From the NCBI RefSeq assembly GCF_947623445.1, contig NC_135248.1, forward strand, positions 2,914,977-2,978,976: 64,000 nt of DNA, given 5' to 3'. The notes under the pieces are model-generated. The model was not told the DNA's origin. It saw nothing but the letters and a program-made list of their open reading frames with translations, and did no database searches. Position numbers and translations under genes: made by a program. Positions 1 through 64,000 of this stretch are shown here, in pieces (the stretch's first letter is position 1; each line of letters starts with the position of its first letter). This DNA comes from Clavelina lepadiformis. Taxonomy: Eukaryota > Chordata > Ascidiacea > Aplousobranchia > Clavelinidae.

Positions 1-3000
1 GGTAGACCTGCAAGTTACCGCGCGTTTTTATGTAAAATACGTCACAGAAACCTTTTTTGTTAAGTACAGAAGAAAATTAACAAATATATTAATGAAGTAG
101 AAATTGGACATAGCCTACTTAAAACAGGGTCTCTTATACTTTTGTACTCGGACTTGAAGACCTGAACAGGAAGGAGTAATGAGGTAATGCAAATAGAATT
201 ATGACGTAATAATTCCTCAATACTCGACAATGAGACTGCAAAAGTAAAAGAGACCCCTTAAAACATGAACAGCACAACTATAAAACCCTCACAAACACAC
301 AGTTTAAGAGCCACTGGCTTAAAGTGATTCTTATAGAGACAGCAAGTTAAGTTCTTACCGCTTTTCCAAGGTCTCATAGAGACATCTGCAGATTTTTGTA
401 TGTTTTGTCAAATTTCTCGTGCTGTTTAGAAACTTAGTGTTAGCTTGGTAAAGTTTGACAGTGGAGCAGTACGGCTGTTAGTGCTGTAATGATTGTAGTA
501 GTAGCTCTTCTTACAGTATTATAGTTCGACTATTACAGTATTGGTTGCATTGTTTGGAAATATCTTATCGTCAAAAAGTTGTTGGCTTTAGCGTCATAAA
601 AGTTTTCTTAGCATGTTATCTATGCAACATACATACTGGCTAGTAGCAAGCTCATGGCTAATATGGTCCTAGCTTGTGCATGCATGAATGGGTTTAGTGG
701 CCGTGCTAACGTTATCAACAATTATTACCGTAATTTTTTAAGCACGTTTTAAGCCGGTCTGTAATAAACAAACAAGAGTTGGTTGTGTGAACGCCAACTT
801 AAAATAAATAAACAAAGAATTGAGGCTTCAGTGCAGGCTATCATGCCAAAATTTGCGTCTTTGTACGCAAGATTTTTTGTCGAAAACTTCCTACTTTCCA
901 GTTGGGGTTATAGGGTTACACCCATACAGCGATGCTGGTAATATACTAATGACTTCCGGATTACTTGACTACTGACAGACTAACTGGGTCTGCAGGCTAA
1001 TTCTGTTGTACCCTAAGTTAACGTAGCATAACAATTTTGAGCTAGATCATGAGAACAAAACTAAATACTGAAATGCCACAATATCATGACAAAATTTTCA
1101 CAGGTTGCATTTTGCAAAGAACCAAATACTTTGTTGAAAAATAATTACATTTGTGTGACAGTAAACTTACTAGGTAACAGGTCTCATTTCTTTTGACATT
1201 TGTGCAAGCTTGATCGGTATGTTCATACACACATTATCAAAATGTAAAAGATATTGCTGTGGTTTAATATTTGGCACTTTAAAACCTTTATTTGCAAGGC
1301 TAATCAGGATAGAAAAGAATTCTTTTTGTTGTAACTGTGTAGAATCAGTACGGGCTAAACATGGAAAAACAAAAAAGGAGCAATTAAAAGATAGAAAAAG
1401 TATTTTCACGCTCTGGTTACAAAACACCCGGCACAACTCGATTATGTGGGTCCAGAAGTTACACTGCTGAAAATGGGTTAGGCATGAATACAGTGCAAAT
1501 ATAATGCTTTACAGAACTACAATTGTCTTTGTACCAGGATTAAAATCTGAAAATGTAGTTTGATGTTGCAAATTTCACATTTTAACTGGTAACAACCAGA
1601 CTAAATGTGTCATGATCTGATTAATTATTTATACAAATTGACTATTTTATTTGAAATTGCATAAATTGTATTTTTGATTGATAAATTGATAAACCACAAA
1701 TACTGTAACCGACCGAGTTCCACCAATTGGTTTATAACTATTGGCTTTGCTGCCAGAGGCAGGTGAGTCTGTGGTTTAATGGTTGGTGACAGCACCACAG
1801 TTGTTACTATATAATTTCACTGTTCAAATTTTTATTTTAAATGATGTATTTAGACTCATTTCAGATTCAAAATGAAATGCTTTCAAATTTTTTTCCTTTG
1901 AGTGATTTAAGTTTTAAAGGGAGTTCATGTAAGGGTTTTTTGTGGTAACATAGTCATAAAAGTGGTGGTTTGGGTCTGGAGAAATTAGTTTCGGATTAAT
2001 TTAGAGTTTGAAAAATTGTTTGTGATTTCAAGGTGAAAAAGTAGTAAAGTATCAATTGCGCAATCAGCTAGCTGTTTATATTTCAGGGTTTGGCAGAAAT
2101 GTAACACTAAAAAGGTTTTTTCGAACGCATGTCTTTTTCTTTAAGGACTTAAATTTTAGCTAAAACTGTTGATCGGCGTACAAACTGTTATGTCATAGCC
2201 ACTTGAATATTGATAGGCATATTCATATTAATTAGGTTGCTTTTTTGCTGAAACTTGGTCACTAAAAATTGTCATTCTAATCTTGCAAACTGTAAAAATT
2301 CCTCTGTGCTAGGTAACTCAAGCCTATTGTAGTGAGTGAATACAATACTAGCGCACACCTGTGTGCATGGCCATGCCTATAGGCTGACAGGTAGATTTGT
2401 ACACTAATAAACAACAATGGTAAAAGCCCAAGTAAGTGGGTGATGTAGATTTCTTGCCAAAGAAATGTGCAGGTTGCAGCTATCTGGAATATAATAGTGA
2501 CCTGCTCCCACTTACTAAGCTACCGATAAGATTTAGCTGTGTTCCAAACTATATATGCAGTTATGCAGTTGTGGATAGGTAACATTTGTAACCATGTGTA
2601 GGCTTGCACTCTGCAAATGTCCAGAATTAAAAAGTGGGAAGCTGATAAAGCAACCGCACATAACAAACTTTCATTGTGAGGCTAGGCACAACACAATACT
2701 GCAACAGTCTATAATATACTTCGAATTTTACCAAAGGTCAATCAATTTGTAATAATCTCCATCAATTTATAACAATTTTTACATATTATACTTATGCGAT
2801 CCGGTACTGTCATATGACAATCAATTCGCATATGATACCATTGTGTGTGAATGAAATATCGTGTGCAGTATTTAATGAATGGTTCCGTTTTTGGTATATG
2901 TAATGTATTTAATGCAATAAAATTGTGAGATGCAATAAATGGATAATAAAATTTTATGGCATTATGTATAAAATGACTACAGTTTTTGTTATTAAACTCT

Positions 3001-3262
3001 AATTAACAATTTAAATGTTTACATTGAGTATTTTATTGTATCAACTGTTTAAATGATCAACTTTACACTGTTGTGTTAACTGGGTGAAAACAAATTTATT
3101 CGGCTTTCTTGGTACCATTGGTTTAATTACTCATGTCCTGACAAAAGTTCAACAGTCAAGCTTTTGTATGTTATTTTTAAACTCTGGCATTAACACATTA
3201 CAGGTACTTTAGATACTGTGTTGGTACTTTTCTTTGCACTAAATGGTTGATCTACCTGATCT
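1..3262. other. Intergenic, AT-rich, no gene recognised
   Basis: No convincing coding exon is seen on either strand; short open frames here have no recognisable motif. Two stretches (about 800-905 and 1780-2090) resemble parts of 59.7-60.5 kb and are listed as a dispersed repeat. The last 250 bases form the 5' flank of the first sulfotransferase gene, and a diverged copy of this flank recurs near 4.97-5.1 kb. Confidence 0.5.
800..2090. repeat. Dispersed repeat shared with 59.7-60.5 kb
   Basis: The block at about 805-905 (around 'tgaggcttcagtgcaggcta' and 'gccaaaatttgcg') matches 60240-60345 with scattered differences. The block at 1960-2090 ('gtttgggtctggagaaa', 'atttagagtttg', 'caattgcgcaatcagctagc') matches 60025-60110 and 60440-60465. 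Near 1770 a tRNA-like A-box ('gtggtttaatggttgg') precedes the block, so a tRNA-derived SINE-like origin is possible. Copies are old and rearranged; limits are approximate. Confidence 0.4.
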
Positions 3263-4267
3263 ATGATGAAAGTGATTTCACCAGTTCGACTTCTTGTATT
3301 TTGCATGTCAATTTCAGTATTATTTTGCATAATGGTATGGAATTATATCAGTAGTCAAACCACTTATGCTCAGCGCAGTGGTAATAATGTGAATGCGGAT
3401 GTTTATCGATTTGAAGATCCAACACCAAGCGACAGGGAATTTGTAGTAAGGCAACTGGAAGGAATTAACCGACCAGAAGACTATTTCTCAAGAATTGTTT
3501 ACAATAGGGTCGGAAAATGCGGAAGCCGATCAATGCAAGCTGTTATTTCAGTTCTTTCCAAGAAGAATAATTTCATCTTTCACCTATCGCCCATTTCTAA
3601 CGTTTCGCATCTACGGCTTTTGGACTTGAAAGAAGAAGTCAGATTAATCACTCACTTAAAACCTCCCATGCTGTATTCAAGGCATATACATTACATCAAC
3701 TTTGCCAAATTTGGAGTCCAGGCGCCAATTTATATTAACCTGATTCGTGATCCAATTGAAAGGTTCTCTTCAAGCTACCACTACAAGAGATATGGAGATG
3801 CAAGGACACCAGTTGAAAGACGCAGGCATTGGGCAGAGGGCGAAAAAGAACGAAGCATAAATGACTGCATTTTACAAAATGTAACTGAATGTTCAACTGG
3901 AAGACTTTGGTATATTGTGCCATATTTTTGTGGTCAAGAAAGCATTTGCCAACGACCGTCAACATATAGTTTACAGAGGGCCAAACAGCGTTTGCTGGAC
4001 AATTACTTAGCTGTTGGTATTTTAGAAGATTTTCAAGGTACACTGAAGATATTTGAAAAGCTAATGCCTTATCATTTCAAAGGTGCGCCAGATATTTGGC
4101 AAGATATTAGCCGTGGGACAGTAAACAATACCAGTACTGTGGGAAAAGAGAAAATACGACCTGAGGTGTATGCAATACTGAAAGAAAGAATGGCGATGGA
4201 ATATGAGTTTTACAATTTTGCTGTAAAACGTTTCTATCATGTCAAAGACCAGCTTGGCATAAAATAA
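3263..4267 (+). CDS. UST: Uronyl 2-sulfotransferase-like (UST family), copy 1
   Basis: A single-exon, 334-residue type II Golgi protein. UST transfers sulfate from PAPS to the 2-OH of uronic acid (mainly iduronate) in dermatan/chondroitin sulfate. A short cytoplasmic tail is followed by a membrane segment at about residues 8-28. The 5'-phosphosulfate loop is at 80-89 (YNRVGKCGSR, which has UST's GKCGSR rather than the PKTAS of HS2ST). His141 in SRHIHY aligns with the catalytic His of HS2ST. Arg162 and Ser170 in IRDPIERFSS match the 3'-phosphate site. Cys202/210 and Cys223/229 match the family disulfides. Length is close to the usual catalytic form, but the acidic C-terminal tail of human UST is absent. 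It begins with two Met codons; I took the first. It heads a tandem family and is clearly diverged from the two downstream copies. HS2ST is the alternative family, less likely from the loop sequence. Confidence 0.9.
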   Translation: MMKVISPVRLLVFCMSISVLFCIMVWNYISSQTTYAQRSGNNVNADVYRFEDPTPSDREFVVRQLEGINRPEDYFSRIVYNRVGKCGSRSMQAVISVLSKKNNFIFHLSPISNVSHLRLLDLKEEVRLITHLKPPMLYSRHIHYINFAKFGVQAPIYINLIRDPIERFSSSYHYKRYGDARTPVERRRHWAEGEKERSINDCILQNVTECSTGRLWYIVPYFCGQESICQRPSTYSLQRAKQRLLDNYLAVGILEDFQGTLKIFEKLMPYHFKGAPDIWQDISRGTVNNTSTVGKEKIRPEVYAILKERMAMEYEFYNFAVKRFYHVKDQLGIK

Positions 4268-5639
4268 GATTTGTTTGTACATTTATATATTAAGTGTGCA
4301 GTTTTATGCACTTTTTGCAATGCAAAAAATTCTACAGGTATTTCATTATGTGTGCGGTGCAAATACATGTCGCCAAATTATTGTTATTTATTTTTTCGCC
4401 GAATTCATTAAATCATTACATTTAATTTCTTCTTACTATCCTATTGTTTTGCTACTTTTGCCGTGTGTACGTATTATTTTTCTACAGTTTTCCTAAGACT
4501 ATCACCATGAATACTTGGGTGCCATCGGTACTTTGTATTGTTGTTTTATCATACAATATCATTGCTTGACAAAACCCTCAAAGATCATGATCATGGTCAT
4601 GTTCTAACAGCATGATGCTGCTTTTTCCATTATCAATCATACTTTAGTTAAAATGATTCATCTGTTTGGTACTCATTTGTTTGTCGTTTGGAACAAATAT
4701 TTTCTCATGGAAAGCACGTATCTAGTATGCTGGTTATGTTGTGAAATATTAACTTACTGTTTGTGTTAGCAGTTGTGTTCATTCCTTTTGTGATGAGGTT
4801 TAGCTTGCAAGGTCTTAGTTTGTGAGAAATGTCATAATAGTTCACTACTCTTGAGATTTCTGTAAAAATTTTGATACGTTTTTGATCACTTTGAATTGTA
4901 TAATGTGTTGTTTGACAGTTTGTGTCAAAATCACTAAAAAAATTTCACTGAAGTCAAGTTTACAATTTAAGCATTTACATTTACATTTTTCTCTTAGCTG
5001 TTTAAATAGTCAGCTTATATCAACTGAGTAAGAAAATTTTATTTGGCTTTTAATACCATTTCTAACTCATGACAAAACTACTTAACCACTGTGTATAGAC
5101 TTGGCAGATATCGGTCCATCTACCTATAAAATAGTTTTATTCTATGCATTCTAATACCAATTGCCTTATCTGTATATAGAAAGCTTACGTTGAAGGTACC
5201 ATAATTATGATGTTTATATCATGCTCTTATTCATCCCAGATATTTCAAAAACTGTCTGTTTCATTAAAGTCTTATTCCAAATAGTGATGTATGAAATGTA
5301 ATTTGAATTAAATGGTATCTGTTCGTGTACATTCCAGATTTTTTGCACGAAGCATAGATTAACTCTCTTAGCAATTTTTGTTTTCATAAGTATATTGAAT
5401 GGTGAAATATTTGCATGCCAGTACTTTTTGCGTGCCAGTATGTTTTATTTTTGAAACAGTATTTTTTCTCATATTTGAGTTTCTCCCAGTAGAGAATTTA
5501 TTTGTCATCATATCGTATTAAAAGTTATTTTTACACTTTATAGCAGTCATTCTTTATTGCTATAGTTTCATCATTACGCAGTACCATAGCATTGATTATG
5601 TTGATTTCATAGACGCACTGAACATTTGTTTAAATACTG
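4268..5639. other. Intergenic; 3' flank of copy 1 and 5' flank of a decayed duplicate
   Basis: No gene is seen. About 4970-5100 resembles 3015-3200 (the upstream flank of copy 1): both share a 'tgtttaaat(g/a)(a/g)tca' tract, 'tttattcggctt/tttatttggctt' and 'ctcatg(tcct)gacaaaa'. This indicates that an old tandem duplication unit begins here. Confidence 0.45.
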
Positions 5640-6345
5640 AGTATTTCTTTTTCAGCTGTTTTTAATGGTCAAGTGAATATGTGCTGATAAATTTAACTTA
5701 AACTATATGAGAGATTTCTCGCCGGGAAGGTCTTTTCCACCACTTATTGTCTGGATGAAGGGTTGAATGCTGTTCTGCACTGCACAGGCTCATTCTACTC
5801 ATTTATACTTCACATAGAAAAATAAGCTTTGTTCAGCTCAACTCTGGATTGGATTTGCTTCCCACTACATCATAATGTTACAGAGGAGAGGAACAAAACG
5901 ATTCATTGCAATGTGGTTTAACTAACATCTTTAGGTTGGTGACATGGGTTCATGTCTTTTGTCTTTTCCATAAATCAGGATGGATGGATGTAACTTGCGT
6001 TTTGAATATAAAAAACAAACTTTTTTTGTTTCCCAACACAGGCATTTATAGTTGGTTCTTCACGATGGATTCCTTCTCTTTAAATCTAAGTTAAATGTGT
6101 GTTTGCTGAGGGTAAACGTTACTTCTTGGACTATTGATATTTTGGAAGATTTTGTACCTAATGTTTGGCAACAAAATTGTTATATGATGAAGAAAACCAG
6201 CAAAGAAGGTAAATAGATAAAAAACAACCTGAGGTGTTTACAATACTGATTAGCATTGAAATGTGAATTTTGTTGCTCAACTTAAACAAACAAAAATTGT
6301 CAGCTGTGAATAAAATGAGATTTTTGACACTTGATATGTACACTG
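5640..6345 (+). pseudogene. Decayed UST-like copy
   Basis: Relic of a fourth sulfotransferase copy. About 6085-6345 aligns with the 3' coding end of copy 1 (about 3985-4267). 'ttgatattttggaagatttt' corresponds to the VGILEDF codons, 'caacctgaggtgtttacaat' to the RPEVYAI codons, and 'gtcagctgtgaataaaatga' to the final codons and stop. Numerous substitutions, small indels and frame breaks mean no product can be made. The upstream part (5640-6085) is much less certain. It sits between intact copies 1 and 2, so the family arose as a longer tandem series. Similarity continues into the 3' flank near 6850 versus 4740. Confidence 0.6.
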
Positions 6346-6954
6346 GTTTGGTCTGGTAGTGCCGTTTTATCATGCTATTTCCTTTCAATTTTATTGTTTA
6401 AGGTTGTGCTTGTATGAACATGAATTTTGTTATTTAAAGTTTATAATAAATTACAACCCTGTTGACCATTGCTAATACAACCATAAAAATCTTCTGTTCT
6501 CCAATAATGTTGCTTCAATATCGGTCTCAAAGTGTATGGTGCATTTTACATTTATCAACAAAACTGGATAAATGCATTTCTTCATTGCCAATTGTATGGG
6601 CATTCTTAAAGAAAGTTGCAATGCTTGATCTTTTAAACTTACATACTTGGTACAAATAACTGGTTTGGGCCCATTAGAAACAGAACATTTATTACCAATG
6701 TTTTGTGTAAACTGTCATGATTCATTCCCTAAAAATGTAATGTTGAGTTAAGGTTACAAAAACTTCTCTTGTGAAAGAAGATCATAGTATTTTGTTATTA
6801 TATAATCATGAAAATGATGTATACACATTTTTTGATCAAATGCTGTCTATACTGTGAAATTAGTAAATGACAATGTTTGTATTAGCTGTCAGTGTTACAC
6901 AGTGTTGATATTTAAGAGCGTGATCATTGTGCTATTTATATTGGTGGAAGTTTA
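6346..6954. other. Intergenic, nothing recognised
   Basis: AT-rich spacer with weak similarity to the 3' flank of copy 1 (compare 'gtgaaattagtaaatgacaa' near 6855 with 'gtgaaatattaacttact' near 4741). No coding exon or repeat structure is supported. Confidence 0.4.
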
Positions 6955-8293
6955 CTTCCTACGATACATTCGTTACAAGGCCATCATTTTGTAAAAGTGT
7001 TTTTGCATTCATTTGAGAGAGATTTGATGTGAATTGAATACAATTTGGATGTAACACTAGCCTTGATTATAACTCTCTTTGATATATAAACATGATATGA
7101 ATCATATTGATGCTTGATTATTTATTTAACTTACAAAATTAATAATACCACCATTCATGAGATTAGTAAATGGTATTGTATAACTCAAAACTGCACGTAC
7201 CGGTAATTAATGAACGTAGGCACATTAATGTTTTAGTAAGAAATTGGTTAGCCAATGTTCTTTAAAGTGTTCAGTTGATTGTAAAGGCCTTCTAAAGTAG
7301 CACTGAGTAATGAGTAGGGGAATATCGTGGAACCTTAAAGTCATTGATATGTTTGGACATCAATATTCACAATTTCTATCACTTTTCAACTTAAAAAATT
7401 TGCTGACCGCCGTGAAAAATTTAAAAAGTGGACTAAAACCAAAATTTCTCTCACACTTTTGAAAGTCTTCGTAAAAAAACACCATTTTTACTAGATAGGT
7501 TTTTCTTTAGAAGAAACAGATGTTAAATGATCAACTTTCTATCGCCTGAAACTGATGCTTCTTGTGTCCGAAGTTGGCAAAAGGATTATAGTTGTTGCTA
7601 AATTTCTACCAAATGCTTAATGATTGGGCGTTATGTTTAATATTTAAACTTTAAACAAAAGTCTTAAATGTTGTGCAAACATTGTATTGAAGGGTTACAG
7701 ATGTTTTTTAACATTAATTGTTTATTGGGCTTTTTTCTTCGCGGTAGTAAGTATTTCGATAAAAGACGTTCCCTTTACTTCTTTTCTTCGTGTGGCGGCC
7801 TAAATTGCAACCGTTATACAACATTGTTGGAGTTCCATTACTTCCCGTACTAAGAAAGAAATTCCACTTCCAAATAACTTTCACGGAATAGAAGAAATTT
7901 AGCTCCTTTGTAACATAAACCTAACTTCCTTCCACATGCAATAGGCTACATCTTGTTAATTGTGTTCTGTTTTTGCAGCCGTCATGTCACAGTTACACGA
8001 TAGCAGTTCATGAAGAGGGTGAATGATCATTTGCCCACCAGTTGGTTTTAGTTTAGATAACAACTATTGTTGGTTTGTCAATATCATGCTGTCATTTCAT
8101 CGCAGTGCAAAGTTTTGGATACAATACTTTATATTGTTGTAGTAATATAAGATCAGCAAACAGCGAAAGCTAGTGCAGGAAGATTTAAACCTTGGGTCCT
8201 TAACTTAAATTATAAGAACATGTAAGACTCTACTCTCATTTGATTGGTCTGTACTAATGCTTTGTAAATTTTTCTTGTAAAAATTTTTGTAGG

Positions 8294-9304
8294 ATGAAGA
8301 ATTATTTTAGAACATCAAAAATGCCATTTTTAAAGTGGTCGCATATTTTTATTATATTTTTGATCACAAGTGTAGTTTTAATTGGTAATAGCTGCTTCCA
8401 TTTAAAAAAAAATCCATTCAGTTTTAGCTTTAGTGTGACTTCACATTTAGCCAAAAAAACTCCCCAGGTATCCACCAGGCTGTACCACCGCATTATCAAT
8501 GACAACTACATCCCCAACAGAATACTATACAACCGGGTGACTAAGTGTGGAAGTCGAACATTGAAGGAAATAATATCCCATCTGGAGAGGAAAAACAATT
8601 TTCACTTTTATAAGTCTCCTGTCAACAACTTAATAAGGCCACCGCCATCTGAACTGACTCGTGAGACCAAATTGATTTACAATTTATCTTTGCCATCCTT
8701 GTATACCAGACATATTCATTACATTGACTTCACAAAGTATGGCTTGGAAAATCCAACATACATAAACGTGGTACGTGATCCTATTGAACGGTTTTCCTCA
8801 CAGTTTCATTTCAAGCGCCGTTTCATTGACTTTACCAACTCGCTAAACCTTAAGCATGTTAGATGGAAAAGCTCTGAAAACAAGGAAATGAACATCAATG
8901 ACTGCATAATTAAGAACCATCTAGAATGCTCAACTAAACAGCTGTGGTACATTGTGCCTTATTTTTGTGGCCAAGATGAGATGTGTCAACACCCTTCCAA
9001 TGAAAGTTTACAGCAGGCCATTGCAAATGTGGAAAGACACTACCTCTTTGTTGGTATTCTTGAAGACTTCAAAGGAACTTTACAAGTGTTTGAAAGGTTG
9101 CTCCCAGGATATTTTGCTGGAGGAACCGAAATTGGAATGAGGTTGCAAAATGCCTTACATGAGAAAACAAAAACTCTAAAAAAGGACGCCATAACACCTA
9201 AAGGGTATGAACTTCTCAAAAGTCGAATGTCATTGGAATATAAATTTTATGACTTTATAGCTCAGCGGTTCAACGCTACCAAAAGTCTGCTAAAACTTAC
9301 GTAA
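8294..9304 (+). CDS. UST: Uronyl 2-sulfotransferase-like, copy 2
   Basis: Single-exon, 336-residue type II membrane sulfotransferase. The membrane segment lies at about residues 17-31, after a basic tail containing KNYFRTSK. The PAPS 5'-phosphosulfate loop is YNRVTKCGSR (79-88), with Thr where copy 1 has Gly. The likely catalytic His is His140 (TRHIHY). Arg161/Ser169 form the 3'-phosphate site, and the four family cysteines are Cys204/212 and Cys225/231. The start is the first ATG, placed directly after 'atttttgtagg', which looks like a splice or trans-splice acceptor. Expected role: 2-O-sulfation of uronic acid in Golgi glycosaminoglycans; acceptor specificity is not deducible. Very close to copy 3, more distant from copy 1. 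Confidence 0.9.
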   Translation: MKNYFRTSKMPFLKWSHIFIIFLITSVVLIGNSCFHLKKNPFSFSFSVTSHLAKKTPQVSTRLYHRIINDNYIPNRILYNRVTKCGSRTLKEIISHLERKNNFHFYKSPVNNLIRPPPSELTRETKLIYNLSLPSLYTRHIHYIDFTKYGLENPTYINVVRDPIERFSSQFHFKRRFIDFTNSLNLKHVRWKSSENKEMNINDCIIKNHLECSTKQLWYIVPYFCGQDEMCQHPSNESLQQAIANVERHYLFVGILEDFKGTLQVFERLLPGYFAGGTEIGMRLQNALHEKTKTLKKDAITPKGYELLKSRMSLEYKFYDFIAQRFNATKSLLKLT

Positions 9305-9563
9305 CAAACAACCTGCCTTTCATTAAACTGTTGTATAAATGTGCCAGCATTTGCCTCTTGGGCTGTTACAGTTGTGTCTGTTTAAATCAAATGTAGGCAA
9401 AAGTCAGGTTTATTCTAAGGCCTACTAGTTTTTTCCACTCGCGTGAAGTGGAATCTTTAATCTCAATGTAGCCTATAACTTGTGTATTATGTGTCATAGT
9501 TTTTATTATTGTTAACGCCGCTAACGTTATAGGCATGCAGTAATCCTTATTATGAACCTTTAT

Positions 9564-9569
9564 AATAAA
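9564..9569 (+). terminator. Polyadenylation signal of UST-like copy 2
   Basis: An AATAAA hexamer about 260 bases after the stop codon, within the duplicated 3' flank. The matching site in unit B (about 13665) reads 'attatgaa', so the hexamer is absent there. Confidence 0.5.
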
Positions 9570-9765
9570 GTATTCAAGAAAAAATTTATTGTCGTTTTAT
9601 TCCTCTTAATTTACTATGATTTACGGTATTAGATTGATTTTCAACTTTGAAAAAAAATAGTCGAGTTTTTGGAAGAAGCGGTATTATTGTGACGAATTAG
9701 GCACTCTGCGCAATTGGGATAAATTTGTCAGCTTAAGCTAAAATTAATTTTCTATTATCTGTTAT

Positions 9766-10069
9766 TCCTAAAATTCCTAAACATTGAACACAAGAAAACA
9801 GCAAGGCCAAGCAAGACCCCAGCAAGCGTCACTTTATTGCGGGATCAAAATTTATGCATTCTTAATTGAAACTGAACAACATTTTGCGGGGCATGTGTCG
9901 AAGTAAATGTATTATTTCAAAGCAAAATTTATTAACCAAAGTTTCAAGAAAAACTCGCTTTTATTGCGGAATTGGCCAAAATTATACCAGTTGTTATGAT
10001 TAAAAACCACTTCACAAGTTCTTTAGATAAATCAGTCGTTACAAACCGATAAATGTTGAAATAAGTTTT
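9766..10069. other. Spacer between duplicated units
   Basis: About 300 bases between the two duplicated units. It is AT-rich and has no coding or repeat signal that I can support. Confidence 0.4.
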
Positions 10070-10405
10070 AAGAAGATGATACCTTCGTTACAAGGCCATC
10101 CTCATTGTGTAAAAGTGTTTTTGCATTCATTTGAGAGAGATTAGCTGTGAATTGAATACAATTTGGATGTAACACTAGCCTTGATTAAAACTCTCTTTGA
10201 TATTTATAAGCATGATATGAATCATATTGATGCTTGATTATTTATTTAACTTACAAAATTAATAATACCACCATTCATTTCATTAGTAAATGGTATTGTA
10301 TAACTCAAAACTGCACGTACCGGTAATTAATGAACGTAGGCACATTAATGTTTTAGTAAGAAATTGGTTAGCCAATGTTCTTTAAAGTGTTCAGTTGATT
10401 GTAAA

Positions 10406-10714
10406 TGTAATAAGTTGATGCGATCCAATATCGGCTCACACAGAGCGTACACAAACGACAGCTAGTACAATCGAATGACCTCGTAGGCCGTAGGGTAATC
10501 CGAATGACACCGGTACGACACAAACTTAAAGGGAATAGTAATTAAATTAAATCATAGTAATTAATGGAAATTAAATTTAAGCATGCTGTTTCCCCACCAG
10601 GTTGTGTGCCGGTTAGAAAAGAAGGAAATCACATAAAATAACAAGAATGAACTAACAGTTTCATTGGTCAACAATTCAAGAATATAATAACAATTTGATT
10701 CAAACATTATCACA
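10406..10714. mobile_element. Solo LTR (fossil retroelement)
   Basis: A 309-base insert beginning TGT and ending ACA, flanked by a 5-base target duplication GTAAA (10401-10405 and 10715-10719). Unit A has the empty site with a single GTAAA near 7285. The TG...CA ends, 5-base duplication and length fit a solo LTR left by recombination between the two LTRs of a retroelement. No internal region or coding part remains. Superfamily is not determinable from the LTR alone. It is younger than the segmental duplication. Confidence 0.75.
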
Positions 10715-11727
10715 GTAAAGGCCTTCTAAAATAGCACTGAGTAATGAGTAGGGGAATATCGTGGAACCTTAAAGTCATTGATATGTTTGGACATCAATAT
10801 TCACAATTTCTATCACTTTTCAACTTAAAAAATTTGCTGACCGCCGTGATAAATTTAAAAAGTGGACTAAAACCAAAATTTCTCTCACACTTTTGAAAGT
10901 CTTCGTAAAAAAACACCATTTTTACTAGATAGGTTTTTTTTTTGAAAAAACAGATGTTAAATGATCAACTTTCTATAGCCTGAAACTGATGCTTCTTGTG
11001 CCCGAAGTTGGCAAAAGGATTATAGTGGTTGCTAAATTTCTACCAAATGCTTAATGATTGGGCGTTATGTTTAATATTTAAACTTTAAAATAAAAGTCTT
11101 AAATGTTGTGCAAATATTGTATCGAAGGGTTAGAGATGTTTTTTAACATTAGTTGTTTATTGGGCTTTTTCTTCGCGGTAATAAGTATTTGGATAAAAGA
11201 CGTTCCCTTTACTTCTTTTCTTCGTGTGGCGGTCTAAATTGCAACCGTTATACAACATTGTTGGAGTTCCATTACTTCCCGTACTAAGAAAGAAATTCCA
11301 CTTCCAAATAACTGTCACGGAATAGAAGAAATTTAGCTCCTTTGTAACATAAACCTAACTTCCTTCCACATGCAATAGGCTACATCTTGTTAATTGTGTT
11401 CTGTTTTTGCAGCCGTCATGTCACAGTTACACGATAGCAGTTCATGAAGAGGGTGAATGATCACTTGCCCACTAGTTGGTTTTGGTTTAGATAACAACTA
11501 TTGTTGGTTTGTCGATATCATGCTGTTGTTTCATCGCAGTGCAAAGTTTTGGATACAATACTTTATATTATTGTAGTAATATAAGATCAGCAAACAGCGA
11601 AAGCTAGTGCAGGAAGATTTAAACCTTGGGTCCTTAACTTAAATTATAAGAACACGTAAGACTCTACTCTCATTTGATTGGTCTGTACTAATGCTTTGTA
11701 AATTTTTCTTGTAAAAATTTTTGTAGG

Positions 11728-12735
11728 ATGAAGAATTATTTTAGAACATCAAAAATGCCATTTTTAAAGTGGTCGCATATTTCTATTATATTTTTGATCA
11801 CAAGTGTAGTTTTAATTGGTAATAGCTGGTTCTATTTGCCAAAAAATCCATTCAGTTTTAGCTTTAGTGTGACTTCACATTTAGCCAGAAAAACTCCCCA
11901 GGTATCCACCAGGCTGTACCACCGCATTATCAATGACAACTACATCCCCAACAGAATACTATACAACAGGGTGACTAAGTGTGGAAGTCGAACATTGGCG
12001 GAGATAATATCCCATCTGGAGTGGAAAAACAATTTCTGCTTCTATCAGTCTCCTGTCAACAACTTAAAAAGGCCACCGCCATCTGAACTGGCTCGTGAGA
12101 CCAAATTCATTTACGATTTGTGGACGCCATCCTTGTATGCCAGACATATTCATTACATTGACTTCACAAAGTATGGCTTGGAAAATCCAACATACATAAA
12201 CGTGGTACGTGATCCTATTGAACGGTTTTCCTCACAGTTTCATTACAAGCGCTTCAATGACTTTACCAACTCGCTAAACCTTGAGCATGTTAGATGGAAA
12301 AGCTCTGAAAACAAGGAAATGAACATCAATGACTGCATAATTAAGAACCATCTAGAATGCTCAACTAAACAGCTGTGGTACATTGTGCCTTATTTTTGTG
12401 GCCAAGATGAGATGTGTCAACACCCTTCCAATGAAAGTTTACAGCAGGCCATTGCAAATGTGGAAAGACACTACCTCTTTGTTGGTATTCTGGAAGACTT
12501 CAAAGGAACTTTACAAGTGTTTGAAAGGTTGCTTCCAGGATATTTTGCTGGAGGAACCGAAATTGCAATGAGGTTGCAAAATCGTTCACATGAGAAAACA
12601 AAAACTCTAAAAAAGGACGCCATAACACCTAAAGCGTATGAACTTCTCAAAAGTCGAATGTCATTGGAATACCAATTTTATGAATTTATAGCTCAGCGGT
12701 TCAACGCTACCAAAAGTCTGCTAAAACTTACGTAA
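11728..12735 (+). CDS. UST: Uronyl 2-sulfotransferase-like, copy 3
   Basis: Single-exon, 335 residues, one shorter than copy 2 at the KRRFIDF/KRFNDF position. All functional landmarks are kept: basic tail and membrane segment (about 17-31), YNRVTKCGSR loop (79-88), His140 in ARHIHY, VVRDPIERFSS, and the four cysteines. The start context ('tttttgtaggATG') is identical to copy 2. Amino-acid differences from copy 2 cluster in residues 19-38 and 91-138, while about 195-280 is unchanged, with only a couple of silent changes at DNA level. Expected to be a Golgi uronyl 2-O-sulfotransferase. The substrate may differ from copy 2, since many changes lie between the PAPS loop and the catalytic His. Confidence 0.9.
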   Translation: MKNYFRTSKMPFLKWSHISIIFLITSVVLIGNSWFYLPKNPFSFSFSVTSHLARKTPQVSTRLYHRIINDNYIPNRILYNRVTKCGSRTLAEIISHLEWKNNFCFYQSPVNNLKRPPPSELARETKFIYDLWTPSLYARHIHYIDFTKYGLENPTYINVVRDPIERFSSQFHYKRFNDFTNSLNLEHVRWKSSENKEMNINDCIIKNHLECSTKQLWYIVPYFCGQDEMCQHPSNESLQQAIANVERHYLFVGILEDFKGTLQVFERLLPGYFAGGTEIAMRLQNRSHEKTKTLKKDAITPKAYELLKSRMSLEYQFYEFIAQRFNATKSLLKLT

Positions 12736-12927
12736 CAAACAACCTGCCTTTCATTAAACTGTTGTATAAATGTGCCAGCATTTGCCTCTTGGGCTGTTAC
12801 AGTTGTGCCATTTGTTTAAATCAAATGTAGGCATAAGTGAGGTTTATTCTAAGGCCTACTAGTTTTTTTCACTCAACTGAGCAATCAAACGGTAACGCGT
12901 AAAGTAAAATCTTAAATCCCAATGTAG

Positions 12928-13246
12928 TAAGTAGCTGTGCTAATTGTCATAATTAGTCCTTATTCCTACGTACTTCTCGTGCAGATATGATGATATCAGA
13001 ATGTTATTTGTGCGTTATTTCGTGTGTTTATCAACATTCTATGTATTGTACTATATTTTGGCCGTGTTTAGTATGCGCGACCCCGTTTTAATTACTTCCG
13101 AATTACGTCATTCGTACTACAGCGCTAAATACGTTAGTTCTGATACTGACAGTCTGTGATTTTACAGTCTACCAAACGCAGCTCTATTCTGTACTCTGAA
13201 AACAGTAATCGTTTCGTCGAGAATCAAAGTATATCAATACTCAAGA
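12928..13246. other. 319-base segment present only in duplication unit B
   Basis: Unit A reads 'caatgtagcctataactt' where unit B reads 'caatgtag', then 319 bases, then 'ctataactt'. I see no terminal repeats or clear target duplication, so it may be an insertion in B or a deletion in A. It separates copy 3 from its ancestral 3' end. Confidence 0.5.
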
Positions 13247-13307
13247 CTATAACTTGTGTATTATGTGTGATAGTTTTTATTATTGTTAACGCCGCTAACG
13301 TTATAGG

Positions 13308-13632
13308 CAGGGTTGCCGTCGGTCTCAACACAAAAATAAGCACGACTAGGAAACGAAAGAAGAATACCACCTTAAACAGTGCACAATCAGAGAAAGCAAC
13401 CAAAGTTCCTAAAAAAACGAGACACTATCTGCATGTTCTTAATTTTGGTACAGTATCTCTTTCGTACAAAGTGGTATACTAAAGGTGTCAAAATGCCCAA
13501 AATACGAACCTCTGCCCTAAAAATAAGACGAAAATTAGGACGCAAGTGAAAATAAGGACATTTCTTAGAAAAAAGGACAAAAATATTTTCTAAGACACGG
13601 ACCTTTAAAATAAGGACGGTATGGCAAACCTG
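13308..13632. mobile_element. Non-autonomous hAT transposon (MITE)
   Basis: A 325-base insert with imperfect terminal inverted repeats (CAGGGTTGCC at the left, GGCAAACCTG at the right). It is flanked by an exact 8-base target duplication GTTATAGG (13300-13307 and 13633-13640). Unit A has one GTTATAGG and no insert (about 9529-9536). An 8-base duplication with CAGGG-type ends is diagnostic of the hAT superfamily. No transposase is present; the open frame crossing its left edge is chance. Confidence 0.88.
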
Positions 13633-14372
13633 GTTATAGGCATGCATTAATCCTTGTTATGAACCTTTATTATGAACTACTCAAGAAAAAATTTATTGTC
13701 GTTTTATTCCTGTTAATTTACTATGATTTACGCATTTTACGTTATTAGATTGATTTTTAACTTTGGAAAAAAATAGTCGAGTTTTTGGAAGAAGCGGTAT
13801 TATTGTGACGAATTAGGCACTCTGCGCAATAGGGATAAATTTGTCAGCTTAAGCTGAAATTAATTTTCTATTGTTTGTTAATTGAATACTGTATGCCCAT
13901 GTTCTATCGTTAATACACACTCAGACATTGCTGTTAATATAGGGAGACCATATTTGATTATGCGCAATCCCTGACAAATTTGCCTCAGTTGCATTGACTA
14001 ATTTTAAAATATTACCAGAGTACATTGCCGCCATTGCTTTTTTGTGATAAACACGAAACAATACAAAAACAGCAAAGAATTGTTGTCTTACAATACACGA
14101 ATGCAAGTTTTCTTTTAAACTGTAACATTATGAAAACGAAAATTAACACAGAATTTTTACAAAATACGCTCTAAGGTAATTACAAGTAATGAACGTATAG
14201 CAGTTTATAAACAATACTCTACTCTCCCTCATACCAATCGTTCTTTTCCGAAGATCTGATATTTTTCAACAAGCTCTTGTTGGACTTCAGAAAGACATAA
14301 AATTCCCCACAAGACATGTTTTTGAAGTTGAACTGAACTTTTAAAATTCCTTTCATTGTTTCAATGGTCATC

Positions 14373-14862
14373 TTATTTCCTTCTTTTGTCCACCTGACTC
14401 TGCATCAGTGAAAACACCCGCTCAACATTTGCGTTGTATGGCGCCACAGCAAAGATAAACTGGGCAACCCTTGGTAATTCTGAGTGACATTCAGCGTTTT
14501 TTGACTTTTGAAAATACCTGCACCATTTCTTATGTGTTGGCAGTGTAGCAAATTCTTCGTCACTGATGCAACATTCCATAAACGACTTCAACGACTAGAA
14601 TAAGCCAGACCCTAATGCTGCTCATCTTAAAAGGTAGTAAACAACTTACGTCATAAAGGAGTTGCACACAGTTTTGACGAGCTGAGAATGTTCGCGACCT
14701 AGAAAAAGTTGGAAAAAAGGTGGCAACCTAGAAAAACTTAGACTAAAAGACAATTAAAAAAATTCCGGACTTTTAAGCACATTTTAGCATTTCTCCCTGA
14801 CGCAGATTTGAACATTAAATTCCCTGACATGTCAGGGAAAATCCTGACGTATGGCAACCCTA
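14373..14862 (-). mobile_element. hAT transposon remnant
   Basis: On the minus strand, 14373-14591 encodes a hAT C-terminal dimerisation (hATC) signature: residues APYNANVERVFSLM near the end of a 72-residue fragment match the family pattern of small-residue/N-A-x-x-E-R-x-F-S. At 14862 going left, the minus strand starts TAGGGTTGCCATACGTCAGG, a typical hAT terminus much like that of the 13308 MITE. The second terminus was not found. It is a heavily eroded, internally deleted DNA transposon and cannot be functional. Confidence 0.55.
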
Positions 14863-16469
14863 TGTTAATACCCTTTACAGTACCGAGCATTAGCTCCAGC
14901 TTAGGAAAATTACATCGGACGTCACCTCCCATCACAAAATTCGATGCTCAAAACAGAGCTTTTCAAAATTGAAATACTTATTTGCGATGAAGGGATTGCT
15001 GCAGATTTATTTCCATATAATATAACCTACTGACAAACCTGTAAGATTTTTATACATTTTATTGATAATTTGTTTGGAATGTGACATAGACAAAAGGATA
15101 ACAACATGTCCAAGTTCGAGCACGCCCAAAGATGGCCCCCTTGGTACCAGGGTTCATAAAAAATTCGGCGGCGAACGCCTCACTAGTCCCCCGCAGATTA
15201 CGCTTGGGGTAGAAACAAGCCGCATTCGAAAAAGAAATAAAATGCAAATGTGTGATGCGAAATCCTCAGCAGTAGCTCCTCGTCGCAGTTGCTGGCAGGC
15301 GTGGATCCTTGTCGGACTAAGTTGCAGGCTGATTTGTGTCCTTTTGACCTCATTTTAGCCGAGCATGCAGAGCTTTGTGGTCAGTTGGTCACCAGTGCAG
15401 CAATCTCTGGTTGGTGGATCACGTTTCTGACGGCGTTAATTAAACACGACATGACCTGACTTTCATAAAGACTGCCTGTCCTCTACCAGCACTAATTACA
15501 GACAAACAACGCCTTTAGAAGACGAACTCAAGTATAGCGTTTTTTCCGCCAAAGGAAAGAGTAAAGATTCTGCATCGAGCGGTACAGCACAAGCACTTGT
15601 AAAGTACGACAATAAGAAATAATTGAATGCGAGAAATGCGCCGCGAGGAACAAAACTTTAGAAGTCAAGAGTGGCATGTGATACGTCTGTGCGGCGCTAA
15701 GCACCACATGTGAGTATAGGTTCATTTGGCAACTGGTTTTCGTTATTCTCTACTAAATTGGAGAAGCGCTACACCACTAGGAACTGCCGGACACTGTGTT
15801 CACTTCCATAAAAGTGTTTGGTTTTAAAAAGAATTTGTTTCTAGAAATCTCATAGCTGCTGTTAAACAAACCACATGATGTTGTTTGATGTGGAACAGAG
15901 TACAGTGATTATGTTTTTTGAAGTAAGTTTCCTAGCCTTATTGTGACTATTGCATATGCTGTTTACAATGTTTAGCTTCCTATGTCCAACTTTTTTCAGA
16001 TGAGATTCAAAGAGAAAGGAGGTGACCAAAGAAAATCTGGATGAAAGTAAAGTATTTATTACGCTCCCAGTGTATGGTTGATGTCAAATTCCCAGAAAAA
16101 TATTTTAATGTTTTTAGGTTGTTTTTCGTAAATATCTTTTACTCGGAGATCTGCAAAAGTATACTTTGCCAGCTCTCTTGGATGTTGTGAATGTGTCTGA
16201 AATGTCAATAAAATTTAACATATATGTAAACAGCTTTTTCTGCAGTATTTTAAAAAGTACAGAAGCATTGCACGTTGCAAGAAAATGTAGTGAAACGTTT
16301 TTTCAATCTTTGAAAGACTCTGTTTAAATCTTTATAAGTTCAACAAAATGAATAAGCGTTTGTAGCTAGCTGCACTATAAGCTAAATGTAAAAAGCAAAA
16401 TAAAACAGGGTCGTTTTGTTCGGTTTAAAACGGAATAATATTCACCTATACACCAATAGGCATCTCGCA

Positions 16470-18235
16470 AGAAGAGGCGGCGAAAAGAGGCTGGGTAAGG
16501 TTTTGAACCCGCTTGCTCTGGGAGATGGAGCGGGTGCCGCATAAGCCGTTGTTGATATTTAATTATTACACGACTTTTCAATTATTTCGACATGATCTGT
16601 TCGTAAGTATCAAAACTTTAGGTTTTGTTTATTGCTTTCGTTTGCCAGAACATCTTGCATATTATCAACACAGTTTTCAGTAATGTTAATAGCGCAGCAC
16701 GCTAAAGCGCATGCGCTCAAAGGCAGAGGTTCCGGGTTCGATTCCAACCTCAATTCGCCCTTGTTCCGTGAAAGGTTCTCCGAGATCAATGATGATAGCA
16801 GGTAAGACTTAATTAATTTGCTTTCATTCACTAACTCCTTCATAGAAGTCCAACTCTATGTTAATCACTGCTCGACCAATTGCACTCAGAAATCAGAATC
16901 GTCTCCACTCTTACTGTGTGGAGAGCTTCACTCGCTCGATCCCACTTGTCCACTGTTCATTAGGATAAACTAGCAGGTACCAACTAAAACTAGTAGTGTT
17001 CATTACGAAAAACTCAGGTAGGCGGGTAGCAACATGTGAAAACATAGCAGTTATACTTTGTTTGTGTCTCAGTTTTAGTTTTTTTGAACAAAAGGTAATT
17101 AATTGACTCGGCGCTGCGCGCCTCGACCGACCGCTTCGCGGCATTTAATCCTCTAGGTCTCTAGGATTAGGCTGGGTTAGCGGTTGTTGGCTAGCCGCTC
17201 CGCGGCTTGCTGGGTGACTGGTTTGAACCTGAGACTTGTCTATGCAGGTCCTCCGATTTTCCCACTGCGCCATGACTTCCCCCCCTCAAATCTCGTTATA
17301 ATTAACACTTCGCTCAGAAAGTAGAGAAATTTTTAAATAGTGCTCATCTGGAACTTATCTTTTATCCCTGGCACGGGGTTTAAATCACAGAATGTTGGGA
17401 AGGGTAGTGGGAACATCAAATTATTGATGGTTGAACGCCTACAACGCTCGTTCAGATATCATCGACATCGAGATAGACATCGTTGATTTGTATTTATACT
17501 TTCTTGCTATCAAGATTAGATCATACTCAATGAAGAGACCAATTCTGGAATCGAACCCACTCCTAGCCTCGAGACCTGTGATATGTTGGTTAATGCGTGC
17601 AAACCAGGTTAGGAAATTTTTTTCACTGAGTATACATTTAAAAACAAAACTGAAATATGTACATAAGTTGATGCTAACATTCATTGACAAGAACAGAGAT
17701 CAAGTACCAAGCAATTTTACGAATGTTAACGTCACAATGGAGCAAGTGCCGGTTTTTATCGGTTATATACCGGGACAACTCGTTTCTCAGCCAAACATTT
17801 TTGTGCATTTGAAACTCGATTAAAAGTGACGTTGCGCACAAATAACATGTTTGAGCTTTGACCCGTGCACAAACTAATAAAACACGCGCTCATCACCTCC
17901 GTCAGTTACTGTAGAACCAAGCTTAGAAAGGCATCTGTCCTATTTGCACCAAAACGGAGTTTAATCTATAGAGTTCTTCCCATCATTGCATTGAACTGGA
18001 AATAAAATCTCTAGCCGAACACACAAAGCGCGGGTTGGTCTCTAGTTGACGCAAGTGCTTCATTTATCATGTCACACGTATCAAATTATGGAAGAATGAC
18101 GTCACTAACGCAGATCGAAAAATGGTGTCAGCGTAATATAGTCCGAGAAAGAAAAACTTGCACTCCGGATTCGATCTCCATCGTTCCTGGCTCCAGCGCA
18201 GCTGTTTTGCATAAGACGTCATCTTTTCGTTTGTC
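16470..18235. repeat. Cluster of tRNA-like (SINE head) sequences
   Basis: Several stretches carry polymerase III B-box-like motifs with a plausible A-box 30-45 bases upstream. On the minus strand, 16555-16490 has GCGGGTTCAAAACC, 17275-17200 has GGCGCAGTGG and GGTTCAAACC, and 17615-17535 has GGGTTCGATTCC. On the plus strand, 16690-16760 has TAGCGCAGCACGC and GGGTTCGATTCC. About 18170 has a weaker GGATTCGATCTCC. None folds into a convincing full tRNA with matching acceptor stem, so I read them as tRNA-derived SINEs, not tRNA genes. Confidence 0.4.
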
Positions 18236-18363
18236 ACGAAGTTAATGGACACTCGACTAAAATCTCTGAAATATAAAATCGCGGATCAACGTTAATTTAT
18301 TTTGTCCAGTTTCGGTGAAAACATCCACGCTCACACCGAAGCATGTACGTTGTACACGGTACT

Positions 18364-18541
18364 ACGACACCTTATCGAAAGACACTTTATCGAAAGACAC
18401 TTTATCGAACGACACCTGATCGAAACGACAGCTGATCGAAAGACACTTTATCGAACGACAGTTAATCGAACGACACTTTATCGAACCGACAGTTAATCAA
18501 AACGACAGTTGATCGAACGACACTTTATCGAACCGACAGTT
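18364..18541 (+). repeat. Left terminal array of MULE 1 (about 16-bp units)
   Basis: Degenerate tandem units of 15-17 bases, consensus CGACA(C/G)TTTATCGAA(A/C), in which CACTTTATCGAA and CAGTTGATCGAA variants alternate. The same array in inverted orientation closes the element (19155-19380). Array length differs between copies (this one lacks several units found in MULE 2), suggesting slippage or unequal exchange. Regularly spaced units are plausible transposase-binding sites, which is inference. Confidence 0.85.
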
Positions 18542-19154
18542 CAAGCAAGATTTTTGCGTGTTTCTCAAACATTGAAACAATGAGCCATTGTGATGTGCGG
18601 TCTTTGTAATGGTGTGCATTAATGAATTGTGATGTATATATCATAAAGTTGACGATTTATATTTTATATTTGTATCATAAAGTGTTCGATTTCGCATGGC
18701 GGCCGGCCCGCCCACATATTAATAAGATATCACAAGAATACGCACGAGAATTACTAAGTACGAGAGTAACCTAGAAACCTATGCGTCGTAGACTGATGAG
18801 ATTATTACAGGTTAGTAGAAACATCATCTGGCTTCCTGTATACATCATAATTGTAAAACTAAAGAAAGTGAATTTAGTGTAAATTAGGTATTTCTAAAAG
18901 TGACACATTTTTATAAATTCTTCTTGTTACGCCGCGCCCCCGCTGTGAAAAGAGAACGAAAAAGAATAGTTAGTCAAGTTATTGGTGCGTAAATGAGTAA
19001 TACGTTTCAATGAGGAGAGAGAGCAAAATTATATAAATATCACAATATCTCAAAAATTACAAAATCCAACTTTATCAAACAAACATGGACAGATAACTGA
19101 ACATCACAATGACCCATTGTTTCAATGTTTGAGAAACACGCAAAAATCTTGCTT

Positions 19155-19380
19155 GAACTGTCGGTTCGATAAAGTGTCGTTCGATCAACTGTCGTTTTGA
19201 TTAACTGTCGGTTCGATAAAGTGTCGTTTGATCAACTTTCGGTTCGATAAAGTGTCGTTCGATCAACTGTCGTTTCGATCAGGTGTCGTTTCGATCAGGT
19301 GTCGTTCGATTAAGTGTCTTTCGATAAAGTGTCGTTCGATTAAGTGTCGTTCGATAAAGTGTCTTTCGATAAGGTGTCGC
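19155..19380 (-). repeat. Right terminal array of MULE 1
   Basis: Inverted counterpart of the left array, running from 'gaactgtcggttcgat' to 'cgataaggtgtcg'. The inverted repeat continues inward about 50 bases beyond the array ('caagcaagatttttgcgtgt' through 'cattgaaacaatg'), so the whole terminal inverted repeat approaches 280 bases. Confidence 0.85.
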
Positions 19381-19395
19381 GTCACGGTTGTACAC

Positions 19396-19566
19396 TGCTC
19401 CATAATGGAGTTTGCTGTAAATGACGAGTGTACCGAATTAGAGACATTGTATGTCTATTGCATTTTTTCGCCATTAACTGTGCGGAGCGAAGGTTAGGAT
19501 GCTAACCGTTGTAGTTATAGCACAATAGAATAAATGCTCACGAACAGTTAACGAGCAAGAAAAAAT
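19396..19566. other. Host spacer between MULE 1 and MULE 2, duplicated at 24572-24742
   Basis: About 170 bases of non-transposon DNA from 'tgctccataatgg' to 'gagcaagaaaaaat'. An identical copy lies 5176 bases downstream. Its left edge is the target duplication of MULE 1 and its right edge that of MULE 2/3 (AGAAAAAAT). Confidence 0.85.
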
Positions 19567-20080
19567 GGTACTACGACACCTTATCGAAAGACACTTTATC
19601 GAAAGACACTTTATCGAACGACACCTGATCGAAACGACAGCTGATCGAAAGACACTTTATCGAACGACAGTTAATCGAGCCGACAGTTGATCGAACGACA
19701 CTTTATCGAAACGACAGCTGATCGAACGACACTTTATCGAACCGACAGTTAATCAAAACGACAGTTGATCGAACGACACTTTATCGAACCGACAGTTCAA
19801 GCAAGATTTTTGCGTGTTTCTCAAACATTGAAACAATGAGCCATTGTGAATTGTGATGTGCGGTCTTTGTAATCGTGTGCATTAATGAATTGTGATGTAT
19901 ATATCATAAAGTTGACGATTTATATTTTATATCTATATTTTATATTTGTATCATAAAGTGTTCGATTTCGCATGGCGGCCGGCCCGCCCACATATTAATA
20001 AGATATCACAAGAATACGCACGAGAATTACTAAGTACGAGATTGTCTGTACAGTAGACTAGACTAGTCATTATAGATACA

Positions 20081-20319
20081 AAGAGTAAGGAATTGAAGGC
20101 AAAATTTTATAGCAAGGGGCATGTCGCTGCCTGACTTTTACACAAAGTAGCTTCTTGAAAGTAGTCTCTTGACCGACAGCGCAAAATAAATGGCTTCGAT
20201 GCTTGGTAGCACGTACACATGTGAACAAATATTTTCAACAATGAAATTCACGAAAAGCAAGCTAAGATCACGCATTTCCGACGCCTATTTAGAAAATGTT
20301 CTGGTTCTTGCTTCATGAA
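20081..20319 (+). pseudogene. hAT transposase C-terminal fragment captured inside the MULE
   Basis: Just upstream of, and overlapping, the MULE transposase lies a piece unlike any MULE. An ATG at 20190 opens a 43-residue frame containing LGSTYTCEQIFSTMKFTKSK and RSRISDAYLENVLVLAS, ending at a TGA at 20317-20319. This is the hAT dimerisation signature (FGSTY-CE--FS-MK--KSK-RSR--D--L). Upstream, broken frames hold KELKAKFYS and MSLPDFYTK, which fit the segment preceding it in hAT proteins. In the nested copy a few extra bases add YPSLTDSAK before the Met, matching the hAT pattern even better. The fragment is broken by stops and frame changes. It takes the place where an N-terminal zinc-finger region would be expected in animal MULE transposases. 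Confidence 0.75.
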
Positions 20320-21492
20320 CACAGTCATCCACCAAACCCTGCACGTGTTATAGTTGCAAGAGCACAAGCCAGCATGCGAAATCGAGCAGTCAATTCAGAT
20401 GAACGTACCTCAAACATTATTCAGAGCGAAACGCAGGATATATCCTTAGCCACCGCTGGTGCTCTCCCTAAAGCAACATCATTAAAGCGGATGATACAGC
20501 GAAAGCGCGAATGTCCAGAAGGAAACGGCTTGATGGATGAACTCCGCGTGACACCGAGGGGAGAAGCCTTCGTTATCGAGGAAGACGATGAGAACGAATT
20601 CTATATGTTTGCATCTCAAAAGAATCTGGATATACTGAACAACTGCGCTAATTGGTTTTGTGACGGTACATTTGATGTTGCCCCACTTGGATACCAGCTG
20701 TACACGATACACGCGCTGGTCGATGAAAATCGCACGGTGCCACTCGTATACACCGTTACCGAGAACAAATCTGAAGCTGTGTACAATCGCATCTTTTGTT
20801 TATTGGAACAACAGCGACCAGGAATAGTCCCAGAAACCGTAACAATAGACTTTGAAATGGCAGCATATAATGCTCTTTCTTCCAGCTTCCCTCGGGCAGA
20901 AATTCTCGGCTGCCTTTTCCATTTTGGCCAATGTAGCTTCCGGAAAATTCAGGCTCTCTCTCTGCAGCGGTGGTTCAATGAAGATGCAGAGCACGCCCTT
21001 TGCATAAAATGCTTCCAGGCACTGGCATTCGTTCCGCCTGACGACGTTGTACAACGGTTCGAGGCCACGTTCAGTGACGACGATGAGCAGCACTTGTCTG
21101 AATACATTGACTATTTTGAAATTACTTGGATTGGACGATTGTGTCGCAGGAATCGTCGTCAACCTCTATTTCCTATCCGGTGTTGGAATGTTTTCCACCG
21201 GGTTCAAGATGACCTTCCACGAACGAATAATAGCATTGAAGGATGGCACAATGCGTTCAGCAAGCGTGTCTCATTATCCCATCCGACGCTTCGAAGACTC
21301 GTCAAAAAAATTAAGCAGGAACAAGGTTCCAACGAAATGTTAATTGAGCAATTGAGTGCTGGAATCGATGGCCCACCTCGGAAGAAGCGCTACGACGCTG
21401 TCAACCAACGGCTGAAGAGCATAGTTGAAAATTATGACTCAACAAATATGGACATAAAAAGTTATCTTCGAGCAATTGCACACAACTTGTAA
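20296..21492 (+). CDS. MULE (Mutator-like) DDE transposase, 398 aa
   Basis: Catalyses cut-and-paste transposition of its element family. The MULE transposase domain occupies about residues 105-345. The first Asp of the triad is Asp123 in FCDGTF, the second Asp185 in TIDFE, and the Glu is Glu315 in NNSIEGWH. The C-x-x-H insertion motif is Cys206/His209 in GCLFHF. Family hallmarks VPLVYTVTENKS, QALAFVPP, YFEITWIG and LPRTNN are all present. Residues 1-90 look like the linker found before the domain in animal MULEs; no FLYWCH or other zinc finger precedes it. The 5' end overlaps the captured hAT fragment in another frame, so an upstream exon may supply the true start. It is uninterrupted and identical to the copy at 25472, which implies recent activity or recent duplication. 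Two AATAAA sequences follow within 125 bases. Confidence 0.9.
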   Translation: MFWFLLHEHSHPPNPARVIVARAQASMRNRAVNSDERTSNIIQSETQDISLATAGALPKATSLKRMIQRKRECPEGNGLMDELRVTPRGEAFVIEEDDENEFYMFASQKNLDILNNCANWFCDGTFDVAPLGYQLYTIHALVDENRTVPLVYTVTENKSEAVYNRIFCLLEQQRPGIVPETVTIDFEMAAYNALSSSFPRAEILGCLFHFGQCSFRKIQALSLQRWFNEDAEHALCIKCFQALAFVPPDDVVQRFEATFSDDDEQHLSEYIDYFEITWIGRLCRRNRRQPLFPIRCWNVFHRVQDDLPRTNNSIEGWHNAFSKRVSLSHPTLRRLVKKIKQEQGSNEMLIEQLSAGIDGPPRKKRYDAVNQRLKSIVENYDSTNMDIKSYLRAIAHNL

Positions 21493-21536
21493 TTAAATGA
21501 ATGCGATTGAAATGTGCACTTCGTCAGTTGTCGTGC

Positions 21537-21624
21537 TTTTAACAGTGCATGTTGTCAGTTCTTTTAATAAATTGTCGTTCTTTTAACAGTGCATATCGTC
21601 AGTTGTTTCAATAAATTGTGGATC
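21537..21624 (+). repeat. 44-bp direct repeat with polyadenylation signals, 3' of the transposase
   Basis: Two adjacent 44-base copies, each starting TTTTAACAGTGCAT and each holding AATAAA (21566-21571 and 21610-21615). A partial third copy lies just upstream. The same arrangement recurs in MULE 3 at 26713-26800 and, reversed, in the nested element. The signals probably end the transposase transcript. Confidence 0.6.
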
Positions 21625-21660
21625 TTTTAACCCTATCCTAACCAGGTTCGCGAGTTTACT

Positions 21661-21668
21661 AAAAAAAC
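21661..21668. repeat. Target-site duplication of the nested MULE, left copy
   Basis: AAAAAAAC at 21661-21668 matches AAAAAAAC at 23896-23903. The uninterrupted site in MULE 3 reads 'tttactaaaaaaactagg' (around 26840). The insertion was into element sequence itself. Confidence 0.7.
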
Positions 21669-23895
21669 CGTGACCCGACACCTTATCGAAAGACACTTTA
21701 TCGAACGACACTTAATCGAACGACACTTTATCGAAAGACACTTAATCGAACGACACCTGATCGAAACGACACCTGATCGAAACGACAGTTGATCGAAAGA
21801 CACTTTATCGAACCGAAAGTTGATCAAACGACACTTTATCGAACCGACAGTTAATCAAAACGACAGTTGATCGAACGACACTTTATCGAACCGACAGTTC
21901 AAGCAAGATTTTTGCGTGTTTCTCAAACATTGAAACAATGGGTCATTGTGATGTTCAGCTATCTGTCCATGTTTGTTTGATAAAGTTAGATTTTGTAATT
22001 TTTGAGATATTGTGATATTTATATAATTTTGCTCTCTCTCCGCATTGAAACGTATTACTCATTTACGCACCAATAACTTGACTAACTATTCTTTTTCGTT
22101 CTCTTTTCACAGCGGGGGCGCGGCGTAACAAGAAGAATTTATAGAAATGTGTCACTTTTAGAAATACCTAATTTACACTAAATTCACTTTCTTTAGTTTT
22201 ACAATTATGATGTATACAGGAAGCCAGATGATGTTTCTACTAACCTGTAATAATCTCATCGTCTACGACGCATAGGTTTCTAGTAATTAACGATTGCAAA
22301 TGTGTGTGCGGGGTCGGCCACACCTAGTTTTTTAGTAAACTCGCGAGCCTGGTTAGGATAGGGTTAAAAGATCCACAATTTATTGAAACAACTGACGATA
22401 TGCACTGTTAAAAGAACGACAATTTATTAAAAGAACTGACAACATGCACTGTTAAAAGCACGACAACTGACGAAGTGCACATTTCAATCGCATTCATTTA
22501 ATTACAAGTTGTGTGCAATTGCTCGAAGATAACTTTTTATGTCCATATTTGTTGAGTCATAATTTTCAACTATGCTCTTCAGCCGTTGGTTGACAGCGTC
22601 GTAGCGCTTCTTCCCAGGTGGGCCATCGATTCCAGCACTCAATTGCTCAATTAACATTTCGTTGGAACCTTGTTCCCGCTTAATTTTTTTGACGAGTCTT
22701 CGAAGCGTCGGATGGGATAATGAGACACGCTTGCTGAACGCATTGTGCCATCCTTCAATGCTATTATTCGTTCTTGGAAGGAAGCGGAATTGGCCATTGG
22801 CCAAAATGGAAAAGGCAGCCGAGAATTTCTGCCCGAGGGAAGCTGGGAGAAAGAGCATTATATGCTGCCATTTCAAAGTCTATTGTTACGGTTTCTGGGG
22901 CTATTCCTGGTCGCTGTTGTTCCAATAAACAAAAGATGCGATTGTACACAGCTTCAGATTTGTTCTCGGTAATGGTGTATACGAGTGGCACCGTGCGATT
23001 TTCATCGACCAGCGCGTGTATCGTGTACAGCTGGTATCCAAGTGGGGCAACATCAAATGTACCGTCACAAAACCAATTAGCGCAGTTGTTCAGTATATCC
23101 AGATTCTTTTGAGATGCAAACATATAGAATTCGTTCTCATCGTCTTCCTCGATAACGAAGGCTTCTCCCCTCGGTGTATTAGCTGAGCGTGATCTTAGCT
23201 TGCTTTTCGTGAATTTCATTGTTGAAAATATTTGTTCACATGTGTACGTGCTACCAAGCATCGAAGCCATTTATTTTGCGCTGTCGGTCAAGCTGGGATA
23301 AAGACTACTTTCAAGAAGCTACTTTGTGTAAAAGTCAGGCAGCGACATGCCCCTTGCTATAAAATTTTGCCTTCAATTCCTTACTCTTTGTATCTATAAT
23401 GACTAGTCTAGTCTACTGTACAGACAATCTCGTACTTAGTAATTCTCGTGCGTATTCTTGTGATATCTTATTAATATGTGGGCGGGCCGGCCGCCATGCG
23501 AAATCGTACACTTTATGATACAAATATAAAATATAGATATAAAATATAAATCGTCAACTTTATGATATATACATCACAATTCATTAATGCACACCATTAC
23601 AAAGACCGCACATCACAATGGCTCATTGTTTCAATGTTTGAGAAACACGCAAAAATCTTGCTTGAACTGTCGGTTCGATAAAGTGTCGTTCGATCAACTG
23701 TCGTTTTGATTAACTGTCGGTTCGATAAAGTGTCGTTCGATCAGCTGTCGTTTCGATAAAGTGTCTTTCGATCAACTGTCGGCTCGATTAACTGTCGTTC
23801 GATAAAGTGTCTTTCGATCAGCTGTCGTTTCGATCAGGTGTCGTTCGATAAAGTGTCTTTCGATAAAGTGTCTTTCGATAAGGTGTCGTAGTACC
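21669..23895 (-). mobile_element. MULE transposon 4, nested in MULE 2 in inverted orientation, internally deleted
   Basis: A 2227-base relative of the same family lying backwards inside MULE 2, with terminal arrays at 21676-21899 and 23666-23888. Compared with the full elements it has lost two internal stretches. One runs from the captured hAT fragment to the Thr-Pro-Arg-Gly-Glu part of the transposase. The other lies between the GCLFHFGQ and PRTNNSIEGW parts. It therefore cannot encode a working transposase, but its ends look mobilisable in trans. It inserted after the tandem duplication, since MULE 3 lacks it. Confidence 0.88.
22502..23270 (-). pseudogene. Truncated transposase of the nested MULE
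   Basis: Two overlapping minus-strand frames. The upstream one (22764-23270, 168 residues) starts with the hAT-like MASMLGSTYTCEQIFSTMKF segment. An internal deletion joins that segment directly to TPRGEAFVIEEDD, and the frame runs through DGTF and TIDFE to GCLFHFGQ. The second frame (22502-22876) carries PRTNNSIEGWH to the normal C-terminus. The centre of the domain is missing and the frame changes at the junction, so catalysis is not expected. The accidental hAT-MULE fusion is noteworthy. Confidence 0.85.
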
Positions 23896-24571
23896 AAAAA
23901 AACTAGGTGTGGCCAACCCCGCACACACATTTGCAATCGTTAATTACTAGAAACCTATGCGTCGTGGACTGATGAGATTATTACAGGTTAGTAGAAACAT
24001 CATCTGGCTTCCTGTATACATCATAATTGTAAAACTAAAGAAAGTGAATTTAGTGTAAATTAGGTATTTCTAAAAGTGACACATTTTTATAAATTCTTCT
24101 TGTTACGCCGCGCCCCCGCTGTGAAAAGAGAACGAAAAAGAATAGTTAGTCAAGTTATTGGTGCGTAAATGAGTAATACGTTTCAATGAGGAGAGAGAGC
24201 AAAATTATATAAATATCACAATATCTCAAAAATTACAAAATCCAACTTTATCAAACAAACATGGACAGATAACTGAACATCACAATGACCCATTGTTTCA
24301 ATGTTTGAGAAACACGCAAAAATCTTGCTTGAACTGTCGGTTCGATAAAGTGTCGTTCGATCAACTGTCGTTTTGATTAACTGTCGGTTCGATAAAGTGT
24401 CGTTTGATCAACTTTCGGTTCGATAAAGTGTCGTTCGATCAACTGTCGTTTCGATCAGGTGTCGTTTCGATCAGGTGTCGTTCGATTAAGTGTCTTTCGA
24501 TAAAGTGTCGTTCGATTAAGTGTCGTTCGATAAAGTGTCTTTCGATAAGGTGTCGCGTCACGGTTGTACAC

Positions 24572-24742
24572 TGCTCCATAATGGAGTTTGCTGTAAATGA
24601 CGAGTGTACCGAATTAGAGACATTGTATGTCTATTGCATTTTTTCGCCATTAACTGTGCGGAGCGAAGGTTAGGATGCTAACCGTTGTAGTTATAGCACA
24701 ATAGAATAAATGCTCACGAACAGTTAACGAGCAAGAAAAAAT
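24572..24742. other. Second copy of the host spacer
   Basis: Identical to 19396-19566, bounded on the left by GTTGTACAC (24563-24571) and on the right by AGAAAAAAT (24734-24742). It is the duplicated host tract that proves the 5176-base offset is a tandem duplication, not two independent insertions. Confidence 0.85.
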
Positions 24743-25256
24743 GGTACTACGACACCTTATCGAAAGACACTTTATCGAAAGACACTTTATCGAACGACAC
24801 CTGATCGAAACGACAGCTGATCGAAAGACACTTTATCGAACGACAGTTAATCGAGCCGACAGTTGATCGAACGACACTTTATCGAAACGACAGCTGATCG
24901 AACGACACTTTATCGAACCGACAGTTAATCAAAACGACAGTTGATCGAACGACACTTTATCGAACCGACAGTTCAAGCAAGATTTTTGCGTGTTTCTCAA
25001 ACATTGAAACAATGAGCCATTGTGAATTGTGATGTGCGGTCTTTGTAATCGTGTGCATTAATGAATTGTGATGTATATATCATAAAGTTGACGATTTATA
25101 TTTTATATCTATATTTTATATTTGTATCATAAAGTGTTCGATTTCGCATGGCGGCCGGCCCGCCCACATATTAATAAGATATCACAAGAATACGCACGAG
25201 AATTACTAAGTACGAGATTGTCTGTACAGTAGACTAGACTAGTCATTATAGATACA

Positions 25257-25495
25257 AAGAGTAAGGAATTGAAGGCAAAATTTTATAGCAAGGGGCATGT
25301 CGCTGCCTGACTTTTACACAAAGTAGCTTCTTGAAAGTAGTCTCTTGACCGACAGCGCAAAATAAATGGCTTCGATGCTTGGTAGCACGTACACATGTGA
25401 ACAAATATTTTCAACAATGAAATTCACGAAAAGCAAGCTAAGATCACGCATTTCCGACGCCTATTTAGAAAATGTTCTGGTTCTTGCTTCATGAA
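25257..25495 (+). pseudogene. hAT transposase C-terminal fragment in MULE 3
   Basis: Same captured segment as in MULE 2: ATG at 25366, LGSTYTCEQIFSTMKF and RSRISDAYLENVLVLAS, TGA at 25493-25495. Its presence in every element that retains this region shows that capture preceded amplification of the family at this locus. Confidence 0.75.
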
Positions 25496-26668
25496 CACAG
25501 TCATCCACCAAACCCTGCACGTGTTATAGTTGCAAGAGCACAAGCCAGCATGCGAAATCGAGCAGTCAATTCAGATGAACGTACCTCAAACATTATTCAG
25601 AGCGAAACGCAGGATATATCCTTAGCCACCGCTGGTGCTCTCCCTAAAGCAACATCATTAAAGCGGATGATACAGCGAAAGCGCGAATGTCCAGAAGGAA
25701 ACGGCTTGATGGATGAACTCCGCGTGACACCGAGGGGAGAAGCCTTCGTTATCGAGGAAGACGATGAGAACGAATTCTATATGTTTGCATCTCAAAAGAA
25801 TCTGGATATACTGAACAACTGCGCTAATTGGTTTTGTGACGGTACATTTGATGTTGCCCCACTTGGATACCAGCTGTACACGATACACGCGCTGGTCGAT
25901 GAAAATCGCACGGTGCCACTCGTATACACCGTTACCGAGAACAAATCTGAAGCTGTGTACAATCGCATCTTTTGTTTATTGGAACAACAGCGACCAGGAA
26001 TAGTCCCAGAAACCGTAACAATAGACTTTGAAATGGCAGCATATAATGCTCTTTCTTCCAGCTTCCCTCGGGCAGAAATTCTCGGCTGCCTTTTCCATTT
26101 TGGCCAATGTAGCTTCCGGAAAATTCAGGCTCTCTCTCTGCAGCGGTGGTTCAATGAAGATGCAGAGCACGCCCTTTGCATAAAATGCTTCCAGGCACTG
26201 GCATTCGTTCCGCCTGACGACGTTGTACAACGGTTCGAGGCCACGTTCAGTGACGACGATGAGCAGCACTTGTCTGAATACATTGACTATTTTGAAATTA
26301 CTTGGATTGGACGATTGTGTCGCAGGAATCGTCGTCAACCTCTATTTCCTATCCGGTGTTGGAATGTTTTCCACCGGGTTCAAGATGACCTTCCACGAAC
26401 GAATAATAGCATTGAAGGATGGCACAATGCGTTCAGCAAGCGTGTCTCATTATCCCATCCGACGCTTCGAAGACTCGTCAAAAAAATTAAGCAGGAACAA
26501 GGTTCCAACGAAATGTTAATTGAGCAATTGAGTGCTGGAATCGATGGCCCACCTCGGAAGAAGCGCTACGACGCTGTCAACCAACGGCTGAAGAGCATAG
26601 TTGAAAATTATGACTCAACAAATATGGACATAAAAAGTTATCTTCGAGCAATTGCACACAACTTGTAA
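25472..26668 (+). CDS. MULE (Mutator-like) DDE transposase, second copy, 398 aa
   Basis: Residue-for-residue identical to the product at 20296-21492, with Asp123, Asp185 and Glu315 as the catalytic triad and the Cys206/His209 motif. It lies in the only uninterrupted element of the cluster, so it is the best candidate source of transposase for the defective copies. Identity with the upstream copy follows from the tandem duplication, which must be recent. The start is assigned to the first Met of the open frame; the product may be extended by splicing. Confidence 0.9.
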   Translation: MFWFLLHEHSHPPNPARVIVARAQASMRNRAVNSDERTSNIIQSETQDISLATAGALPKATSLKRMIQRKRECPEGNGLMDELRVTPRGEAFVIEEDDENEFYMFASQKNLDILNNCANWFCDGTFDVAPLGYQLYTIHALVDENRTVPLVYTVTENKSEAVYNRIFCLLEQQRPGIVPETVTIDFEMAAYNALSSSFPRAEILGCLFHFGQCSFRKIQALSLQRWFNEDAEHALCIKCFQALAFVPPDDVVQRFEATFSDDDEQHLSEYIDYFEITWIGRLCRRNRRQPLFPIRCWNVFHRVQDDLPRTNNSIEGWHNAFSKRVSLSHPTLRRLVKKIKQEQGSNEMLIEQLSAGIDGPPRKKRYDAVNQRLKSIVENYDSTNMDIKSYLRAIAHNL

Positions 26669-27271
26669 TTAAATGAATGCGATTGAAATGTGCACTTCGT
26701 CAGTTGTCGTGCTTTTAACAGTGCATGTTGTCAGTTCTTTTAATAAATTGTCGTTCTTTTAACAGTGCATATCGTCAGTTGTTTCAATAAATTGTGGATC
26801 TTTTAACCCTATCCTAACCAGGTTCGCGAGTTTACTAAAAAAACTAGGTGTGGCCAACCCCGCACACACATTTGCAATCGTTAATTACTAGAAACCTATG
26901 CGTCGTGGACTGATGAGATTATTACAGGTTAGTAGAAACATCATCTGGCTTCCTGTATACATCATAATTGTAAAACTAAAGAAAGTGAATTTAGTGTAAA
27001 TTAGGTATTTCTAAAAGTGACACATTTCTATAAATTCTTCTTGTTACGCCGCGCCCCCGCTGTGAAAAGAGAACGAAAAAGAATAGTTAGTCAAGTTATT
27101 GGTGCGTAAATGAGTAATACGCTTCAATGCGGAGAGAGAGCAAAATTATATAAATATCACAATATCTCAAAAATTACAAAATCCAACTTTATCAAACAAA
27201 CATGGACAGATAACTGAACATCACAATGACCCATTGTTTCAATGTTTGAGAAACACGCAAAAATCTTGCTT

Positions 27272-27481
27272 GAACTGTCGGTTCGATAAAGTGTCGTTTT
27301 GATTAACTGTCGGTTCGATAAAGTGTCGTTTGATCAACTTTCGGTTCGATAAAGTGTCGTTCGATCAACTGTCGTTTCGATCAGGTGTCGTTTCGATCAG
27401 GTGTCGTTCGATTAAGTGTCTTTCGATAAAGTGTCGTTCGATTAAGTGTCGTTCGATAAAGTGTCTTTCGATAAGGTGTCG
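27272..27481 (-). repeat. Right terminal array of MULE 3
   Basis: About 14 degenerate units of 15-17 bases from 'gaactgtcggttcgataaag' to 'cgataaggtgtcg', inverted relative to the left array. One repeated unit pair present in MULE 1 and 2 ('cgttcgatcaactgt') is missing near the inner edge. Confidence 0.85.
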
Positions 27482-27497
27482 CGTCACGAGAAAAAAT

Positions 27498-28493
27498 GGC
27501 AAAGCCCTAAGGGCTTGAAAACATGATAGCAATAACACAATTGTGGTAAAAGATGGTAGGTTAGCATGGCCACCAAACCCACACAAACAAAGCATGTTTG
27601 CAACGCCATAACGCGATTGTAAGAGACTTACAACTACATTCCTCGCTAAAAAAAACTGCCAAGGTCACTTTGAAATAAAAATAGGATTTTCAATCACACA
27701 AGGCATATTTCATATATGCATAGATGATAAATGTTTATTTTAAAGAAATAACCGCAAAGAAAAATATGACAAAGAAGTTTTAAGGTAAATATATACAACA
27801 AGTGCAATCGACAAGTACAACTTCCATCTTTACTAAACACCTTATCCTAAAATATTAGCGTTGCATTGTCAAAACCAAAAATGATGGAATTCAAACTTAA
27901 AGTGTGCTGAGGTTTATAAGAAATGAAAACAACAAACAATTGGTTGTAATAATATTGTGAAAACAGACCTGAAACTGCTTTGCTGGGAAACTAGGCAGAC
28001 CACACTTTCATGAAAGAAATGTAAAATCTGACATTGGGCCAGTCCAAATCGTAATTGCCTACAATGTCGCAGTACATCACAAAATTCAGAAAAATAAAAA
28101 AACGTAACAAATTAGTAACCTCAGTTTTAAACGTTTTAATCTCACAATACATTGACAAAATCATTTCAGTAATATATGAAAACCATGACACATAAGATAT
28201 GAATCACACATGATACTACCTCATTCAAATAGGTAGACGGTCATATTTTGCTCATGTTATTAATTTTTGCACTATGGTTGACGGCAACAAACATCTCATC
28301 CCTGTTTTAATCATCAAGTGGCTACTTCACAAATCTTCACACTTCCAATAAAATGTAATGCAGTGAGTACCAACTATTAAGAAGTGTTGTGTTAACAATT
28401 TTAAATAACGAAACTAAAAAAATTAAGAACATAATGCTGTATGAGACTGGGTTAGGCAACAAAAGGCAACACATACAGATTGACACAAGTAGA
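27498..28493. other. Intergenic and probable 3' UTR of FBXO4
   Basis: No further coding exon is seen. A minus-strand AATAAA (27734-27739) about 750 bases beyond the FBXO4 stop is a candidate polyadenylation signal. The sequence is AT-rich and not repetitive. Confidence 0.4.
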
Positions 28494-30332
28494 TCACATT
28501 TGTTTAAATAACCAGTTTAAGCCATTTTCTACACCCGTCAAATTATCAACCGTAACATCTTGCACATACCAAGGTCTATCTGTTACGCTGGCTAAATCCA
28601 GGAGAGAGGCAATCTCAACACACGAAATTCTGGGCACTGTTTTATCCTGAACACAACTTAATACAAGGACTGGTCTGCGAGAGCCTTGACTGTTGGATGA
28701 GAAATGACCAGTGAAGCCAATGAATGATGAAAAATGTGATGGGCTGGACTCACCATTTCCTGGAAGATTTTCAAGGTCTGATGGTTCGGTTGAGTCTAGT
28801 TTAGTGTTTTCACAGCTTCGAATTCCATCCAGTATTGCCTTTATTTCAAGGCGATTGCAGGCAATTTGAGACAACGGCTGAGACTTTGTGGCATCGACAA
28901 CATATATGAGACGGTATGTTTCCTCTCGATTTTTCAGGAAATTAAAAACTGGATCTCTGAGATGAAATTTAATCATTGGAGATTTATTTGGAATAGCTGA
29001 TCCAACTTCTACGCTAACATCATCAGCAGATGCTCCATTAGCCTGCTGCCCGTCAGTTGTTTCCTGGGATGCATCTTCTTCCAATATATTGCTCTGGCGC
29101 AACCGCTCAAGGCCACTACGCCGTCCCCTGTCTCTGTGATTTCCAGAATACAAAGCAATGAGGTTAAAGCGCTTTTCGCCTTTGAAATCAAGTTCAACAC
29201 CAGAGCCGACTCCATCCTGACTTCCAGGAAGAAGTCGTTGAGTGATCAAAAGATCAGGCCTTGTCCATAAAAGACGTCTGAAAATTTTACTTGTGTTTGG
29301 CGACTCCATGCCAGGGCCAAGCATAATCACCTCACCGTTTCCGGATCGTATACGAAGCCACAAGTTACGAAGGAATCGAGGAAATGACTGGCCGGATGCG
29401 AGTTGTTCTCGACTTGGCACAAGCACATCCTCCACCATTTTCTCTTCCTCTGTGCTTTTGTCAACATGGAGAGGTGGTGAAATTCCAGAGAGCTGCATGT
29501 CTTTATGCCGCTGATAGGAAGTGTGAAAATAAAGTGCTTTGAAATTGATATTCTTCCTACTTGATAGCCTTGTATGAAGGTCATAGGCAGCAGCTGGGAT
29601 CCCATCCTCAACGTCTTTAAGGTCTTCAGTTACGGTCACTTTGCTTTCAATGTGATCAAACTTTTCACAAAAGTCACGCAGTGCTTGCAAAGGATAGCTT
29701 TTGTGACCGATACTATGCCAGGTAACCATATCCCTGTAGAGTAACTCTCTCCACAGAATCTGGTCACTGCAGACCTCACTCCATAGCCTACTGGCCACTG
29801 ACAAGTGTCGGATATCTGTTGTGTCAAGCTTAGATAGAATAACAATCTTGCAGTAGAAAGGTAAGTCATCCAGTCTTAGAGTATCAAGAGTGGTTTGCAC
29901 ATCTCCATTTCCTTGGCATTCCTTGTCCTTTGGTAATTCTACTGAAACAAAACATGTAATTATACAACCAATCGCAATTGACAACTTGTAACTTCACAAA
30001 ATACTGAACTGCTTAAGAACGACATAATACAACAAAAGTAAAACTAGATAAATATATATATATATATGTATACCTTTGCTGGGTGATTTAGGTTTTGCTG
30101 TTGGTATGGTAATTCCATCTTTTAATTTCAACATACATTGATCACGAAAGTTTCGAAAAACTTCCACAATAGTTCTTTCGTTTACTTTATTACATGACTT
30201 TGTAAACTGGCCATTCTTGTAGTTATTTTGATGAAGGCCCATTGAACCTTGAAATATTTGAGTTGATGACGACGGTTGTGAATCCAAGTGCGCGGACATA
30301 GGACGAGTCATTGGTGCACTAGAAGTAGACAT
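28494..30332 (-). CDS. FBXO4: F-box only protein 4 (two exons, 568 aa)
   Basis: Substrate receptor of an SCF (SKP1-CUL1-F-box) ubiquitin ligase; the vertebrate protein targets TRF1 and cyclin D1. Exon 1 is 30332-30074 and exon 2 is 29941-28494. They are joined in phase 1 (AAAG|gtatac to tttcag|TAG), restoring SPSK-VELPKD. The F-box is at about 109-157 (LDDLPFYCKIVILSKL to ILWRELLYRDM). The C-terminal atypical GTPase-like domain is recognised by VIMLGPGMESPNTS, DGVGSGVEL, FNLIALYS, RPVLVLSCVQD and RPWYVQDVTVDNLTG, all matching human FBXO4. It is longer than the human protein (about 387 aa): there is a Ser/Thr-rich N-terminal extension and a Glu/Asp/Ser-rich insert after the RGRRSGLERLR stretch. 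The start is the first ATG of exon 1 (MSTSSAP); 5' exons cannot be excluded. Identification rests on the whole C-terminal pattern. Confidence 0.88.
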
Positions 30333-33300
30333 ACCTCTTGCTAACGTTGTAAAACTTACAGTCAAAGATAAGCAATGGTGACCGGTAATATCACTGAGAA
30401 GTCAAATATCATAATGGTGAGTTTCTGCTGAAATAAATTTAAATGTCAAGGATTTTCAAGCACAACTAAGCTGTGCACACAAACTGAAGAAGGTGTTTAC
30501 TGAATACTGTTCACGTTTCCAAGCTATAACCCAAACTATAACTATATATTCCAAGCTATAACTATAACCCTATCTATAACCATAACTTGCTTGTGATGAG
30601 TTAGGTTTGGTTACTAATACTACCTACGCCTCTAACTCTTAAATTATAAATTAATGACATAACTTGGTGGAATTCATCAATAAATAGCTTAATCATACCC
30701 CAACAACATCATTGATTATGACGAAAGTGAAAGATGTTGGAAGCGATTACGTCATTTATTCAACACGAAAGTAAGATGTCTATTGTTGTTGTATTAAATC
30801 AATACATTTGTTGCAAAAAAACAAACTATTTCTGTACATCTCGTCGTTAATTTTTTCATTGAGTTTAGGGATCAAAAGGGTTGTACTAACATTGTTCCAG
30901 CGTAGTAAAACAGAAATAGGCCACAAACAATTAATGCATGGAAAAAAGCCACAAAGCCACAAAGCCCAAGACACCAAAGCATGCAACGGTAAGCTGAATA
31001 TTACAGCGGTGCACAAGCGATGGAACGTTAGCAGTGTCAATACTACCAATCCTGCCAATACAATACTACATCTGAAAAGACATTCCGTTACAAAACGTGA
31101 TATTGTATTTGTGATATTGCAGAAATTTTAGCTGAAATTGAGCCAGTTTGGTTATGGATCGATTCCTTAACGGTGCGATTAGAAGGGTGGAGTAGGATAT
31201 TCATAAAATTTATAGAAGCTACCGTCGTTATGTGCTGTTCAGCAAGGCTTGAACGAGGCTTGCTCTTGTTAAGTGGTTCAAGTGAACAGTTTTAAATCTG
31301 CTAATTTGACATAAAAATTAAAAAAATATAATTGCGCGTTTATCGGAACTTACACAAAGATAAGCTCGGTAACCAGGGCTGGAGCGATGAGGAATCGTCG
31401 CCGGGTTTAAGTCGTACAAAACTTCTCTCGGCCCAATAATATACATTATGATATTATTTCATACCTTACTCGTAACAAAAGCTGCGTTTTCAAACGATTT
31501 AAGGCGACACAACTTATATAAAAGATGTAAGTAAAAACATGAAAAACGTTAACTGTAACCTAATTGTGAGTTATTTTTTTAACGAGATATGTTTTGAAAA
31601 AAGATGCGTAATTACTTCTAGAAAACAAATCTATTGATTTGCGTCATAGGATACATAAAATTTTGCACTTCTTTACAAAATGAAAAATAGACTTACAGTA
31701 GTAGCTAAGGTACTGGATTCGGTGGTCGTGCTGATCTGTCATCTTAAAGCACGATTGTTTTAATTCCATCTTGCAATTTATAAACCTTTGAGGTTTTATA
31801 ACTCTCTACCGTTTGTTATAGTTTTCGTGAGCATGCTTTTTTGTGCCATACCGGTTAGTAATTTTTGCTCCGCAGAGTTAGTGGCGAGAGGCCACAAAGG
31901 AACAATATGACCTACGTTACGAATAAACGTCAGAAAAAAATATTTGTACCTTAATTACCAGAGCACTAGAAAATATAAGCTTCTAAGATTAAACACAAGA
32001 AAACGGTCTCAGATATTCATATAAAATATTTTTGTTTCCCAATATGTAAACGTTGAATTTTGCAACGCTTTATCACCAACCGCTAGGTGGTAATAACGTG
32101 GCGAAAAATGCATCTTTAACTGCGCACAACAGCCACATTTCTGAACAACAAAAGGCTTCAGGCAGGGCTTAAGGTTTAAAGTGTTAATTTTGTCATCGTT
32201 TGAGAGAAAGTGCCCATAACCTGGACATCAGGATCATGACATCGCCCACCTTAATGACTATTGGCAATTGATCGAAACTCGACCGCACGCCAGTACCGCT
32301 ATTTATACACTAAAGCTAACAAATTCCCACGCATTTTCATACACGAAATGGGGTTAACAAACGTTTAAACAAATTTAATTTGTAGGTGAGCTAATAAACA
32401 GAGTAAGCTACCTACGGCCATAACGCGTTCCGGATTGTAGGACAAAATTATGAGAAATGCATTTTCGATAAATATTGACACAACACTGCACATGTAAACA
32501 ATTTCATGCCATATTTTGTTCTATGTCAGCACAAAATGCATAACCACTGCAGATTTTTAAAAAGTACCGGGGAAAATTCAGAGGTAGTTGATCAGGAGAT
32601 TACCAGCACCTTTATTGCTGGTGGTCATTTGGCAGGGAGCTGCTCTAGGTATAGCCTGATAAAATCTACATTTGCATTGTAACAGGCTATAAATTAACGA
32701 TAAGTAGCATGACAATAGCAGTTCGCGTACAAAAGGGTTTTTATTTTATGACAATTGACACACGAATACCTGTCCTCATAACCTTTTCGCTACTGCTTCC
32801 TCTTTTCGTTTGAAAATCGAAACCTTTGCTGTTGAGAAAAGAAAATATTTCGTGAAGCGACCACAACGACATGCCGTCAATAAATGTCTATGATATCATA
32901 CATTGTAAACCAAGCGACCGCATACTTTGGATAAGGATATGTAGGCTAATCTATAAGAGTATAAATTTGGATTAGGCCTATACTCACTCTCCTACGATTT
33001 CCTTGCACTGAATTTTTGTATTTTTTTTTATCGGAAATTATGAAACTTAAAATGAGACAAATCGTTTTTTAGAGCGCCATTTTTCTTGTAACGTAAGCAG
33101 TTGGTACCATATCACACTGGCATGTGAGAGGTTTGTTATTTAAAAATAACCCTAGAAGAATGCTTTGGGTAAAAATCTTATGTAGTGTTTTCGTGTTTAT
33201 TGTGATACACGAACTGTATTTGACCTGGGGCTGCTGTTTTCTTGTTTTCTCCGTCCTCGTCTGGCCTTTTGTTTTCACAGTCAAGCTGTTTGTGGTTAAA

Positions 33301-33866
33301 ACGGGGATATGTGGGGTTAATTCACAGTTCCTTTTCCTGCGCGTGACCAAGATAATCGTCATGTTCTTTCATTCTTTTCTTGAGACTCCATTTGCATTCT
33401 CACCTATGGCTGTAGTGTTTGTAGGGGTGGGGAAGGGCAGCTTCGATGACACGTCATTAAAAACAGTCGTCTGAAGTTGAAAATAGGCAATATTTATTTC
33501 GCGGGGACTCACCGTAGTTTTCGACTCGTTTTGACCTCCGTAAACGAATTTGAAGTAAGCAAAGTCCGTAAACCAGGCGAACTGCCTAACACGCGACCAC
33601 ACTTTTCAAGAGGCAAGTTCTGACACGCCTTAGACCTGAAGATAATAAAGAAACAAAGATGAGCGGATGAGCAGGCGCGCTCGAGGAAAAAACAAAACCA
33701 GGGGATTCACCAGAAATGGCTTTTTTTTGTCTATTTCTGTCGGGGTTTATAACAATTACGCAACTGGCAAGTCAAACCATTCTACGGTTGTATTCAGTCT
33801 GCAAGGACGTGTTATATGTGATGGTTCTATCTGTTCTAGGTAGCATACGATTATTCAATTCGGAAT
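30333..33866. other. Intergenic between FBXO4 (-) and bZIP gene A (+)
   Basis: Shared upstream region of two divergent genes. It contains a short degenerate 'ctataac' repeat (about 30520-30595) and a possible tRNA-like SINE head near 31700-31790. Several open frames (for example 33124-33474) have no domain or splice support. No coding exon is called. Confidence 0.45.
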
Positions 33867-36800
33867 ATGGTCAATACGTCAAGATTCTTTGTATCCCAAA
33901 CAGCAGAGGAAGCGTTCTTCAAAGGCGGTAAGTGAAGTTATTTCTGATACTGTTCCGCAGTTAAAGTGTTGGTATACAGAACTTTGCTTTGTTATTGATT
34001 TTGTCATTTGAATTATGCATAGACAATGGTGTATCGTGGTGGTCTATAGTAATTCGCGACAACTGTAAAAAACAGCAACTGATCGAGATGATTTAGTTTA
34101 TCTCCCGATTTCGGACTCAAATAATTAATGCTCGTTCTAAACTTAACGCATGACGTAGCAACACGCTTAGCTTAATATACGTTTGGGGTAGAAAGTTGCA
34201 AGGCCTAATGGTGCGGAAATGCGGCATTATGATGTTCTGTGCTAGTGTCGGTAACAAGACTTATCACAGCATCGTGAACTAAACCAAGCTAACTTGCGTC
34301 GAACTTTGGTCTATGTCATACTACTTGTATTGTTTCGCGCATATGTACGGTTGCTTATGTTTTCCGTCATATATTTAGTGGCGTCTAAAAATTACGTCGA
34401 ACTTGCATCCCATGGTGACGTATGGCTTATTTTTGGATGGTTATAGGAATACAATGGGCTTGCTAGTGTGTCTTATGACACACGCACAGTGTATTGATTA
34501 CAAAGCTTAGGCCATCAGGCGTTTGTTCTATTGGAAAATTTGAAACAGTTTTGCCAAACTTAAAAACGTGGGTATTACCGGCAGTCACATAATATCGCTT
34601 GGTTTTATCATTTGATATTTACAAGGGTGTGACGTTGTAACCGATTATGTGATTTGTCACGTGTCATCTGCGAAAGGAGGAACTGGAATTGCGTAGGAGA
34701 ACGCGTAACATTCGCTGGTCATAGCGGCAAGAAAAAAGCGGAGAGATTGGTTAGGCTTAATTTTGAAACCTATGACCACCGGTAGTTGTGAATAGCAGTC
34801 ACGGGAGATGATTTATATACTGGTGGTGGAAAATATACGGCGCCATTTTTCGTGTGACTAGGTGGCGTTAGGCCAAGCTGTTATCTTATGTATTATGACG
34901 TTGATTGACCGACCTTTTTTCTTGTTGACGGTAGTGGATGGTATATGTACAATTAACTGTTCATTTTCATTTCAGAACCGCATCAGCACAGCCACCTGAC
35001 TGATTCAAATAGTTTTCTTTGTGATCAAAGCAACAAGCAACCTAGCGCGCCAACTTCAGAACAACAGAAGAGCGACGCAATGTTCCTCCAATATCCACCT
35101 AACATGACGCATGCGCAACACGCAAGCGTGCATCACCAGTCATCATGTGTTAATACCGGGGGCGTGAACAATATAAACCTACAGCTTTTCGCAAATCAAA
35201 CCGGCTACACAGTGTCAGAAGAAAGAGCTAGTAGGTTCGGGAAAGCTTCGTTCATTGACGAAGACCAAGTGGCGTTTCCTGAGGTCTTGAGGGCAGGTCC
35301 CCCGAAAATGGATCGCCAGTACTCGATAAACACTGTTTTAGAGGTGATCGAGAATCACAAAATCAGCGACTTTTCGAAGTCATCGACAGCCTTTTCGCCC
35401 AAGGCAGGAAAAGCAGAGATGATGGGTTGTGCCGCCAGCCAACCAATAGATATCAGAAGAAATCCGAATGCATCTGACATGCAAAGAATGATCTCCGAGG
35501 AGCAGTTTGACAGGACAACTCTCGGTGCTCCGGTTTCTGATACCTACAGCCAGTACGGTTGTTCGCCAGCATACAGCAACATCTCCACGAGTCCCGGTCC
35601 CGAACCGTTTCCGTTCGAGCAATATCAACACGACGCAGCGTTCAATTTGTCGCCTGCGTTGTGTGCAGTTAGCCCTGCTGGTCAAAATGCAGAGGCCAAC
35701 GTTTTCTTTAATGGTAAGTACCCAGTGCTGCAATGAGTTTGTTAAAGTAGCTTTTAGTCGTGATGTTATTGTTTATACCGGGGAAGTGCCACTTCTAAGC
35801 GGGGATTTTTCGCTTTTGCCGAGGGTGCGCGTATAATGTCTAAAATCGTTTAATTTCCAGTTGAATAAACAAAATCACTTTTGATTAAATTGTCAAGTCA
35901 AGGGCTGGTATCGATTTTCCGCCATTTTAAGTCGCCAGTTTTATTGTTCCCCAACAGAGCTGCGCAAGCCCATTATACCCTTCTCCTTAACTAGCGCAGG
36001 AGTTGTGCACGTGACTTGGCGGTACCTGTTTGGACTCGCCCACGCAAAAACGCATACGCTAACAAAAACAGGTGCCACGGCCCACTTCTAAACGCAACAG
36101 TTGGGGCCTCTAATTGTTTGTTTCTGCTAAACCTATGCCCGTATCATGTGTCAAGCCAGCGACCTGTTACAAACGAAGGTGTTTTGTTTTGCGTATTTAA
36201 AGACCAGCGCAAGTCTGGGCTTGCTCAGTTGCATTTCGTCGGATCCAAGATATTGGCAATTCATTACACAAAAGAAATAAAACCGCTACAGAGGTAGCGG
36301 GCACTTAGAAAATATCGATTTTTTTCGAATATTCGATATAGCGCTATTTCCGAACTTAGCGCGTATCGTAATCCATACTTGGCCCGAATTTTTTTCCTTA
36401 TTTTATTTGTATTGTATTTTTCGAGCTTAATCCATTTACAGCTTTTTAAAGGAATTCTTTGTCTTAATTTTGTAGAATTGGAGTTCAAGTCGCTCGATTA
36501 TCCAGTTTTCTCCCCGGAAGAGTCAAATGCCACCTCACCAGCATATCAACAGCGAAATCAACAATACGAATTTGACTCATACATGCAGTCTCCTGGCAAC
36601 GCGTGCTTTCCTTGTCCAGATTACAGTCCCCAGAACACATTTAAGGAGTCACAATCTTGCCCCAACTTCACAGGACAGACGCACAATTTCGGCGGGGCCC
36701 ATTCCCTTCCCAACAGTGGCCGCATCAGAAGCGTCCAAGCCGACAGCGTAACATCGCCCACCACAAGCGCAATCACTGCGCGAGCACACACAACTTCCAC

Positions 36801-37161
36801 GTCCAGTTTATCGAACGTTGACATTGACGGATTGAGCATCGGAACGAATTCTCCATTTTCTGTGGAGTTGGAGGAGGTCAATAGTCCGGGCTCCAAGGAG
36901 GAAATCAACCAAGCGTTCCAGGATCGGGATCGGTTTTTGACCGAACAAGACCGGCTCGATTGCCGCAGAATCCGCAACAATCGCGCGTGCCGAGCTTCTC
37001 GACAACGGCGTAAGATGCGCAAGGAACAACGCGAGCGTCAACAAGTATATTTGGAAGATCAAAACAAAGGACTGAAGGCGAAAATTCGACAATTGGAAAA
37101 AGAGTGTAAGGAGGCTAAGGCGGAAGTTCTTCGGCGCGGTCGCAGCCACAGCCTCGTCTAG
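33867..37161 (+). CDS. bZIP transcription factor A, C/EBP-PAR-like (three exons, 494 aa)
   Basis: Sequence-specific nuclear factor by domain. Exon 1 is 33867-33927 (first ATG after an in-frame stop; GGCG|gtaagt). Exon 2 is 34976-35713 (tttcag|AA to AATG|gtaagt). Exon 3 is 36476-37161 (tttgtag|AA to stop). Both introns are phase 1, giving KG-E-PHQ and FFN-E-LEF joins. The bZIP lies at the C-terminus: the basic region RRIRNNRACRASRQRRKMRK fits the NN-x-A-x-x-x-SR signature of C/EBP and PAR proteins rather than the Fos/Jun pattern. A short zipper (YLEDQNKGLKAKIRQLEKE) follows, and only about 10 residues after that. The rest is Ser/Pro/Gln-rich and probably disordered, with a motif RQYSINTVLEV shared with gene B. 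A Cys stands in the basic region at a position usually held by Ala or Val. I cannot assign an orthologue. Confidence 0.8.
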
Positions 37162-40100
37162 AAGGGCGTAAAGCCCCTACCTGTACATAGTGATAACCCG
37201 AGCGCCGTCAGACTCGCGAAAAACAACACGATTACAGCTGTGCAATTAGCACTGGCCGAGATAAAGACAAGACAAAAGTTGAAACAATTAATGTATGTTC
37301 GTCCGTTAAACACACTGCTTTGTATTTTGAAAAGCATGTTGTCTAATTTTATTATTAACTAGCTAATATCTGATGAGCTATTAGAATTATGCGCAGGACG
37401 ATCAAATGTACTTTAATGCTAACATAAATTAATTTTTACCATAGCTTGGTTAGATCTGGTTAACTTTATGTCAATCCAATCGCTTGGGAATCTTCTTCTA
37501 CGGAATGTTTTTTTATTTATTTGACATTGTTTTGTTTTTGTTATTATTTTTCCACTCCTGGTGCCTCTAATCGTTATTTAAAAACGTTTTCTCCCTTTTT
37601 CTATTGTTTTATTTTCTTATTGTATAGTATCAGTTCATTGTGAGAATGAATGTAACCTTGCGGCCAATCAGGGCGAACGACGAGGTGCCTTGAAATCGCC
37701 GAGACAAAGAACCCGACGCCCGAGTTTTTTAATACGGCGTCAGATGAGATAGATGGTTTCTTACACGGCCGTTTTATATCGTGAGGGAGAGCTGGTTTGG
37801 CTTGCGTGACTTTTTTATACCTATTTGCGACACCCGATGATCCTTATTTCTTCTTGCCAAACTTGTATGTTCTCTTGTGTAACTGTAGCCTGTGTGACTC
37901 TTGATCTCTGTGTGTTTGTATGTGTGACTGTTGGTTTAGAAGAGTAGTTTTGTAGAAAATGTTACCGCACAGCATGATACAGCAGTTTGTTTTAGGCCAA
38001 TGCGTTCAGGTGTATTTTTGATAATTATCCTGACAATGAGTTTGTACTGGTTGTGAAGGCTTTTCGGCCGAATGTTAGCGAAATGTTTTTTTTCTGTGAT
38101 GTTTTACCTTTTCGTGTTATTTCCAGATTTTTTCTTCTCGTTTCTTTCTATTTTTCACTGCTGTACGACACTTGTTTTTTTGCATTGAGCTGAATTTTGC
38201 AATCTGTGTGCTGTTCCCTGGTAACGCTGTTTTCTACCAAAATGTGCCCGAATTTTGGTAGCATACAGCAGCCTTGTTGGAATTGCCTCACAATTGCGAA
38301 GCTTTTGATGTCTTTAATTCTACGATTTGAATCCTTTCACAGTAGCAATTGGAAATTCGCGAATTAATTAGCTCTAAAATCAATCATGACATCTCAGAAG
38401 AACGCTGGCCGTTTTCTGAGTAAATTGGCCCACCAGACAATCGATATAAGTAAGAAAATCGTTTTTCGCGCTGGTAACGAAAAGGATTTCTTGTTCCATA
38501 ACTATTATAGTTCCTGCTGTTGCTGCAATATCGTGATTTTCTTTGCTTCTGTTCCACTTGCCGCTTTTAAAAATTCTGTGCTTTCAATAAAAGTTGACAA
38601 AAACCCAAAAAAATTGTTATCGTTGCAGAATGCTATTTTTAGTCTTGGCCCAGTTAGTTAAATGAAAATGAAATTGCAACATATAGGTCAAGTGTTAAAA
38701 CGAACAAGTTAGCTTGGCGCAATTTTCTGCTTATTAGGCAGAAATGGTCAGCAGGAGCTTTATTAAAGAACGGATTAACCCAACAAAGACAAGCGACTCT
38801 CCACACAACTGTCCGATAAAAAGCGTACCACACCCGCTAACCCCGTTTGTTTACCTTTATATACTTTGCGGTTATTTATTTGTTTCAAGCGAGTTTAATT
38901 AAGATCACGTATTTTAACGACAATACTCATCTCGTGTTTATGCCGCCGCCGTATTTGTTGAAACGCGCGATCTAGGGTCAACGAACTCAAAGAATAAAAT
39001 AGCAAAAAAATAAATCGAAAAAATAGAGCGCTTAACGAAAACTAATAACAATAAACTGCCTTCGATACACAAAGGCATGTAATATGGGTAAAGGCGTAAT
39101 TGCATCTCCAGGCGAAAGCGAACCGAACATAATGCCCATATTTATTGATCAATACCATCTCTCTGGTGCTTGGGCTAATAACACTATTTACACAGGTGCA
39201 ACAGTTAATGACAACAGTGCTAGTTGTGACAAGATGGTCTCGATTTAAGCCTCAGCTGTTTTAATAATCTCCCGTAAGAAGAGAACCCATCAAACCTTTC
39301 TAGGAATAAACCAGCAGGGATTGTTTTGTTTAGATAAGTGGTGTTCATGAATGACGCTTATCTGCTGCGTGTTTCATAAACAAAGTTAACTCAAATCGAG
39401 TGATTACAACAGCCAAGCTACCACACGTATTAAATAGATAAGGTTAATTCGATCTCCCAGATAGAATGAAATGAAGTCACAATATCGCCAGAAACTCTTT
39501 ATCGACACACAAAAGCCACTAATTATAAGCTCAGTACACATCACCCATCGCCTTTTTTGTTTATTTAGCACCAACCAATGTTAAAAACAACTCGATGTGA
39601 CTCCTAGATTAACTGAGTATTAAAAATGGAGCTGCGGTAGCGCCCGCGATTCCGAGTAAATAAAAGGCTCGCGTTTGATTGATTTGCCAACGAAAATAAT
39701 ACCTTAAAATCGAAACAGCAAACATAATTAAACGATCTCGCTGAGCCAAGTAGGAGCGAAACGCGCTAGAACTGATGTGTGTGTGTGTGTACTGTGCATG
39801 CTCTGCTGACGATCAACATAAAAACTGTCTGACTTAAGCTGAGGTAATTGTCGTCCATGGCGATAAAAAATACGATCGCGACATTTTCGCAAACAAAGAA
39901 GCTTACATGACTTTGCAACGGCTTCACGCAATCGATAAGGGCTTCCCGCTGTGATCACGCTACGGGGAAAACGACCTACTCGTCTTCTGCTGCCATGTTT
40001 ATGAAAAGTCAAGACTGTAAAAGTTGTTTTGTTTGGAAGTAGAAATCATAAACAGTAGGTCAATACTCGTTTTTAAGGAATTGAATAGGTTGCTGGTAGC

Positions 40101-41471
40101 GGCCATATGCAAATCAATGTCGTTTTAAGGCCCTTGTTGTTGTCAAACTGGTTTAAAACGAGCTGATGACCTTTCAGGAGTGCATAAATCCATAAGGATA
40201 TACTCGATTGCAGCACTTGAAAATTAATTAGCAGGTTTTCTTTGTTCGTAGCTTCAAGCTTGCCGTTTCGAGGCGATGATGTATCTCCTTACACGGAGAA
40301 TCTGTGACTCATAATGCCCATGTTCGTGCGACGCGCTGGTTGACTCAGTTTAACCAAACAATATACTTCCAGTGGCGCTTGGGCCACTTGACGTCGGTCT
40401 AACAGTTATATTGATATCATTTTCACTAATCTTGGAAGACGACTGTGAATTGGCGCCCGTCTAAATTTAGAAACAGTTGAAGGGAACAAAGATTGGTAAC
40501 TTAAGATTGACCAAATAAACCCACCATCTGTTTACAGCATTTTTGATGTCTAAATATACTTTTTCGGACTTTATTTAATTTGAAAATCTTTTTTCAAAAA
40601 CCATGAAAACTTTGCAAGGTGGGTGCCAGTAACGGTGCAGTTCTGACGTAGAGCTCGGCAATCGCGTCGAATTTATTGGCGTTTAAATTTAGACGTCTTT
40701 TTTTACATCGAATTTCGGCAAAAATAAGTGGAAAAAAATGATCGCAAAAAAATCGGCCATTGCTTGAAGAAGTAAAGAAGTCCAACCGCATTGACGTAGT
40801 CGCTATATTTGGGACGACTTTAAAAGAAACTCACGCACGCAAGCAGATGCAGTGGATTTGAACACAACATGCGGAAGCAGCAGCAACTGCATAGTATACT
40901 TGCTTACACAGAGTGCATATTGGTCAGCTGGGCAATTGATTCATCAGCGCCAAGCATTTAATGAAGGCGAATGGGGAATAGTGTGGGTTGCTGTGTGTGC
41001 CCATAAGACGATTTGAATAGTCGATTTTTACACTTGCACCTATATTGTGAATGCAAAAATATCCATGCGTGTTTTTATTCCATTGCATGCTTTTCTGCTA
41101 TCCCCAAAATACGACCCATTTCTACATTTACCCCTTTGTGTACATGAAAAGGGTCAATTTTTAGCAATTCTGCTTTTAACAAATCTGCATTTCGAAATAG
41201 CATGCTTGCACAATACAGATATATTTGACGCGCGATTCTCTCGTTGTTTTTGGAGAAACAACAGAATTTTTTTGCCAAAGGTCGACTGTGCAGCGTGAGA
41301 TAAATACCAAGATTCATAAATAGACACCTGCAAAAAAGTTAAACCAAGAAAGCCGCTTTCGGTTTCGCCGGCAATTGCTATGGCCATGTGCACTTAACTC
41401 GATGCACTTTTTTTAAACCCGGCGAATGCCTTCGCATAGTTTACGGTCTACGTGAACTTGTAAATATTCTA

Positions 41472-41479
41472 TTACGTAA
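41472..41479. promoter_or_regulatory. TTACGTAA palindrome (PAR/C/EBP-type bZIP site)
   Basis: First of five exact TTACGTAA palindromes in the bZIP interval; the others are at 45491-45498, 47488-47495, 48995-49002 and 53242-53249. This is the known high-affinity site of PAR-bZIP and NFIL3-type proteins. Occupancy is inference. Confidence 0.35.
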
Positions 41480-43154
41480 TCACTTTTATGACGTAAACCA
41501 TCAGCTACAACCGATGGTCGTGTGTAGTTTCTTTACGATGCCCATGGAAATCACTATCGATGATGTAATCTGTTTTAGAGCAATGGGTAACGCCTATGAA
41601 CACAAATTAAACACAAGCGCGACAGTAACCCTTTTAATATATACCCTCACTATAGTAGTGGCGCCGTTACTTGCCAGGGCGTAATAAAAATTAGATAATA
41701 GCGCGTCATCTAGAATGCGACATAACAAGTGACCTAATGTCGCGTTGGTTTATTAAAATATTAATCGTCAAAATCAGAGGAAAACAAACAAAAGGCATAT
41801 TTGGTGCTACCATTCCTTTTTGGTTTCTGTTCTACATATTACCGCATAAGGAAGGCGATATTAACCTGCGGCAGTTAGAAAACGTTTTAAAATTTACTTA
41901 TTAATACAATCGCACTCAAGTTTATCAGAATTCTAGAAAGTTCTATACACTCTGTCGGTGCTTCCCCTGATGGGAAAAAGGCGGAATTACCCGAACCGTA
42001 AAAGCTGTCTTCGCTGCTCGCTCAGTGCTTGCGTGCTAAACAAAGAAATCTTTTGTTTGTGTTCGTCAAAGCTGGCATTTGCTCAAAACGGTAGACACGC
42101 TTTCGATTAAAATTACGGGTTTGGCTTTTCTGAAAATGATACGTCCAGGCAAGTCGCTTCGGTTAATTTTCTTTATTAGTCGCGCTTGGAACGGTGACGA
42201 TGTTACCTGATATCGGGCAAGAACAAAATTGCGGTTACACAATACTTGCAAGTTATATCATCCGACGAATCATACAATATATTTTTAAAACGGAGTTTTA
42301 TTGGATCGAATTACGTTAAGTTTCCAGAACAATACAGAAGAACAATAAACATCGTATAACATCGTAAACGTAAATTAATTAATTTTTCTTGAACAATAAA
42401 ATCTAATTAAATGACAGCTTTACCATCGAGTATCGTTGATGCTTAACACGCAATCAAAATAAGAAAAGAACACCGACGTTTACCATGTATCAGGCCATTG
42501 TTTGTATAAGCTTAGCAGGTGATATTGCACCAATTTTGCGTAACGTAAAGCCAGTCAAATTACGGTATAAAGGCAGCGAACCGTAAAGCGACGTACGGAA
42601 AAGTTTTTTTCGAAGCAGAATTTAATAGCTTGCGGTTGTCCATATGTTATAGTATACATATACACACACGTCAGGATATAGGAGTAGAAGCGGTGCGGAT
42701 ACTTAGGGTGATGCAATGTACAAGCAATACTGTCAATCACAGTCGACATCGCATTGGCTGCGCAAAATCAAACAAACGATGGCGATGTACGTTGTGGAAA
42801 AGTTTCTGGAAATGATATTTGCTGACACCAAGGACTTATGTCTCTTTTAGATTGGGTCAGCGATAGTTTATCGCTTTAAAATCTACTCCCGCGGCGATTT
42901 ATGCAAAACACTTTTGCAGCATTGCAGACCAAAACATAGAAGTCGCCTTTGATTCCTAAGCGAACAAAGGTCGCGCAAAACGTACACCATCATGGCACTA
43001 CTAGTGGCCCACTTGCAAAACGGTCCCGCTTGTGCAAACTTTCATCAACCGAAAGGCAGTTCAGCGATGGCCTTTATGCGACTTAGCTCAGGAAATGACC
43101 CAATTAAAGAGATCCATTGCACAATTCCAAACTCGCTTTTGCTGCAAAACCGTG

Positions 43155-43162
43155 TGACGTCA
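43155..43162. promoter_or_regulatory. TGACGTCA (CRE/ATF) palindrome
   Basis: First of four exact TGACGTCA sites around the bZIP genes; the others are at 45446-45453, 53129-53136 and 54428-54435. It is the canonical CREB/ATF-class binding site. Function here is not shown. Confidence 0.3.
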
Positions 43163-46100
43163 TTACAGACCTCGCGGATATTTTGCTGGAATACGCTTTC
43201 AGCCCGAGGTAAAACAGACATGGTGACGAAAACAAAACCGTAGAAGGACCTGTTTAACGCGTTTTCAGGCCCGATTTGCGTAATACCTTTGTTTTCATCG
43301 TATTCCAATGTCCGTCTTGTCTATACTCGCGTGATGCGAGCTGACGTAGGTTGCTTTATAATGTTATCAAAAAGGGAAGCGGATTGCAGTCCCAGTGCGC
43401 ATTCGCACGTCAATCACTTTGTCAAGCGTGTTGTTAGTCACTTGGCAAGGTGATCAGTAGCCGATTTGTAAATCGTTCGTGCTTTCAAATTGCATTAATA
43501 TTAGAGTTCGCCGTAAGTTATAAACCCTGATAGAATTTTGTAAACCTGTAAAGGTCAGCAAATGATGGAAATTGGAATAAACACGTGAACTACTGTAATT
43601 ATGAAATAGCTAGTGAAATATATTGCGCAAAAACGCATGCTTAGCCGAGTAACAACCATTCATTAATACAAGTGCTAAAATTAGGTGGGCCACACAGATG
43701 TTTATTGCATTTATGAACTGCAACGTTGTTATTGTGCTCTATAAATAGCAAACAGTAAATTCTGCCCATTTGAAATCTTGTACAGTGCGATAAATTGAAC
43801 ACCTGTATTGAACAATCTCGAGATATAAAAAAACAAAGCCTGTTTATTGGGTTGTTGCCATTTAACAAAGCTACAGAGATTTCGCGTGTGACGATTCAAT
43901 GGTTGGTGTGGTGTCAATTTGTAATTTTGAGATACCGAAACAATTAAAATATTGATGTGTTTTTTCTTCCCATAAATCAAACGCTTCTTACGAAAAACGC
44001 CTTAATCATTCCGAGAAATCACTTACAAAAACAAATGATGATATCTCACAAAACTAATTACAGTTTTACTTTTACGACTTTCAGGTAATTATATTGACGT
44101 CGCAAAAATCATAGAGAACCCGCACAATTACGCCTTTAAGTGTTTTCAAGTAGACTAAATTTACAACCTATTTCACAGTAACTTAGTTCTTATTTTTATG
44201 ACTTATTTTCCTTTTGTGTCCAGCAGAATAAATAGATACGGCTTTAAATTTCACTTGAATTAATTTTTGGTCAAAACGAAGCGTCAAATGGATTCCAAAC
44301 TTTTTTGTACTCCTTTGCATGGAAGTGGAAAATATTGTATACAACATATAACACTTGCAATATAATACAGCAGCAATTTGGCTTAGAAAATAGCAGTGTA
44401 TTGTTCAAACACATTTCGGCGCTCGCCAAATGACATTAATTACTAATGAGCTGGCGGAAACACGTTTAGAGACTCGCTCACAATTGCGACATGTGTTCTC
44501 GCTCGGATAAATAAACTCACGAGGTCATAATTTTACGTTATCTTTGGAATGAAATCAATTCATTAAATCCGTTGCAAAAGAGGGCTTGAACCCATGGCAC
44601 ACAGCTCAGCTAGGACAAAAGGTAAACAAGCATGTGACTCTATTTTAGGAGCACAATAGTCGGGTCAAAAAGTGCGCCAGGCTGGCATGTAGCCGTAAAG
44701 CTATTACAGTTGAATATAAAGAAATACGTATAGATGGTTTTGGCTGCGATGAACATGCAAGATTTACTTCCTTGTAATTAAACCGATTGGAAAACCTGCT
44801 GTGACCGTTTTTTTCCTGTGATTATTACTCACCGCGTCCAGAGCGTCACGATAAAATGAGAAAATACCAAACGGTCAGCGTTGTAGTAACACAGCTCTTG
44901 TTAAATTCATCATAGACCCGACTGTTTTCTACGAGATTGCGCGAATTTGTATGACCTCTGCCGCGATGGCAGGTAAATAGAAATAATTTGTTGTTTTCGA
45001 CAAATCGGACGACATTATTTCACACAGTCCTTTGCCCGGGGTCAAACGAGTACGCCGCGTCCCTCTTGTTACTTGGAAACAAGCCTTGGCCCAAACCTTC
45101 AGAAAACAGGAATGGAAAAAACTTGACGGACGGCCTCTAGTGTTACGCAAGGAATGATTCCAACCCTAATAAACGTAGCCATGTAAATAGGAAACCTGTG
45201 CGACGTCACGTGCAAAAGCCCCCAGACGGTCGCTACACAACACGGGCGTTTCTGAGTCAAACAAAGTCGAATTTTCAAAGAAAAATACTCGGTCGTCAGC
45301 ATTGTTTAAAATGTTTTTCATTTCATATTTTTGTCCATACGGCTTCTTTTTAAGATGTTGTATCGCTTTTTTTAACAAACAACGTGAGGATCGAAATAAT
45401 TTTTCCACTGACACACACGCGCTCGAGAAACGCCTCATTAAAATGTGACGTCATCTTCAGAAACCACTGACGCAGACGACAAATACACGGTTACGTAAAA
45501 CGCTTTTCGATGAAAACACCACAGCGGCCTTAGCACATATACATTGCATTTAAATAACGCGCACCATAAATCGCCTAATATGGGTTCAAGTAAAGCCAAC
45601 TACAGGTGAACTTTTACGTATTTGACGTCGATATCAAGCCGCTAATTTCACGACACAGTATGTGTCCATGCACGTTAACGACAATCGGGCAGAGATTACA
45701 TAATTCCGTGTTGCAAAGCGCGTAAAATTAAGCCGCCTTAGCGGAACTTCAAAGGTTTTTTGATAGAACCTGCGACATTAAAAAACGATGATAATAACGG
45801 CACGTTCCTCATTGGATTTGGCGAAACACGCAATGACTTGGCACAATTATCATATTTTCTTCGCTTTGCAAAGCTGCAATTAAAGAGCGCTGCAATTAAA
45901 GGGGCTGCGTAAGTGGTCTGTGTTATGCTTGCCAAAGTAGTTTCTGCATTTTCTTTGTCTTGTCGTAAGAAGTAATAATAAACGAAAATCAAAAAATAAC
46001 AAATGGCAACATGGCGAACAATAACGCGCCACGTATTGTGAATCATATCACATAAACCTTCATATTATATTACAGTTTTATACAAATAACGAGACATATC

Positions 46101-49100
46101 CAGGAGATGTGCAATGAAACGAAAGACAGACTAATGCGAAACATTTACCGGCAAAATTAAAAGACAAAACAAAACCATGGGTTATTGCAACAAAAACATG
46201 TAAACAATAGAGCAAAAATCACAAGACCGAGGTTCAGCCGTAGGCAACCTCACGTTGGGGCATTATATTTAAAGTAAGCGACCCTCACAAGACCATTTTC
46301 ACCCGTGACATACTATTTGCAACAGGATGTATGCAGGAGTAGGCACACAATGCATTGCCGTGTGCAATCAATCACGTGACAGTTGGCTGCGGTTGCGTTA
46401 GTTTAGCATATTGTACATACTTATAGTCTCTGAGGGATTAGGGATTAAGGGGGAACAATTACCGAGTCCCGATTACTACAATTACTAGGTGTGTGGTAAC
46501 CAACCAATGTATATGGCGAAATCTGTACCAAATTATTCAACGGAAACGCAATTTCCTTGAAAATATAGGGAACGTACTTATGCCAATAGACTTCGGATAA
46601 AAAGTTTAAAAGTTCAAAAGTTTTTTTTAGAACTTGGTTCATTTTGCAAAAGGAAACGGAAAGCATCCTTCTGGTCTCCTGATGAATTGCGCTTGCCAAG
46701 AAACCGCCATGATTATGAGTGATCCGCTGCCATGCCCCGCTGTAATACACAAAGTCTTTGTTTGTTTGTTATAAATTGAATCCCGTATCTGCCTATTTTA
46801 ACCGGTGCACAGACGGTAGTGGCTTGTATATAACCCACTAAACAACCTTTGAATGTGCAACGATGATCATAAGACAATTATATATGTTACTCACGCCGCT
46901 GTAGGATATTGGAAATGTTAGACTGTGATGAAATAAGTGGTAAAAGGTGATATTAATAGTTTGAACTTTTGATACCTTTTGATACGCATATCAAACATTT
47001 ACAACAATGATAAGTTCTCTTTGCACTGCGTTTCAGTCAGCTACAATATGGTTTTGGTCTACTGTGGTAGTAAGATAACCACTAAGTGTATATTATTTTC
47101 TCTGAAAATCTTCACTATAATAATGTAATTACTGATTAGCTACAAAATGACCTTCATAAACTCATTAAAGCATTACAAAATGCTTTTTCCAGAAATTGGA
47201 TCAGTTTTGTAATATAATTTATTTGCCATTTTACGCAAACAGTACAAATCATTATCAAACGAAGCAAGATCTAGCAAGGACTGTTACTATGACCGTTTCT
47301 AACAACACCCTGTCGAAAACAAAAGAACTGGTGAAGTTTAAGCCTGTGCTTCCCCCTAGCGGTAAAACAATTGCGGAACCAAAACTACAGAAAGTTCTAG
47401 AAAAGGTCTGCAAGTGATGTCAGGTTGTTGCAATAAAACCGTGTTAGTGAACAAAGGTAACCGTAGATATCTGCTATAAAACTGGGCTTACGTAAGCGAT
47501 AACTAACAGCTTACCGTCGAAAAGATGTTTAAGGAAAATCACCTTCTGGTGGACTGGCATAAAATGTTTTTAAGCTGATGTAATGCCCCTGTACAAATTA
47601 CATCATAACTGTCGTTATTATGTTACATGATTTACCATAGAAAAAAGGAGCCTGTCAGTGATCAAATTTGATATTTGGATAAGAAAAAAGCTCAGCGTTG
47701 GTTGTCTGATACGCGAAAAGCTCCCCGCTACGATTTGCTTTGTCAAATTTGTACTCGTGTCCTTACCCGATGCCCCATGTGACTTATAATTACGTCACCG
47801 CCAAATAAAGCCACGACTTTGTCGTAATGAAGAAATCAGCGTTTTAACACGATAAAGGTCGTCGCTACTTTTGTTTGCGATCCTCTAATCTCACCTTGCG
47901 TAGCAGCAGCCCGCGTTTGAACAGACAATTCCAAACGAGAAAACGAGATAAGGTATTACGTCATATTTTTTGACAACAGCTTGAAATAAGACGTTCTTCC
48001 AAATTTTTAGACATACAACGACGCCCTCCGACCAAAAACAGCCCCAAACCTTTTTTGGTATTGTTTGTGTCTTCAATCAAAAGAGGGACTGTGTGTAAAG
48101 ATTACGTCATGTTATAAGTCGTTTATCACCCAGCCAATAAAAAAGTGCGTCTTTATATGACATCACCATCGTCTTTTGAGGCTCGACCCCACCTCAAAAC
48201 CATATTTGGTGCTTTCAGTTGCAGTGTGGCAACTAATAACTAGCCATATGTTTCAGTAAATGTTCAAATGAACCAAAGACTATCTCCAACCGTTTAAAAG
48301 GGTATATTTATAGCGGTTATGGAAGTTGTTTTTTACGAATCTTCGCAGCGTTGGAGTCGATACCGTCAAATGTCATGTGCATATTTTTAATTGTTAACTA
48401 AAAGCGATTGTTTTACAATTGCCGCATAACTTTCTTTTGTTTTTCAACGCATTGTTCGCCTCAAACGCCATGTGATCGTTGTTTCACAACTGCTACGAAA
48501 TTGATTTTGATTGCCGGACATTCTAGATATGGATTTGTCTGCAGATTATGCCTCCACCTTGTTCGTGCACCAGGGGATCGTTTTTCTATGGATTTACGAG
48601 ATTAAAATAGATAATTGCAATCATTTCGCGTTGTCAAAACCGTCAAGCGAACTTTGGAACCAGGTGTGCGACAATTCCTAAGCGTGCCTATCACGCGAAG
48701 TTATTGTGAGAACCTTTTTATTTGAACGGTGGTGAAATAATTCTGTCCGATAATCTCAATCTTACGCCACCTTTAACAACCGCCTGTGTTGACTAATACA
48801 GAAGTTTTTACATTATTTACATTTATTTTTTCGAATTTTTGATGTTGTACAGTAGCAATAATGACAGAATACATTGCAAAACTCTAAACGAACATTGTTT
48901 TTTTTTCTCAAGGGATTTTTCAATAATTTCTTTTTATGGGTTTATGAAAATCATACTAAAACTTGGAACGAGAAACAGTAGTTGCAATGACACATTACGT
49001 AACCGTACAAAAGCAAAAATAACAATCGAACTTAAATCAATCCATTCATAGGCACACACGCTTCAAAAAGAGCACTTCGAAAAGATGAATAACCAGATCA

Positions 49101-49442
49101 ATGAATCAAAACTGAAAGTTTTAGAATAAATAAAATAAGTTATGGAAATTTAATAGAACAGTAGAAAAAATTTGACTATAAAGAGTACTAATGCGTAACT
49201 AGGTTAAGTGTTGCAAGATCCTATTTGTCCTAGGTAGCGAGTAAAAGCCGCTTTGGGCCAGTGCGGGCAGCGCCGTACAAAAACAGACAGTGCCAGCCAT
49301 AAGCACGTGATTTTTTCTTGGCTTTCTCCTCTGTCAGGGGGAAGCTTGTTGACGTCGCACTTGTCCACGACGAAAAATGACGCGGCATTTTATAAGACAA
49401 TTGTGAACGTAGCAATGCAGAAGCACAGATATGTACAAGTTG

Positions 49443-51149
49443 TTATTTAGCCCGCCCTCTAGTCATGCGGAAGAGGAGCTCCTCGCGGGTCTTCTTCACT
49501 TCTTCCTCCAGCTCCACGATCTTCTTCCTCATCTCCTCGTTGTCTGCCTGGAGATATTCTGCTTTGTCCTCCATCTCATCTCGCTGCACCTTCCTCTTCT
49601 TGCGTGACTCTCGGCAAGCGGCATTATTCCGTGTCCTCTTACGTTTGTAGGAAGAGGAACGTTGCATGATTGTTGGAGAGGCTGAGGATGAAGAAATATC
49701 CACCGACTTGGAAGAGCAAGGCTCCTCCTCAGTTAGATCAATGACAGTCGCCTGTGGAGGAGGAATTGTCTGTTTCTGCTCTTCTTTGAGAATGATTTCT
49801 TGGACATTGACACTGGAGAATTGAGCAGCATAGGAATGGTCAGCATCGACACTATCCGTGTGACTGACGGTGACTTCGCTGTCTTCCATAGGCTCCTTAA
49901 AAGATTAGAATTTTATGTTGTTATTAAGCTGTAATGTAATTGAATTCCAAGCAAACAAGAAAGTGTTGAAAACTACAACTTACTGTTTTTAGTGGTTCAG
50001 TTGTTGCGATAACATCATCTATCATGCCATAAACATCCAGACTTCCTTCTGCCACATCTTCAACAGTTGGAGCATTTGTCAAGTAAGCTTGGAAGGGCTC
50101 GAGGGATGCGGCAGGTTTGGATGAGTATTCACCATTAGTAGATGAATCATTTGCAGTCGTGTTCGTATTGTCTGTTGGTGTGGTTCCTAATAAAAGTACA
50201 AATTTTAACATTGGAAATTAACAACATTTCTCATTATGATAAACACTTATCCAGGTCTTCAACGTACCAGTTTCAGTTGACTGGGAGTTGGCGAGAGTGT
50301 GGATAAAGTTCTGGACATCATGTCCATATCCAGTGCAGTCAGCAGAAAAGGCTCGAGTGCGAGAGTCTTCTTCAGCAGCAGAAACAAAGAAGCCTGAAGT
50401 AACATCGGACACAGTTCGGCATCTTACCGGAGCATTGCTCGGGACTCCGTAGTGGCTGAATGCCGGCGATGGATGACTCAAATAAAGGTCGTCTCCATTC
50501 ACAGAAGGTGAAGGTGTTGGGGGGTATAGGTCTGTGAAGGATGCGTTATTTTGCACTTCCTCATTCTGGCAAGTTCCCAAGACTTCTAAGGCAATGTTTA
50601 GGGACGTCTGTCTTTCATAGCCCAATAATCTTTGGGAGGCAGGGAACGCCAGTCCTCCGTTTACAGGAGGAATTACAACAGTATTGCTGTTGTTGGTGAA
50701 GACCAAGTGGTCATTAGCGGGGGCCTGAAGTTGTACATCAGGCTTTTTAATGTTAAGATAAATGGCTGGATCCACAGCGTTGTCAAAGACTGGATCCAAA
50801 AGGGCGGATTCATTGTAAAATAGGGGATAAGCATTGCCGTCATCAGTGTAAGTCGAAGGGGCACATGATGCTGTAAAAAAAGAACAAGTCAGGCATTTTT
50901 ACAAAAAAAAACACAAAATTAAATTAACTTGTAAACGATGATTAATTATCATCTAATCAGAATGCTTACCATTATCGTTAGTCCGCAAAGCATTGACAAA
51001 GAGCGCGTTCTCTGCGCTCACTTCGTCGGGGTTCATTGGGGGGCTCAGGGGTATATCGCCCCCCTGACTGTAATTCATATTGAAGACTGCCATATCGTCT
51101 GACTGCGGTAGGCGAGACTCGTTCAGGAAAGGATTTCGTAGCAACCATT
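49443..51149 (-). CDS. bZIP transcription factor B, paralogue of A (four exons resolved, 5' end open)
   Basis: Exons on the minus strand are 51149-50970, 50870-50268, 50186-49984 and 49895-49443. Junctions are AATG|gtaagc to ttacag|CA, ACTG|gtacgt to attag|GA, and AACA|gtaagt to tttaag|GAG (phases 1, 1, 0). The first listed exon begins with an acceptor in phase 1, so a start exon lies further upstream; otherwise the first internal Met is at 51093 (MAVFNMNYSQ). The resolved part encodes about 479 residues. The C-terminal bZIP has basic region KRKRTRNNAACRESRKKRK, a well-formed zipper (YLQADNEEMRKKIVELEEEV) and a short basic tail. Features shared with A are the NN-x-AC-R-x-SR basic region, the motif ERQTSLNIALEV, an RTVSDVTS-like stretch, phase-1 introns and similar length. 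A Ser/Glu-rich acidic stretch precedes the DNA-binding region and may be an activation segment. Confidence 0.8.
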
Positions 51150-54100
51150 CTGCAACGACAACGCAACTGTCAAATATGGTACTATTTCTGTTTAAAACTG
51201 TAAGATTCTGATCTAAATTATGTAAAAAGTTTCGTTTATTACTAATACATTGTTAAAATTCGTACCGGTTTTAAGTACAGCTTTCGAACGAAGGTCTATC
51301 ATTTCAAAAAAGTTACGTCTTTACTAGTAGCTAACGCTTTCGCTGATTTAACAACAATAACAAACGCACGCGGATCGCTTCGTATATATGGTACAAGTCA
51401 CGCACGGTTGGTTCTCTCAGACATCTTTTTTCGAGAGCAAAATCTCTCGGTTTCAGGCAAGCTTAAACCTGCCTGGGCCAACACGCGCGAACAAAACATC
51501 ACATGATGCTACGTCATTATCTCCAACATGGAGCCAAGCCTGTCCCAGTGGGCCTGAAAAAAGCGGGGATTTTTTTGCCTGCCAAGTCCAAAAATGCTGC
51601 AAATCATCTTAATTGCGTCATTTTTTACGAGCAAAAATCCATCATATGAAATCTGTACAATGACACCGCAGTGCTTTGGTGTTACGTTATATAAAAATTT
51701 ACAAAACGTTTACACCGTGATCGATATAAGAGAAACGAACCAAGTTCTACAAATAGAAAAACAACGACAAAATATTATGCCATATATGGCACCACGCCTT
51801 GTTTGCATTGAAAACAGTATCCGCCTTTAATTGGTATGTGAAGAGCTACCGGTGTCGCCGGCGTAGAACGTTACGCGATCACAGCTGATTATTGCGCAAC
51901 AACCGGCACTTCGAATGAAATACCTTCCCACGCTTGAATGAATTACTGCGTCACGTGCCTACCCAAGCGATTCCAATAAAACGTTCTGGTTGCGTTGTGG
52001 CTTCGTTTGCAAATGCAAAGTTGTAGTTGTGTACGTCACGAAAATCCGCGCCGTGGTGAAAATTTTTTATTTTTTGTCACAAACTTTTTGTTAGTCATAG
52101 GAAAAATGCGTATTTTTACAGCTGACGCCATGTTAGCTGTTGAATCAAATCATGAAAGGTTTACCAATCACATGAAGATGAAATGGCCAGACCACAGAAA
52201 ACACGTTTTTTCGCGTAACATAAAAACCTCACGCGACAACTCACTTTGCATCACATGCCAGTACGCCACGTATAATACCCAATTTAAAACAGTTTACGTT
52301 TTACAGTAGGCCTATTGTATATATTAAAAACAATATTGCTGAATTGCAAGGCATACTAACGCGCTTTCACATACCTGTTGAATTTAGCCTTTCGGCTGGT
52401 AGAGTTTTCTCGAAATTACCCAAATGGGTATCGGAAAGCTCAGGCAAAGCCTAAGCGCGTTTAGACATGTTCCTTTGGTTAAAAGAAAAACAACGATAAA
52501 TTGGAGACTTGGGAATATTTTGATGCCAATTGTTCAAATGCCAACCCATTGAAGAACAAGCGTTAAAATTATTGATGAAGTTTTGCCGCTCGATTGTTGT
52601 GTGTAAATGCGATTGGCGATGCAGTGTTTTTAAGTCGATGGTTGTTGTATCTTCGACGGTCTCAGATGAAAACATGGGAAATGTTTCAAAAACAAGCTCT
52701 CAACTTCACCAAACCAATCACAGCGACGGGACGCAACCACAAAAGCACTTGGGCTAAGATTTTAGATAATCAAAACAGTGAACTGTTTTATACTATTAAA
52801 CAACTTTTACGTCTGTAAAGAAGAGTAACAAAAGTTAAACATATTACAATAAGCTGAAACTCGGTCCTCGGCGCACGCCCACATATGGCAAACTGTAATC
52901 GAAAAACTGCGGTATGTCAATACAGAAGCCTGACCTAATTGTTTAACAAACCTTACCCCAAGACCCTGCAAACCTTCTCCCTCATTTGTCCTATCTGTCT
53001 AACTTCTAGTACTTCTCAAGGACACGTCGACCTACCAACTGCGCTTTCAGCGCTCACAGTCACGAGGCGAATCAGTCAACTGAAGCAGCCCGAGTCCGCT
53101 GATAAGGTTACATTGACAAAAATGTCTGTGACGTCACAATAAATATTTAAGATGAGGAAAAAAGAAATTCGCATGATGCAACATTACGCGTCGGTGACGT
53201 ATACAATGACAGAGCAAAACAGGCGGCCAAAAAGTTAACTCTTACGTAAGAACGACGTCATCGTTACCAAGGTGACAACTGTTCATTCGACCGTAAAGTC
53301 GCCGGCTCTGTTACATAAATTCTTTATCGAAAAGCGCATCGAAGCGGCCTAAACCGGCTTGCTTGGCGGTCTGGAGAAACGTTTTATTTACGTAGTGCTT
53401 TCTCAGTCTGAGATGTTTGTCACGATGCGAAAGTCTGGTACTTACTTACGCAGTTTCGCTGTAATTAAAATGACATAAGATCAATCAATTTTATCTGCCA
53501 ATACTAACACGACAAAGACTCAACTAAATTCTTTTTAACAAAGACAATCCATATACTTGGTCAACAGGATGAATACCAAAAATACATGTTTCAAGAAAAA
53601 AATGCTTAGCATTACGATAGTTAAAGGACTTTCCAGATCACACCACGAACATGACCATTTTTCTTAACCAAGCGTTTTAATTTTATATTTGTATACTTTG
53701 TAATTTTGCCCAAGAAAAGACGAATTGCTTTTTAAAACAAGGTTTCAATATACAGTATTGCCAGAAAGCCATATAAAAACTGTTGGTTGCACTTATTAAA
53801 GATTGTATGATAAATTGTCTTCAATTGACACCATATAAACAGAACAATCTGTCCCCAAATACATAAATACACATATCGCGCTGCAGTTTACTCTGCAAGC
53901 ACAAAAAATATTTCCACATGCAACTGGTGTATAATACACATTGATTAAATACAGTCAATCATGTGCAGAACCTACCTGCTTGGCAAAAAGAAGTTGAACT
54001 TTCGTTAAGAGAAATGGTGGAATTAGTCGAGACCAAGTAAGAAGTAATTTCGTACTCTATAAACATAACAGATAGTGACAACCTGGTATGCTTGATGAAA

Positions 54101-56871
54101 AGTTACATATTTTTTGGTTGATACTGGACATGCAACAATGCTAAAATTGCTCCAAAGTACATAATTAACAAAACTAGAATAAATTCATATTCCAGTATTC
54201 ATAAACTTGTACTCATTGTGTGCATTGGTTCAAGGCAACAGACTTCGACGACCATTTGCGGTCCTTGGTTGCCCTGCACCAGCCATGCCCACATAAACTG
54301 TTATATATAAATATATGTACCGGGTATGCTTTCTATTAGATATGGGGAAAAGTGAAAAGTGTTTGGTTTTACAATTACAGATTTACCAAAATAAAAATCG
54401 GGTCTAGTATACAAGTGCACAACCAGATGACGTCACAATTTGAGTAGCTGGGGTCTAGTATACAAAGGTATCCTGTGGTTGTGCACTTGTATATTAGATC
54501 CCAAAAATCAAGGCGAAACAATTTAGCTTAGTTCAAAATCAAGTAATGAGTCAAAATAAATTGGAAATGTGCCGGTAACTTACAAGCATATGCTGGTCTA
54601 ATATAAGCAATGCACCAACTGAAAAGTTTTAGTAATCCACCAAATTACAAATTATTCTTGTTATGAACATCATCATAACAATGACAACTGTAAACTAGCC
54701 TAATTAAAATAACAGCCAGACTGTTAAAATGTGGCGAACACTATACGCAAAGCCTAGCACAGCCCAAATTTCAAGTATAAGTCTAGGCTGTGACTAGCCT
54801 AAGCCTATAGATCAAACAATAGTACAAAGAAGTTGGCTTACCACTATTTTCCAAGTGCGACGAAATTTTTCGCTTAGCTTTACTCTTGTCTAGCTGATGT
54901 TTAGATTCCCCTCACTTGATGAAGGTGGAAACTTGATATAAACCGGTTACTAACTCAGATGAGCTAGTAACCCCTTGTAAAAAGCTCAAAAATTGACAAA
55001 ACTCTCGATTTATTTCGACTGTAATAGTCGAAATAAGTAAACAAAAGAAGTAGCTTGATCGTTTTTGCCGGTTACGGCTTATACACTTGCAAGAAATACT
55101 TTTTAACTTATCTTCAGCAACACGAAATTCCTTCAGCAACTTTATCTAGTGAATTTGGGAGGGTAGTTGCGCAAGACTTGCGCAATGGTTTATATACCCA
55201 CTGTTCGGGATTCCCCATCTATAAATAAACTACGGTCTCGGGAAAGTGGCAATTTGATTGGTTTAAACGAGTCACGTGACTTGTCAGCATTCTTCTGGCA
55301 TCAAAACACAGCAAAGTTAAAATTTAGCCACATAGCGACAACGAACAATAGGTCCTGGTTACCAGCACAGCACGCCGTTGGTATATTTATTTTTCTTTCC
55401 ATATGCTGTTATCGTGACGGCTGTGGACGTATGATACCGTAATACGGGCTATACCAAAATTGCTATGTTAGATTATAGTTTTTAAACAAGCGGAAATATC
55501 ATCAGTAATACAAAAAGTAAAGTAATGAAAAACCAAAACGTATTCAAAAGCATCAATTTGTAAAAAGAATATTTCGTACTTTCGTGTTTAAAACGGTTAT
55601 TTCATGATTTATTTTTATATGTGATCAGTAGTCAAAAATGGCAAGCTGTTCCTAATTTGGTAAATTTTCGTATTGTTTATTTTTCGTCATTACTGCATTG
55701 CTGGTTAGAGTTGCGAAAACTAAAGTCCTAACGTAGTCCCTTTGTCAATAACTTACTCTGTTGTCCACCGCAACTTCATTTGTGTAATTAAGGTTAGCGG
55801 AATAAGTACGTTAACACGAGTAGCCTAATTCACTTAACGACTTTTCAGTCTTGGTCCTATCTTTACATTACATGATGATCGAAACTCAAATTACCTCACC
55901 ACTAAGCAGAAGATTATCAGTGACGTTATCAACTCAGGTATGTTTGAAGTTAGCCTTATCCGTATAAAAACAAGGCCACATACTTTTCACGCTTGCGGCG
56001 AAAGCCGGTTAGTGGGAGAAATACTCACCTGGTATCCGGATGATTTCGACCAAAATGTGATCATTACAAACTGTCACAAGATATGGAGTAACCAAATGAT
56101 TTTTTTATGGCCAGCGGCACGCGGCTATTCTCAACTTCAAGATTGAAAGCTGTTAGTCCGTGTACTTCTACAATGCATTTAACTGCTGTGGTTTTTTGTT
56201 GTAAACAAAGATGTTACTATCCTATTTTATAAATATAACAAATCCTAAGAAGCTCGATTAATTTTTAATGCATGTATATTGGATGGCGGTTGAATATGTC
56301 ATTTTGTATTGATTCATGATTACTGTATATGGCAAATTCAACATTGCGTTTTTTCAAGTTTCTTGATATTATAACAACTATCGCCGAAAAACAAACGCAA
56401 TCGTCGCATCATGTATCAAATAGCAAGAAATTTCGGTCAGGAACGTCTTACATAACTCAAGAGACAATCATAATCACACATGGCTATGGAGGAACATTGG
56501 GATACAAGATACAACCACATGCGCGGTTCAGAAAATAATGCATGCAAAGGGCTTTAATGCCACAGATACACCGATATTTAAAAAATAGGCAAGTGTACTA
56601 ACCATCTATTTTTAAGTCTTTTGAATTTTTAGTTAATTATAATTTCAAAATAAAATAAAATAAAACACACATAAACACATTAAATTTTAGAAAATATCAT
56701 CTGAAATAAAAATATAGACTTAAAATTTGCTTAAAAAAGAACATGCTTACAGATAGCAAAATTGCAATTACTGAGCACAGTATATTCAATCACTTTACTA
56801 AAAAATTACAGCTAGAAAGATAAAAACACATAGACATCTAGAAAAAATAATCTGATATAAATTTTGCGCAG
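51150..56871. other. Upstream region of bZIP gene B; downstream of SPEF1
   Basis: It must hold the missing first exon of gene B, but I could not fix it. The minus-strand donor AGTG|gtaagc at about 54840 ends a frame of the right phase that has a stop but no ATG, so it could be a non-coding leader. A site-rich patch (53120-53280) carries TGACGTCA and TTACGTAA. An inverted repeat lies at 54400-54503. No other gene is supported. Confidence 0.4.
54400..54503. repeat. Imperfect inverted repeat with central CRE-like site
   Basis: The left arm 'gggtctagtatacaagtgca' plus 'caacca' (54400-54425) is the reverse complement, with two or three differences, of 54477-54503. Between the arms are TGACGTCA (54428-54435) and a further partial direct copy 'ggggtctagtatacaa' (about 54450-54465). 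The arrangement could be a small foldback element or a hairpin. Confidence 0.55.
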
Positions 56872-58900
56872 TTATCTTCTTTGCGCTGACGACTGGATGG
56901 AAGAGACAGAATCAAATCGTGTCAAGCGTTGCTCCATATCCTGAAGACGAAGATCTTTCAAATGCAGCAAGTGCTCCAATCTACGAATCTTCACTTGCAA
57001 TATCTGCAACAAAACAGGAAAAAAATCACTAAAACTTAATCGATTAAAACATAATTCTGGCCAACAGTTCCAAATTTGGGCAAGATTATATAAATAAAGC
57101 ATTGATCTGAAAAGGTACATAGGTAAAGATGACAATTGCTGCTTAGCTTAATTGGCGAGGAGTTGTTATGGAGTTTATATAAAAAATAAGTTAAAATTAT
57201 GCTGGGTAAGAGTTTCATTAATGTCATCCACAGTCCAGAACATTTCAATATTATGTACAGAGTTGACATAAAACTTAAATAAAAATGGTCTATTGTTCTT
57301 ACTTAAGTGACAGTTTCTATTTACACTTCGTTTGAACATAAGTACCACAAAATCTTGGGTAAATACTGCATTACAGTACATATTCACCAGTACTATATGA
57401 AGTTGACCATAATAACACAAATTGCAAATACAAACCTAAAACTCAGGGACAGACTATAGGTTGCATAAAACAGGCTCTTTAATATACACATTATGTCTTT
57501 GACCATCTGTTTAATAACAAAATTTGCTATTTAACTTGAAGCGCCGTTATCTATCGCCAATTATATCAACTGGATTATGGCTTGCACCTGTTAGAATCAA
57601 CACTCAAGTAACGGCACGATTAAAGCAAAGCCTAATAAATACAACAATTTGTCATGTGAAGCATTGCAATTGATAAAATGTACAAGAGCTTTGATATCCA
57701 TACATCTACTAAATCTAATAAAAACTTTACCATGAAACTTTACCTGAACTGTCTCTTGTGAGGCAAGCAAGGCCTGTTCCTTCTCTTCAAGAATAAGACG
57801 TGTCTGGTTGTCCAATGAACCCAAATCAAGCTGAGCCAAAGGAATCGGATTTTTTACAGCGTAATCTGTTTGGAGTGATGAAATAGATGTACCTACATCA
57901 GTTGCTTCAGCCCTCAACCCTTGGGACACTAGCAAACGTTACAATTAGTTTCAAAAGACAAAGCTGCTGTTTGGGATACAGTAATAATGATATATTTTTT
58001 TCTTCAAGTTTGTAAATGAAGTCAGAAATGCTTACCCCATAATAATTAATTATTAAGCGGATAAATACTTACGGTAAGTACTGCAATACTATAATGCCAG
58101 TAATATATATTAAACAAAATTACAAACCATTCTCTGAACTTCTTGCAATGTAGTACGGTCTGCTTTCAGGTGTGTTTCCTTGCTGTATTGAAAAATCAGA
58201 ACAATAGACTTAACAAGAAGTCCAGCTGACAGTGAGTAAATAAATAAATAAACAGCCGAGTAACTAGAGTACACCTTTCTTGCCATTACAGGAAATTGAT
58301 TAGCGAACATTAACTATTGCACATCAAAAATATGCTACTTACTGTGCTTTGGCGGTTGTTCATTAAACGTGATTCAATTTTACGCAAGAGTCCCAGTAAA
58401 AAGACTTCTATGATGCCTGGGGAGCATTCTGCTATCTTTCTCATTATATCAGCTGGAACCGTGCAGTGAAGCTTGGACAAAACTTTTCTGTTTAGAAGTA
58501 AAACAAGCCAAACGCATAACGACTGTCAACTGAAGTTTATATGTTTATTTATGATATTCCACCAACAAAATGTTTTTGTTTTACAAAATATACAAACCTG
58601 TTCAACGTTCCCCAATTGTTTAACTTCTGATTTATAGAACTTGCTGACACATAATTATGAATCTCTACCAACCGTGGAAAGTAGTGTGCTATAATTTCAG
58701 CAACAAGCACTGCAGAGAAGATAAGAAAACACATAACATATATAGTATATACATGACTTTAGATTTGTATCTGGTGTACACTCACATCCATCACTGAAAT
58801 CTCTACTGATATTTTTCTTTTTGCGAGAAAGTGGGATGCCGTCAATCCAAACAAACAAGCTTTGCAACGAATCTTCGCTTAATTCAGAGTCGTAATCCAT
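56872..58900 (-). CDS. SPEF1: Sperm flagellar protein 1 (SPEF1/CLAMP), six exons, 247 aa
   Basis: Microtubule-binding protein of motile cilia and flagella, found at the central apparatus and in planar-polarised epithelia. Exons are 58900-58786, 58709-58598, 58487-58343, 58182-58128, 57928-57744 and 57003-56872. Every junction is GT-AG and the phases agree (1, 2, 0, 1, 0). The N-terminal calponin-homology domain covers about residues 10-115: LFVWIDGIPLSRKKKNISRD, FSDG, LVAEIIAHYFPRLVEIHNY, NNWGTLNRKVL and IMRKIAECSPGIIEVFL all align with human SPEF1. The variable linker is followed by a C-terminal coiled coil with the hallmark EEKEQALLASQETVQILQVK and IRRLEHLLHLKDLRLQDMEQ. Length is close to the human 236 aa. 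The start is the in-frame ATG before DYDSELSED. Orthology to SPEF1 rather than SPEF2 or other CH proteins is clear from the coiled-coil end. Confidence 0.93.
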
Positions 58901-61900
58901 CTCGGACAAGTCATTTACTTTTACATCAAGCACAGCATTCTACAAATCTATTTATATATAGAACTATGCTAGAAAAAATTAATAATGTTTTACTGATTAC
59001 TACTCTCAGTTTTATTGTTGACTGTATCAAAAACTACTTTGAACCTAATTGCGCATTATATCAGTCACATCCATATATTTTATATTATGGCATTCATAAT
59101 TATACACTTGTAAAAATCAAATAGCACACAGAACGAATTAAGCTAGATTACAACTTAGCCCTATATAATGGATTAGGGTTAGAGACAAAGTTTCAGTAAA
59201 ACTACCGGGGGTTCTCCAATATATACATGTTTGCTTGGGCCACCGATCAATAAGTTCACTTGGACAGCTTGAACCAATTGGATTACTTGAGTTGTTTATA
59301 GACAACTTGAAGCTGCTTTTGAAAGCGGCTTTTGATGTTAGGCTTATAGCAATAACTTTAATGGTAAAATTCATGTAATAAAGTATATAAATACATATAG
59401 GAGTTAAGTAGACCAACAGTTTTGCCCGCTGTGATGTGATACACTCTGTTGTCAAAATGAGCAACGGAATTTTAAAAAAAATATAAAGAAAAAAAAAATT
59501 AGTTTGCTAAGATATGGTCAAATAATTCGGTTACTTTTGGTTGTTTGGTGCACGCAAGATCTGGCTGAAAAGAATCATAGCTTGCAGTCCGGCCTTAGCT
59601 TTTACATATTGAAGTGAGTATTTCTCTGGCGTCCGTTTACCAAAATTGCAAAACCGCAATACCGACAGAATAGATTTATTACTCTCATTTTGCAAGAAGA
59701 AAAAATAAACCCGGCAGTGTAATAGTTTTATAGCGATTGGGCCAAAATGCTTGAGGTTTTGGATTCGAATACTGCTTATGTTAGATTTTTGTTCAAATTT
59801 AATTTTAGAGTATTTTAGTCATGATCCACACTTGAAAGTACGGCAGTTTTCGACAAGAATTTGTGCATGCAAATATTTAACTTTTGTGTAACGGTGTATA
59901 CCAAAACTTTAATCTTTTGATGGTTTATTATAAATCGGCGTGAAGATAAAAAATTCAGCATGCTAGTAGATGAATGTCATGCGTTCAGCTGTCACAATTT
60001 CCACTACTGGTCATGGAGGTGAGAGTTTGAGTCTGAGGGGTTTAGTAATAAACGAATTTAGAGTTTGGAAAAATTTATTTTTCATTTTTAATTTTTAAGT
60101 TGAAAAATAGCGTTTTTTTGTTGTTAGCCCCTAGGCCTAGTGAAAAAGTACGCACAAGATCCATCAACATGCATGCCAAATATTTTACTTATCACGACGA
60201 TTTTTAATGAATGAAGAAAAGCTGGTTATTGGAATGGCAATTTATAATAAATAAACAAAGAAGTGAGGCTTAAGTGCACGCCATCACGCCAAAATTTGCG
60301 ATTTTGAACACACGATTTCTCGTCAAAAGCTGCCGTACTTTCCAGTCCAGTTAACGTATTTCCCTAGGCTACTTCGGTAAACGGTGGCCTATAAACTAAG
60401 CGTCTATCTACTTCGGTCAGCTACCGAAGTAGGAAAATAACAATTGCGTAACCAGCTAGCCGTTTACTGAAGTAGCTTTTTCCAAATTCTGTATCCGCCA
60501 AATGCAGAACTGGTAGGTGTTGAAATAACCTAGACGCTGCCTTCATATACCTATTCATACGGCTGCATAACAGTACAACAGAATATATTTACAAAAAATG
60601 AATACCATGGTTTTACTTCAGTACTTTAGCATATTCGCCTACGTCAGAATTATTATTTTCAAAGAATTAACAAGAACAAGAAAAGAAAAGCACGAAACAT
60701 GTCGTCAACCACCGTACGCTGTTTGCTGTTAGATTCAGCTCAGTAAAATTCATAAAATTCAAAAACCCACAAGGCTACAAGCTGACTAATTGATATCACA
60801 ATTTTACGTTTACAACTGATAGTTTATAGTAAGTAAACAGTATGAAATAAACTATTCCAACTTATACTATATTAAACATATTTTAAGGTATTTCAATGTG
60901 CTTTATCTTTACAAAAGCAGTAATGTTTTATTTTTTAGTTTGAAACTGCACAATAATAACCAGATTTGCTACTTTTAATAGTATGATTTTGCAACCATAA
61001 AACAGAAGGTAGAGCCTTTTTATCACCCTTTAGAATTCGAAGGAGAAAATGGTTATATTTGAGTGATTTTGAACCTATAAGCCGGCAAGATTGATGAAAA
61101 TTTTTTCTACAGTTTGAAAGAAGAGACCCACTCTTTTATATTGTAATGTGTGAAAAAAAGGTTCTACCTTTCTTTATAAAAATTGTTGATCTTACTTCTT
61201 AATTCTAAACCGCAGTTCTATTCCGAAACGTCAGAAAAACTTCTAGTTATTGACATAATGTAAAATATTTTATTTATAATTTCTGCTTTTCATGTTTAAT
61301 GCACTTAAATGCTTCCATGATCTAGTTAAAAAAAATATTTACATATGTGTATGTACGCCCATTTATTCTACCAGAAAGTGTCTGCCAGCTTGATAGGTAT
61401 GAAGCTAGCAGACAATGTCATCCAGAAAGGTTCTGCTTGATTGATGCAGGTACAGAATCAGGCAGACACTGGTGAGCCTTAGTCAAGGTCACGGAAAGAC
61501 ACTTTTCGAATTACCGCCGCCATATTTTTGGGTGGCGAGATTTTTTCAATCACCCATACTTAACAATGAATTTTGTCGACCCACTTTCAATGTTTTTTAA
61601 GTTGCAAGCCTTCTGACAGTCTGGGCATCTCATTGTAAACATTTCGCGCCGAACGTGAGTAGCATATGATTTCTTTTAAGCTACAGTATACCGGTATGAT
61701 ACAAAAAGTATTGAAAATATTTTTGCCTAGCCTAGTTACTATTTTACAGCAGTTTAAATCCTATGCAGTGGACTTGCTCAATATGATTTCAAGATGCATG
61801 GTCAGCGAAGCATGCGATGTGAAATGCGTATAAGACTAGAGTTTGCGTGCTGGAAATTATAAGCTATATAATTTTATTTTGCATTTCAAGCAAAGTTTAA

Positions 61901-62614
61901 AATAATAAACTAGAAGCAAATACGAACTGAATTACTACATCCCCCCTGCAAACACCATGCAAAGTTGCAAACTCCTATATACATTATGCGTAAAATGTGT
62001 AAGACTAGAGTTAGTGTGGTATTTGTGTGTGTGTGGTAGGAATCACATCGAATAAGTCTAATAATATGTAAATAATAATAAGTAATAATAAATAAATAAG
62101 GGCGTAGGATTCAAACCGCTGTAAAATAAGAACTAGGCAAAATATTTTCAATATTTTTTTCTTTATTGAGTAAAAGAATTTATATGCTAGCCTACTCACC
62201 TGAGTAAAATTGTTACAATCTGATGCATTAAACGCTTCCCATTTAAAAGAGAATGAAAGTGGAATGACAAGTATAGATGATCAAAAAATCTTGCCATTCA
62301 TACAGTAACTGGAAAAGGTCTATTATTATCATCTCATCAGTCTCAGAACCTGATTTTATTTTCGCTGTATCAGGAAGAAGCAATAGCAGAAAATATGGCA
62401 CCTGCACGCGTGAGACTCATTAATCTGCATCCCGATTTATAATATACAATCAAAGAATATTAGGTTGCTTGAGTTCGAACTTATAATAACAAACAAAGAT
62501 TTAAACATTCTGTGCATGTTGTCACGCTCAAAGTGTAAGTTTATGGGCATTTTTGCCTAAAGTCGTGATGTTATTGTTTCCCTTGTCAAACATTAGGTAC
62601 ATAGACTATCTAAA
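58901..62614. other. Intergenic between SPEF1 (-) and B3GAT3 (+)
   Basis: Upstream region of both divergently transcribed genes. About 59690-60480 holds the second copy of the dispersed repeat seen at 0.8-2.1 kb, including a tRNA-like B-box 'ggattcgaatac' near 59762. A short hairpin-like segment (about 61373-61475) has 'agtgtctgcc' facing 'ggcagacact'. (TG)n lies near 62023. No exon is called. Confidence 0.45.
59690..60480. repeat. Dispersed repeat, second copy
   Basis: Shares blocks with 800-905 ('gccaaaatttgcg', 'gtactttccagt') and 1960-2090 ('agtttgagtctga', 'atttagagtttgg', 'caattgcgtaaccagctagc'), in a different order and spacing. It is an old interspersed family of uncertain class. Confidence 0.4.
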
Positions 62615-63616
62615 ATGAAGCTAAAATTGGTGTACAGCCTTCGGTTGCTTTTTATAGCAAACCTGTTTGTTTTTACTATGTGGAGCTTGTTGCTTGTCTT
62701 GAAAAAAGATGCTCATAGCAATGTGGAGCATTCAAATCTGAAAAATTCAGACGATAAAGACACTGAAAAAAGAATTAACAAATTGAAGAAGTCTTTGAAG
62801 AATCGTTATCCTTCACAGTTGGATTATATTGAAGCATACATTGTCAAAGACTTGCCTGTGATTTACGCTGTTACGCCCACTTATACAAGGTGGACTCAGA
62901 AGGCTGACTTAACAAGATTGGCTCAAACTTTATTACATGTACCCAATCTTCACTGGATTGTGGTTGAGGACGCAGAACGTAAAACTCCGCTTGTTACAAA
63001 GTTTTTAAAGTATTCGGGCTTACAATACACCCATTTAAACTCCAAGACTGATGCTAATTATAAGCTTAAAGCTGACGATCCTAACTGGCTTTTACCAAGG
63101 GGAGTTGCACAAAGAAATGCCGGGTTAAGTTGGATACGAAAAAATGTACCTCCAAGCACTTCTGGAGTTTTATATTTAATGGATGATGATAATACGTATT
63201 CGCTCAAACTTTTTGAAGAGATGAGAACGATTGCAACTGCAGCTGTTTGGCCTGTAGGATTAACCGGAGGCCTCAAGTTTGAAGGACCTGGGTCATGCAG
63301 TGGTGGAAAAGTTTTATCATGGTACACGGCCTGGAAACCAGAACGTCCTTTTCCTATAGATATGGCCGGTTTTGCAGTTAACCTGAAACTCTTTTTTCAA
63401 CACAAAAATGCTGAATTTTCCAACAAAGTTCCTAGAGGATACTTAGAGTCACATTTTTTAACCAGTTTAGATTTAACGAGGGATGATGTAGAAGGCAAAG
63501 TGGAAGATTGCTCTGAGATATTAGTATGGCATACCAGGACTGAAAAGGCTACATTGAAACAAGAAGCCAAACTTATTAGTATGGGCAATCCTTCTAATCC
63601 TGACATTGAAGTTTAA
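62615..63616 (+). CDS. B3GAT3: Galactosylgalactosylxylosylprotein 3-beta-glucuronosyltransferase (B3GAT3-like)
   Basis: Golgi type II glycosyltransferase of family GT43 that transfers GlcA from UDP-GlcA to Gal-Gal-Xyl-Ser. This completes the linker from which heparan and chondroitin chains grow. Single exon, 333 residues (human B3GAT3 has 335). Membrane anchor at about 8-29, then a basic stem. The catalytic domain starts at PVIYAVTPTYTRWTQKADL (81-99), followed by LHWIVVEDAE, PRGVAQRNAGLSW, the Mn-binding DDD at 190-192 (LMDDDNTYS), WPVGLTGGLKFEGP, and RPFPIDMAGFAV. Glu278 in RGYLESHFL is the expected catalytic base. VWHTRTEKATLKQE and the C-terminal NPDIEV match B3GAT3 better than B3GAT1/2. 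An acceptor-like 'cattag' lies 20 bases before the ATG. The gene looks intact. Confidence 0.92.
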   Translation: MKLKLVYSLRLLFIANLFVFTMWSLLLVLKKDAHSNVEHSNLKNSDDKDTEKRINKLKKSLKNRYPSQLDYIEAYIVKDLPVIYAVTPTYTRWTQKADLTRLAQTLLHVPNLHWIVVEDAERKTPLVTKFLKYSGLQYTHLNSKTDANYKLKADDPNWLLPRGVAQRNAGLSWIRKNVPPSTSGVLYLMDDDNTYSLKLFEEMRTIATAAVWPVGLTGGLKFEGPGSCSGGKVLSWYTAWKPERPFPIDMAGFAVNLKLFFQHKNAEFSNKVPRGYLESHFLTSLDLTRDDVEGKVEDCSEILVWHTRTEKATLKQEAKLISMGNPSNPDIEV

Positions 63617-64000
63617 AAAGTTCATTTATTTATTTCAAAATAGAAAATATTTACATTTAAATTGAGGTAAAATTTTTTGTTCCGTGTTTCACTTGTATTT
63701 TTATGTCTTTGCATCATCTGTACATTCAATATTCTTATGTGTCAAATATTTTTAGGCTTAAAATAAATCAATTTTTGGTGCAATGTCTTCAAAGCGTGTA
63801 CCACGTAGCTATGGCGCTAAGACAACAGTGTTACAAGTATGTCAAGATGTACAGTATATTGTTGCATGTTTAACATCACACAATATGTCGTGTTTTGAAT
63901 GTTCTGTGCAAGGAAAGGCATGAATGAGACAACTGCCACTGTAATTAATGTAAAGGAAAACTTTGCAAAAGTTTACTTACACAGCAGCGGTCACTTGCCA
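63617..64000 (+). other. 3' UTR and flank of B3GAT3
   Basis: AT-rich 3' sequence. An AATAAA at 63762-63767, about 150 bases after the stop, is the likely polyadenylation signal. Nothing else is recognised before the window ends. Confidence 0.5.

Follow-up and report, generated by a model that had tools for sequence, protein, structure and literature searches.

The hAT-derived DNA ahead of a MULE transposase gene in Clavelina is very probably the remnant of an internally deleted, non-autonomous hAT transposon that integrated in the MULE leader, had its ends eroded and then spread as cargo. The DNA analyzed, called the window, is a stretch of 64,000 nucleotides (C9:2914977–2978976) within a 209-Mb genome of 95 contigs. 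An earlier note on this stretch had read the arrangement as a Pack-MULE-type capture of a hAT transposase C-terminus. That reading was not borne out: stand-alone hAT elements share the internal junction of the segment, the hAT 3′ TIR survives in one of the MULE copies (L068), and hAT-free MULE copies exist.

The window and its MULE family

The elements and frames of the window are collected in Table 1. MULE copy 1 is interrupted by the nested copy, and its right end adjoins GTTGTACAC, which is also the TSD around the small element. Of the 110-bp hAT 5′ piece, the small element retains the first 66 bp. No difference separates copies 1 and 2 across the first 2102 bases of the element. Bases 18771–21668 repeat at 23947–26844 (spacing 5176) with near identity, and the nested MULE is present in the first unit only. 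The tandem duplication is consistent with an unequal exchange in which the right arm of the small element paired with that of the MULE, the nested copy having inserted into copy 1 afterwards. A TSD pair printed for 18358–24562 is an artifact of the tandem duplication and was not counted.

Table 1. Positions of MULE-derived and hAT-derived features in the window.
Feature	Position	Strand	Details	Basis
Small non-autonomous MULE	18358–19386	+	TSD GTTGTACAC	Parts map, TSD scan
MULE copy 1, FLYWCH-less deletion derivative	19567–24562	+		Termini and TSD scan, parts map, sequence
hAT 5′-derived piece	19976–20085	+	Equals L027 1707–1816; matches hAT L061 217–258 and 399–456	
hAT 3′-derived piece	20086–20316	+	Ends at deletion junction with MULE coding region	
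42-codon frame with hAT C-terminal signature, then TGA	20190–20318	+	62 codons in undeleted copies	
MULE transposase frame (PF10551)	20293–21492	+	D123/D185/E315; no FLYWCH found	
Nested 2.23-kb deletion derivative, same MULE family as copy 1	21669–23895	-	TSD AAAAAAAC	
168-residue fusion frame	22764–23270	-	31 hAT residues in frame with MULE residues	
MULE copy 2	24743–27488	+	TSD AGAAAAAAT	TSD scan
hAT C-terminal frame of copy 2	25366–25494	+		

The 398-residue protein of the MULE frame has the DDE triad at the positions given earlier (Asp123, Asp185 and Glu315). The first codons of the frame, MFWFLLH with the ATG included, are hAT DNA read out of frame. The in-frame fusion described for the nested copy is present, and its 168-residue frame stops before the catalytic Glu. 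The residues YPSLTDSAK were also found, as described, upstream in loci of the nested-copy class. A domain scan of the window copies found no FLYWCH zinc finger, and an Rfam scan of the window gave no match at gathering scores.

A search of the genome with the PF10551 profile returned at least 141 matches (150 of 192 candidates scored). Many belong to this MULE family, and the longest class consists of stop-to-stop frames of ~519 residues. L027 is a complete MULE of 3359 bp (TSD CTTAACACT) and L026 is a full-length MULE of 3378 bp (TSD TTTTTCTTG); both TSDs are 9 bp. The inverted ends of L027 match over 257 bp at 91%, forming long TIRs, and subterminal tandem repeats in the window are spaced 15 bp. 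The full-length L003 protein scores 50.3 bits for FLYWCH and 51.3 bits for MULE. On its domains, FLYWCH finger, TSDs and TIRs, the family appears to be Phantom/Muta-like.

In full-length copies the hAT DNA precedes the FLYWCH frame and has a separate reading frame that closes at a stop of its own. The window copies are without L027 bases 2057–2663 (607 bp), a stretch that includes the FLYWCH finger. Because full-length copies carry the finger and the hAT DNA together, the finger was deleted in the window copies and not replaced. The earlier note was correct that the window copy has no zinc finger; the idea that the hAT piece stands in its place is wrong.

Exact 8–9-bp TSD pairs were found for three window elements and for 22 of the 72 fetched loci scanned; the remaining loci are hATs, have sequence that ends before the element does, belong to other families, or have no pair. 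The FLYWCH-less class has seven distinct TSDs among window copy 2 and L009–L016, and the in-frame-fusion class has six among the window nested copy and L017–L021, so both classes moved as units. The MULE ends enclose the hAT segment, which travels as part of the element, as the earlier note had proposed. Full-length MULE copies would mobilize the other copies in trans.

Two further arrangements were seen within the family. The minus strand of L002 at 928–2226, in an element of 2758 bp with TSD ATGGTTTTG, has ~8 hAT residues joined in frame to the second part of FLYWCH. Six FLYWCH-less copies lie within ~40 kb on one strand at C2:11879229–11919433 (L012–L014, L035–L040). The three of these copies for which both ends were retrieved have the same TSD, GGTGCCAAA, so the group looks like a local tandem array.

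Several long frames elsewhere in the window look animal-like by eye. Three similar frames at 3260–4267, 8258–9304 and 11692–12735 resemble Golgi sulfotransferases by eye; the second and third belong to a tandem duplication with a spacing of ~3.4 kb. Frames 36298–37161 and 49443–49904 have putative bZIP basic regions, also judged by eye. A 73-residue minus-strand frame at 14373–14594 resembles by eye the C-terminus of another hAT family.

Identity of the hAT segment and its stand-alone relatives

The 42-residue frame at 20190–20315 reads MASMLGSTYTCEQIFSTMKFTKSKLRSRISDAYLENVLVLAS. On its own it matches Pfam Dimer_Tnp_hAT weakly (E = 0.025; 14.8 bits, cut-off 21.4), and the longer 62-residue version in L027 scores 14.1 bits, again below the cut-off. 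All matches in a Pfam scan of the 62-residue frame are sub-threshold, with DUF6559 (14.6 bits, cut-off 27) slightly above Dimer_Tnp_hAT, and a PDB search with this frame gave nothing meaningful (best E = 0.64). The separate profile searches suggested earlier thus divide, in that the MULE frame matches PF10551 (E = 2.5e-13) and the hAT frame alone stays under its threshold. Scores below the cut-off do not settle the identity of the fragment; its genomic relatives do. The hAT DNA, measured in full-length L027, is 91–92% identical over ~420 bp to the 3′ part of four of four fetched hAT loci (L059–L062). The proteins of two of these loci, L059 and L061, reach the Dimer_Tnp_hAT cut-off of 21.4 (25.6 and 21.4 bits), so the hAT identity of the segment is not a chance resemblance. 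These results confirm the earlier placement of hAT C-terminal DNA directly before the MULE frame.

The hAT-derived DNA ahead of this MULE frame spans 19976–20316, more than the earlier note had recognized, and consists of two separate hAT parts. The MULE-borne segment aligns to a short 5′ part of the hAT element and to the ~420 bp near its 3′ end, and the middle is absent. With everything between the two parts missing, the segment is an internally deleted hAT and not a domain; the boundary 20085/20086 is the internal-deletion junction. A captured hAT exon or domain was considered and rejected, as the two hAT parts are joined at a junction common to stand-alone elements.

When the genome was searched with the 62-residue frame, the 150 candidates scored out of 682 included many copies that are 80–92% identical, some in longer open frames. 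L059, L061 and L062 are hAT elements of ~2.3 kb, and L060 is a shorter derivative. The hAT TIR is CAGGGGTCGGCAACC, and the TSDs read by eye are ACCTAGAG (L059), ACCTAAGG (L061) and ACATATAC (L060); L062 is without a 3′ end. Five of nine hAT loci have an exact 8-bp TSD (L059, L060, L061, L065 and L067), and all five TSDs have a central TA (nnnTAnnn). The TSD of L064 agrees at 6 of 8 positions, L066 has no match, and the 3′ end was not found in L062 and L063. In the available text of PMC3517528, the nnnTAnnn TSD marks Buster hATs, and the donor resembles that group in TSD pattern.

The junction pattern occurs at 199 places in the genome with three or fewer mismatches, versus 0 for the reversed control; individual positions were listed for 100 of the 199, with the list for C1–C3 complete. 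Six places are exact, and the five that were fetched and read (L063–L067) are stand-alone hAT elements. All five have the hAT 5′ TIR and four have the 3′ TIR, which was not found in L063; none matches the non-hAT parts of the MULE. Exact 8-bp TSDs flank L065 (GCGTAGAT) and L067 (ATTTACAG).

The junction lies upstream of 23 of the 25 MULE-family places counted on C1–C3. The count used 25 of the 28 PF10551 rows on these contigs (E up to 5.5e-11); the three left out have other profile spans (C2:24875865, which is L001 and a different protein, C3:7291104 and C2:5667550). The two places without the junction are C1:24138832 (L022), which has a 75-bp hAT remnant, and C3:14747729 (L071), where no hAT was found. 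The protein, family and DNA searches of the genome score the best candidates only, so the counts are lower bounds.

The L060 subfamily of hAT elements bears ~144 bp matching the MULE right arm (reverse strand ~1925–2067). Ten of 40 scored matches, L060 included, extend to the hAT-side end of the query. Exchange between hAT and MULE transposons may have run both ways.

Insertion, capture and the question of function

L068, the sole junction place with a single mismatch, is a MULE copy in which both the FLYWCH and the MULE region are present. Its hAT is complete through the last base of the 3′ TIR, which is followed by AATTATAGACTAAGCC and the MULE leader. The leader runs uninterrupted across the insertion point in L072 and L073, which have no hAT and are empty sites; L071 also lacks hAT, and that copy is rearranged. 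The hAT segment is thus not part of every MULE copy, a question that the earlier note had raised. The 8-mer AATTATAG, which follows the L068 3′ TIR, shares only 5 of 8 positions with TGATATAG of the empty site, and the joined L068 flanks compared with the two empty sites barely beat the best of 200 shuffles (156 versus 155; 173.5 versus 169). Matches to the leader query begin at position 46 or later in 27 of 31 cases, a pattern that a deletion of the hAT 3′ TIR together with the neighboring leader, in the lineage that multiplied, would produce. Its hAT state and donor-like letters, as distinct from a tree, suggest that L068 is older than the other MULE copies.

L068 has two further features on its reverse strand. 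The inverted hAT 5′ copy at ~350–397 forms a palindrome where the hAT 5′ end is expected. A second hAT-like small element lies within the first hAT at ~583–898, with ATCTAGTA on both sides by eye.

The hAT ends were scored in 61 MULE-borne junction segments, which include some places counted more than once and five with less than 700 bp of upstream sequence. The 5′ TIR is present in 0 of 61 and the 3′ TIR in one (L068). An inverted copy of hAT 5′ sequence, GATTTCGCATGGCGG, is present in 61 of 61 MULE-borne segments versus 0 of 5 stand-alone elements, a distribution that fits a single origin of the MULE-borne segments; one origin is well supported. With the 5′ TIR in none of the 61, no pair of 8-bp duplications can be read inside the MULE. 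The earlier note had set against its own reading the case of a separate hAT insertion with its own 8-bp duplication. This is largely what was found, with the exception of a matching pair inside the MULE.

The proposed history starts with an internally deleted, non-autonomous hAT (8-bp TSD, nnnTAnnn) that would have inserted into the MULE 5′ leader, upstream of the FLYWCH-MULE transposase gene; hAT transposase presumably made the insertion. A short palindrome would then have replaced the hAT 5′ TIR, and a ~108-bp deletion would have removed the 3′ TIR in the lineage that went on to multiply, leaving the remnant immobile; this order of the two end losses is the probable one. The MULE transposase would have copied the whole unit with the hAT remnant as cargo. 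Further deletions would account for two classes, one (the window copies) with the remnant joined directly to MULE coding sequence without FLYWCH, and the other (the nested copy) with the remnant fused in frame to MULE residues.

Alternatively, part of a hAT MITE could have been copied into the MULE when a gap was repaired or the template switched, a Pack-MULE-like capture with no hAT transposition. The missing hAT 5′ end and the inverted piece that takes its place in all 61 MULE-borne segments are a possible trace of template switching, and no TSD pair is visible around the MULE-borne hAT. However, capture must explain how the L068 3′ TIR is intact to its last base with the MULE leader resuming directly, the leader runs across the insertion point in both empty sites, and mobile donors are at hand in the stand-alone elements that share the junction. 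Capture is therefore considered unlikely. The cargo is also not the non-TE (host) sequence of a Pack-MULE; it is a hAT with mobile copies of its own.

The hAT frame might have a use within the MULE, and 34 open hAT frames were collected, of which 26 are MULE-borne. Since only open frames qualified for this set, it is silent on how often the frame is broken. In-frame fusions occur in the nested class and also in L002. A functional MULE part in the form of a chimeric transposase, an exon or a peptide is nevertheless so improbable as to be nearly negligible. In full-length copies the hAT frame stops before the FLYWCH frame, stops and a 1-bp frame break relative to the donors lie just upstream of the hAT frame, and the 168-residue fusion stops short of the catalytic Glu. 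Using 62-codon variants, with L068 left out of the MULE-borne set, replacement changes outpace silent ones, as rates, in 11 of 21 pairs among seven MULE-borne variants versus 6 of 28 pairs among eight stand-alone hAT variants, a weak comparison based on few changes. Among the MULE-borne copies the 62-codon frame thus gives no clear indication of being under selection, with low power because changes are few.

A benefit to the host MULE, through a leader exon or promoter or through a hAT dimerization peptide that interferes with the donor hAT, is very improbable. The 199 junction places, few of which are stand-alone hATs, far exceed the hAT-free MULEs found (two clean empty sites and one rearranged copy). 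A candidate leader intron was guessed by eye from GTAAGT to TTTTAG; with this intron the remnant would fall in a leader exon, and it may be transcribed there. Nothing supports a working function or peptide for the hAT remnant, and the evidence points to neutral cargo.

Comparison with known transposons and significance

The available text on Aedes aegypti Muta1 and Muta5 describes Phantom-group MULEs of ~3.2–3.5 kb with TSDs of 8–9 bp, long TIRs of short subterminal tandem repeats and many non-autonomous derivatives; of 14 Aedes families, 13 have a predicted FLYWCH finger (PMC5225508, PMC6446971). The Clavelina family is alike in size, TSD, tandem-repeat TIRs, FLYWCH and non-autonomous derivatives. 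The hAT remnant in the leader is a feature of the Clavelina MULE that the available text does not mention for Muta1 or Muta5 (PMC5225508, PMC6446971). Among the titles and abstract openings of the open-license literature, no report of a hAT remnant carried by this MULE family was found. The donor side has a counterpart in Mar, a Buster-group hAT MITE that, in the source as available, has internally deleted copies and 8-bp nnnTAnnn TSDs like those found here (PMC3517528).

Rice offers a nested element that multiplied along with its host MULE. According to the available part of that report, 107 similar coding-MULEs share a nested MITE, Os0548, at one site, with 40 copies intact and 67 partial (PMC3903597). 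In the rice plant the nested element is a Tourist-like MITE (PMC3903597), whereas the cargo here is a hAT element in an animal genome. Pack-TIR cargo in animals is defined as non-TE sequence in the accessible text of PMC8277862, and the survey in that text lists no Pack-MULE in 100 animal reference genomes, yet calls Drosophila Ssk-FB4 a Pack-MULE. The Clavelina elements resemble Pack-MULEs and Pack-TIRs such as Ssk-FB4, as that source presents them, in having foreign DNA between MULE ends that is multiplied by transposition; the Pack-TIR definition (PMC8277862) does not cover their cargo, a second transposon whose arrival was most likely by its own insertion.

If the remnant had a function, a transposon of one superfamily would be using the domain of another, which would be unusual. 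The nested hAT as MULE cargo is most likely an ordinary kind of event, with the rice MULEs and their MITE as precedent, and it is well resolved here. The family gives a series of states, from the stand-alone donor through the nest with one TIR, the eroded remnant and the in-frame fusion to the empty site. Degraded copies alone can make a nested transposon resemble cross-superfamily domain capture.
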